Shown: one piece after another, positions 1 through 42,860 of the stretch | Position numbering within the stretch: position 1 is the first letter of the stretch | Layout: every line of letters begins with the position of its first letter | The notes under the pieces: model-generated | Told to the model about the DNA's origin: nothing | Seen by the model: only the letters and a program-made list of their open reading frames with translations | Database searches by the model: none | Assembly (NCBI GenBank): GCA_016871255.1 | Contig: VFZH01000016.1 | Coordinates: 1-42,860 of the forward strand | DNA length: 42,860 nt | From: Acidimicrobiia bacterium | Lineage (GTDB): Bacteria > Acidobacteriota > Vicinamibacteria > Vicinamibacterales > UBA2999 | Reading direction: 5' to 3' | Program-made: the position numbers and the translations under genes

Positions 1-594
1 GAGGCGCTCAAGGCCGCCGCCAACGGCATCTGCATGCTGGTCGTGCTGCCGGCGGTGTGCTCGTACCGGGTCCGCGCCCTGGCGCTGGGCGCCGATCGTG
101 CGCTGCTCGGCTCGACCCAGTGGCTCGGCCTGCTCCCGGGTCTCACCGGCCAGTACCTCCGGCGCGCCTTCCTGCGGCAGGTGCTCGCGTACTGCGCCCC
201 CACAGCCGTCATCGAGCACGGCACGCAGTTCTCCGATCCCGGGACGTGGCTCGGCGATCACGTCTACGTCGGACCGGGCTGCCACATCGGCCTCGCCCGC
301 ATCGAGCGCGAGGTGCTGCTGGCCCCGTCGGTCCACGTGCCCAGCGGCGCCACGATCCACGGCACGGAGGACCCGGATCAGCCGCTGCGGCTCCAGCCCG
401 GCATCCGGCGGTGCATCCGAATCGGGGCCAACTCCTGGGTCGGGGCCGGGGCGGTCATCATGGCGGACGTGGGCGACGCCAGCATCATCGGCGCCGGCTC
501 CGTGCTGACACGCGCACTGCCTCCGCGGGTCGTGGCCGCCGGTGTGCCTGCACGGGTGATTCGCGAGCGAACGTCGACGTCCGGACGGGGCTGA
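1..594 (+). CDS. Hexapeptide-repeat (left-handed beta-helix) acyltransferase, 5' partial
   Basis: The frame is open from base 1, so the true start lies upstream; the first internal ATG is at 34. The visible 197 codons encode a hydrophobic N-terminal stretch, then from about residue 70 the glycine/valine-spaced hexapeptide pattern of a left-handed beta-helix (GDHVYVGPGCHIG, IGANSWVGAGAVI, IIGAGSVLT). It ends in the typical VVAAGVPARVIRER cap of the WcaF/NodL/serine-acetyltransferase superfamily. Such enzymes move acetyl or other acyl groups from acyl-CoA to sugars in the cytoplasm. The substrate cannot be read from sequence. The stop lies 3 bp before the next glycosyltransferase start, so the two are probably co-transcribed and the acyl acceptor is probably a glycan. 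Family is confident; acetyl specificity is inferred. Confidence 0.85.
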   Translation, partial: EALKAAANGICMLVVLPAVCSYRVRALALGADRALLGSTQWLGLLPGLTGQYLRRAFLRQVLAYCAPTAVIEHGTQFSDPGTWLGDHVYVGPGCHIGLARIEREVLLAPSVHVPSGATIHGTEDPDQPLRLQPGIRRCIRIGANSWVGAGAVIMADVGDASIIGAGSVLTRALPPRVVAAGVPARVIRERTSTSGRG

Positions 595-597
595 CCG

Positions 598-1830
598 ATG
601 CGGGTGCTCATGCTCACGCATCGGCTTCCCTACACCGCCGATCGCGGTGACCGCATCCGGTCGCACCACCTGCTCCGCTTCCTGTCGGCTCATGCCGAGG
701 TCGATCTCGTGTCGCTCGCCCACGACGCGCAGGAGGCCGCCCACGCCGGCGCGATCTCCGGCCTGGTGTCGTCGGTGGCGGCGGTCCGCACGACACCCGT
801 CAGGGGCTGCATCCGCGCCCTCGGCGCGCTCGCGACCGGCAGCCCCCTGACGCACGCGCTGCTCGACGCGCCGGGATTCGGGGCGGCAATCCGCGCAACC
901 GTCGAGCGGCACCGGCCGGACGTCGTGCTCGCGTACTGCACCGGCATCGCGCACGCCGCGCTTGCCCCGCCCCTGGATCGGATCCCGATGGTGCTCGACA
1001 TGGTGGACGTGGACTCGGAGAAGTGGCGGACGCTCGGCGCCCGGACGGCGCCCCCGCTCGGATGGGTCTACGCGAGCGAAGCGCGGAGGCTGGCGCGGTT
1101 CGAGGCCGAGGCCGCCCTCCGCGCGCACGCCGTCACGGTGGTGCACGAGCGCGAGCGGGCGGCACTGGAACGGCTCGCGCCAGGTGCCCGTGTGCACGTC
1201 GTCGCCAACGGCATCGCCGTGGACACGTTCCGCCCGGCCACGGCGCCGTCCCCCGGCCGGCGCGTCGTCTTCTGTGGCGTGATGAACTACGCGCCGAACG
1301 TCGAAGCCGCCTGCTGGCTCGCCGAACGCGTGTGGCCCCTCGTGGTCCGCGAGCTGCCGGACGCACGGCTCTGCCTGCTGGGCGCAAGCCCTGCGCGCGC
1401 CGTGAGGTCTCTGGCAGCGCGGGACGCCACCGTCGAAGTCACCGGCCGCGTGCCGGATGTCCGGCCGTACCTCTGGGAATCAGCCGTGGCCGCCGCGCCG
1501 CTGCAGGTCGCGCGCGGCGTGCAGAACAAGGTCCTCGAAGCCGTGGCCGCAGGTCTGCCGTGCGTCGTCACGCCTGCCGTGGACGCCGGTCTTCCGGCGG
1601 AAGTACGTCCCGCGTGTCGCGTTGCCGACGAACCCCAGACCTTCGCACGCAGCCTGGTCGCGCTGCTCCGCCTTGCACCCGAAGCCCGGCGCGACCTGGC
1701 CGCGCAGGCCGATCTGGCTCACCTCAGCTGGACCGAGCGACTGGCACCACTGCTGCCACTGCTGCGCCCGGCGATCAGCCACTCGGCGAAGCGTTCGATG
1801 CCCGCCGCGAACGACGTCCGCGGCTCGTAG
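598..1830 (+). CDS. Glycosyltransferase family 4, PEP-CTERM/EpsH1-associated (stp1-like)
   Basis: A 410-residue GT-B glycosyltransferase. The N-terminus (MRVLMLTHRLPYTADRGDRIR) and the VLDMVDVDSEKW motif near residue 125 match the sugar transferase subfamily that accompanies exosortase/PEP-CTERM exopolysaccharide loci. The C-terminal Rossmann domain carries VVFCGVMNYAPNVEAACWL and the donor-site region KVLEAVAAGLPCVV. It would add a sugar from a nucleotide donor to a lipid-linked intermediate on the cytoplasmic face. Homology seems to end near LAPLLPLLRP; the last 20 or so residues read antisense to the end of the neighbouring epimerase. The two convergent frames overlap by 112 bp, suggesting a deletion that removed the original stops. 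Confidence 0.88.
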   Translation: MRVLMLTHRLPYTADRGDRIRSHHLLRFLSAHAEVDLVSLAHDAQEAAHAGAISGLVSSVAAVRTTPVRGCIRALGALATGSPLTHALLDAPGFGAAIRATVERHRPDVVLAYCTGIAHAALAPPLDRIPMVLDMVDVDSEKWRTLGARTAPPLGWVYASEARRLARFEAEAALRAHAVTVVHERERAALERLAPGARVHVVANGIAVDTFRPATAPSPGRRVVFCGVMNYAPNVEAACWLAERVWPLVVRELPDARLCLLGASPARAVRSLAARDATVEVTGRVPDVRPYLWESAVAAAPLQVARGVQNKVLEAVAAGLPCVVTPAVDAGLPAEVRPACRVADEPQTFARSLVALLRLAPEARRDLAAQADLAHLSWTERLAPLLPLLRPAISHSAKRSMPAANDVRGS

Positions 1831-2711
1831 CCGAGCAGCCGCCGCGCCTTCTCGATGGATGCCCACGTCCGCGGAACGTCCCCCGCCTGCTCAGGGAACC
1901 GTTCCACGACGGCGGATCTCCCGAAGACCCGCTCGAGCTCGGCGATCATGCCGGCGAGCGTGATGGTCCGGTCGTTGCCGAGGTTGATCACCTCGTACCT
2001 GGTACCCGCGTAGGCCAACGCGCCGCACACGCCCTGCACCACGTCGTCCACGTACGTGTAGTCCCGGCTCGTGGTGCCGTCTCCATACACCGGAATCGGC
2101 CTGCCGTCGAGCAGCAGCCGCGAGAACTTGTGAATGGCCAGGTCCGGCCGCTGGCCGGGTCCGTAGACCGTGAAGAAGCGCAGGGCGATGAAGCGAAGGC
2201 CGTGGAGGTGGCTGTAGACGTGCCCGAGGAGCTCGCCGCCGACCTTCGTGGCCGCATAGGGGCTGATCGGGCGGAGGACGTGCGCATCTTCTCGCCAGGG
2301 CACGTCCGGGTCCTCGCCGTACACGCTGCTGGACGAGGCGAACACGAACCGCTCGATGGCCCGATCGCGCGCCAGCTCGAGCAGGTTGTGCGTGCCCCGC
2401 ACGTTCACATCCGTGTAGGTCAGCGGATCCTCGATCGAGGGCCGGACACCCGCCCGCGCCGCAAGGTGCACGATCGCGTCGTAGTTGCCCGTCACGCGCT
2501 CGCGAAGTCCGGACGCGTCCCGGATGTCCACCCGGACGAGTCGATAGGCCCCGCTCGCGAGGTGGGGCGCCACGTTGCGTTCCTTGACCGACGGATCGTA
2601 GAAAGGGTCGAAGCTGTCGAGACCCGTCACCTGCCAGCCGTCCGCCAGCAGCGCCCCGGCGACATGACTGCCGATGAACCCCGCCGCGCCGGTCACGAGG
2701 GCGTGTCTCAT
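1719..2711 (-). CDS. NAD-dependent sugar epimerase/dehydratase (extended SDR)
   Basis: A 330-residue extended short-chain dehydrogenase. It has the N-terminal NAD-binding motif TGAAGFIGSH, the SSSSVYG segment, and the catalytic YAATK (YxxxK) pair. The SRDYTYVDDVV and ALRFFTVYGPGQRPD segments are typical of UDP-glucose 4-epimerase and UDP-glucuronate 4-epimerase relatives. It probably interconverts or modifies a UDP-sugar precursor; the exact substrate is undetermined, with UDP-glucuronate 4-epimerase the closest feel. The start is 12 bp below the stop of the lyase-like gene, so they share an operon. The C-terminal tail after FAEWLIAG is serine-rich, low in family character, and antisense to the neighbouring glycosyltransferase. 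Confidence 0.88.
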   Translation of the reverse strand: MRHALVTGAAGFIGSHVAGALLADGWQVTGLDSFDPFYDPSVKERNVAPHLASGAYRLVRVDIRDASGLRERVTGNYDAIVHLAARAGVRPSIEDPLTYTDVNVRGTHNLLELARDRAIERFVFASSSSVYGEDPDVPWREDAHVLRPISPYAATKVGGELLGHVYSHLHGLRFIALRFFTVYGPGQRPDLAIHKFSRLLLDGRPIPVYGDGTTSRDYTYVDDVVQGVCGALAYAGTRYEVINLGNDRTITLAGMIAELERVFGRSAVVERFPEQAGDVPRTWASIEKARRLLGYEPRTSFAAGIERFAEWLIAGRSSGSSGASRSVQLR

Positions 2712-2723
2712 ACGCGTCGATTC

Positions 2724-5300
2724 TCACACGGCGCGCAGAAGGGCGAGAACCGCCGCCAGACCGGCCAGAGCCAGCACCGCAGCCAGCACACGCAGGCGAC
2801 GGAGGACGCGCGCCTTCTGCGGCTCGAAGGGCAGGCCGGGGCTCCCGAAGGTGCGCTGCGGTCCTCGCGGGGCCGACAGCGCTTCCGGGTGGACACGCAC
2901 GTACCCGTTCATCAACCCTCTGGACAGCAGGAGCACGAGCGGCCGCGTGCGGGTGCGCGTCGGGAACCGCTCGAGCGTCGAGCAGGCGTACTCGAAGAAG
3001 TCGCGTGAGCGCGCCATCAGGGCGTCCCGCTCGGCCTCCCCGCCGTACTTCGCCCCGAAGGCGAGCGCCTCCGCCTTCCAGAGCTCCTGCGCCGCCCAGG
3101 TCTCAGTCGGGAACTCGAGCTCCTCGGGGCGTTCCAGGTACGGGCGCTCGTGCGTGGCCATCCAGCGGGCGTAGGCGACCAGCGCCTGACGCGCGTATGC
3201 GTAGGCCTCGTCAATCTCCCCCAGCTCGGCCTTGAGGTCCAGGTACCGTCCGAGCGTGACGAGGAACACGGTGTAGGACCAGCGCGCCTCGACGTGGAGG
3301 AGGTGGCGCGCCTCGATGTCGTCACCCGGATGAATGCACCGCCGTACCAGCGTTTCCGCCTTGGCCAGCAGGGCGCGATCGCCGCCGGCTTGAAACCCGT
3401 TCAGCAGGACCGCGATCGAATATGCGCCGCCGCGGCCGGGGCCCTGGTAGTCGGGCGAGTGCGTGGCGCTCGCCAGCCCGGAGTCCCCGGGCGCAAGCCA
3501 TCCGAACGGGCGCAGGCGGCCGTCGTCCATGTCGACGACCCAGCGCGCAAGATCCAGCGCGGCGTCGCGGCTGGCCGCGGCGCCGGTCAGGAAGTGGTGC
3601 AGCAGCAGACCCGTCGAGTAGTTGTGCTCGTTGGCCGGTCCCCCTCCCGTCACGCCGGGAACGCGCGGGTACGACCGGTGCGTCGAGCGCCCGGCATCCG
3701 TGTAGTGCGCCGTGTGCCAGAACAACCCCCGGTTGAAGACGGATCGGTCTTCAGTCGTGTGGTACAGGTCGATGTCCACGACGTGCGCCGCGAGGTCCCG
3801 CATCAGCCGCCACCAGCGCTCGTCCCCGGTCCGCATGAACTGGAGCGCCAGCCCGGCCACGGCGTCGTACTGGTTGTTGTAGTGCGAAATCACCGGCACG
3901 GGCCCCGTGTAGTACGCGAGCTCGTGATCCGCGTACATGTCGCCGAAGTTCCTCCACCCGTACTCGTCGATCGCTTCCCGCTTGTGTTCGAACGACGCGT
4001 CCCCCTCGATGGCGGCGTCGACCAGGTGGACGTACGACGCGTGCGGGTCGCGGTCGCTGGGCAGCAGGTACGGAACGGCGCCGCTGCCGCAGTAGTGTTC
4101 GGGGGTGGCCCGCGCGAACAGCGGGGACCGGACCCAGTCGAGCGGCGCGTCGGCGACCTCGTCGCGGCCGGCGGCCACGTGGAAGACATGGGTCTTCTGC
4201 TCGCCCGGCTGCAACTCGTGCAGGTCGCCGTGCTGCATCGGAAAGAGCTGGACCGTGATCGTTCGCGTGGATCCCTCGATCGCCCGCGGGAAGTTCTCCC
4301 AGAAGTGCGGCACGGCGACGGCCACGTGGGCGTCAGGGGCGGAAAGAACCACCACCGGCGTCGCGCGCAGTCCTTCCGTCTCTCTCGCACCTGCGCGCAG
4401 ACGGTATCCGCGGAAGGCGAGCGGCACCCGGCCGTCGCGGTTCACGTGGTTGCGGCTCGCCCACTGCTCCCCGCCGCTGGAAGCCTGAAACAGCTCCAGA
4501 TGCTCGCCGCACGCTTCGAGCGGCTGGCCGCGCTCCACGGAGCAGTACAGCTCCCCGGTGCGTTCGCCCGGAAGGGCCACCGTGCAGGAGAGGTCACGCA
4601 GGAGGATCGCGCGCCGCTCGCCCAGCTCCCAGTATCCGCCCCGATGGCTGGCCGCCTTTCTGTTCCTGATTGTGACGGCGCACTCGACCACCGGAGACCC
4701 GGCGAAGAAGTGCAGCCTGGCCGTGACCGCCAGGCCGCCCGGCTTCGGGCCAGCGGCACGCCCGGTGACACGCACCACCGCGCGCAACGGTCCGCTGGAC
4801 TCGACGACCGCGGCCGACAGCGTGAACTCGACACGCCGGCCTCGCTGGTCCGTGAGCGTCAGGCGGAGGCGGTCGCACGGGAACGCGCCGCCGTGGCGCA
4901 GCGAGAACCGCGCCGCGCCGGTGTCGACCGTAACGTGGTGGCGGTCACGCTGCAGGCGCAGGGGCGGGGCATCGCGGAGGTCACGGTCCCCCTGCGACCG
5001 CACCAGCCGGTACTCCGCGGGCACCGGGGAGCCATCATGGTCCACCTGCAGGTCGATCAGCATCCACCGTACGGATCCATCGGGCCACTGCTGCAGCGGC
5101 GTCGTCTGTGCCCGGCCGCGGCGGCCGTCGGGCGCCACGATCTCGAAGCGGTCGGTCCGATCGAACGCGCCCCGCGGGAGCGGAAGCCCCAGGCGGACGG
5201 GCTCCGCCCGGCGCCGGCCACCGTGCCCTGGCGGGCCCGAGATCAGAACGGGAATGGACAGGGGACCGGCCATGCGGACGGCGATGGTTGGCGCCTGCAC
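2724..5300 (-). CDS. PcRGLX/YetA-like polysaccharide lyase family protein with C-terminal membrane helix
   Basis: An 858-residue protein. The N-terminal 90 residues have the RIFT-barrel signature seen in PcRGLX/YetA proteins: a PVRLGLPLPRG-like line, then QWPDGSVRWMLID. A central beta-sandwich follows (about residues 100-400), then a long alpha/alpha-toroid region containing SHYNNQYDAVAGLALQFMRTG and EHNYSTGLLLHHFLTG. Relatives include the exo-rhamnogalacturonan lyase (PL26) group and uncharacterised YetA proteins. There is no signal peptide, but the last 25 residues form one hydrophobic helix preceded by RVLRRLR. This suggests a tail-anchored membrane protein with the large domain on the positive, cytoplasmic side, which is odd for a lyase. 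The start used is GTG 5300; ATG 5273 is an alternative. It sits in an operon with the downstream epimerase. Fold family is fairly sure; lyase activity on this locus's own polymer is inference. Confidence 0.72.
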   Translation of the reverse strand: MQAPTIAVRMAGPLSIPVLISGPPGHGGRRRAEPVRLGLPLPRGAFDRTDRFEIVAPDGRRGRAQTTPLQQWPDGSVRWMLIDLQVDHDGSPVPAEYRLVRSQGDRDLRDAPPLRLQRDRHHVTVDTGAARFSLRHGGAFPCDRLRLTLTDQRGRRVEFTLSAAVVESSGPLRAVVRVTGRAAGPKPGGLAVTARLHFFAGSPVVECAVTIRNRKAASHRGGYWELGERRAILLRDLSCTVALPGERTGELYCSVERGQPLEACGEHLELFQASSGGEQWASRNHVNRDGRVPLAFRGYRLRAGARETEGLRATPVVVLSAPDAHVAVAVPHFWENFPRAIEGSTRTITVQLFPMQHGDLHELQPGEQKTHVFHVAAGRDEVADAPLDWVRSPLFARATPEHYCGSGAVPYLLPSDRDPHASYVHLVDAAIEGDASFEHKREAIDEYGWRNFGDMYADHELAYYTGPVPVISHYNNQYDAVAGLALQFMRTGDERWWRLMRDLAAHVVDIDLYHTTEDRSVFNRGLFWHTAHYTDAGRSTHRSYPRVPGVTGGGPANEHNYSTGLLLHHFLTGAAASRDAALDLARWVVDMDDGRLRPFGWLAPGDSGLASATHSPDYQGPGRGGAYSIAVLLNGFQAGGDRALLAKAETLVRRCIHPGDDIEARHLLHVEARWSYTVFLVTLGRYLDLKAELGEIDEAYAYARQALVAYARWMATHERPYLERPEELEFPTETWAAQELWKAEALAFGAKYGGEAERDALMARSRDFFEYACSTLERFPTRTRTRPLVLLLSRGLMNGYVRVHPEALSAPRGPQRTFGSPGLPFEPQKARVLRRLRVLAAVLALAGLAAVLALLRAV

Positions 5301-5360
5301 CCGTGACGCGGCGCCACCGGGATGATATCAACGCCAGTCACGGCGGTACACTGTCCCTCC

Positions 5361-5692
5361 ATGAAGATCGGCGTCTACACGCAGACGGGAAGGTTGGCCC
5401 TCGGAGGAGGAGAGCCGCTGGTGGCGCACCTGGCGGCCGGCCTGGCTCGCGTCCTCGATGTCGAGCTCGTGCACCACCGCACCGACATGACTGCCTCGAG
5501 CCCAACCCGTCCGTGACGCGGGGTGCTTCCTGGCAGAGTCTGCGCCAGACCCGCGACTGGGTCTGCTGAAACCAGTCACCGCCGACAACCGCGTCGGAAG
5601 AAAAGCGTCGTCGACTCGATCGTCTCTGTCAGCGTGTCGTCACCGGCCTCGACGCGCTCCTGGAAGCCGTCGGCTTGAGGCCCGCCGCATGA
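5361..5692 (+). pseudogene. Remnant of a GT4 glycosyltransferase (N- and C-terminal scraps)
   Basis: ATG 5361 opens MKIGVYTQ followed by LGGGEPLVAHLAAGLA, the usual N-terminus of a GT-B glycosyltransferase (beta-1 plus glycine loop). The frame stops at 5514-5516. Family-like sequence appears to continue one frame over (SLRQTRDWV, to about 5569). A third piece, in the frame ending at TGA 5690-5692, reads RLDRLCQRVVTGLDALLEAV, which looks like a glycosyltransferase C-terminal helix. Roughly 300 codons of middle are missing. I read this as a gene collapsed by frameshift and deletion. The N-terminal piece is the firm part; the other two are weaker. It occupies most of the otherwise gene-free 5301-5809 stretch. 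Confidence 0.55.
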
Positions 5693-5809
5693 CACACGCG
5701 CGCAATGAGTACGAATTCGCAGAAGGAGCCGGATAACGGTCTAAGGGGCCCGCCGGAGGCCCCGCGTCCCGTGCGCTGCCGCCACGCAAGGCGGACGGCG
5801 CCTCCGGGC

Positions 5810-6552
5810 TCACGCACGGCGGAACACGGCCACGTATCCCAGCGGCAGGCTGGTGCTGGACGCGGCGAGGCGCGACCGAGCGTCGTTCGTCCAAGCCGGG
5901 CCGCGGCGCGGCGCGACCCGTCGGCGAGGATGGGTCCGACCTGCCAGTGGAGCGGGAGCACAGTCTTGGCGAACAGGTCGGCCACTGCATCGATGCCCGA
6001 ACCGAACGACCGGATCTCCTCGATGGAGAAGCCGGCGTCCCGGCCGAGCCGCGCCAACCCGTACTCCGTGTATCGATAGTAGTCGTACGGCTCCTCGTGC
6101 AGCCAGTACAGAAACGGCACGCTTATTAACACCAGCGCACCTCCGGGCACCACGACGCGGTAGATCTCACGCAACAGCGCCGCCGGAACCGGGATGTGCT
6201 CGAGCACGTCGGTCAGCAGGACCGTATCGAAACTCCTGTCGCGAAACGGGAGATCGCGGGAGAGGTCGCACGCCAGGTCGATGTGCTGAATCTCGTGCGA
6301 ACTCCTCGGCCAGTCAGCGCAGGTCACCGACGTCACCAGGGGCCGGTACAGGTCATAGAGCGGGACCCGCCCGCATCCGAGACCGAGGAGACGACCGGAC
6401 ACAACGCGCGTCACGGCGCCCGAGAGTTCCCCGCCGAGCAGGTCGACGAACAGCCGCGATGACACCGACACGTCGTTCGTGTCGGGACTGGCCCGGAGCA
6501 CCGATCCGTCGACCACGAACTTCGTCGGGCGCCAGCGGTCCTCGCGCCTCAC
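5810..6552 (-). pseudogene. SAM-dependent methyltransferase, class I, apparently frameshifted near its 3' end
   Basis: From GTG 6552 the frame encodes a class I methyltransferase: glycine motif RLLGLGCGRVPLYDLY, then LPFRDRSFDTVLLTDVLEHI (motifs II/III), LREIYRVVVPGGALVLISVPF, and a C-terminal YRYTEYGLARLGRDAGF region. Around 5885-5905 the coding signal changes frame. The continuing frame reads on as junk to 5629, whereas the other frame gives a normal ending, STSLPLGYVAVFRRA, and a stop at 5810-5812. A one-base indel in the CG-rich run there, in the genome or the assembly, explains this. The substrate is unknown; the neighbours suggest a sugar O- or N-methyltransferase. The start is uncertain because the frame stays open upstream to 6717. 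Confidence 0.7.
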
Positions 6553-6602
6553 GCTACACCGCCGAAGATGAAAAGGGGACCCATGGCATCGCGCAGCCTG
6601 GT

Positions 6603-7787
6603 TCACCGCCGTCCGTGCGACACCTCCTCCTGGATATGGCGAACGTAGAGCTTCCTGAGGTTCACGTACGCGCGGTACGAGTAGGTGGTCGGGCCGGGAT
6701 TCGAAGGCAGCCACCACACTTTGCGCCCGGCCAGGAGCTCGCCAACCTCAACCCGCAGGTCGGCGTCGCGGGGAAGGCGCGTCGGATCGATGTGGCTGTA
6801 CAGATCGTTCCAGATGTCCGGGGAGTGGAACGGAGAGAGGTGAGGCCGGCCGGTGAAGTTCCTGAACACCTGGTGGTAGTTGCCCTGCCAGGAGGCCGTC
6901 CGCTCGAAGTGCGCCCTGAAGAACGCCGCCTTGTCGTGCGCGTAGTCCAGCCGGTGCTGGCCGGCGTAGAAGTGAGCCGGATTGGACATGGTGCCGCTCC
7001 AGAAGATGCAGCGCTGGCCGAACTCGGCCGCAACACGACGCGCCGCCGGCATCCAGCGCAGATGCGTGGGGTCCGAATACAGATCGCCGCAGATCACTTT
7101 CGCCCGGAAATCCTCCGGTGTCTCCTCGTTCCGGTTGTCGTGATGGAACACCCGGCCTGCCCGAATGTGATTGCGCTCCAGCCACTCCACGACCAAGGGA
7201 TGGTTCGGCTCGGCACTGAAGACGTGCCAGCGCTCGGGGGCCACCCTCGGCGCGAGCCACACGAGCTGACTGTCCCTGCCGGCGGTCATCACGATGTGGT
7301 CGTAGCCGGGGAAGGCACGCTCGGTCTTCTCGATGAACCGTGCAATGTGCGCCGCCGAGCGTTCCACGACCGACTCGCAATCGCCGATCGAGAAGTCGGG
7401 CGCGAAGCCCGCACGACTCTCCTCGGGCGTGACGGTCTCGAACGCCCGCAGCTTCTTCACGCGCACGTCGATCGAGTTCCACGACGCGTACCAGGCCGGG
7501 GTGATCGGCTCGAGTGCGGGCCATCCGAAGTGGCGGTTCGCCTTGCGTGCGACGCGGTACATCCAGTCTTCGGTGAAGTGGCCTCTGAGGTAGTCCGGGG
7601 GGCGGAACGACTCGTCGGGGATGAAGTCTCCGGCGTCGCGGATGAGCGCCACGACGGACGTGGACACCTTGAGGCGACTGCCGCAGCGCCGGTAGAAGGC
7701 GGGATAGACACCCGCGGCGACGTCCTCGAGGCGTTGCGCTTCGACGACAGCGTCGCCATCACGAAGATGGAGCTCGAGGCTGGTCAC
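6603..7787 (-). CDS. Asparagine-synthetase-like PP-loop protein of unknown function
   Basis: A 394-residue protein. GTG 7787 overlaps the upstream glycosyltransferase stop as GTGA, so translation is probably coupled. Around residue 165 the segment DHIVMTAGRDSQLVW has the layout of the asparagine synthetase PP-loop (SGGxDS), here TAGRDS. The surroundings (HVFSAEPNHPLVVEWL; HRLDYAHDKAAFF) also resemble the synthetase domain of asparagine synthetase B. The N-terminal glutaminase domain, including its catalytic Cys, is absent. It may activate a carboxylate or amidate a sugar acid, since many surface-glycan clusters carry AsnB-like proteins. This is inference; the reaction is not known. It lies between a GT2 gene and the methyltransferase on the same strand. 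Confidence 0.68.
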   Translation of the reverse strand: MTSLELHLRDGDAVVEAQRLEDVAAGVYPAFYRRCGSRLKVSTSVVALIRDAGDFIPDESFRPPDYLRGHFTEDWMYRVARKANRHFGWPALEPITPAWYASWNSIDVRVKKLRAFETVTPEESRAGFAPDFSIGDCESVVERSAAHIARFIEKTERAFPGYDHIVMTAGRDSQLVWLAPRVAPERWHVFSAEPNHPLVVEWLERNHIRAGRVFHHDNRNEETPEDFRAKVICGDLYSDPTHLRWMPAARRVAAEFGQRCIFWSGTMSNPAHFYAGQHRLDYAHDKAAFFRAHFERTASWQGNYHQVFRNFTGRPHLSPFHSPDIWNDLYSHIDPTRLPRDADLRVEVGELLAGRKVWWLPSNPGPTTYSYRAYVNLRKLYVRHIQEEVSHGRR

Positions 7788-8713
7788 TGGCGCGCGCGGG
7801 TGAGACGGTCCTGGGCGCTGAACACCCATTCCGGGAGCATCCGAAATCGGCCGAAGCGCCGCAGACGGCTCGAGATCACGCCCCGCTCGGCAGCCAGGCT
7901 CAGCGCCTCGTCGAGCTTCGCCCACTCCCGGGTGTAGAAGTACCGCGTACTCAAGGCCTCGAGCAGATCGACCTCGGTGGGTTCGGGCGTCACGACCTCC
8001 AGCCCGCGCGCACGGGCCCATTCCAGGAACGCCAGACGGATGTCCACCATGTCGGTGACCATCCCCTTGACGTTGTTCGACACGTTGGATTCGTGCAACG
8101 TGTAGCGCAGGACCGTGGCGGGAACGTGAACGAAGGGCAGTACCGTGCTGAGCTGCATCCACAGGTACATGTCCTGGCAGTACTTGAACCTCGAGTCAAA
8201 GCCGCCGACCTGTCGAGCCGCCCAGGTCGGTATCAGGAATGCCCCAGGCGGATGGCCAACCCCGCCAAAGAGCCTTCGGGTAACCGCCAGCGGTGCCGCG
8301 CCGGCGAGGTCGGGGCGGCGCCAGTACCGCAGGGACCGCCCCAGCACATCGACAGTCTCACAGTCGCCGAAGACGACGGCGCGGCCGTCTTCCTCCTCCA
8401 GCCTGGAGCGAAGCGCCTCCAGCGCGGACGGCGTCAGGCGATCGTCCTGGTCGAGAAAGAGGACCGCGTCTCCGCTGGCGCGAGCCAGTCCGGTATTGCG
8501 CGCCGCGCTGACCCCCTGATTCCGTTGCCAGACGTACTCGACGCGGTTGCCGAAGCGGGCAGCCACCTCGGCGGTGCCGTCCGGACTCTCGTCGTCCACG
8601 ACGATGATCTCCGCCGGCTGCGTCTGCGCGAGCACGCTCTCGATCGCCGCGCCGAGGAATCGTGCTCCGTTGAAGGCCGGGATGATGACAGAGATCGGCA
8701 CGGGAATCTGCAC
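7784..8713 (-). CDS. Glycosyltransferase family 2
   Basis: A 309-residue GT-A glycosyltransferase starting at GTG 8713. It shows the canonical opening ISVIIPAFNGARFLGAAIESVLAQ, the nucleotide-binding EIIVVDDESPDGT, a DQDD metal-binding DXD equivalent near residue 92, and an acceptor-side segment GGFDSRFKYCQDMYLWMQL. The length is normal for a soluble, single-domain GT2. It probably adds one sugar to an undecaprenyl-linked oligosaccharide in the cytoplasm. A perfect TATAAT lies 70-75 bp upstream on this strand. It heads a short run with the AsnB-like gene and the methyltransferase. Confidence 0.9.
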   Translation of the reverse strand: MQIPVPISVIIPAFNGARFLGAAIESVLAQTQPAEIIVVDDESPDGTAEVAARFGNRVEYVWQRNQGVSAARNTGLARASGDAVLFLDQDDRLTPSALEALRSRLEEEDGRAVVFGDCETVDVLGRSLRYWRRPDLAGAAPLAVTRRLFGGVGHPPGAFLIPTWAARQVGGFDSRFKYCQDMYLWMQLSTVLPFVHVPATVLRYTLHESNVSNNVKGMVTDMVDIRLAFLEWARARGLEVVTPEPTEVDLLEALSTRYFYTREWAKLDEALSLAAERGVISSRLRRFGRFRMLPEWVFSAQDRLTRARQ

Positions 8714-8782
8714 GGCGTGCCGCGCTCAGGCGGGTACTGTCGCCCCTCCGGATCCGGTCACGGCCCGCTCGAAGTCCCGGGC

Positions 8783-8788
8783 ATTATA
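8783..8788 (-). promoter_or_regulatory. Candidate -10 box (TATAAT) for the 8713 GT2 operon
   Basis: The plus-strand ATTATA reads TATAAT on the minus strand, in an otherwise GC-rich intergenic gap. The implied start is about 8776, leaving a leader of about 63 nt. A weak CTGATG sits 17 bp further upstream as a possible -35 box. This is motif evidence only. Confidence 0.45.
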
Positions 8789-8859
8789 CGACAGCCGATC
8801 GCACCCATCAGGAGTGGAACGCGATCAGGACCGCGGCCGCCGCTCTGTGCCGGCGGCGC

Positions 8860-8865
8860 TAGAAT
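8860..8865 (+). promoter_or_regulatory. Candidate -10 box (TAGAAT) for the 8895 GT2 gene
   Basis: TAGAAT lies 29 bp before the GTG start of the plus-strand glycosyltransferase, giving a predicted leader of about 23 nt. The same hexamer occurs just upstream of the 18866 gene on the minus strand. No good -35 box is visible. Confidence 0.35.
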
Positions 8866-8894
8866 GCAGCGTCGCCGTCCCAGGTAAGATCCGC

Positions 8895-9791
8895 GTGCCG
8901 CCACCGACAGCCCGCTCCGTCTCCGTCGTCATTCCGGCGTACAACGCGGAAGCGTTCCTGGCCGAGGCGGTCGAATCCGCCCTGTCTCAGACAGAGCCAC
9001 CGCACGAGGTGATCGTCGTCAACGACGGCTCCACCGACGGCACGGCCGCCGTGCTGCAGGCGTTTGCCGATCGCATCATCGTCGTCACCCAGGAGAACCG
9101 CGGCCTCCCGGCCGCGCGCAACGCCGGCGCCGCGCGCGCGACCGGCGCATGGCTGGCGTTTCTCGACGCCGATGACCTCTGGCAGCCGGAGAAGCTGGCG
9201 CGCCAGCTGGAGGTCGCCTCCCGCGCGAATGTGGCCCTCGTGTACACAGACCGGTTCAACATCGGACAGCGGGGCGACCTGCCCGAGGTGCAGAGCCAGG
9301 TCCAGCCGCTCTGCTCCGGCGACGTCTTCATCGATCTCCTGACATGCGGGAACCCGATCACCGTGTCGAGCGTGATGCTCCGCACACAGGTATTCCGGGA
9401 ACTCGGGGGGTTCGTCGAGTTTCTGCGGGCCGCCGAAGATTGGGATCTGTGGCTCAGGCTGACTGCCGAGCATCAGATCGCGGTCTGCGCCGAGCCGCTG
9501 GTCAGCTACCGGTTTCATGGCGGCATGATGAGCGGCGATCCCCGGCGCATGCAGGTGGCGCGCCGGCAGGTGGTCAGGCGCGCCCTGCAGAGCGCGCGCG
9601 GGCGCGGTCTGCCGAGGCACGTCCGGCAGCAGGCGCTCGCCGAGACGGCGCGGATGAACGCGTGGGATGCGGCACGACGAGGCGCACGGGGCATGGCGTG
9701 GGACGAGTTCGCACGGGCGATTGCCGCGTCACCGTTCAACCGCCGGACCTGGCGGGACCTGTTGCGGTTCCTCCTCGGCCGGATCGGGTAG
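8895..9791 (+). CDS. Glycosyltransferase family 2
   Basis: A 298-residue GT-A glycosyltransferase. GTG 8895 is chosen because family homology starts a few residues later (VSVVIPAYNAEAFLAEAVES); the frame is open further upstream but without family character. It shows VIVVNDGSTDGT for nucleotide binding, DADDLW as the DXD motif near residue 88, and AAEDWDLWLRL, the ED-D/W acceptor-site motif of this family. It probably adds a hexose or aminosugar in repeat-unit assembly. It is transcribed alone, divergent from the 8713 gene and convergent with the 9818 gene, which fits the shuffled nature of this stretch. Confidence 0.9.
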   Translation: MPPPTARSVSVVIPAYNAEAFLAEAVESALSQTEPPHEVIVVNDGSTDGTAAVLQAFADRIIVVTQENRGLPAARNAGAARATGAWLAFLDADDLWQPEKLARQLEVASRANVALVYTDRFNIGQRGDLPEVQSQVQPLCSGDVFIDLLTCGNPITVSSVMLRTQVFRELGGFVEFLRAAEDWDLWLRLTAEHQIAVCAEPLVSYRFHGGMMSGDPRRMQVARRQVVRRALQSARGRGLPRHVRQQALAETARMNAWDAARRGARGMAWDEFARAIAASPFNRRTWRDLLRFLLGRIG

Positions 9792-9817
9792 CATCCTGCT
9801 CCCCGGCTGCCGGGACG

Positions 9818-11038
9818 TCAGAACAGCGTGCGCTCGAAGAACGCCATCACCTTCTCCTCACGCCGGCGCCGGTCGAAGGTCTGCTCCACGCACCTCCGTC
9901 CGGCCGCGCCCATCGCCCTGGCCAGGTCCGGCGACGCGATCAGGGCCTCGATCGGCTCCAGCGCCCGGTCCCACGCGCCATACGGGAACAGGAACCCGGT
10001 TTCGCCGTCGCGCACCACTTCGCGCGTGCCGGTGACGTCGGTGGCCACGACCGGAAGGCCGGTGCTCATCGCCTCGATGGTGGCCCATCCCAGGCCCTCG
10101 ACACTGCTGAAGAGGAGAAAGACGTCGAGCGCCTGGAGCACCGGCACCATGTCGTCGCGGTGGCCCAGCATCTGCACGTCGCGGTCCACGCCCGCCGCGC
10201 GCACCGCGTCGGCGAGATCCCGCCGCTGGGGTCCGTCTCCGGCGTACAGGAGCCGGGATCGTGGATGGCGCTCCCGCACCTTCAGCCAGGTCTCCAGGAT
10301 TTCCATCACGCCCTTGCGCGGAGTGAGGAGCGCGGAAGTGCCGAGCACCAGCGCGTCGGGATCGAGGTCGAGCGCACGCCGCGCCTCCAGGCGCTCGGCC
10401 GCAGTCGGAGGCCGGAACCGTTCGGTGTCGATGCCGTGGTAGATCGTGATCGGTTCGAGACCGGGCGGGAGGAGCTCGCCGAACGCCTGTAGGAAGCCGG
10501 CCGCCGACGCATCGGACACCGCCCGGATGCCGCGCAGGCCGGCGAAGGCCTGGCGGAGGTGCCGCCGCTGCCACGCGTCCCAGCGCGGCGGGGGCTCCAG
10601 GCCGATGCCCCTGCCGTCGTGCTCGAAACCATGCCCGGCGTAGGTCGAGTGGACGCTGAGCACACGCGGCACATCGTGGCGGCTCGCGTGCCAGAGGTGC
10701 GCCAGACAGTCTGCCAGCGACGACGAGTAGCAGACGAGCCCAGTCGGGCGGTACCGGGCCATCAGCCGCGAGAACCCCGGCCTGCCCAGGTGCTTCTTCA
10801 GCCGGCGGATGCGCCACCGGTCCCACGTCTCCAGGAAGGCCGGAGGGGCATAATCCACCACCGGCAGGCCACCCGCCCGGAGACGCTCCGCCCACTCCCG
10901 CAGCTGCGGCCGGAGCCGCAGCGCAAGCACCGGCGCCGCGCGCATCGCCTCCAGGATTCGCAGGTCCTGTGAGATCGAGCCCTTCTCCATCCCTCCGTAC
11001 AGCGTTGACTGCGACATCACCAGGACGCGGGGCTTCAT
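9818..11038 (-). CDS. Glycosyltransferase family 4
   Basis: A 406-residue GT-B glycosyltransferase. The N-terminus MKPRVLVMSQSTLYGGMEKG has the glycine turn of GT4 enzymes. The C-terminal domain carries ITIYHGIDTERF, LLTPRKGVMEILE, RLLYAGDGPQRRDL, and the donor-binding EGLGWATIEAMSTGLPVV (E-x7-E). It is a complete, retaining glycosyltransferase, probably cytoplasmic and working on lipid-linked sugar. The gene stands alone on its strand between two plus-strand genes. The specific donor is unknown. Confidence 0.9.
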   Translation of the reverse strand: MKPRVLVMSQSTLYGGMEKGSISQDLRILEAMRAAPVLALRLRPQLREWAERLRAGGLPVVDYAPPAFLETWDRWRIRRLKKHLGRPGFSRLMARYRPTGLVCYSSSLADCLAHLWHASRHDVPRVLSVHSTYAGHGFEHDGRGIGLEPPPRWDAWQRRHLRQAFAGLRGIRAVSDASAAGFLQAFGELLPPGLEPITIYHGIDTERFRPPTAAERLEARRALDLDPDALVLGTSALLTPRKGVMEILETWLKVRERHPRSRLLYAGDGPQRRDLADAVRAAGVDRDVQMLGHRDDMVPVLQALDVFLLFSSVEGLGWATIEAMSTGLPVVATDVTGTREVVRDGETGFLFPYGAWDRALEPIEALIASPDLARAMGAAGRRCVEQTFDRRRREEKVMAFFERTLF

Positions 11039-11163
11039 GACGTGCTCCGGGCGCTCTCCCTCGACGCCGTGCCCGTGACCGACCGACTCACTGCGGTTCC
11101 AACGGCGCGCGCAGCACCCTGACGCGTGGCGGCAGGAGGTGAATGCAAGCCGCCACTATGCAC

Positions 11164-11169
11164 TATACT
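11164..11169 (+). promoter_or_regulatory. Candidate -10 box (TATACT) placed for a leaderless message
   Basis: TATACT ends 6 bp before the ATG at 11176. With usual sigma-70 geometry, the start of transcription would fall on or next to that ATG. The in-frame ATG at 11158 lies upstream of the box and would then not be used. No clear -35 box is seen. Confidence 0.35.
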
Positions 11170-11175
11170 CGGGGC

Positions 11176-12711
11176 ATGTACCGTAGCTGGAAGACGTGCC
11201 GTCCGAGTGTGACCAGGCTGTGCTCGGCCCTGGTCGCCGGCGCCGCTGCCGCCGCGGCCGGGCTGGCCCTGTCTGGCGTCCAGGCCCAGGGACCGTTCGC
11301 CGTACCGATCGCCGCCATGACCACGCCGCCGGTCAGCCTTGCGACACCGCCCTCCGGATCGACCTACACCTCGGGCGCCAGCGTACCGTTGCAGGCGTCC
11401 GTGCAGGGCGACTTCACGCAGGTGGAGTTCTACGTCAACCAGACGCTGGTCGGAACCGACACCGCTGCGCCGTATGCAGCCGTCTGGCAGGCCGTGCCGG
11501 GTACACATTCGGTCACGGCCGTCGGCCGCACATTGTCGGGTGTTCCCGTGTACTCGACGGCTGCTCAGGTCAGCGTGGTCGACGCCAGCGCCGGCAAGCT
11601 GGTGCAGAAAGGCGACCTCGTCTACCAGGGCGCGTTCCGCCTGCCCGCGCAGCAGCTGGGACCGAGCCAGTTCGCCTTCGGCGGTACCGCGATGTCGTTC
11701 AGCCCCGCGAGGGGCACGCTCTTCATCGTGGGCCACGACTGGAACCAGCGGCTCGCGGAGGTCGGAATCCCCGAAATCCGAAACGCGCCGTCCGCAGGCG
11801 GGCTGGCGACCGCGCCTGTCGCACAGCCGTTCGGCGATCCCACCGACGGGAAGCGCAACCAGGTGAACCCCACCGATCCGAACGACATCAAGCTCGGTGG
11901 CACGTTGCCGGTCGAGGACGGCCTGATCGTCTCCGCCTTCTCCTACTACGATGGCGGGAGCACGCAGTCCTCGTCCCATTTCAAGTCCGGCTTCGACCTG
12001 GGGACGGCGAACGACACTCTGGGGCCGTTCCGGATGGTGGCGGGACGCGTCGGCTACGTGTCCGGGTACATGGCGCCAGTTCCGGCCGGATGGCAGGCCG
12101 CCCTCGGTGGGCCCGCGTTCACCGGGAACTGCTGCCTGAGCGTCATCAGCCGCACGTCCAACGGTCCGGCCCTGTTCACCTTCGACCCGGCGGACGTCGG
12201 CGTGAAGAACCCGATCCCGACGACAGCGCTCGTGTACTATCCTCACGAGAACCCGCTCCGGGCCTGGAACACGAAGAATGACCTTTTCAACGGCACCACC
12301 GAGGTACGAGGGGTCGTCCTTCCCGAGGGCACCCGCAGCGTCCTGTTCTTCGGTCGCCACGGCATGGGGACATTCTGCTACGGCGCGGGCGGCGCCACGA
12401 AGCCCCCAGGCAGCCAGCCGTGGTGCCACGATCCCGCCAGCGAGTATCAGGGCACGCACGCCTATCCCTACGAGCAGTACGTGTGGGCGTACGACGCGAA
12501 CGAACTGGTGGAGGTGAAGAACGGGACGAAGAGACCGTGGGAGGTGAAGCCGTACGCCGTCTGGACCCTCGATCCGCCGTACAAGGGTGGCCTCGGGCGG
12601 CAGATCAACGGAGCGGCCTACGACCCGGCGACCGGGCGCATCTTCCTGACGGTCGCGTTCGCCGATGAGGGAGGCCGGCCCCTCGTGCTGGTCTACAAGA
12701 TCGCGTCCTAG
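11176..12711 (+). CDS. Secreted protein with N-terminal Ig-like domain and uncharacterised C-terminal region
   Basis: 511 residues from ATG 11176 (ATG 11158 is an alternative). The N-terminus has basic residues, then a hydrophobic run rich in alanine and a VQAQ end, a good Sec signal peptide with cleavage near residue 38. Residues about 55-140 form a bacterial Ig-like module (PPSGSTYTSGASVPLQA, VEFYVNQTLVGTDTAAPY), of the type found in secreted glycan-active or adhesive proteins. The remaining 370 residues contain possible propeller-like segments (GGTAMSFSPARGTLFIVGHD; GAAYDPATGRIFLTVAF) and several cysteines (NCC, FCYG, PWCHD), but I do not recognise the family. The likely place is periplasm or outside the cell. 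The 3' end overlaps the convergent APS kinase by 4 bp. A role in binding or processing the polymer is only a guess from position. Confidence 0.75.
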   Translation: MYRSWKTCRPSVTRLCSALVAGAAAAAAGLALSGVQAQGPFAVPIAAMTTPPVSLATPPSGSTYTSGASVPLQASVQGDFTQVEFYVNQTLVGTDTAAPYAAVWQAVPGTHSVTAVGRTLSGVPVYSTAAQVSVVDASAGKLVQKGDLVYQGAFRLPAQQLGPSQFAFGGTAMSFSPARGTLFIVGHDWNQRLAEVGIPEIRNAPSAGGLATAPVAQPFGDPTDGKRNQVNPTDPNDIKLGGTLPVEDGLIVSAFSYYDGGSTQSSSHFKSGFDLGTANDTLGPFRMVAGRVGYVSGYMAPVPAGWQAALGGPAFTGNCCLSVISRTSNGPALFTFDPADVGVKNPIPTTALVYYPHENPLRAWNTKNDLFNGTTEVRGVVLPEGTRSVLFFGRHGMGTFCYGAGGATKPPGSQPWCHDPASEYQGTHAYPYEQYVWAYDANELVEVKNGTKRPWEVKPYAVWTLDPPYKGGLGRQINGAAYDPATGRIFLTVAFADEGGRPLVLVYKIAS

Positions 12712-13289
12712 ACGAACCGGGACTCCTCCGGGACCGTCTCCATGCCGTCCGGCACGGATGCCACCAGCGCCAGGACCCGCTGCACCTCCTCCTCGATCGA
12801 GGAGCCTTGCGTGTCAAGCACCAGCTCCGGGCTGTCCGGTGGTTCGTAGGGCGCATCGATCCCCGTGAAGTCGGACAGCTGGCCGGCGCGGGCCCTGGCA
12901 TACAGCCCCTTGACGTCGCGCCGCTCACACTCGGCCAGCGGTGTCGCCACGTGCACCTCGATGAAGCGCCGGCACAGGCTCCGGGCAAACGCCCGCGACC
13001 GCGCGTAGGGGGAAATCAGCGCCACGAGCACGATGACGTCGTGCCACTCGAGACGGCTGGCCAGGAAGCCGACGCGGCGCACGTGCCGGTCCCGCTCTTC
13101 CGGCGAGAAGCCGGTCTGCGGGAAGAGTTGCCGGATCGCATCGCCGTCCAGGAGCTCGACCCGCCTGCCCATGTCCTGGAGCCGCTGGTGCACACCACGT
13201 GCGATCGTCGTCTTGCCGGCGCCAGAGAGCCCCGTGAACCACACCACACAACCACCCGGTCCCGCCGTCCGGCCGCCTTCAACACTCAT
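12708..13289 (-). CDS. cysC: Adenylyl-sulfate (APS) kinase
   Basis: A 193-residue P-loop kinase that phosphorylates APS with ATP to make PAPS, the sulfate donor of sulfotransferases. Visible family marks are the Walker A motif FTGLSGAGKTT, LLDGDAIRQLF, SRLEWHDVIVLVALISPY, FIEVHVATPLAECERRDVKG, and LYARARAGQLSDFTGIDAPY. All are classic CysC segments and the length is normal. ATG 13289 overlaps the Wzt-like stop as ATGA, so it is the last gene of the GT4-Wzm-Wzt-CysC operon. No ATP sulfurylase gene is nearby. Placement beside an exporter and sulfotransferase-family genes suggests PAPS supply for glycan sulfation rather than cysteine synthesis. Confidence 0.93.
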   Translation of the reverse strand: MSVEGGRTAGPGGCVVWFTGLSGAGKTTIARGVHQRLQDMGRRVELLDGDAIRQLFPQTGFSPEERDRHVRRVGFLASRLEWHDVIVLVALISPYARSRAFARSLCRRFIEVHVATPLAECERRDVKGLYARARAGQLSDFTGIDAPYEPPDSPELVLDTQGSSIEEEVQRVLALVASVPDGMETVPEESRFV

Positions 13290-14554
13290 CTGTTCTCAAC
13301 CGCAGCTCCCGGATCCGGCCGATCCCCCATCCTGCCCAGCCGGGCTCTCGGGCGCACGTAGAGATCCGCCACGCCCAGGCGCGGGCGGTCCTCCCGCACC
13401 GTGACCGACGCGGCGTGATGCATGTGATGCAGCCGGTGCTCGGTCCGGTCGTCGATGATCGCGCACCCGAAATGGTACTGGCCGCTCACGACGTTCGCAC
13501 GCATGTGAAACTCGACGTGTACCCGAACGCGGCCGTCGCCTGCCGGGACCGCCCCGCCACTGGCGACCGGCGACGCCAAGCCCAGAGCGGCCATGGAGTA
13601 GATCGCATGGTGGACGAGCAGCGAATCCCCCGATCGCACCATGTTCATCGCGAACGCCAGGTCCTCCGCCGACGGCGGCAGCGCGTAATCCACGTGCAGA
13701 ACCAGACGATCGCCCGGGCTGATCTGCTGCACCCGGGTACCGTCGGGGTCGGTCAGCACGACGGCGACGATTTCAGCTCCGCCGGCGGTCGCCTCGTCCG
13801 GGCTCCTGCTGGCGATGTAGCTCTCGATGACATCAGCTGTGGGTCCGATGAGCCTGGTTTCGTGGTTCAGGTGCAGTGCGCGGTCGCAGAGCGTGGCCAC
13901 CGACGGCAGGTTGTGCGACACGTAGACGATCGCGACGCCGTTCCGCCTGAACTGCAGCATCCGCTGGACGCACTTCTCGCGAAACGTCATGTCGCCGACG
14001 CTGAGGACCTCGTCGATGATGAGCACTTCGGGATCCAGGTTCGCCGCGATGGAGAACCCGAGGCGCGCGTTCATGCCCGACGAGTACCGCTTGACCGGGG
14101 TATCGATGAAGTCCTCGATGCCCGCGAAGTCGACGATCTCGTCGAACCTCTTCTGCACCTCCGCCTGACGCATGCCGAGAATGGCGCCCTGCAGGAACAC
14201 GTTTTCCCGGCCGGTCAGGTCAGGGTGAAACCCGGCCGCCACCTCGATGAGGGCCCCCGCCCGGCCCTGGACCCGGCAGTGGCCGAGCGTCGGCTTGAGG
14301 ATTCTGGTCAGCAGCTTGAGCGTCGTGGACTTCCCGGCTCCGTTCGGGCCGATGATGCCGAGCGCCTCGCCCGGGCCCACCTCGAACGAGACATCGCGCA
14401 GCGCCCAGAACTCCTGGCTCTCGAGCTCGCCCTCGCGGGCCGGCCGAAACGCACGACGCACCATTGAGGGAATGAGATCCTTGAGGCTGTCGTGCAGCTC
14501 GCCTCTGCGGAACTTCTTCCAGACGCCTTCGAACGCGATCGATCCCGACGCCAC
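13286..14554 (-). CDS. wzt: Polysaccharide ABC transporter ATP-binding protein, Wzt type with C-terminal glycan-binding domain
   Basis: 422 residues from GTG 14554, where family homology begins (IAFEGVWKKFRRGE). Nucleotide-binding domain: Walker A IIGPNGAGKST, signature RYSSGMNARLGFSIA, Walker B VLIIDEVLSVGD, and switch His in YVSHNLPSV. From about residue 265 onward is a separate beta-rich domain (VLTDPDGTRVQQISPGDRLVLHVDY; YHFGCAIIDDR) matching the C-terminal Wzt carbohydrate-binding fold that recognises the finished O-polysaccharide. With the Wzm-like permease it would export undecaprenyl-linked glycan across the inner membrane. There is a 94 bp gap to the permease upstream and an ATGA overlap with cysC downstream. 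Confidence 0.93.
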   Translation of the reverse strand: MASGSIAFEGVWKKFRRGELHDSLKDLIPSMVRRAFRPAREGELESQEFWALRDVSFEVGPGEALGIIGPNGAGKSTTLKLLTRILKPTLGHCRVQGRAGALIEVAAGFHPDLTGRENVFLQGAILGMRQAEVQKRFDEIVDFAGIEDFIDTPVKRYSSGMNARLGFSIAANLDPEVLIIDEVLSVGDMTFREKCVQRMLQFRRNGVAIVYVSHNLPSVATLCDRALHLNHETRLIGPTADVIESYIASRSPDEATAGGAEIVAVVLTDPDGTRVQQISPGDRLVLHVDYALPPSAEDLAFAMNMVRSGDSLLVHHAIYSMAALGLASPVASGGAVPAGDGRVRVHVEFHMRANVVSGQYHFGCAIIDDRTEHRLHHMHHAASVTVREDRPRLGVADLYVRPRARLGRMGDRPDPGAAVENR

Positions 14555-14648
14555 TAGCGGACGTCCCCAGGTGGTGGCATCGGCACCGGCACATTCCCGG
14601 CCCAGTCGCCCGGTGCTCCCAGCCCACGCTCCATGCGACGTCCGTCCC

Positions 14649-15491
14649 TCACACGCTCTCGGCGAACCGGTCTTCGGCTCGATGAAACACCACGGTGGCC
14701 ACCGCCAGAAGGAGGAACACCAGCAGCGCCCAGATTCCGAGCGAGGCCGGAGGCCAGTCGCCAAGCAGCACGACGGCCCGGTACGATTCGACGATCGGGG
14801 TCATCGGGTTGATCTCCAGCAGCACCCGCAGCCGGCCCTCGAGCGCATCGGCCGGATAGACCACGGCAGTGGCGAACATCCAGACGTTGATCACGACGTC
14901 GAAGAGGTACTTGACGTCGCGAAAGAACAGGTTCGCCATCGACAGCAGCAGGGCCAGCGCCGTGGTGAACGCGATCTGAATGATCAGCAGCGCCGGCAGC
15001 GCCACGAGCGTCCAGGACGGCACCACTCCGTAGTAGGCGCAGAGGCCCACGAGCAGGAGCGCCCCGACGGCCAGGTCGACGAGTGAGACGAGGATGGCGG
15101 ACAGCGGGAGGAGTTCCCTGGGGAAGTACACCTTGCCGACGAGCATCGCGTTCGCGGTGAGCGCATTGACGGAGAACCTGAGGGACGCGGCGGTGAAGTT
15201 CCACACGAGCAGGCCGCAGTAGGCGAAGATCGGGTACGGGACGGGAGTCTCGATCGGCGCCACGCGCGTGAACACGACGCTGAAGATGATCGTGTTCACG
15301 AGCGGCGTGAAGATCGCCCAGGCGAAGCCGAGCACCGTCTGCTTGTATCGCAGCAGCAGGTCCCGGCGCGCCATCTGGTACAGGAGCTCGTGATACTGGC
15401 TCTGCTCGACCAGCGCCTCTCTCAGATCCTTCAGGAATGCCGGCATTCGAACGTAGACGGGGCGGGCCTCGTGGCCCCCCCAACTGTACAT
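14649..15491 (-). CDS. wzm: Polysaccharide ABC transporter permease, Wzm type
   Basis: A 280-residue ABC-2 family membrane protein. The N-terminal amphipathic stretch LLYQMARRDLLLRYKQTVLGF and the first helix AWAIFTPLVNTIIFSVVFTRV are hallmarks of TagG/Wzm/KpsM permeases. About six membrane segments follow, including LLLVGLCAYYGVV, ALLIIQIAFTTALALLLSM, and the NPMTPIVESYRAVVL loop common to the family. ATG 15491 shares one base with the stop of the upstream GT4 (TGATG), strong evidence for this start and for translational coupling; ATG 15446 is an internal alternative. It forms the channel of the exporter with the Wzt-like ATPase. Confidence 0.93.
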   Translation of the reverse strand: MYSWGGHEARPVYVRMPAFLKDLREALVEQSQYHELLYQMARRDLLLRYKQTVLGFAWAIFTPLVNTIIFSVVFTRVAPIETPVPYPIFAYCGLLVWNFTAASLRFSVNALTANAMLVGKVYFPRELLPLSAILVSLVDLAVGALLLVGLCAYYGVVPSWTLVALPALLIIQIAFTTALALLLSMANLFFRDVKYLFDVVINVWMFATAVVYPADALEGRLRVLLEINPMTPIVESYRAVVLLGDWPPASLGIWALLVFLLLAVATVVFHRAEDRFAESV

Positions 15492-16747
15492 CAAGTCGGT
15501 CCACGAACCCTCACCGGCGCCCTTCCGACGAGCTCCTCGTACACCCCGGCAAGCCGGACGTTCAGAGCCCTGATGCTGTACGAGGCTTCCACGTGCGCGC
15601 GGCCGGCGCGTCCGAACCCGGGCCACGCCTCCGGATGATCCGCCAGCCAGCCGACACGGCCGGCCAGCGCATCCACGTCACGCTCCGGCACGAGGAAGCC
15701 CGACACGCCGTCCTGGACGAGCTCCGGAATGGCACTGTGCCAGGTACTGACCACCGGCAGACCGAGCGCCATGGCTTCCATCAGGACGGTCGGCGTCCCC
15801 TCCTGGTTGCCGTCGGCCCCTGTCACGCTCGGGGCGATGAACAGGTGCGCGCGCTGCAGGATCTCCACGATCTCGTCCTGGCGCTTCGGGCCGAGCAGGG
15901 TCACGCTCCCCGCCCCACCCGCGGCCGCGATCGCCTCGGCGAGGCGGCCTCGCAGCGGTCCGTCACCGACAATGGCGTACTCCAGGTCGCCACGCGCGGC
16001 TGCCAGCCGGGCCATCGCCTGAATGCCGTACTCGATCCCCTTCTTCTCCACGAGCCGGCCCACGGTGACGACCCTGATCTTCGCGTGGGGCTCGCGGCTG
16101 CGCGGCGCGTACGGGAACCTGGCGCAGTCGATGCCGATGTGATGCACCCGGGCCCGGCGCTCGTCGCATCCGAGCGCTACGAGCTGCCGGCGCATCAACT
16201 CGCTCAACGCCAGACAGGCATCGGCCTGCTCGAACAGCGCTCCGTACACGCCGGTACCGTGCTTCGCGACCGTCAACGACACGTCGTAGCCGTAGAAGGT
16301 GGTGACGAGCCGGCCGCGGGCCAGGCCGGCCTCCCGCAGCGGCAGCACGCGGAGGCCCATGGGGCCGAAGTGGCAGTGCACGACGTCGTACGCAGGGCGG
16401 CCGATGAAGGGCGCGGCGGCGATGGCGGCATGGAGGCGCGAGCCGGCGCCCCGATGGCGCAGCAGCTGCCAGTACGCCGTCGCCGCAGCCCGGGACCGCA
16501 GTGCGCGGAGTCCGGTCGTCCCGAGAGTCCGGATCTGGAGCGCCCTTTCCCCGTCCACCGGCGGCGCATAGTACGTCCGCGAGAGGAGGTCGTACGTCCC
16601 GACGTCACGATGGACCGGCTCGGCGTCACCGGGCCCCATCGCGATGATCTCCACGTCGTGACCCAGGTCGATCAGGCCCGTGATCTGATTGAGGAGGAAC
16701 GTCTCGGACAGCGCCGGGAACCGCTCGATGACGAATGCGATACGCAT
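15491..16747 (-). CDS. Glycosyltransferase family 4, WcaL/colanic-acid type
   Basis: 418 residues from ATG 16747. The N-terminus MRIAFVIERFPALSETFLLNQ is the signature of the WcaL-like subgroup (FP-LSETF). C-terminal GT-B motifs are VHHIGIDCARF, VVTVGRLVEKKGIEYGI, YAIVGDGPLRGRL, and the donor motif QEGTPTVLMEAMALGLPVV. It is a cytoplasmic retaining glycosyltransferase that probably elongates the repeat unit exported by the Wzm/Wzt pair encoded directly downstream. The stop overlaps the permease start as TGATG. About 118 bp separates it from the decayed glycosyltransferase upstream. Confidence 0.92.
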   Translation of the reverse strand: MRIAFVIERFPALSETFLLNQITGLIDLGHDVEIIAMGPGDAEPVHRDVGTYDLLSRTYYAPPVDGERALQIRTLGTTGLRALRSRAAATAYWQLLRHRGAGSRLHAAIAAAPFIGRPAYDVVHCHFGPMGLRVLPLREAGLARGRLVTTFYGYDVSLTVAKHGTGVYGALFEQADACLALSELMRRQLVALGCDERRARVHHIGIDCARFPYAPRSREPHAKIRVVTVGRLVEKKGIEYGIQAMARLAAARGDLEYAIVGDGPLRGRLAEAIAAAGGAGSVTLLGPKRQDEIVEILQRAHLFIAPSVTGADGNQEGTPTVLMEAMALGLPVVSTWHSAIPELVQDGVSGFLVPERDVDALAGRVGWLADHPEAWPGFGRAGRAHVEASYSIRALNVRLAGVYEELVGRAPVRVRGPT

Positions 16748-16865
16748 GCAGACTGCCAGCGTACAACAACCCTGCTGACCACGCTGCTGCGGCGGCTGTA
16801 CAGGCGCTCGATGCGATCGGCGAAGCCCGGCTGCCGTTACCCGGTCCTGCCCGCCGGCCGCGCAA

Positions 16866-17647
16866 TCAGCTGCGCACGCGCCTCGCACGGACGGCGTCCC
16901 GCAGGTGCCCGGACAGCCGCGCAGCCGCCGCGTCAAGCGTCCATCTCTCGCGCACCATGGCGGCGCCGCGCTGGCCGAGCGCCCTGGCCAGATCGGGACG
17001 CCGCATCAGCCGGTCAATGGCCACGGCCATCTCCTCCGGGCTGTCGACCAGCTGGCCATTCTCGCCGTCCACTACCGTTTCGCGTACGCCCCCCTGCGCC
17101 AGCGCGATCACCGGCGTGCCGCACGCGTTCGCCTCGAGGGGTGCCAGCCCGAAGGGTTCGAGGCGCGGCGCGTAGAGCATGATCCCGGACTGCTGGTACT
17201 GACGCACGAGCTCCTCGTCCGACACGCCGACACTCAGTTCCAGCCGCACACCGAGGCGATCGCTCAGTCCCCTTCATGCGGCTGACGTACTCGTCCACCG
17301 CCTGGTTCGCGATCCAGCGCAACGGCGGCTTCGTCTCGCTCAGGGCAAGAGCTCGGATGATGAATTCCGGATTCTTGTGGCGGCCAGCAGATCCCGCGCG
17401 GAGACGATGACCCCTCTGTTGTGCTCCCGCCGCAACAGCCGGATGCCGTGATGCCTGGAGCGTGCCGCTCGATCACCTCCACGCTGTCGTCCGTCGACGC
17501 GTCATCGAGGATGAGGAATTCGTCCGCGGGCCGCGACTGGGCGACAATCGCCTCGATGGCCCGGCCGAGGTATCGGCCGTGGTTGTAATTCAACATCAGC
17601 GCCGACAGCGAAGGACGGGACGATGCCGACCCTGCAGCAGTTGTCAT
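16866..17647 (-). pseudogene. Chimeric glycosyltransferase pseudogene: GT2 N-terminus joined to GT4 C-terminus
   Basis: From ATG 17647 the sequence encodes a GT2 opening (SLSALMLNYNHGRYLGRAIEA, LILDDASTDDSVEVIER). A one-base frameshift near 17455-17465 moves homology to another frame (RLLRREHNRGVIVSARDLL), which ends near 17372-17385. There the DNA switches to the C-terminal half of a GT4 enzyme: KNPEFIIRALALSETKPPLR, then RWIANQAVDEYVSRMKG. A second frameshift near 17268-17272 follows, then a clean frame from about 17249 (LEPFGLAPLEANACGTPVIA, GGVRETVVDGENG) to the stop at 16866. Neither parent is complete. The GT2 part is a close paralogue of the intact gene at 22463-23497. This is best read as a recombination or deletion scar. 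Confidence 0.8.
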
Positions 17648-17705
17648 GACTGAGCGGCGGACCACCGATCTGCCCGGCCGTCAACTACGATCGCGTGGCC
17701 ACAGA

Positions 17706-18866
17706 CTATCCCGCCACGTCGCCAGGGCGCCGGTTGGGCGCCGGGATCACGGCCCGGGGCCCACCTGACCGGGCACGGAGGGTGGCCTCGAGGTATGCCC
17801 GGCCCCACCGCTGGCACGGCTCGAGGTGGTTGCCTTCCGCCCACTCGTTCCATGCGTTGACGAACACGACGTCCTCGCCGGAGTTCGACGATGCCACGCT
17901 TTCCAGTACCGCCCGCAGCCACGCCTCGTATCGCTCGGGTGTCGAGCCCGCGAGGATGACGGCAGCCCGCTTGCGGCGGGCCGTGTTGTCCCACATTGGC
18001 GTTACGCAGCGGAACCTGGGGAAGGGCGCAGGCGGCCGTGCCACCATCCGCCGGGCCACGGCCCCGTAGTCGAACACACGATGCGAGGCCTGGTTGCGCC
18101 ACATGCCGTGACGCAGCCGCCAGCGATGGCTGCGGGTCAACTGATCGCCGAGATCGCCGAAGTCGGGCTGAAACTCCACCCCAGCGTCGAAGCCAAGGGG
18201 CCGGGGATCCGAGCGTTCTCCGAAAGCTTCGACCCGGCACAGATACAGTTCCCCGACACCCAGCCTCACCGCCTCGGCCCGCCACGTATCGGTGGTCCGT
18301 CGTGGATCGGGAAGCCGGCCGGCGCGGTAGACGAGGAACAGCGGCCTGCCCGACACACGAACGTATCGCGGATCGCTGAAGGCCGGCGCAAGCGCCCGCA
18401 CGTGCGCCATGTCGTCTTCGAGGCTGTAACGCTGCTCGATCAGCACCTCGGAACTTCCGCCGTCCCAGGCGCGCGTCCAGTTCTCGTTCGCCCAGCAGAG
18501 ACAGAAGGGGAAGTCCGGTCTGCCGGACGCAAGTACGTAGGCGAAGGGACGCTCCAGCAGCCGGCGTCCGTTGAACCAGTAGTGGTAGTAGCAGAAACCG
18601 TCGACCCCGTGAGTCCCCGCCAGCTCGGCCTGGGCTTCGCGGGTCTCTGGCACCCGCAGGTCGTAGAAACCCAGATCCGCCGGCAGGTGCGGCTGCCGGT
18701 GCCCCCGGAACTGGGGAGTCGCGCGGACGACATTGATCCACTCGGTGAAGCCCCTGCCCCACCAGGCGTCGTTCTCGGGAATGGGATGGAACTGCGGGAG
18801 GAAGAACGCCAGCACACGGCAACGTGGGCTCACGCCCAGCTCCTGCGAATCGAGCCGCTCCGCCAT
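17706..18866 (-). CDS. WbsX-like / glycoside hydrolase family 99-like protein
   Basis: 386 residues from ATG 18866. It carries the WbsX family pattern from its start: VLAFFLPQFHPIPENDAWWG, then GFTEWINVVRATPQF, GFCYYHYWFNGRRLLERPF, FPFCLCWANENWTRAWDG, and near the end VFVNAWNEWAEGNHLEP. This family belongs to the GH99-like (endo-mannosidase-related) TIM-barrel group and is common in O-antigen and capsule clusters, where it is annotated as a glycosyltransferase although catalysis is not well defined. There is no signal peptide, so it is cytoplasmic. A TAGAAT box lies just upstream on this strand, facing a divergent membrane-protein gene. Confidence 0.85.
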   Translation of the reverse strand: MAERLDSQELGVSPRCRVLAFFLPQFHPIPENDAWWGRGFTEWINVVRATPQFRGHRQPHLPADLGFYDLRVPETREAQAELAGTHGVDGFCYYHYWFNGRRLLERPFAYVLASGRPDFPFCLCWANENWTRAWDGGSSEVLIEQRYSLEDDMAHVRALAPAFSDPRYVRVSGRPLFLVYRAGRLPDPRRTTDTWRAEAVRLGVGELYLCRVEAFGERSDPRPLGFDAGVEFQPDFGDLGDQLTRSHRWRLRHGMWRNQASHRVFDYGAVARRMVARPPAPFPRFRCVTPMWDNTARRKRAAVILAGSTPERYEAWLRAVLESVASSNSGEDVVFVNAWNEWAEGNHLEPCQRWGRAYLEATLRARSGGPRAVIPAPNRRPGDVAG

Positions 18867-18873
18867 CGTCCGT

Positions 18874-18883
18874 GATAATTCTA
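18874..18883. promoter_or_regulatory. Overlapping divergent -10 boxes
   Basis: In the 53 bp gap between divergent genes, the 10 bp run GATAATTCTA holds GATAAT reading plus (toward 18920) and TAGAAT reading minus (toward 18866). The minus box predicts a leader of only about 5 nt. Overlap would make the two promoters mutually exclusive. Motif evidence only; no clear -35 boxes. Confidence 0.35.
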
Positions 18884-18919
18884 TCCGACGGGTCGGCCGC
18901 CGACGGCCCGCGACGGCCC

Positions 18920-20527
18920 ATGCCACTCGATCGCCACGCCCAACTCGCACACGCCGGAACGACCGGATCGCCGGGCGGGGTCGATCACGTGCCGGGACGC
19001 CTCGCTCAGACTGCAGTGTGCCTCCTGGTGGCGGTCGGAGCAGCCGCCGCGCTGTTCGTCTGGCAGGGACACGTCGGCTTCGGCCTCGGGGACGAGGGGC
19101 ACCTCTGGTACACGACTCGCCTGGTACTTGACGGAGGCGTGCCCGTTCGGGACTCCCAGTCGTACGACCCCGGCCGGTACTATTGGACGGCCGCCTTCAT
19201 GCGGTTCCAGGGGCACACGGGCGTCATCGCCCTTCGAGTCGCGACCGCTGCCATGCAGGCGCTGGGGCTCTTCGCTGCCCTGACGATGCTGGCCCGGCAC
19301 CGTCCGCGGGTGCCGGCCGGTCTGTGGCCTGTCGCGCTCGCCACCCTCCTCGCCTGGATGCTTCCAGGGCACAAGCTCTTCGACATCACCACATCGATCC
19401 TGCTCGTGGGCGCGTTCGCCCGCGTCGTCGGCCGGCCTTCGGGTTGCCGATGGTTCGTCGCCGGTCTGTGCGTTGGCCTGGCCGCCTTCTTCGGACGAAA
19501 CCATGGCTTGTACGGCGTCGTCGCCGGCCTCGGTGTGTCGGGATACCTGGCGATCCACAACAGGTCGGGCATCCTGATGTACGCTCGAGCCTGGGTGGCT
19601 GGCATCGTCATCGGCTATCTGCCCCAGTTCGTCCTGTTCGCGACGACTCCGGGCATGCTGATCGTCCTCCTGGAGGATTCGAGCCTCCTGCTCGAAACCG
19701 GCGCCACCAACCTCACCCTGCCCGTGCCATGGCCCTGGCGCATCAGCACGACGGCGGCGCCCCCGCTGTCGCTGCTGCGAGACGTGGTCCTGGGCCTCTA
19801 CTTCGTGGCGCTGGTGGTGTTCGCGGTCGCCGGACCAATCTGGGCCGCGTCGCGAATGGCGCGACGCGCCCCCCTGCCTCCGCTCGTCGTCGCCTGCACG
19901 TTCGTTGGGCTGCCCTACGCACACCACGCCCTTTCGCGGGCGGACACGTGGCACCTGGCGCAAGGGCTGTTCCCGTTCCTCCTGGCCGCCTTCGCGGGCC
20001 TGACGATGATCCGGGCGAGCCTGCGGTGGCCGCTTGCCGCCACGCTGGCCGCCAGCGGCCTGTTCGTGGCAGTACCTCAGCAACCGGGCTGGCAGTGCGC
20101 CACGAATCCCTGCCGGACCATCATGGTGGGCGGAGACGAACTGCTCGTCGCTCCGGAAACGGCGGGGCACGTCGAACTGCTGACGCACGTCGCAAGCAGA
20201 TACGGTCGGGAGGGCGAGACGTTTCTCGTCGTACCGGCCTGGCCGGGCGCCTACGCCCTGTTCCATCGCAGGGCACCGACCCGCGAAACCTACATGACGC
20301 TCCTCCGGACCCTCGAGTGGCAGGCCAGGCAGGTCCAGCAGGTCATCGACGCGAAACCCTCTTTCGTGCTGATCAGGGATGTGCCCCTCGATGGTCGCGA
20401 TGACCTGCGGTTCCGCAACCTCCGTCCGCTGCTGTACGACCACATCCGTACGCACTTCGCCAGGGTCACGGACGACGCCATCGGGGAACCCTTCGAACTC
20501 TGGGTGCCAGCCACGGCCGCACCGTGA
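18920..20527 (+). CDS. Multi-pass membrane protein, probable GT-C-type glycosyltransferase
   Basis: 535 residues from ATG 18920. It has about ten or eleven hydrophobic segments, starting near residue 30 (TAVCLLVAVGAAAALFVW) and ending near 400, followed by a soluble C-terminal domain of roughly 130 residues (ETAGHVELLTHVASRYG, VPAWPGAYALFHRRAPTRE). The first external loop contains GDEGHLWYTTRLVLDGGVPV and SYDPGRYYW. An acidic pair in that position is typical of GT-C glycosyltransferases such as GT39 and GT83, which use polyprenyl-phosphate sugars on the outer face of the inner membrane. I do not recognise a named family. It would be a candidate for adding side branches after export. Confidence 0.7.
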   Translation: MPLDRHAQLAHAGTTGSPGGVDHVPGRLAQTAVCLLVAVGAAAALFVWQGHVGFGLGDEGHLWYTTRLVLDGGVPVRDSQSYDPGRYYWTAAFMRFQGHTGVIALRVATAAMQALGLFAALTMLARHRPRVPAGLWPVALATLLAWMLPGHKLFDITTSILLVGAFARVVGRPSGCRWFVAGLCVGLAAFFGRNHGLYGVVAGLGVSGYLAIHNRSGILMYARAWVAGIVIGYLPQFVLFATTPGMLIVLLEDSSLLLETGATNLTLPVPWPWRISTTAAPPLSLLRDVVLGLYFVALVVFAVAGPIWAASRMARRAPLPPLVVACTFVGLPYAHHALSRADTWHLAQGLFPFLLAAFAGLTMIRASLRWPLAATLAASGLFVAVPQQPGWQCATNPCRTIMVGGDELLVAPETAGHVELLTHVASRYGREGETFLVVPAWPGAYALFHRRAPTRETYMTLLRTLEWQARQVQQVIDAKPSFVLIRDVPLDGRDDLRFRNLRPLLYDHIRTHFARVTDDAIGEPFELWVPATAAP

Positions 20528-20567
20528 GCCGGCACGCAGGGACCGGCCGCACCATCGAGGCGGCGGA

Positions 20568-21329
20568 CTACAGGCGATCCGAGGCCGCGCGAAGCCCATC
20601 TTCCAGCTCGCTCACCGGCCTCCGCCCGGCAACCATCCTGGTCAGCCAGGAGGGTGAGTACGTCTTGAGCATGCCCGGCGTGTATACGGTGGCAACCGAC
20701 ACCCGGTGCAGCGACACACCGAGACGCTCGTCGAGCGCGGCGATCAGGCGCAGGTCCGCCTCGATGGCGGCCTCGGTCGAGACCAGCACGGTGTCGGCCG
20801 GGTGTGTTCTCTTGTAGTCGAGGATCGCCTGGTTGTGCGCACGCCACAGGTCCAGGGCACACCGGCCGCCGATTCTGAGGCGGAGGCCGCGCGGCGTTCC
20901 GCGGGCCCGCGCCCGAATCGACTCGAGCACCTCGACCGCCGGGCGCCAGACCAGGAGCGCCTTCAGATCCGGGATCAGCGCTTTCCAGAACTCGAGGAAG
21001 AGCGACGTCCTGGGATCCTTCCAGCCCCAAACGCCGGATTCGTGTACCCGAGCCGCCAGGAGGTTCTGCGCACCGCGCCGCAGCTCGTCGTCCGGCTCGA
21101 CTGCGGTGCGGTCGGTCACAATCCAGCCGGCCGCTCCGTGGACGTGACGGTCAATCGCGGCCCGGTGCAAATCCGTAAAGTCCGCATCCTCGAAGTGGCC
21201 GCGCCGATTGCCTGGGCCTGGTCCGAGGACACGACCAGCGTGCATGCGCACGCCGCAGGACTCGAGCCACGAGGCCATGAGCGACGTGCCGGACCGGTGC
21301 ATGCCGGCAATGCAGAGAACTCGCGACAT
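20568..21329 (-). CDS. Sulfotransferase-family protein
   Basis: 253 residues from ATG 21329. The opening VLCIAGMHRSGTSLMASWLE is the 5'-phosphosulfate-binding loop (P-loop-like RSGTS) of PAPS-dependent sulfotransferases. KDPRTSLFLEFWKALIPD and LLVWRPAVEVLESI fit the region of the 3'-phosphate site in this divergent bacterial family. Relatives in polysaccharide clusters are annotated as sulfotransferases, mostly without experiment. It would be cytoplasmic and could move sulfate from PAPS, made by the CysC-like kinase at 12708-13289, to a sugar hydroxyl. The gene is third in a minus-strand run with two GT2 genes (gaps of 25 and 97 bp). Confidence 0.78.
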   Translation of the reverse strand: MSRVLCIAGMHRSGTSLMASWLESCGVRMHAGRVLGPGPGNRRGHFEDADFTDLHRAAIDRHVHGAAGWIVTDRTAVEPDDELRRGAQNLLAARVHESGVWGWKDPRTSLFLEFWKALIPDLKALLVWRPAVEVLESIRARARGTPRGLRLRIGGRCALDLWRAHNQAILDYKRTHPADTVLVSTEAAIEADLRLIAALDERLGVSLHRVSVATVYTPGMLKTYSPSWLTRMVAGRRPVSELEDGLRAASDRL

Positions 21330-21426
21330 CGAGGAGGGACCTCTGGTGCTCAGCGCCCGGGGCGATCCACCCGGTCGATCAGCCCCCATGGAGCGCCGGC
21401 CAGCGGCGTCGGCAACATCACGGCAC

Positions 21427-22437
21427 CTAGCCATGGTCGTACCAGAACCTGGATCCGATGAGCGCCGAACCGAGGCGCCTCATGCGCGGCGGCATCAGCA
21501 CCGCGGCGGCCGCCAGGATCGCGGTCCCCGAGCGGAACCGCGCGCCGACACCCCACAGCGCACGGGCCGTCGTGAGCGAACCATCGCGGTCCTCCCGCAT
21601 GTAGAGCTCGCGCACGATCTGGCGAATCTCGCGACGGGCGGCGGCCCTCAGCGCGGTTGCGCGCCCCGCCGTCGTCTGGCCTGCCCGGTAGCGCAGCACC
21701 TCGGCCACGTCGCTACCCCAGTTCATCATCCGCTGGTCGCGTCCGGCGCCCGATGCACTCGCGTCGTGCTGCGTCCACCTGGCGAGTACGGCCGGCAGGA
21801 TCGTGAAGGCCACCCGCTCCGCGAGGCGCAGGTAGAGATCGTAGTCGCTGGCGATCCTGAAGCGCGAGTTCGACTCGCCGGCCTCGACATAGAGGTCGCG
21901 CGACACCAGCACCTGCGCCGTCGTGACCACGAAGTTGCGCTCGAGCAGGCTGTCCCAGCACCCGATGGAGCGCGGCGACGCCGCGTGGTCGCCCGTGCCG
22001 AACGCCGCCTCGACCGGCGTCCAGGCGCTGACCGGCGTTCCCTCCATCGAGACGAGCTCGACGTCGTGCACCATCACGAGCGTCTGTGGCAGGACGCGCA
22101 GCGCCGCATGACAGCACTCGAGCTTGGTCGGAAGCCACTCATCGTCGCCGTCGAGCAGTGCGACGAGATCGCCTTTCGCCTCGGCCACCCCCCGGTTCCT
22201 CGCGCCGGCCACCCCGCGGTTCGCCTGACGGATCAGCCTGACCCTCGAACCGAACCGCTCGACCTCCAGCGGCGTGTCATCGGCCGAACCGTCGTCCACC
22301 ACGACGACCTCATCGGGTGCCCGGGTCTGGCCGAGCACCGACTCGATGGTGCGACCGATGAATCGGGCCTGATTGAACGTCGTGATCACGGCGCTGATCG
22401 CCGGCCTCCGATCTCCCCGCGTGTGCCCGTCGCCCAT
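21427..22437 (-). CDS. Glycosyltransferase family 2
   Basis: 336 residues from ATG 22437, which has GGAG (22443-22446) 5 nt upstream; the longer frame to 22578 overlaps the preceding gene and lacks homology. GT-A motifs: ISAVITTFNQARFIGRTIES, EVVVVDDGSADDTPLEVERF, DXD motif LLDGDDEWLP, and ASDYDLYLRLAERV for the acceptor side. The C-terminal 90 residues are helical and end in a semi-hydrophobic stretch (AILAAAAVLMPPRM), possibly membrane-associated. It is a single-sugar transferase for repeat-unit synthesis and follows the other GT2 gene in the same operon. Confidence 0.9.
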   Translation of the reverse strand: MGDGHTRGDRRPAISAVITTFNQARFIGRTIESVLGQTRAPDEVVVVDDGSADDTPLEVERFGSRVRLIRQANRGVAGARNRGVAEAKGDLVALLDGDDEWLPTKLECCHAALRVLPQTLVMVHDVELVSMEGTPVSAWTPVEAAFGTGDHAASPRSIGCWDSLLERNFVVTTAQVLVSRDLYVEAGESNSRFRIASDYDLYLRLAERVAFTILPAVLARWTQHDASASGAGRDQRMMNWGSDVAEVLRYRAGQTTAGRATALRAAARREIRQIVRELYMREDRDGSLTTARALWGVGARFRSGTAILAAAAVLMPPRMRRLGSALIGSRFWYDHG

Positions 22438-22442
22438 CGTCA

Positions 22443-22446
22443 CTCC
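22443..22446 (-). promoter_or_regulatory. Ribosome binding site fixing the 22437 start
   Basis: GGAG on the minus strand, 5 nt before ATG 22437. This chooses the internal ATG over the longer open frame, which would overlap the upstream gene by more than 100 bp. Confidence 0.5.
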
Positions 22447-22462
22447 GTCGACCGCCTGCCCA

Positions 22463-23497
22463 TCACCCGTGCGGTGGATGACGGGGATATCGTTGGAGCG
22501 CGCGTTTCGTCGCGGCCCGCAGCAGCGCCTCGTGCAGGTTGCCCAGCCGCCACAGCAGGTGTCCAACGACAGGGCCAAGCGGCCCGCCGCCAGGTCCGCG
22601 CGGCCAGAGATCCGCGTTCAAGGCCGCGAACCGGGCGTCGAACTGCCGGCAGGCGGCATGCACGATGTCGCTCCGGTAGCGTTCCGACCACCGACTCACG
22701 TAGTCGGAGGGAAAGTCCTCGCTGTGGGCCGGTGACGTCATCTGGCGAACCAGCGCCGCCAGCACCTCGAGGTGCCCGGCCGGATCGCGAAGCGTCCGGT
22801 GGCTGAAGCTGTCCGGCGCCGCTGTCCAGCACGCACACGGCTGGTCCACGTAGCAGAGCCCGTGGCGCCGCGCCAGCACGCGGAACGTGAAGGTATCCGT
22901 CCAGAACCCCAGCTCGGGCGCAAAGCCCCCGACCGCGGCCAGGGCGGAGCGCCTGTGGATGATCGCAGACACGAACGAATGGCTCGGTACGTCCAGGGTC
23001 GCGTACAGGTACTCGTGCAGGAACCTGACCGGGTCCACGAACTGGGATCCGCTCCACGGGGCGTGCTGCTGCGTGGCCAGGCGCACGCCTGCCGGATCGA
23101 TGACGAAACACTCCCCTGCGAGCACCCCCGCCTGGGGATAGCGCTCCGCCATCTGCATGGCCTGCTCGAAGAACCCCGGCAGGATGTAGTCGTCCGCCGA
23201 CGCAGTGAACACGTAGTCGCCCTGCGCCTCGGCGAGCAATTCGTTCACCGAGGCGATCACGCCGGCGTTGCGAACGTGCCGCAGAACGCGGATCGCGGGG
23301 TGCCTGGACGCGCAGCGCTCGATGACCTCCAGGCTGTCGTCCGTCGACGCGTCGTCCAGGACGATCAGCTCATCCGGCGGACGCGACTGGGTCATGATCG
23401 CGTCGATCGCCCTGGCCACGAGGCCAGCATGGTTGTAGTTGCACATGAGCGCCGACAGTGACGGCCCTGACGAACTGCGCACCAGTGATTCCGCCAT
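22463..23497 (-). CDS. Glycosyltransferase family 2
   Basis: 344 residues. Motifs: SLSALMCNYNHAGLVARAID, LIVLDDASTDDSLEVIERCA, then the DXD-position segment FTASADDYILPGFFEQAM, and GGFAPELGFWTDTFTFRVLA on the acceptor side. The DXD equivalent is SADD, a little unusual beside the DQDD, DADD and DGDD of the other GT2 enzymes here. The N-terminal 80 codons closely match the decayed GT2 at 17380-17647 at both DNA and protein level, so the locus once held two copies. It is the first gene of a minus-strand run of three. Confidence 0.9.
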   Translation of the reverse strand: MAESLVRSSSGPSLSALMCNYNHAGLVARAIDAIMTQSRPPDELIVLDDASTDDSLEVIERCASRHPAIRVLRHVRNAGVIASVNELLAEAQGDYVFTASADDYILPGFFEQAMQMAERYPQAGVLAGECFVIDPAGVRLATQQHAPWSGSQFVDPVRFLHEYLYATLDVPSHSFVSAIIHRRSALAAVGGFAPELGFWTDTFTFRVLARRHGLCYVDQPCACWTAAPDSFSHRTLRDPAGHLEVLAALVRQMTSPAHSEDFPSDYVSRWSERYRSDIVHAACRQFDARFAALNADLWPRGPGGGPLGPVVGHLLWRLGNLHEALLRAATKRALQRYPRHPPHG

Positions 23498-23611
23498 CCG
23501 ACACCCCTCCCACGGCCGCGCGCGGCGTCACCGCTGCAGCGGCCGGATACCCACCTAGTCTACTTCGCGGTAAAAACGGCTGCACTCGACCAGCGTGCTT
23601 CGATCCTCCGC

Positions 23612-24091
23612 ATGACGGCGGTCGGACGACTGCGGCACCAGTTCGATCGTGTCCGGAACTGGAACGCCAGGCGCGGCCCGTTCTCGACCGTGACCAGGCC
23701 GGGCGCACCGATCGTCCTCGTGGCCACGATCCGTGGCGTGCCTGGCATCCAGGCAGGGATGATGCCGAATTCCTTCAATGATCGAACCACGTGGCTGACC
23801 GACCCGCGTACCTGCTGCATCCGGTTCGAGGACCTGATTGGTCCGCGCGGCGGAGGTTCAGAAGAGCGCCAGCATCGGACCGTGCGCCGGGTGATGGAGT
23901 TCCTCGGCGCGGAAGCAAGCGAGCATCGGGTCCGCGGGATCAGCGAGGCGCTCTTCAGCGACCGGACCCGCACGTTCGACAAGGGGCAGACCGGTGCCTG
24001 GAGGCAGGCCTTCTCGACCCGGCACGTGGAGCTCTTCCGCGAGGTCTCCGGAGACCTGCTCGCCACCATGGGCTACTCATGGGACACCTGA
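23612..24091 (+). pseudogene. C-terminal half of a sulfotransferase, N-terminus missing
   Basis: 159 codons from ATG 23612. From about residue 47 it matches the second half of sulfotransferase-domain proteins: IRGVPG, TDPRTCCIRFEDLIGPRGGG, SEERQHRTVRRVMEFLG, and the characteristic RTFDKGQTGAWRQAF near the end. The N-terminal PAPS-binding loop (PKSGTT-like) and the 3'-phosphate motif are absent, and the first 45 residues look random. The protein could not bind PAPS, so I treat it as a remnant. The last 19 bp overlap the convergent methyltransferase gene. Confidence 0.7.
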
Positions 24092-24885
24092 TCCGGGCCA
24101 TCGCCACGGGCCGTCCCCCGCGGCCGGACAGCCTTGCGGCTGACGAACACCTCATTGAACTCGGCCTGGATGCCCTGCCGGCGATCGATCACGCTGAAGA
24201 CGGTCGTGCTCAGGTGTGAGTGCTCGAATACGAACTCGCACAGATCGTCACCCCAATCCGTCACGACCAGGGAGCCACTGGCGTCGATCGGGTTGTAGTG
24301 GTACACGGGGGGGTGCACGAACCGCACCCCGGCCTCCTCCATCACCGCGCGGACCCTCGTGGGCTGTCGGGGATACCACGGCACCGTGAAGACGTGCATG
24401 CCACCCGGCCTGAGCGTGCGCCCGACCTCCCGGAAGGCGTCGGCCGGCCGCAGGACGTGTTCGAAGACATCCTGCGTCACGACCAGATCGAAGGCACCGT
24501 CCGGAAACGTCTGTGCCTCGAGGTTCTCGGAGCGGACGCCGTTCCGCATCGCACCCGGTGGAACGTCCGGGTAGAAGTGCGAGGCGACGTAGCCCGGGCA
24601 CTCGGCGGCCAGCTTCGCCGATGACGCCCCGCCTGGCGACGACTCGTGTATCCTCAGGCCGCGCCAGCCCGGCGCCACATCCTGGATCACGTGCAGCAGC
24701 GCGCGGAACCGCGGAATGCTCCCGCAGCGGGCGCACTTGAAGTGCTCCCGCAACGTCGGGCCCTCCTCGTAGAAGACGGTCCGCCGCTCGCAGATGGGAC
24801 ACGAACCGAACACGAGGCCGCGGCGGAACGCGTGCGGCAGAACGGTGGATCCGATCCTCCCGATCCTCAGAAGCTTGTCCAGCAT
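24073..24885 (-). CDS. Class I SAM-dependent methyltransferase with N-terminal zinc ribbon
   Basis: 270 residues from ATG 24885 (ATG 24915 is possible). Residues about 27-55 hold a CPIC...CARC four-cysteine zinc ribbon, then SIPRFRALLHVI. The methyltransferase core has IHESSPGGASSAKL in place of the usual glycine motif, FDLVVTQDVFEHVLRP, and EVGRTLRPGGMHVFTVPW. Proteins with this layout are frequent in surface-glycan loci and are presumed sugar methyltransferases. Target unknown. It stands between the sulfotransferase remnant and the FemAB-like gene on the strand of the large operon, 75 bp after the FemAB stop, and may be the last gene of that transcript. Confidence 0.82.
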   Translation of the reverse strand: MLDKLLRIGRIGSTVLPHAFRRGLVFGSCPICERRTVFYEEGPTLREHFKCARCGSIPRFRALLHVIQDVAPGWRGLRIHESSPGGASSAKLAAECPGYVASHFYPDVPPGAMRNGVRSENLEAQTFPDGAFDLVVTQDVFEHVLRPADAFREVGRTLRPGGMHVFTVPWYPRQPTRVRAVMEEAGVRFVHPPVYHYNPIDASGSLVVTDWGDDLCEFVFEHSHLSTTVFSVIDRRQGIQAEFNEVFVSRKAVRPRGTARGDGPDQVSHE

Positions 24886-24960
24886 GGCCACGGATCTGCG
24901 CGAATCAACATCCACCCCTGCGGACTGGCGACCGACGCCTGCGCGTCCACGAGACCCGTC

Positions 24961-26007
24961 TCAGGGAATCTCCCTGACGATTCGCGGGCCGATGGCCCGC
25001 GTGACGGCCAGGGGCAGCCGGCGCCACAGGGCAATCGCCGCACTGAACCGCGCATTCGTCGGGCTCCGATCCGGCAGCGCCACTCCCTCGTCCGCCCAGT
25101 ACTCCCAGTGCAACGGCGTCGCGACCGCCCCCCACTGCTTCTTGAACTGGTACGTGCCCTCGCCGGGAGTCGACCGGCCGAAATCGAACACCATCAGCCC
25201 GCGATCGATGGCGAACCTGAGCATGTGCCAGTAGAGCAGCACGTTCGCGCACAGGGGATTGTAGGCCCGCAGCGACGACGCCCAGGGCACCTCGATGCCC
25301 TCGCGGTGCCAGATGACGAGCGACGCGGCCACGGCCCGCCCCTCGTGCCGGATCGCGAACACCCGCGTCTCGTTCGGAAACGCGTCCAGCACGGCGGCGA
25401 AGAACCTCCGTCCGTGCACCGGCGTCCCCAGGTCCCGCATGTTCCGCGCCAGCACGTCATGAAAGCCGTCGAGCAGGTCCACCCCGCCGCTGACCGCGGT
25501 CAGCCCCGACTTTTCTGCCTTCCGCACCTGGTTGCGCAGCTTCCGGTCGAGCGCACTCCACTGCTCCTCCACGGAAGGACCGAGCGCCAGCGTCATCGCG
25601 ACCTTGTGAGACCTGACGGCCAGGCCGGGATAGTGCCGCCGCACGTGCCGCAGCTCCACGTACCGCGCCCGCCGCGCCCGGGCCTCCCCGACGGCGGCCT
25701 CCAGCAGCCGCCCCCGCGACGCCTCGTCGTCCGCCACGACGCCGCCGTAGTTCAGGAACGGCATCGACACGGCAAACCGGCCGAAGAGCGGGCTGCGGAA
25801 GAACACCAGCGGCAGCACGCCGACCACACGCGCCCCCTGGGTGGCGGCCAGGCAGCGGACCTCGTGGCCGAAGACCTCGCGCATCACCGGCGCCCACGCC
25901 GAACGATGATAGACCGACGCCTCGGACGCCCGGTCCACGTACGCGTCCCACTCGGCCGGCTCCACGTCCGTCCGGATCTCGATCGCCGGCCCGCCCGCGC
26001 GAGACAC
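24961..26007 (-). CDS. FemAB-like protein of the exosortase/PEP-CTERM-associated family
   Basis: 348 residues from GTG 26007, one base beyond the stop of the upstream gene. It has the double GNAT fold of FemAB enzymes: YHRSAWAPVMREVFGHEVRC near residue 35, PFLNYGGVVADDE, a central LDRKLRNQVRKAEKSGL helix, and the diagnostic VFDFGRSTPGEGTYQFKKQW near residue 300. FemAB proteins use aminoacyl-tRNA to add residues to peptidoglycan bridges. The PEP-CTERM-associated branch occurs beside exopolysaccharide assembly genes and its reaction is unproved. Within this operon it probably aminoacylates or acylates a glycan or lipid intermediate; that is inference. Confidence 0.88.
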   Translation of the reverse strand: MSRAGGPAIEIRTDVEPAEWDAYVDRASEASVYHRSAWAPVMREVFGHEVRCLAATQGARVVGVLPLVFFRSPLFGRFAVSMPFLNYGGVVADDEASRGRLLEAAVGEARARRARYVELRHVRRHYPGLAVRSHKVAMTLALGPSVEEQWSALDRKLRNQVRKAEKSGLTAVSGGVDLLDGFHDVLARNMRDLGTPVHGRRFFAAVLDAFPNETRVFAIRHEGRAVAASLVIWHREGIEVPWASSLRAYNPLCANVLLYWHMLRFAIDRGLMVFDFGRSTPGEGTYQFKKQWGAVATPLHWEYWADEGVALPDRSPTNARFSAAIALWRRLPLAVTRAIGPRIVREIP

Positions 26008-26008
26008 G

Positions 26009-27685
26009 TCAGTCTTCCCCCGCCCCGTCACGACGCGGCTCCGGCAGCGTGAGCACGCCGCCCAGGGTGTACCGCATGTCGATGGAGATCGGTGCCCGGC
26101 GCGACACGGGTGCGCCGGCAGCACGATAGACGACGAAGTCTTCGCCGTGCAGCGGATTGGGCACGCGCGACACGGTCACCCACTCCCCGTCGAACCGCGA
26201 CATCGTCTCCAGCAGCAGGCGATGGTGCGGCCGGGCCGCGAGGCCGGTGCCCTGCCCCACCTCGGCCACGACGAACGTCACCGGAATCCCGGCCAGGAAC
26301 TCGCGGATCTCCTCGGGCGTGTCGTACAGGAGCTCGTACTTCGACCCGTCCCACGTGCTGCGACTGAGCACTTTCCCGGCCCGCAGCACGATGTGAGCCC
26401 GGCTCCGGTCGCGTGCCGCCACCTCCGCGATGACCATCCCGCTGGTGTCGCGCTCGTCGCTCGCGCCCGACACGAGAACCACGCTGCCGGGCTCCTCGAG
26501 GATGACGTCCGCCACCCGGGCCATGCCCCGGTCCTCCCGCTGCACCGCACGCCAGGCTCCCCCCAGCACCGACCCTCCGATCACCAGGGCGACCAGCACC
26601 CCACGGACGCGGGGTGTGAGGCTGCCCGAAAGCACGCCGCTCAGCGTCCACCCTCCGAAGGCGGCGAGCCACACGAACGCCGGCGAGGCCGACACGAGAT
26701 ACCGGGGGTTCGGCGCCAGCGGCGTGAGCACGTGGAAGCCGACAACGGCCATCGCCAGAGCCGGCAGCACGGCCTGGTGCTCCGGAACCGCCCCCTCGCG
26801 CAGCCGGCGCCACACCACCACACCGATGCCCACCACCGCCAGCATCGCGCCGGCGGGCCCCAGCTGCTGCCACGCCATCCACCCGTAGGCCACGGCGCGA
26901 TCGGCAATCGAGTCACTCGTGCCGCTCCCGACGACCGTCGAGCGCAACATGCTCCACGTGACGAACTGCCAGGGGCCGGCCAGCACCACCATCAACGCGG
27001 GGCCCAGCCAGAACGTCTTCCGGGCGAGCAGCCGGGGCGCCCCCATCATCGCCACCGTGACGAACGGCAGCAGCAGGATCGCCATTCCGCTGCCCTTCGT
27101 CAGCATGCTCAGGCTCCCCAGCACACCGAACGACACACCGTCTCTCGTACGCCCCGATCGCAGGCAGGCGATCAGGCACAGGGCAGCCGCGAGATCCAGC
27201 AGGGCCACGAGCGCGTCGGCCAGGAGGTGGCTCGTGACGAACTGCGTGGACGGCATCAGGAGCACGACCGCTCCCACTCCCACGGCCGGCCAGAAGCCGA
27301 CGTCACGCCGCGCGACAACGCAGGCCAGCGTCGCCAGCGCACCCGCGATCGCCGCCAGCAGCACGAACACCGAACCGTAGGCCACCGGAAACACGAGCAA
27401 CCAGACGGCCTCGAGGACATGGAACAGCGGCGGCCAGATCCCGAAGGCGACCTTCGGATAGTGCACGTAGTAGGTCGTGGCGAACGCGAGCGGCGACTCC
27501 GCGAACCCGCTGGCGAGGTAGTCGCGAATCATCAGGCCCGTGACGAAGTGGGCCGCTTCGTCGGGCAGGTCGAGATCGGCGACGAACGCCCCGTTGGCCA
27601 CCTGGAGCAGGAGGGCCGTCACCAGGAACAGCAGCCACACCGGGGCGAGCCCGAGCAGACGGCCGGGGGCCGATCCCGTGGTCAC
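26009..27685 (-). CDS. GT-C glycosyltransferase (GT39/ArnT-like membrane protein)
   Basis: 558 residues from GTG 27685, overlapping the deacetylase stop as GTGA. It has about ten to eleven membrane helices from residue 15 (LAPVWLLFLVTALLLQVANG). The first periplasmic loop carries DLDLPDEAAHFVTGLMIRDY, with the acidic pair typical of GT39/GT83 dolichyl- or undecaprenyl-phosphate-sugar transferases. A later YYVHYPKVAFGIWPPLFHVL loop also fits the family. The C-terminal 130 residues are a soluble periplasmic domain. It would add a sugar to the polymer on the outer face of the inner membrane. Specificity unknown. Confidence 0.85.
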   Translation of the reverse strand: MTTGSAPGRLLGLAPVWLLFLVTALLLQVANGAFVADLDLPDEAAHFVTGLMIRDYLASGFAESPLAFATTYYVHYPKVAFGIWPPLFHVLEAVWLLVFPVAYGSVFVLLAAIAGALATLACVVARRDVGFWPAVGVGAVVLLMPSTQFVTSHLLADALVALLDLAAALCLIACLRSGRTRDGVSFGVLGSLSMLTKGSGMAILLLPFVTVAMMGAPRLLARKTFWLGPALMVVLAGPWQFVTWSMLRSTVVGSGTSDSIADRAVAYGWMAWQQLGPAGAMLAVVGIGVVVWRRLREGAVPEHQAVLPALAMAVVGFHVLTPLAPNPRYLVSASPAFVWLAAFGGWTLSGVLSGSLTPRVRGVLVALVIGGSVLGGAWRAVQREDRGMARVADVILEEPGSVVLVSGASDERDTSGMVIAEVAARDRSRAHIVLRAGKVLSRSTWDGSKYELLYDTPEEIREFLAGIPVTFVVAEVGQGTGLAARPHHRLLLETMSRFDGEWVTVSRVPNPLHGEDFVVYRAAGAPVSRRAPISIDMRYTLGGVLTLPEPRRDGAGED

Positions 27686-28560
27686 GAGAGCGCCGTGCCT
27701 GGCACGGCACCGTCGAGCCGGGCCGCCTCGACGACCCGTGCCACGGTCGTGAAGCGGAACTCCCGCACGAGCGCGCGGAGCCGCGCCTCGGTCTTGTCGA
27801 GGTTCCGGTAGTGCCGGACACGCGACACCAGCGACGCCGCCACGCGCGGCTGGCCGGGATCGATCTCCCACGGGTGCAGGTAGAAGATCGCCGGCCGCCG
27901 CTCCACCCGGTTCAGCCGGCCAATCCCCCACCGGGTGAAGGCGTACGGCAGCAGGCGGAAGTACCCGCCCCCGGCCACGGGCAGGTTCAGGCCCGCCCAG
28001 CGAACGGTGGAGGGCGGGGCCTCGATCAGGCGGCCGCCCGGGCGCGAGACCATGTGCGCGTGCCGCGGCGCGCCGGGGATGCCGTACCGGTCGTGGTGAA
28101 TCGGAAACACGCTGGCGTCGTAGCGGTACCCTTCCTCGATCAGCACATCGAACGCCCAGAGCGTTCGCTCCACGATCGAGTAGCTGGGCGCACGGTAGCC
28201 GGCCACCGCCACGCCTCCGGCGTCTTCGAGCAGCCGTTTCGCCCGCCGCACGTCGTCCCGGAACCGGCCCGGCGTCTGCTCGTACACCAGCTCGTGGCCG
28301 TACCCGTGCGACGCCAGCTCGTGCCCGCCGGCGACGATGCTCCGCACGAGCCCGGGGAAGCGGTCGGCCACCCAGCCCAGCACGAAGAACGTCGCCTGCA
28401 CGCCGGCGGCGTCGAACAGCCCCAGGAGCCGCTCGGTGTTCGCCACCACGCGGCTCTCGCGCCGATCCCAGCTGTCCCGCGCGACCACGCCGTTGAACGC
28501 GCTGACCTGGAAGTAGTCTTCGACGTCCACGCTCATGGCATTGACGATGGGGAGGGTCAC
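27682..28560 (-). CDS. Polysaccharide deacetylase, exosortase-system (DUF3473) type
   Basis: 292 residues. GTG 28560 overlaps the small upstream ORF as GTGA; ATG 28527 (MSVDVEDYF) is the alternative start. NodB-fold motifs: DVEDYFQVSAF (catalytic Asp motif 1), HELASHGYGHELVY (motif 2 metal His pair), YRAPSYSI (motif 3), and FYLHPWEIDPGQPR (C-terminal His motif and the DUF3473 extension). This subfamily accompanies exosortase-type exopolysaccharide loci and is expected to remove N-acetyl groups from aminosugars of the polymer. No signal peptide is visible, as is usual in the subfamily. Very good family match. Confidence 0.93.
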   Translation of the reverse strand: MTLPIVNAMSVDVEDYFQVSAFNGVVARDSWDRRESRVVANTERLLGLFDAAGVQATFFVLGWVADRFPGLVRSIVAGGHELASHGYGHELVYEQTPGRFRDDVRRAKRLLEDAGGVAVAGYRAPSYSIVERTLWAFDVLIEEGYRYDASVFPIHHDRYGIPGAPRHAHMVSRPGGRLIEAPPSTVRWAGLNLPVAGGGYFRLLPYAFTRWGIGRLNRVERRPAIFYLHPWEIDPGQPRVAASLVSRVRHYRNLDKTEARLRALVREFRFTTVARVVEAARLDGAVPGTALS

Positions 28561-28745
28561 GGCTGCCCGCGCTCCGCAGACTGGGTCCACATGTGCTTGC
28601 CGTGGGGGTGTCCGCCCAGGGCCCTCGCCTGGCGGTGCAGGCCGACGAGCGTCCCCTCGCCGGGGTGACTGGCCGGGAACAGCCGCTGGTAGCCGCGGCA
28701 CAGGCGCGCGGCCAGCGGGACCACCGGTGCGAGCAGGCCGCGCAT
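28557..28745 (-). CDS. Small ORF of 62 residues, unknown
   Basis: It fills the gap between the phosphoglycosyl transferase stop (28778) and the deacetylase start, from ATG 28745. Its stop overlaps the deacetylase GTG as GTGA, the coupling pattern used throughout this operon. The protein starts with a hydrophobic/basic segment (MRGLLAPVVPLAARLCRGYQ) that could be an amphipathic membrane-surface helix, then a basic, glycine- and histidine-rich tail (RALGGHPHGKHMWTQ). I do not recognise it. It could be a genuine small protein or chance in GC-rich DNA; gap filling and stop overlap favour a gene. Confidence 0.4.
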   Translation of the reverse strand: MRGLLAPVVPLAARLCRGYQRLFPASHPGEGTLVGLHRQARALGGHPHGKHMWTQSAERGQP

Positions 28746-28777
28746 CGCGCTCTGACCTGGCGGGGGCGACACGCCCG

Positions 28778-30169
28778 CTACATGCCCCGCTGGAGCAGCA
28801 CGGTCTTCACCGTCTCGAACATGATGAAGAAGTCGAGGCTGAGCGAGAGGTTCTTGATGTAGAAGAGGTCGTACTGCAGCTTCTCCATCGCGTCCTCGAC
28901 GGTCGCGCCGTACGTGTAGCGCACCTGCGCCCACCCGGTGATGCCGGGCTTCACGACGTGCCGCTGGCCGTAGAACGGAATCTGCTTCTCCAGGTCGCCG
29001 ACGAACTCCGGGCGCTCGGGCCGCGGCCCCACGAGCGACATCTCGCCATTCAGGACGTTCCAGAGCTGGGGCGTCTCGTCGAGCCTGGTCCGGCGGAGGA
29101 AGCCGCCGATGGGCGTCAGCCGCGTGTCGTCCTACCGCGCCCAGACGGCGCCGGTTCCCTGCTCGGCATCCGCGCGCATCGATCGCAGCTTGACGACGGT
29201 GAACACCCGGCCCCCCTGGCCGACGCGCTGCTGCCGGTAGAAGACCGGACCCGGCGAGGTGACGCGGATCAGCATCGCGAGCAGGCCGATGACCGGCGCG
29301 AGCAGGAACAGGCCGATCAGCGCGGCCGCGATGTCGATGGCGCGCTTGGCGGCGTCCCGCCACGGACTGCGCTCGAAGCCGGCGTTGAAGATCAGCCAGC
29401 TCGGCCGCAGGTTCTCGATGGCGATCTTGCCCGTGTACTCCTCGTACACCGACGCCAGGTGCTCGAAGCGCACCCCCTGGGTGCGCATCTCGAGCAGACG
29501 CCACATCGGAAGCTTGCCTCTCGCGTCGGCCAGGCTCACCACCACCTTGTCGATGCCGCGCTCTCCCACGATTGCTGGGATGTCATCCACGGTGCCGACA
29601 ATGCCCGGATTGAAGACCGGCTGCCCGACCCGGTGGGCATCCGTATCCACGAACCCGACGATCTCGACGCCCAGGTCGCGGCGGAGGTGAAGTTCCCGGG
29701 CGAGGGCCACGGCCGCGGAGTTCGTGCCCACCAGCAGCAGCCGCTCGCGCGGTCCGACCTGCGACGAAAGCCATCGGAAGCCGAGGCGCCACCCGATGAC
29801 GAGCGGCACCACCAGCGCCGAGGCGATGACCGCGACCCCCCGGCCCAGCGCCATGTCCGGAGCGAAGTAGTACACCAGCGCGAGGATGATCGAGGTCGCG
29901 CCGAGCGCCTGCAGCGTGCGGACGATCAGGTCACGCCGATCGGCGGCGATCCGTGCCTGGTCGTAGAGATCGCAGTAGTGCAGGCACATCTGGCACACCA
30001 CGACGACGATCAGGGCCCTGAGCGGCATCTCGTCGCCGGTGAGGAACTCGGTCGCGCCCGCGCCGAGCCGGAGATAGGCCGCCGCGGCGATGGCCACGAG
30101 AATCAGGGCGGTCTCCAGCAGGACGAGAAGGAGCCGGCGCGAGCGACCGTGGTGCGCGGGGTGAGGCAT
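28778..30169 (-). pseudogene. Undecaprenyl-phosphate sugar phosphotransferase (PEP-CTERM EpsB type) interrupted by an amber codon
   Basis: From ATG 30169 (TGATG overlap with the kinase stop) 463 codons encode a WbaP/WcaJ-type polyprenyl phosphoglycosyl transferase. Parts in order: several N-terminal membrane helices, a CoA-binding-like domain (RLLLVGTNSAAVALARELHL), a re-entrant helix region (KRAIDIAAALIGLFLLAPVI), SPGPVFYRQQRVGQGGRVF, VVKLRSMR, then WAR. Next comes TAG at 29132-29134 (codon 346), followed in the same frame by DDTRLTPIGGFLRRTRLDET, PQLWNVLNGEMSLVGPRPER and a normal C-terminus ending at 28778. Homologues have Glu at the stop position. The catalytic Asp-Glu pair (in LDETPQL) lies beyond the stop, so the truncated product should be inactive. 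The enzyme would start repeat-unit synthesis on undecaprenyl phosphate. Confidence 0.88.
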
Positions 30170-31122
30170 CAGGAGTAGTGACTGTCCTTCTTCGCGGAGC
30201 CACCCTGCCCGTAGTAGTGGTAGTACGAGCTGTAATAGGTGTCGCCACCCGCGATGCGTCTGGGGTCCACGCGGTTCAGCACGACGCCGACGATCTTGCT
30301 GCGGCCGATCGCATCCACCGACCGCTGCACGAGCGTGGCATCCGTCTTCCCGGCGCGGATGACCACCAGCGCGCCGTCGACCATGGCGCCCAGCAGTTTC
30401 GCGTCCGTCAGAATCCCCACCGGCGGGGTGTCGATGATCACCCACTCGAAGGCCGCCGCCGCCTCGGCGAGCAGGCGCTTCATCCGTTCCGACGTCAGGG
30501 CGCTCATCGGATCGGGATCCGGCGCGCCCGCCGTCAGCAGCGACAGGTGCTGCGACACCTGGACGATCGACACCTTGCGCTCGGGGTTGCTGGTGAGCAC
30601 TTCGCGCAACCCGTACACCTTCGGCACCTGGAAGACGTCGTCGAGCGATGGCCGGCGCAGGTCGGCATCGATGAGCAGCACGCGGCGCTGATAGGACTCG
30701 CTCAGCGTCAGCGCGATGTTGGTGGCCGTCAGCGTCTTGCCTTCGTTCGGCACGGCGCTGGTCACCATCAGCGTCTTCAACCCGCTTTCCTCCTGCGCGT
30801 GGTGCAGGGAGGCCGCGAGACGGCGGTACTGCTCGCGCAGCGGCTGGGGCACGGCCGACGAGACGATCAGCTTCTCGTTGTAGGCGCGGTTGAACCCGCG
30901 GAACCGGGGCCGGACGCGATCGTCCATGGCGTCGGACACCGGCCCCATCGGGACCTCCGCCCGCTCGTCGGCCTGGCCATCCTCGACCGGCGGTCCGACG
31001 ACGACCGCGGCCCCGGGCGCCTCTGCAGCCGGCGGAGCGTCCGGCGGAACCGGCTCCGGCGGACGCCGCCGGGACACGCGTCCTGTGGTGGCGCGTTCGA
31101 GCGCCGCGCTCAGGCGACTCAT
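30169..31122 (-). CDS. BY-kinase, capsular exopolysaccharide tyrosine autokinase (PEP-CTERM TyrKin type)
   Basis: 317 residues from ATG 31122, overlapping the ATPase stop as ATGA. A proline-rich N-terminus of about 90 residues precedes the kinase domain: Walker A TSAVPNEGKTLTATNIAL, Walker A' VLLIDADLRRPSL, Walker B WVIIDTPPVGILTDAKL. The C-terminus is a tyrosine cluster (DTYYSSYYHYYGQGG), the usual autophosphorylation tail. There is no membrane helix, so like CpsD/CapB it is a separate cytoplasmic kinase that must pair with a Wzz-like activator, here encoded two genes upstream. Cycles of phosphorylation control chain length and export. Confidence 0.93.
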   Translation of the reverse strand: MSRLSAALERATTGRVSRRRPPEPVPPDAPPAAEAPGAAVVVGPPVEDGQADERAEVPMGPVSDAMDDRVRPRFRGFNRAYNEKLIVSSAVPQPLREQYRRLAASLHHAQEESGLKTLMVTSAVPNEGKTLTATNIALTLSESYQRRVLLIDADLRRPSLDDVFQVPKVYGLREVLTSNPERKVSIVQVSQHLSLLTAGAPDPDPMSALTSERMKRLLAEAAAAFEWVIIDTPPVGILTDAKLLGAMVDGALVVIRAGKTDATLVQRSVDAIGRSKIVGVVLNRVDPRRIAGGDTYYSSYYHYYGQGGSAKKDSHYS

Positions 31123-32240
31123 CGATGGGCCACCCTCGTGATCAGCGACCGCCACGCCCGGATCCGTTCACCGAGGGGCACCCTGCGGCGCTCGTCCTCC
31201 GGCGGCAGGTCGATGGTGAGGCTCGCCGCGGGCGGGGCCTCGGACATCCCCAGCGTTGGGGACAGGTCCCGCGGGCGGGGAGGGCGTTCGTCCGGCGCCG
31301 GAAGCGCGGGCCGAGACTGCGGCGCGGCCGGCGACACGGTCCGCTCGGGCGCCTCCGACACGGGCGGCGCCTGCTGCCAGGCGGTCACCTGGCTCATGAA
31401 CGCATCGGCCTTCGCCACGCTCCCCGGTGTGGGCAGGTCGAAGTCCCGGCACACCTCGGCCACGATCCGCAGCCCCACCGGGCGCTCGTCCAGGGCGAAA
31501 CCCGCCACGAGCGCGTTGTCGCACACCACGCTGATCGTGCGCGGAATGCCCGCGGCCGCTTCGCATATGGCCGCAACCGCCTCCGGGCTGAACATCGTGG
31601 CCACGTCGCCCCCGGCGATCCGGATGCGCTCCGCCACGTACGTGGCGCTCTCCCGCGCGCTGAGCGGTGGCAGCGTCGACCGCAGGGCAATCCGCTGCTT
31701 CAGCGGCAGCAGGTGCGGTTGCCGGAGCCGTTCGGCCAGTTCGAGCTGGCCGACCAGCACGACCGGCAGCAGCTTCTCGCGGCTCGTCTCGAGGTTCTCG
31801 AGCAGCCGGACCTCCTCGAGGAGCTCGTCCGGCATCGCCTGCGCCTCGTCCACGATGAGCGCCGTGAACACGCCGTCTTCCCGGCGCTTCAAGAGCGCAG
31901 CGCCCAGCTCCTTGAGGAACTTCGGCTTCGATCGGCTGCGTGTGGCCGGGACCTCCAGCTCCTGGGCCAGGAAGTCGAAGAACTCCTCGCGGCTGATCAC
32001 CGGGTTGTTCAGGCACACGGGACGGGCGTTCAGGCCCTGGCTGCGGTCGAGCGCCGCGTGGACCAGCGTCGTCTTGCCGGTGCCGGCCGCCCCCACCACG
32101 AGCGTGAGCCCCTTGCGCCCGGCAATGCCGTATTCGATCGTGCTGAGCGCCTCCCGGTGCCCCGGGGTCATGCAGAGGAACCGCGGATTCGGGTTGAGGT
32201 CGAACGGCCGTTCCGCGAGACCGTAGTACGCGTCGTACAT
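31119..32240 (-). CDS. ExeA-like AAA ATPase, exosortase/PEP-CTERM-system associated
   Basis: 373 residues from ATG 32240, sharing one base with the upstream stop (TGATG); GTG 32249 is an alternative. It starts with YYGLAERPFDLNPNPRFLCM, the signature of the ExeA/GspA-like branch tied to exosortase loci. Walker A VVGAAGTGKTTLVHAAL, Walker B ALIVDEAQAMPDELLEEVRL, and sensor region VVLVGQLELAERL follow. The last 90 residues are proline-rich and low in complexity, probably a linker or binding tail. Its job in exopolysaccharide assembly is not established; ExeA relatives remodel peptidoglycan or place secretion pores. The order Wzz-ATPase-kinase is conserved in this class of locus. Confidence 0.92.
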   Translation of the reverse strand: MYDAYYGLAERPFDLNPNPRFLCMTPGHREALSTIEYGIAGRKGLTLVVGAAGTGKTTLVHAALDRSQGLNARPVCLNNPVISREEFFDFLAQELEVPATRSRSKPKFLKELGAALLKRREDGVFTALIVDEAQAMPDELLEEVRLLENLETSREKLLPVVLVGQLELAERLRQPHLLPLKQRIALRSTLPPLSARESATYVAERIRIAGGDVATMFSPEAVAAICEAAAGIPRTISVVCDNALVAGFALDERPVGLRIVAEVCRDFDLPTPGSVAKADAFMSQVTAWQQAPPVSEAPERTVSPAAPQSRPALPAPDERPPRPRDLSPTLGMSEAPPAASLTIDLPPEDERRRVPLGERIRAWRSLITRVAHR

Positions 32241-33859
32241 CAGAGCCACCGATCCAGGTAACCCGCCTTGTAGACGAGCGCGGCGCCGACAGCGCCCAGC
32301 ACCATCAACGCGCCGGCGGCTGCCAGGAGCCGGTTCCGCTTCCGCATCGAGCGGCGCTCCGCCCGCGTGTAGATGGCCGGCACGGTGGCGAGCACGGGCA
32401 GCGACAGCACCCCCACGACGTCGTCGTCGGTGCGGAAGCTGGAGTCCTTGACCTCCATCAGCACGATGAAGCCGAGGCCCAGCGCCAGCCCCACGGCGAA
32501 GCCGCCGAAGTTGTAGAGGGTCCGGTCCGGACTGAAGGGCCTCTCGGGCACGCGGGCGGCGTCGATCACCTTGAACTGCTCGCCGATCTGCCGGCGCTCG
32601 AGGTTGGCGGCGATCTTGGCGTCTTCGCCCTTCTGGAGCAGCGCCGTGTACATGCCCTGCAGCGTGGCGTAGTCGCGGTTGAGCGCGATCATCTCGGACT
32701 CGCGCGTCGGCGTCGCATCCACGCGGCGGTCGAACTCGGCGATCTGCGCCTGCGCCCGGGCCTGGTCTTCCCGCTTCTGCTCGATCTGCCTCTCGATGTT
32801 CTCCATCTCGTTCCGGATTGCGTGCATCTTGTTCTCGCGCAGCGCAACCGCCGGATCCTCGGGCGCGGGCTTGCCTGCGATCGAGACCGGGCGCTGCGCC
32901 GCTTCCTCCTCCGCCTTCCGCTCCAGCTCCTGGAGAATCCGGTTGGCACGCGCGATGTCGGGGTGCTCCGGCTTGAGCCGCAGCAGCATCGCCTCGATCT
33001 GCAGGCGGGCCATCTCCAGCTGGCGCGCCGCCGACCCGGGCGGGATCGTCGGCACGTCACCGGCGAGATCGAGGCCCAGCGTCGGCGCCGGGCCCTCGTC
33101 GGGATCCGGGTTCTCCGCCGCAACGGCTTCGGCCGTCAGATCCGCAAGCATCCGCTCGAGCACGAGGTGCCGGTCGCGATCGCGGTTGATCGACTCGGCG
33201 AGCTGCCCGTAGCGGGACTGCAGGCTCTGCAGCGCCTGCAGGTTCGTCTGCAGCTGGCTCGGCAGCTCGCCGCGCCACTGCCGCCGGTACTCTTCGAGCC
33301 TCCGCTCGTGCTCGAGCAGCCGGCGCCGGGCCTCGTCGAGCTGGCTGTCCAGGAACTGGTTCGTCCCCTCGGCCAGGACCTCGCGGTCGCGCAGGTTCTC
33401 CTCGACGAACAGCGACGCGAGCCGCTCGGCCACGCGCATCGCCTGCCGCGGATCTTCGGACACGAAGCTCACGCGGAAGGCGTCGCCCCGGTCCAGCCCC
33501 ACGTTGATGCGGCTGCGCATCGTCTGGACGACGTCCTCCATCAGCTCCGTCTGCCGCTCCTCCGCGTAGAGGCCGAAGTCCTGGATGATGCGCTCCAGGC
33601 GGGTCCGGCTCAGGATCTGCTGCGTGATGGCCGGCAGCCGCTCTTCGATCCCGGTCGTCACGGTGGACTGCACGATGTTGCGCGGCACGCGCGGCGCCAC
33701 CACCTGGAGCACCGTCTGCGAGGTGTACAGGTCGGGGAGTGTGCGCGCGTAGAGGACCGCGACGATGCCCAGCACGAGGGCGGGCAGGATGATCAGCCAC
33801 TTGAACTTGACGAGCAGGAACACGACATCCGACGGGGTGTAGCGACGTCCTGGCAGCAC
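32240..33859 (-). CDS. Chain-length determinant protein, Wzz type (PEP-CTERM ChnLen)
   Basis: 539 residues from GTG 33859, with AGGAGG 6 nt upstream. Near residue 20 is the first membrane helix (WLIILPALVLGIVAVLYA), then the Wzz domain with LYTSQTVLQVVAPRVPR. A long periplasmic coiled coil spans roughly residues 170-400 (LDEARRRLLEHERRLEEYRR; MENIERQIEQKREDQARAQA). Then come the RVPERPFSPDRTLYNFGG proline-rich motif and a helix GFAVGLALGLGFIVLMEVKD, and another C-terminal helix near 515-535. It is an inner-membrane polysaccharide co-polymerase that sets polymer length and activates the separate BY-kinase. Confidence 0.93.
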   Translation of the reverse strand: MLPGRRYTPSDVVFLLVKFKWLIILPALVLGIVAVLYARTLPDLYTSQTVLQVVAPRVPRNIVQSTVTTGIEERLPAITQQILSRTRLERIIQDFGLYAEERQTELMEDVVQTMRSRINVGLDRGDAFRVSFVSEDPRQAMRVAERLASLFVEENLRDREVLAEGTNQFLDSQLDEARRRLLEHERRLEEYRRQWRGELPSQLQTNLQALQSLQSRYGQLAESINRDRDRHLVLERMLADLTAEAVAAENPDPDEGPAPTLGLDLAGDVPTIPPGSAARQLEMARLQIEAMLLRLKPEHPDIARANRILQELERKAEEEAAQRPVSIAGKPAPEDPAVALRENKMHAIRNEMENIERQIEQKREDQARAQAQIAEFDRRVDATPTRESEMIALNRDYATLQGMYTALLQKGEDAKIAANLERRQIGEQFKVIDAARVPERPFSPDRTLYNFGGFAVGLALGLGFIVLMEVKDSSFRTDDDVVGVLSLPVLATVPAIYTRAERRSMRKRNRLLAAAGALMVLGAVGAALVYKAGYLDRWL

Positions 33860-33865
33860 GATGAC

Positions 33866-33871
33866 CCTCCT
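33866..33871 (-). promoter_or_regulatory. Strong Shine-Dalgarno (AGGAGG) before the Wzz-like gene
   Basis: A perfect AGGAGG in the 18 bp gap before GTG 33859, spacing 6 nt. Most other genes in the operon rely on stop/start overlap instead, so this is the clearest independent translation start in the operon. Confidence 0.65.
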
Positions 33872-33877
33872 GGCTCC

Positions 33878-35224
33878 CTATCGGCCGGGTTTGGCGTACA
33901 GGAGCGGGACCTGCATCGAGAACCCGCCTCGCACGCTGACCGCGACCTGCTCTCGCGGAATCGCCCCGGCCGCCACGACCGCGGCGCCCAGGGAATGCTG
34001 GTAGAACTGCGCCTCCACGTACGCCGAGCTCCGGCGAGTCAGCGCGTAGTTCGCCCGCAGCGACCCGTTCATGGAATCCACCCGCTTGCCCTCACCGCCC
34101 AGGCCAGCGCTGCCGCTGCTGTACGACACGCCGGCCGAAGCCGTGAGGCGGCGGCGGATGGTCTGCCTCACGTCGAGGCCCAGAGCGTCGGAGTACACCG
34201 GCTCGGCGAACCCGCCCGTGAGGTTGGCGCCGCGGGTGTAACTCAGCACCAGGGTGCCCTGCTTCGCCAGCTCGACGCTCAGGCTCGCCCCGGCATTCAG
34301 GAAGAACGACCGCCCGCCGCGATTCCTGCCCGAGAACGACGAGCCGGTCGAGAGGTCCAGGCTCGCTCGCCGCGACAGGCGAATGCCCGCGCCCCGGTTG
34401 AACACGAGCGTCGCGGTGACGTCGTCGATCACGAGCGGTGTGTTCACGATCCGGGGCGCCGGCCCACCGGGTGCACCCGGTGCCATGACCGGATCGGTCG
34501 CTTCGACGCTTCCGGGGACGAGCGTCCGGCGAACGCCGGCATCCTGACGGCTGTACTGCACGACCACGCTCACGTCGCGCGTCAGCGTCTGCTGCATCGA
34601 CGCACCCGCCGTCCAGGTCCGCAGGCTCGGGTCGCCCTCGTCGGCGAACAGGCGCTGGTTCCGGCCCAGGTTCGCGGACACGGTGGTGCGGCGGCCCAGC
34701 CCTCGGGTCCACGCCACGCCGCCGGTTGCCAGCGTCGAGCTGGACTTCGACAGCCCGTAGTCGATGACGGCATCGGGCACCGCCGCCAGGTCGGCGTAGA
34801 GCGCCTCCGAGCCGGGCGCGAACTCGGGAACCAGCGAGAACAGCGGCTGGTATCCGACGCTCGCGTTCACCGTCAGGGCGCCCACGGGCCCCACCCGCGG
34901 CGCAAAGCTGGCGAACAGCTGCTGGCTCGACGGCAGCATCCGCCTGATCGGCCCCTGGTACACGAAGCCGCTCGACAGTCGCGTCTGCAGGACCGGCCAC
35001 GGCCGGTAGCTGACCGACAGCTGCCCGCTGGATACCACCGGCGGACCATCCCGCAGGCTGCCATCGGCGCGATCGCTGACGCCGGCTGCGGACGTGCTGA
35101 ACGCCGCGCTCAGCAGCTCACGCCCGCTCCGGGGCGGATCCGCGCCCTGCGCAAGCGCCACGGCCCGATCAGCGACGGCGATCATCAGGAGTCCGGTCAT
35201 CACGCGCGACAGGCTCGGCGTCAC
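33878..35224 (-). CDS. Outer-membrane beta-barrel protein of the polysaccharide assembly operon
   Basis: 448 residues from GTG 35224, overlapping the exporter stop as GTGA. A Sec signal peptide (residues 1-27, cleavage near VALAQG) is followed by alternating polar/hydrophobic strands through the whole protein (QLSVSYRPWPVLQTRLSSGF, ATLVFNRGAGIRLSRRASLD, SLRANYALTRRSSAYVEAQF), as expected for a transmembrane barrel. Homologues in exosortase-type loci sit in the same slot between the Wza-like exporter and the Wzz-like protein and are annotated only as PEP-CTERM-associated outer-membrane proteins. It probably serves as or supports the outer-membrane exit for the polymer, like PelB/AlgE-type barrels; that is inference. 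Confidence 0.82.
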   Translation of the reverse strand: MTPSLSRVMTGLLMIAVADRAVALAQGADPPRSGRELLSAAFSTSAAGVSDRADGSLRDGPPVVSSGQLSVSYRPWPVLQTRLSSGFVYQGPIRRMLPSSQQLFASFAPRVGPVGALTVNASVGYQPLFSLVPEFAPGSEALYADLAAVPDAVIDYGLSKSSSTLATGGVAWTRGLGRRTTVSANLGRNQRLFADEGDPSLRTWTAGASMQQTLTRDVSVVVQYSRQDAGVRRTLVPGSVEATDPVMAPGAPGGPAPRIVNTPLVIDDVTATLVFNRGAGIRLSRRASLDLSTGSSFSGRNRGGRSFFLNAGASLSVELAKQGTLVLSYTRGANLTGGFAEPVYSDALGLDVRQTIRRRLTASAGVSYSSGSAGLGGEGKRVDSMNGSLRANYALTRRSSAYVEAQFYQHSLGAAVVAAGAIPREQVAVSVRGGFSMQVPLLYAKPGR

Positions 35225-35892
35225 GGCACGACAACGGTGTCACCCGGCTTCAGCAGGATGTTCTGCCCCAGCTTCCGGCGGCGGGAGACCGACTCGTAGT
35301 CGAACGGGTAGGTCCTGGGTATCCCGTTCTCCGTGCGCATGATCGTGATGTCCTCGCGGCGGGCGAAGTCGCTCAGGCCTCCCGCCGTGGCGATCAGCTG
35401 CAGCACCGTCATCGGCGTGGTCAGCGGGTACGGTCCGGCCTTGCCGACCTCTCCCACGATGTACACGCGCCGGCTGTTGATCTGCTTGACGACGACCGTG
35501 GCCTGCGGCGACTCGAGGAACCGCTCGGCTTCTTCGGTGATCCGCTCGCGAAGCCCGGTGGGCGTCAGGCCGGCGGCCATGACTTCGTTGATGAGCGGCA
35601 GGCTGATCTTGCCGTCGGGACGCACGATCACCTCGGTCGACATGTCCTTGTCGCGCCAGAACACGATCGACAGGACGTCGTCGGCACCGATGACGTAGTC
35701 GTCGGGAGACGCGACGCCCGCTGCGATCGCCTCGGCCGACAGCCTCGTCTCCCCGGCTCGGCCCTCGCCGCCCGGCAGGTCCGCGGCATCGGGATTCTGG
35801 GCCGACACCGCGCGGCCGCCGAGCACGAACACCGAGAGCGCCAGCACGCCGGCCCGGCGCCCGAGCGACCGGCAGATCGAGCCGCGGCTCAC
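35221..35892 (-). CDS. Polysaccharide export protein, Wza/PEP-CTERM export type
   Basis: 223 residues from GTG 35892, overlapping the activator stop as GTGA. There is a signal peptide ending near AVSAQ and no lipobox cysteine, unlike E. coli Wza. The Poly_export domain has [40 protein letters not shown], and the SLBB-type domain follows ([39 protein letters not shown]). It would form the periplasmic/outer-membrane export ring, perhaps with the beta-barrel encoded next. Short length without an extra C-terminal helix is normal for the PEP-CTERM branch. Confidence 0.93.
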
Positions 35893-36983
35893 CGGAACTC
35901 CCGGAAGGGCACCTGGCATTCGTGCTTGCGCAGGAAGTTCAGGAACTTCTTGTAGTCCCGGGCCTCCATGTTGAAGAGGCGGGCCACGATCTTGTAGTTC
36001 CCCCGCGCCTCCTCGAGACCCTTCGACACCAGGTCACGGACGTTCGCCTTCGTGATCTCGCGGTTCATGTACAGCGGGTACACCGCCGTCCAGAACGACT
36101 CGCGCTCCTCCACGATTCGACGGTACAGCTCGTCGGCCACGGTCTTGCGACGTTCCTTCCGCGGCCGGACCAGGCCCCGCCCGCCCCGGATCTCGATCGG
36201 CAGGTCCTCGACCCGGATCGTCTCGTGGCGGCCCGTGACGACGAGCCGCTCGATGACGTTCTGCAGCTCGCGCACGTTGCCCGGCCAGGAGTACTCGGAG
36301 AGCACCTTCACGGCCGCCGGGTCGATGTGCTTCACGACGTACCCGTTCACGCTCACGAAGCGCGAGAGGGTGGACTCGACCAGCAGCGGGACGTCGTCGG
36401 CGCGCTCGCGCAGGGGCGGGACCGTGAAGTGCACGACGTTGAGGCGGTAGTAGAGGTCGTCGCGGAACTGCCCCTGCGCAACGAGATCCTCGATGCGCCG
36501 GTTCGTCGCGGCGATGACCCGGACGTCCACGAGACCGCCGCCGCGATCCGTGCCGACCTTCTGGAGTTCGCCGGTCTCGAGGAAGCGGAGCAGCATGCCC
36601 TGCATGCGCAGGGTCATCTCCCCGACCTCATCGAGGAACACCGTGCCCTGGTCCGCCATCTCGAGCTTGCCGGCCTTGTCCCGATAGGCGCCCGTGAAGC
36701 TGCCCTTGACGTGCCCGAAGAGCTCGGACTCGAGCAGCGTTTCCGGCAGGCCGGCGCAGTTCACCGCGATGAACGGTCGCATCGCCCGGCGGCTGGCCGC
36801 GTGGATCGAGCGGGCGACCACCTCCTTGCCGCTGCCGCTCTCGCCCGTGATGAGGACCTTGGCATCGGACCGGGCAACACGATCGATCTCTTCCTTGAGC
36901 TCGCGAATGACCGCACTCTGGCCGATCAGCAGCTCGCTCGTCTGGCTCTTCGGTATCACGGCTGTGCTCTCCGACACGTTCAT
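35889..36983 (-). CDS. Sigma-54-dependent transcriptional activator without receiver domain
   Basis: 364 residues from ATG 36983. The AAA+ core starts about residue 20: [20 protein letters not shown], Walker [19 protein letters not shown], the sigma-54 contact loop as GSFTGA (usual GAFTGA), Walker [12 protein letters not shown], and [15 protein letters not shown]. The C-terminus contains [20 protein letters not shown], which aligns with a Fis-type helix-turn-helix. There is no receiver, GAF or PAS domain and no histidine kinase nearby, so control must come from abundance, another protein or the promoter. It heads the assembly operon and is preceded by a candidate sigma-54 promoter, suggesting self-activation. 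Exosortase systems elsewhere use a sigma-54 response regulator (PrsR); this is a simpler version. Confidence 0.93.
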
Positions 36984-37067
36984 GAGGCGGTGCAGCCCGA
37001 TGGCCGGAACCGCAGGAGAAAGTCAACCCGCTGGTGCGGGCCGATCACCAGCACCATCGAACGCGTT

Positions 37068-37083
37068 TGCAAACGGGCGGCCA
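37068..37083 (-). promoter_or_regulatory. Candidate sigma-54 (RpoN) -24/-12 promoter
   Basis: On the minus strand the site reads TGGCCGCCCGTTTGCA. Against the consensus TGGCACG-N4-TTGCW it keeps the full TGGC and TTGCA blocks at exact spacing (GG and GC 12 bp apart) and misses only the weaker middle bases. Transcription would start near 37057 and run into the sigma-54 activator at 36983 with a leader of about 74 nt. Its location directly upstream of an RpoN-dependent activator makes a chance match unlikely. Confidence 0.6.
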
Positions 37084-37110
37084 AGTTCTACTCCTGGGAA
37101 GCCTAACTTC

Positions 37111-37120
37111 TACGGCCGTA
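37111..37120. promoter_or_regulatory. Palindrome TACGGCCGTA, possible operator
   Basis: A perfect 10 bp inverted repeat centred about 58 bp upstream of the predicted sigma-54 start, flanked by ACTTC and GAAGT as a second, wider inverted repeat. It shares the CGGCCG core with the palindrome at 37232-37241. Function is inferred from position. Confidence 0.35.
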
Positions 37121-37201
37121 TTCCTGAAGTACTGGTCTGAAATCCGAGGAGCCTGGCCCTGTTGGCGAGGGTCATCGCGCCCCATGACCTTGCGTGTTCC
37201 A

Positions 37202-37229
37202 GACTATTTATCTGACTATATGCAGACTA
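37202..37229 (+). repeat. Three GACTA direct repeats, 11-12 bp apart
   Basis: GACTA occurs at 37202, 37214 and 37225, so the copies are about one helical turn apart, within the most AT-rich patch of the window. They lie about 145-172 bp upstream of the predicted sigma-54 start, a usual distance for activator-binding sites. Confidence 0.4.
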
Positions 37230-37231
37230 AT

Positions 37232-37241
37232 ATCGGCCGAT
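37232..37241. promoter_or_regulatory. Palindrome ATCGGCCGAT, possible operator
   Basis: A perfect 10 bp inverted repeat next to the GACTA repeats, about 180 bp upstream of the predicted sigma-54 start. Core CGGCCG as in the 37111 palindrome. Could bind the activator; unproved. Confidence 0.35.
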
Positions 37242-37423
37242 TCCGCGCCCATCTGGCACTCCTGCGAGACTTCGGGCCCGCGGACGCCACCACAGTCGCG
37301 TCCTGGCATGTATAGCACTCTGAACGGTCCGGTCGCCACACCTCGGCCCGCCGCCCGTGGTGTCCCCCGGTATGCGGTTCGGTATCATGGTGCGCGGTAA
37401 TTCATGGCCAGTCAGTCATATAG

Positions 37424-38482
37424 GTGACGCCCTCCCTCGCCCCCACCCCGGCGGACGTCTACGGACGGCAGCTTCGGCGCGTCGCCCTGCCGCCATCCGC
37501 GCCACCGGTGCTCTTCGTCGTTATCGACACCGAGGAGGAGTTCGACTGGCAGGCCCCCTTCTCGCGTGAACGCGTGTCGGTGCGCCATCTGCGGCAGATC
37601 GAGCAGGTCCAGGCGATCTTCGATCGCCACCAGGTGCGCCCGACCTACGTGGTGGACTACCCTGTCGCGTCGCAACCCGACGGCTACGAGCCGCTTGGCG
37701 AGATCGCGCGCGCCGGACGTGCCACCATAGGCACGCACGTTCACCCCTGGGTGACGCCGCCGTTCGAGGAGCCGGTGTCGACGGCGAACAGCTTCCTTTG
37801 CAACCTGCCGGCCCCGCTGCAACGGGCGAAGATGGAGGCGACGATGGCTGCCGTCGAGGCGCACATGGGCGTCAGACCGACGGTGTTCAAGGCCGGACGC
37901 TACGCGCTCGGGGCCGAAACCGTGCACTGGATCGAGGAACTGGGATTCGAGGTGGACCAGAGCATCATGCCGCACTACGACTTCTCGGCGCAGCGCGGCC
38001 CCTCGTACCTGCGCTTCACGGCCGAGCCCTTCCTGTTCGGCCCGCGACGCCTGCTGGCGCTGCCCTGCTCGTGCGACGTCATCGGGATGGCCGGCCGATC
38101 GGCGGCGTCGCTTCGCCACCGTGCCTCGGCGTACGAACGGTTCCACGTGCCGGGCCTCCTGGCGCGCCTGCGGATCGCCGATCGGCTGGTGCTCTCGCCG
38201 GAGGGCTTCTCGCTCGCCGAGATGAAGCGGCTGGCGACGCATCTCGTGCGCCGCGGCACGCGGATCCTGACGCTGACCCTGCACAGCACGTCGATCGAGC
38301 CCGGGCACACGCCGTACGTGCGCAGCCACGCCGACCAGCAGGCGTTCCTGGCCCGTCTCGAGGCCTTCCTGCGGTACTTCTTCCGCACCCTCGGCGGCGT
38401 CACCACGACACCGGAGGCGTTCCGCGACACGCTGCTCGCCGCGGCAGCGGCTGACGCCGCCGCCGGACCCGTAGCCTCATGA
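37424..38482 (+). CDS. WalW-like polysaccharide deacetylase-family protein
   Basis: 352 residues from GTG 37424; no clear Shine-Dalgarno. The NodB-like pattern is divergent: FVVIDTEEEFDWQAPFSRER (catalytic Asp region), GTHVHPWVTPPFEEP (His-x-His in place of the HxxxxH/SHxxxH motif), RPTVFKAGRYALGAETVHWI, and near the end LTLTLHSTSIEPGHTPYVR. This matches the WalW subgroup from surface-glycan loci, whose substrate is not known. It differs clearly from the DUF3473-type deacetylase at 27682-28560, so two distinct deacetylases serve the locus. The stop overlaps the carbamoyltransferase start as ATGA, so the two form a plus-strand operon divergent from the assembly operon. Confidence 0.85.
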   Translation: MTPSLAPTPADVYGRQLRRVALPPSAPPVLFVVIDTEEEFDWQAPFSRERVSVRHLRQIEQVQAIFDRHQVRPTYVVDYPVASQPDGYEPLGEIARAGRATIGTHVHPWVTPPFEEPVSTANSFLCNLPAPLQRAKMEATMAAVEAHMGVRPTVFKAGRYALGAETVHWIEELGFEVDQSIMPHYDFSAQRGPSYLRFTAEPFLFGPRRLLALPCSCDVIGMAGRSAASLRHRASAYERFHVPGLLARLRIADRLVLSPEGFSLAEMKRLATHLVRRGTRILTLTLHSTSIEPGHTPYVRSHADQQAFLARLEAFLRYFFRTLGGVTTTPEAFRDTLLAAAAADAAAGPVAS

Positions 38483-40317
38483 ACGTGCTCGGGCTGTCGC
38501 CGCTGGACAAGGACGCCACGGTCACCATCGTGCAGGACGGCCGGGTGACGTACGCGGCCGGCGAGGAGCGCTTCTCACGCGTCAAGCTGCAGGCCGGCTT
38601 CCCCTGGCAGGCGCTCGGCGACGGCCTGGCGCGCACGGGGCTCGGTCCTCCGGATCTCGACGAGATCGTCTACCCCTTCTTCGAGTGGACGCGGGAATCG
38701 GAGCTGTTCCGGAAGAACCTGGCTTCCGAGCGGGCCTTCCTGGACGAAGGGACGGACGAGCCGTCCGGGCCGCTCGTGGCAGCGGCGCAACGCCGCGTCC
38801 GGCCGCGCACCGCGGCCATCCCCGGCCTGCGGGATCCGAACGAGCGCATGGAGAAGAGCGCGCTCAAGTCGCTCGCCTACCGCGTGCTGGCGAACGAAGG
38901 GGTGATCTCGCGCAACGTGGCCAAGCGCGGGTCCCGCGAGTGGGGCCGCGAGGCGGAAACCTTCCACCGCCAGTGGCACGACGAGCTGGAGGCCTCGCTC
39001 GGCGAGCTGGACCTGCTGTCCAAACTGCGGCGTGTCGAACACCACGTCAGCCATGCCGCCAACGCCTACTACACCAGCGGCTTCAGCGACGCGCTGATCG
39101 TCACGCTCGACGGGTACGGATCGGGGCTGGCGGGGTCGGTCAGCGAAGGCCGCGGTGGCGTGATCCGCCGCCTGCAAGGCAACGAGTACCCACACTCCCT
39201 GGGCACCTTCTACGAGACCGTGACGTCGGCGCTCGGCATGCAGCCCAGTCGGCACGAGGGGAAGGTGGTGGGTCTGGCGGCGTACGGCGATCCGGAGGTG
39301 CTCGCGGACGTGCTGCTCGCCCGCTTCGACGAGCAGCCCGGCAGCTTCCGCATCCGCGAGAGCAACAACCTCTTCTTCGCGCGCTGGCTGGCCACCCAGT
39401 TCCCGAAGATCGACGTGGCTGCCGCCTACCAGCACGTCCTCGAACAGGTGGCCGTCCGCTACGTGGCCTACTACGTGCGGCAGACCGGGCTCACGGACCT
39501 GGTCCTCTCCGGCGGCGTGGTCGCCAATGTGAAGTTGAACCAGCGCCTGAAGGCGATCCCCGGCGTGGAGCGGATCTTCATCCACCCGAACATGGGCGAC
39601 GGCGGCTGCGGGACGGGTGCGGCCCTGTTGTCATTCGACGGGCGCTCCGTGCTGGCGCCGGTCAGCGACGTGTACTGGGGACCCGGCTACACCGACGACG
39701 AGATCGCCGGCGCGCTGCAGCGGGCGGGGCTGTCGTCGGAGCGGCAGCCGACAATCGAGCCGGTGATCGCGCGGCTCATCGCCGACGGCAAGGTCGTGGC
39801 GCGCTTCAACGGCCGGATGGAGTACGGGCCGCGCGCACTCGGCAACCGCAGCATCCTGTACCACACGAAGGAACCGGCAGTGAACCAGTGGCTGAACCAG
39901 CGGCTGGGCCGCACCGAGTTCATGCCGTTCGCCCCCGCCACGCTGTTCGAAGCGCGGGACGCCTGTTACCGGGACATCGCCGGCGCCGAGCACGCCGCGC
40001 AGTTCATGACGATCACGTTCGACTGCACGGAGCAGATGCGGCGGGACTCGCCCGCGGCCGTCCACGTGGACGGGACGGCGAGGCCGCAGCTGGTCACCGC
40101 GGAAACGAACCCCAGCTTCCACCGCATCATCAGCGAGTACCACGCATTGACCGGCATCCCCTCGGTGATCAACACCAGCTTCAACATGCACGAAGAGCCG
40201 ATCGTCTGCAGTCCGGACGACGCGATCCGCGCGTTCCTGCAGGGGAACCTGGACTACCTGGCGATCGGCGATCGTCTCGTCGCGCACCCGTCGGCGGCGA
40301 AGAGCCCAGCGTCGTAG
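38479..40317 (+). CDS. Carbamoyltransferase, NodU/TobZ/CmcH family
   Basis: 612 residues. The N-terminal Kae1-like domain has MNVLGLSPLDKDATVTIVQD, AGEERFSRVKLQAGFPWQA, RVEHHVSHAANAYYTSGF (HxxxH metal site), VTLDGYGSGLAGSVSEG, and VLSGGVVANVKLNQRL. The C-terminal YrdC-like domain has ARFNGRMEYGPRALGNRSIL and INTSFNMHEEPIVCSPDDAI, the carbamoyl-transfer signature. The family uses carbamoyl phosphate and ATP, through carbamoyl-adenylate, to carbamoylate hydroxyls of sugars or antibiotics. Both halves are intact and the length is normal. Here it probably decorates the repeat unit made by this locus; sugar and position unknown. Confidence 0.93.
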   Translation: MNVLGLSPLDKDATVTIVQDGRVTYAAGEERFSRVKLQAGFPWQALGDGLARTGLGPPDLDEIVYPFFEWTRESELFRKNLASERAFLDEGTDEPSGPLVAAAQRRVRPRTAAIPGLRDPNERMEKSALKSLAYRVLANEGVISRNVAKRGSREWGREAETFHRQWHDELEASLGELDLLSKLRRVEHHVSHAANAYYTSGFSDALIVTLDGYGSGLAGSVSEGRGGVIRRLQGNEYPHSLGTFYETVTSALGMQPSRHEGKVVGLAAYGDPEVLADVLLARFDEQPGSFRIRESNNLFFARWLATQFPKIDVAAAYQHVLEQVAVRYVAYYVRQTGLTDLVLSGGVVANVKLNQRLKAIPGVERIFIHPNMGDGGCGTGAALLSFDGRSVLAPVSDVYWGPGYTDDEIAGALQRAGLSSERQPTIEPVIARLIADGKVVARFNGRMEYGPRALGNRSILYHTKEPAVNQWLNQRLGRTEFMPFAPATLFEARDACYRDIAGAEHAAQFMTITFDCTEQMRRDSPAAVHVDGTARPQLVTAETNPSFHRIISEYHALTGIPSVINTSFNMHEEPIVCSPDDAIRAFLQGNLDYLAIGDRLVAHPSAAKSPAS

Positions 40318-40404
40318 GCCAGCTTCAGCCCGCCCGACTCGCAGGGGCCAGCTTCGGTCTGGCCCGACCAGCACGGACACTCGCGGCCAGCGTTCGTGGC
40401 CCAG
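40317..40404 (+). repeat. Imperfect direct repeats in the 283 bp gap after the carbamoyltransferase
   Basis: GGCCAGCTTC starts at 40317 and again at 40346, each followed by a CCCGAC-like tail (unit about 29 bp). A poorer third copy (GGCCAGCGTTCG) begins near 40384. The rest of the gap to 40600 shows no gene I can support. It may be a decayed duplication or a dispersed repeat. Confidence 0.35.
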
Positions 40405-40600
40405 GCGAAGTCGAAGGCCACGGGCCCGACCACGTGTCGCCGACGCGTGTCAACCACCGGCGCGGCGGGACAGACCGCTGACAGAGTACCTCCGCTCACA
40501 GTCACGCGCCGTCGTCCGGATGTCCTTCGACGAGATCGAGCGCGTGATCGGGGCGAAGCTGCCGCCGAGCGCCACGCATCACCGCGCGTGGCGGCATGGC

Positions 40601-41707
40601 CTAGGCGACGGCGGCGCTCGCCGGCCGCCGCACCTTCCAGATCATCCCGTCGTAGGCGTAGTGCAGGTAGGAGACGACAATCGTCACCACCATCCAGGCG
40701 CGCAGGTAGTTGCGGTCCATCATCCACGCCGTCACCGCCAGCACGGCCATGAACGCCAGCAGCACGAGCCCCCACCGCGGCACGAGCGACCCGAACAGCG
40801 TCGAGGGACCGCGGCCATGGCGCTTCCAGACCGACCAGCTGACGATTGCCAGGTACTCCGTCGCGTGGAAGATGGAGATCGCGAGGAAGAGCCCCAGCAG
40901 CACCCGGTTGTCCGCACCCGACCGGATTCCGACAATCAGGCTGGCGTACAGCACGCACACGCTCGCCAGGTACGCCAGCCGGCCGACCGTCCCCCGCCCG
41001 GCCCGCGCCAGCTCGACCACCAGCAGCGCCACCGGCAGAATCAGCACGAGCGGGTCCAGATCCAGGGCCAGAATCGCCAAACGCTCCAGCCCCTCATAGA
41101 ACGACAGGACAACGGACAGGACCCACGCTGGCGAGCTTCCGATGTCCTCGAAGGTCGGGTAGATGGAGGGAAGCGCCCAGAGCGGCAGCCGGAAGATCGC
41201 GTACAGCACGAACACCCGCAGCGCGATCTTCTCGAACCATGCCCCGCCCGGGGCTCCCGGATTCGACGCGCGACCGTAGATCCGGGCCACGCCGGAGTGC
41301 TGCGAGGCGTAATGCCACGCGTTCCACAGGTAGTCACCGAGGACGAGGAGCGCGAGGGTCCCCGTGCCGAGCCACACCACGCCCACGCCGACGAGCGTGG
41401 CGACGCCCACGCCGGAGTAGGCCACGGCCCGCTGGCGGAAGCGGTCCCCGTCCATGAACACCAGGGCCAGCGTGATCCAGCGATGCGGGGTGGTCAGGAA
41501 GTAGATCTGCCAGAAGGACAGGCCGGGATGCGTCAGGAACCCGCCTTCCTGCGGTCGCTGGGCCGTGACGACCACCAGCAGCACGAGCAGCGGCCAGGTC
41601 CAGTTGGCGAGGAACGCGAGATCGAAGACGGGGCTGACCAGCCAGGGCGCGCGCGCCATGGCGGTGGCCGACACCGTGCCGCGGCGACCGCTCCGCGCCC
41701 GGGCCAT
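40601..41707 (-). CDS. Multi-pass membrane protein with conserved-looking histidines, unknown
   Basis: 368 residues from ATG 41707 (ATG 41659 possible), with AAGG/CAGG upstream. About eight to nine membrane helices. Histidines sit at helix ends: LTTPHRWITLALVFMDGDRF, YLWNAWHYASQHSGVARIYG, LAISIFHATEYLAIVSW, and VVSYLHYAYDGMIWKVRR. Such spacing resembles membrane di-metal or haem enzymes, but no family motif is certain. It lacks the Cys-Arg-His pattern of exosortases. It is divergent from the DNA glycosylase and convergent with the carbamoyltransferase, so a link to the polysaccharide is unproved. Confidence 0.7.
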   Translation of the reverse strand: MARARSGRRGTVSATAMARAPWLVSPVFDLAFLANWTWPLLVLLVVVTAQRPQEGGFLTHPGLSFWQIYFLTTPHRWITLALVFMDGDRFRQRAVAYSGVGVATLVGVGVVWLGTGTLALLVLGDYLWNAWHYASQHSGVARIYGRASNPGAPGGAWFEKIALRVFVLYAIFRLPLWALPSIYPTFEDIGSSPAWVLSVVLSFYEGLERLAILALDLDPLVLILPVALLVVELARAGRGTVGRLAYLASVCVLYASLIVGIRSGADNRVLLGLFLAISIFHATEYLAIVSWSVWKRHGRGPSTLFGSLVPRWGLVLLAFMAVLAVTAWMMDRNYLRAWMVVTIVVSYLHYAYDGMIWKVRRPASAAVA

Positions 41708-41876
41708 GACTCAGCCTGCCTTCCGCACGCGGATCGTCGCCATGTTACTCGGCATGCCTCGTCCGCTTTCCGGCGGATCGCGGCGAAGCGTACCATCCGG
41801 AGGGTGGAAGTCAACGCCATCGCTCACCCGCCAGGCTCCCCCACGGGAGCCCGCCCTGCAACCCACGGCGGCGGTC

Positions 41877-42776
41877 GTGCCTGAACTCCCCGACGTCGAG
41901 CTGTACCTCCACGCCCTGCGTCCGCGGATCGTCGGGCACGTCGTGCGGCGCGCCCGCCTCGCGACCCCCTTCCTCCTGCGCTCGATCGACCCGCCGCTGA
42001 GCGCGGTCGAGGGGTGCCGCGTGCTGGGCCTGCGCCGGCTCGGGAAGCGTGTCGTGATCGACCTCGAGGAGGACCTGTTCCTGGTCTTTCACCTGATGAT
42101 TGCGGGCCGGTTCCGGTGGCGCCCGCCGGCGGCGTCCCTGCCGGGAAAGGTGGGACTGCTGGCCGTGGACTTCGATGCGGGCACGCTGCTGCTGACCGAA
42201 GCGGGGTCCACGAGGCGGGCGTCGCTCCACGTGGTGGCCGGCCTCACCGCGCTGGCCGGGCACGATCCGGGCGGCCTGGATGTCCTGGGCGCCGACGTTC
42301 CCGCGTTCGTCTCGGCCCTGACGGCGGAGCGGCACACGCTCAAGCGGGCGCTCACCGATCCCCGGCTGTTCGGCGGGATCGGAAACGCGTACTCCGACGA
42401 AATCCTCCACGCGGCCCGGTTGTCTCCGTTCAAGCTGACCGATGCGCTGAACCCCGACGAACAACGACGCCTGTTCGACGCCGTCCGTAGCGTCCTCGCG
42501 GCCTGGACGCAGACGCTTCGCGAGGAAGCCGGTGACGGGTTTCCCGAGAAGGTCACGGCGTTTCGCGACGGGATGGCCGTGCACGGGAGGTACGGCAAGC
42601 CTTGCCCGCGCTGCGGCTCCGCCGTGCAGCGCGTGGTGTACGCGTCGAACGAAGCCAACTACTGCCCGGGCTGCCAGACCGGCGGCCGGCTCCTGGCCGA
42701 CCGCGCGCTGTCACGTCTGCTCAAGGACGACTGGCCGGCCACTCTCGAGGACCTCGAGCGCAGGAAACGCGGGTGA
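41877..42776 (+). CDS. Formamidopyrimidine-DNA glycosylase (Fpg/Nei family)
   Basis: 299 residues from GTG 41877; this start puts Pro and Glu at residues 2-3 (VPELPDVELYL), the catalytic N-terminus exposed after Met removal. Other marks: LGKRVVIDLEEDLFLVFHLM with the conserved Lys, RLFGGIGNAYSDEILHAARL (helix-two-turn-helix), and the C-terminal four-cysteine zinc finger CPRCGSAVQRVVYASNEANY followed by CPGC. It excises oxidised purines and cuts abasic sites in base-excision repair. It is a housekeeping gene unrelated to glycan synthesis and probably marks the edge of the locus. The longer open frame upstream shows no family sequence. The last 84 bp of the window hold nothing recognisable. Confidence 0.93.
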   Translation: MPELPDVELYLHALRPRIVGHVVRRARLATPFLLRSIDPPLSAVEGCRVLGLRRLGKRVVIDLEEDLFLVFHLMIAGRFRWRPPAASLPGKVGLLAVDFDAGTLLLTEAGSTRRASLHVVAGLTALAGHDPGGLDVLGADVPAFVSALTAERHTLKRALTDPRLFGGIGNAYSDEILHAARLSPFKLTDALNPDEQRRLFDAVRSVLAAWTQTLREEAGDGFPEKVTAFRDGMAVHGRYGKPCPRCGSAVQRVVYASNEANYCPGCQTGGRLLADRALSRLLKDDWPATLEDLERRKRG

Positions 42777-42860
42777 GGCCTTCCGCTGTCGAGCCGGCCT
42801 CGTGCTTCGGCCGTGCTGCAGAGCAGGCTCCGCGGGGCCGGGGCGCTTCAGTGGCCGGCC

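Follow-up and report, generated by a model that had tools for sequence, protein, structure and literature searches.

Genes at the locus

The window, by which we mean the whole analysed stretch of 42,860 nucleotides (positions 1 to 42,860 of contig VFZH01000016.1, assembly GCA_016871255.1), derives from an Acidobacteriota genome and carries a gene for a PcRGLX/YetA-like protein amid genes for polysaccharide assembly (Table 1). The open frame around this gene amounts to 867 aa in total and offers two possible starts. Since an in-frame stop lies nine codons upstream of the GTG, a signal peptide cannot be hidden further upstream. None of the NCBIfam models matched the window protein.

Table 1. Features of the window, all on the reverse strand; residue numbers refer to the 858-codon reading of the PcRGLX-like protein
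Feature	Coordinates	Strand	Remarks
NAD-dependent sugar-nucleotide epimerase family gene	1719..2711	(-)	perhaps UDP-glucuronate 4-epimerase, tentative
PcRGLX-like protein, predicted tail-anchored	2724..5300	(-)	858 codons from GTG 5300; 849 from ATG 5273
C-terminal hydrophobic helix	2733..2789	(-)	residues 838-856
Basic segment ahead of the membrane helix, loosely conserved	2796..2828	(-)	residues 825-835
Alpha/alpha toroid region	2901..4043	(-)	about residues 420-800, approximate bounds
Central beta-sandwich part, PF21345 (PcRGLX_2nd)	4677..4832	(-)	residues 157-208, E 2e-4, just below cut-off
N-terminal RIFT-barrel match, PF19501 (PcRGLX_1st)	5061..5201	(-)	residues 34-80, E 7.9e-8, above cut-off
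In-frame stop TGA	5328..5330	(-)	nine codons upstream of GTG
Wzt (with Wzt_C domain) and Wzm-type ABC exporter genes	13286..15626	(-)	
FemAB family XrtA/PEP-CTERM-associated protein	24961..26124	(-)	TIGR03019, above cut-off
Polysaccharide deacetylase	27682..28701	(-)	70% identity over 276 aa to the DUF3473 deacetylase of locus L002
XrtA-type exopolysaccharide block	29132..36983	(-)	

The XrtA-type block comprises genes for a TIGR03013-like transferase (incomplete frame), a tyrosine kinase, an ATPase, a chain-length protein, an outer-membrane protein, an export protein and a sigma-54 regulator. None of the PEP-CTERM-named models for its TIGR03013-, 03018-, 03015-, 03007- and 03027-like proteins reached its curated cut-off; TIGR01007, a general tyrosine-kinase model, scored above its own. 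Glycosyltransferases are also present in the window.

The best PDB matches of the adjoining epimerase include 5u4q, 6zl6 and MoeE5, the last two of which we take to be UDP-glucuronate 4-epimerases. Among the best 25 of 31 NCBIfam models, none was matched above its cut-off. The initial annotation had placed the PcRGLX-like gene beside a sugar epimerase within a biosynthetic locus. Both the epimerase and the locus are real, but the epimerase is nearly peculiar to the window: among the 36 loci examined, one other carries a relative, at 28% identity.

A PcRGLX-like family in Acidobacteriota

Relatives were collected from three overlapping sets of genomes, namely 59 near relatives including the genome of the window itself, 193 of the class and 396 from the phylum, in which 11 (any match), 22 (E at most 1e-20) and 26 genomes had a match, respectively. 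A single-protein search of genome contigs yielded one relative, on a metagenome contig of Acidobacteria gp6 (L002; L046, which has an identical length of 93,663, was taken as the same contig and not counted). No relative was found on the viral contigs searched, and the plasmids searched gave weak matches to the N-domain alone, in four records. These findings on spread cover the Acidobacteriota, other phyla being covered by the single-protein search alone. In the following, the family denotes 19 full-length proteins with high profile scores, the window protein included, all of them from Acidobacteriota (alignment A3). A gene split into two pieces by a contig end (G119) stands outside the 19, yet its genome is one of the 17 carriers considered below. 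G033 is a remnant, and G108 and G096 are fragments that were scored as non-carriers. Both fragments come from genomes with exosortase matches; G108 fits the tail-anchored profile better and is adjoined by FemAB and carbamoyltransferase genes, while G096 fits the exported profile better.

The initial annotation had proposed a PcRGLX-type fold, and by sequence match the protein does belong to this PL26-type family. Apart from the Pfam matches in Table 1, the PF21345 region is supported by a profile-profile match across it, and among eight members scanned PF19501 was matched in all eight, PF21345 in six and PF21346 in two (E up to 0.01). A PDB search with the single sequence gave no match; a profile of eight members reached PcRGLX (5xq3) at E 7e-11 and that of all 19 at E 4e-13, a score borne by the N-terminal stretch, the toroid stretch alone giving E 1.6. 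An AlphaFold model built from two sequences only (window and L002) was too poor to be of use, with a pLDDT of 42.

Within the toroid, the motif Y447-G-W-R-x-F-G-D454 is nearly invariant among the 19, D454 being replaced by E in two members. Invariant are S472-H-Y-N-N-Q-Y-D479, H506, D511, H529, H532, R542 and R623. The alignments to 5xq3 contain counterparts of YG-GD, of an Asn, of H506 and of D511.

A further 19 lower-scoring rows represent relatives which are mostly exported. Fifteen of them were examined together with their neighbourhoods and four (L012, L068, L070 and L072) for their ends alone; alignment A4 holds 11 of the 15, with L054, L055, L081 and L085 left out. A hydrophobic N-terminal segment (at least 1.45) lies shortly ahead of the domain in 16 of the 19. 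The three misses are L012, with its hydrophobic segment some 60 residues ahead, and L054 and L055, whose starts are unclear. A tail helix was seen in none of the 16 rows whose end was seen; in L068, L070 and L072 the frame leaves the stretch, so that the tails fall outside the data. Compared profile to profile, A3 and A4 align over 743 columns at 25% identity (E 6e-84). The exported-relative profile reaches 5xq3 at E 9e-35 in an alignment that extends into the toroid.

In an unrooted tree of the 19 members and 11 lower-scoring rows, a branch with support 100/99 separates all 19 from the rest, and none of 500 shuffles gave a value as low. The exported rows have long branches, and their internal order is unsure. 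Clade and exported set have H506, D509, D511, R623, G448, W449 and G453 in common (in 8 to 11 of the 11 exported rows). D458, E460, H529, H532 and R542 are invariant in the clade and also the commonest residue in the exported rows (6 or 7 of 11). Other clade-invariant positions, among them H219, E446, R450, H459, S472-H473, N476-Q477, H541 and G553-G554, do not carry the commonest residue of the exported rows.

We would read this pattern of residues as that of a live but altered active site. Alternatively, the protein may be a scaffold, a lectin or a toroid-based glycoside hydrolase. In favour of this, the exported-relative profile also matches 6ex6, a six-hairpin glycosidase, at E 3e-6, and one of the eight scanned members has a GH127 domain match at E 0.0012. 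The dense invariance of His, Asp, Glu and Arg in the toroid counts against a dead scaffold; hydrolysis is unaffected by this argument. Taken together, we regard a non-catalytic or hydrolytic protein as rather improbable.

C-terminal helix and predicted topology

Both the N-terminus and the helix were judged by hydrophobicity scores. The claim that the window protein lacks a signal peptide extends to the whole family, as none of the 19 members has a signal-like N-terminus; the highest N-terminal value, 1.31, is that of the window protein itself. In eight members, again including the window protein, an in-frame stop lies at most 14 codons from the chosen start. At the other end, the helix of the window protein has a mean Kyte-Doolittle value of 2.47 over 19 residues, with a net charge of +4 in the 15 residues ahead of it and of 0 in the two residues after it. 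The protein thus has the features of a tail-anchored protein as far as hydrophobicity goes, with no signal peptide, one C-terminal helix and a very short tail.

A tail helix behind a basic segment is found in 16 of the 19 members (hydrophobicity at least 1.86), and the Phe which opens the basic segment is invariant across these 16 tails. A clear helix is absent in the other three. L047 and L049 are sister sequences that have kept the basic segment and have a degenerate helix (0.32 and 0.93), and L075, the earliest branch, has neither basic segment nor helix. In these members the anchor is either lost or was never gained. The expectation that homologues would carry the anchor is therefore borne out for most of the family and fails for three, and the anchor is typical, not universal.

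To place the helix among other proteins, a crude in-house gene caller was applied to 23 loci, and genes from 150 aa upwards were considered. Of 244 such genes, 27 have a strongly hydrophobic 19-mer within the last 32 residues, and the 12 in which it occurs at the tail alone all belong to this family. Two more helix-bearing members stand outside the 12, one with a second hydrophobic stretch of 1.93 (L014) and one whose ORF was not called (L002). A profile of the 16 tails was run against eight whole genomes. In every one it recovered the family member, with E 5e-11 or better; all other matches had E 0.0024 or worse, with none below E 0.002. Since the profile matches the family alone in these genomes, the tail does not represent a sorting signal of general use. 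We also considered and rejected a PEP-CTERM-like sorting tail. PEP-CTERM proteins have an N-terminal signal, a PEP motif before the helix and a basic cluster after it (in part from PMC1569441), whereas here signal peptide and PEP motif are absent and the basic cluster precedes the helix.

The missing signal, the position of the helix at the extreme end and the charge ahead of it together predict a cytoplasmic enzyme domain, in line with the topology first suggested for the window protein. The side of the membrane is deduced by the positive-inside rule. An ordinary exported pectin lyase with a lost or misread signal peptide would fit the fold family shared with PcRGLX, but it is contradicted by the 19 N-termini, none of them signal-like, and by the stop upstream of the window gene; we consider it very improbable, the more so as every family locus contains polysaccharide-assembly genes.

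Recurrent polysaccharide loci

Outside the window, gene assignments in the 36 loci are based on BLAST of reference proteins, apart from a few model matches, and the locus stretches span at most 20 kb, the window excepted. The proposed survey of homologues for linkage to polysaccharide loci found polysaccharide-assembly genes in 19 of 19 family loci and XrtA/PEP-CTERM-type genes in 16 (15 by BLAST, plus L018, in which the XrtA amidotransferase and PrsT models are both matched below cut-off and an exosortase lies 7 kb off). The foremost recurring partner is a FemAB-type gene, which 14 of the 19 loci contain. The PcRGLX-like gene of L002 shares four bases with the FemAB gene, which comes after a deacetylase gene; that of L048 follows the FemAB gene after three bases. 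The short contigs L013 and L033 each carry a Wzy-type gene, and L075 is flanked by glycosyltransferases, with a flippase and asparagine synthases nearby. Enzymes of the FemAB type work in the cytoplasm, on lipid-linked substrates of cell-wall synthesis, which is consistent with cytoplasmic action of the PcRGLX-like protein on a lipid-linked glycan.

If the polymer were completed in the cytoplasm and exported by an ABC transporter, as the exporter genes of the window would allow, the protein might act in chain-length control or release. The window encodes Wzm as well as a Wzt with the Wzt_C domain, and L074 has relatives of both. Across the family, however, Wzm/Wzt relatives are found in two of the 19 loci and a Wzy-type gene in ten, and we consider such a role quite unlikely.

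The loci were also examined for the supply of uronate. A relative of UDP-glucose-dehydrogenase-type proteins was detected in a single locus among the 36, where it matches at 45% over 153 residues and lies at the stretch's edge, the queries being two of the three proteins of the window's own genome; this genome has three sugar-nucleotide dehydrogenases above the family cut-off. With a dehydrogenase relative in one and an epimerase in two of the 36 loci, the loci give no support for uronate in the product. Uronate-supply genes as a conserved locus component are not supported by these 36 loci.

Among the 15 lower-scoring loci checked by BLAST of reference proteins, none has a FemAB, deacetylase or TIGR03013-type gene. 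Two exported relatives, L083 and L085, nevertheless sit amid polysaccharide-assembly genes, and a position on the cytoplasmic side may therefore be dispensable for the role. For the remaining 13, the neighbours are partly annotated, and some of the contigs are short.

Co-occurrence with exosortase

Within the class, a strong exosortase match, defined as PF09721 with E at most 1e-40, occurs in 42 of 193 genomes, and any match in 53. Strong matches are found in 14 of 17 carrier genomes versus 28 of 176 others (Fisher p 3.2e-8, in a test that ignores shared ancestry); the 17 carriers correspond to 16 of the 19 members plus the split gene of G119. The carriers lacking a strong match, G119, G125 and G136, are 81-90% complete. 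Conversely, 28 genomes have a strong exosortase match and lack a gene of this family. Both genes lie on the same contig in six genomes, about 7-40 kb apart; the distance is about 20 kb in G037, a single-contig genome of 7.5 Mb. The genome of the window has its exosortase on a different contig. By recurrent co-location and exosortase co-occurrence, the gene is a component of XrtA/PEP-CTERM exopolysaccharide clusters. The exosortase system and its link to exopolysaccharide genes were described by Haft et al. 2006 (PMC1569441), and the word "lyase" is absent from the main text of that article.

The same observations bear on an editing or recycling lyase, a role close to one first suggested for the window protein, which would act at the inner face to break down lipid-linked glycans that are stalled or wrong and would free the undecaprenyl carrier, leaving the product unshaped. 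The lyase-type fold, the tail helix with a basic segment on its N-terminal side and the recurrent position in assembly loci would all suit it. The patchy spread (17 of 193 genomes of the class; 14 of the 42 with a strong exosortase match) fits a product-specific step better, and we see this lyase as possible and less than likely.

Proposed function and relation to known systems

Our best explanation, to which we give about an even chance, is a tail-anchored carbohydrate-active enzyme which faces the cytoplasm and works for the exosortase-linked (XrtA/PEP-CTERM) exopolysaccharide clusters found in Acidobacteriota. A cytoplasm-facing, biosynthetic protein is well supported by comparative evidence, the topology itself being predicted from sequence. 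In evolutionary terms, the PL26-type fold (RIFT barrel, beta-sandwich and alpha/alpha toroid), otherwise mostly exported in these bacteria, would have been recruited to biosynthesis, and the tether would hold the catalytic domain close to the inner membrane, on its cytoplasmic face. The most likely substrate would be a lipid-linked glycan containing uronic acid, acted on before export. Lyase chemistry begins with the loss of the uronate C5 proton, and epimerases use the same first step. After abstraction of this proton, the putative enzyme may proceed by elimination, thus trimming or editing the glycan, or by re-protonation, thus epimerising it. Elimination or C5-epimerisation of a uronate in a lipid-linked glycan is our best guess, in which the chemistry is itself a guess. 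The more specific proposal of a bacterial class of membrane-tethered, cytoplasm-facing PL26-fold enzymes that act, before export, on uronates of lipid-linked exopolysaccharide precursors by epimerisation or cleavage, as counterparts of the lyase-related dermatan sulfate epimerases, is tentative, and we hold it with only slightly more confidence than the editing lyase.

Enzymes of the PL26-type fold are known as exported degraders. PcRGLX, an exo-rhamnogalacturonan lyase of PL26 (5xq3, 5xqg, 5xqj and 5xqo), is presumably an exported fungal pectin degrader, and we know of neither a tail anchor nor a biosynthetic locus for it. By profile it belongs to the same fold family and shares with our proteins the aligned YG-x-x-x-[FY]-GD, an Asn and the H506-D511 region, but the sequence similarity is distant and escapes a single-sequence search. 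The enzyme from Penicillium chrysogenum appears in a title among the references of PMC7596534. The exported Acidobacteriota relatives have the same fold but differ in their N-terminal segment (16 of 19), the absence of a tail helix (0 of 16) and their place on the other side of the branch.

Two systems offer parallels for use in biosynthesis. Human dermatan sulfate epimerase 1 is a membrane-bound biosynthetic epimerase with a lyase-related toroid and beta-sandwich (PMC8006597), a likeness in kind only: its relatives are PL8, PL12 and PL21, its toroid comes first and it works in the Golgi lumen. Agl32 of Halobacterium salinarum is a C5-epimerase that acts on GlcA in a lipid-linked glycan before membrane crossing (PMC13308652); it differs by a predicted single helical domain and its role in archaeal N-glycosylation, and is a parallel in function only. 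By analogy, the two make a biosynthetic use credible.

The accessory proteins of XrtA/PEP-CTERM systems, namely FemAB (TIGR03019), the deacetylase and PrsT, occur in the same loci as the family; the window protein itself matches no NCBIfam model. In the papers searched, we found no account of a PcRGLX/YetA-like or tail-anchored enzyme connected with exopolysaccharide. From its recurrent XrtA-type loci and the exosortase co-occurrence, this looks like an accessory family of exosortase-linked exopolysaccharide clusters with a membrane-tethered PL26-type fold, apparently unrecorded as judged by NCBIfam and these papers. What is new is the setting of a known fold family, in topology and in context, together with this apparently unrecorded accessory family.

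The clade provides a marker family for exosortase-linked polysaccharide clusters. It is also a case, open to test, in which a degrading fold would have been put to use on the membrane's inner side. Should the protein be an epimerase, it would parallel the production of iduronate-containing glycans in animals.

Features of the window and of the related loci

The TIGR03013-like transferase gene of the window looks split, through mutation or assembly error, since a single frame (29132-30445) spans profile positions 5-323 of 443 and a second ORF (28778-29041), clustering with relatives of this transferase, holds a further piece. The 519-residue ORF has no match in Pfam at E 0.01 or in NCBIfam at E 0.001, and the 567-residue ORF matches neither collection. 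The sulfotransferase match scored 26.2 bits, below the cut-off of 27.

Features of the window and of loci carrying relatives
Feature	Location	Strand
519-residue ORF	window 6603-8162	-
567-residue ORF, within polysaccharide locus	window 18824-20527	+
Weak sulfotransferase match, within polysaccharide locus	window 20568-21434	-
TIGR03013-like transferase, apparently split	window 28778-30445	-
Family members (sister pair), degenerate tail helix	L047:321-2891; L049:8692-11235
Family gene remnant, about 94 profile positions	L019:9757-10113 (genome G033)
Large proteins, one BLAST cluster	L048:750-6144; L051:11319-16189; L016:2536-5712
Family 2 glycosyltransferase frame	L085:15749-17989
PcRGLX-like protein, signal-like N-terminus	L083:8929-11841

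Within the family, the sister pair keeps the basic segment and carries charged residues within the degenerate tail helix, which is perhaps amphipathic or a lost anchor. Genome G033, carrier of the gene remnant, yielded no exosortase match; this could be joint decay of the family gene and the exosortase.

Large proteins of one BLAST cluster repeatedly adjoin the family gene. Two of them have choice-of-anchor Q or OmpL47-type matches and could be exported products of these loci. At the far end of the glycosyltransferase frame in L085, a carbamoyl-phosphate-synthase ATP-binding match was observed, perhaps a fusion. The PcRGLX-like gene of L083 has a glycosyltransferase on one side and, on the other, a weak match to ATP-grasp. 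As its product has a signal-like N-terminus and the locus is of Wzx/Wzy type, an exported version of the PcRGLX-like fold may also serve polysaccharide assembly.
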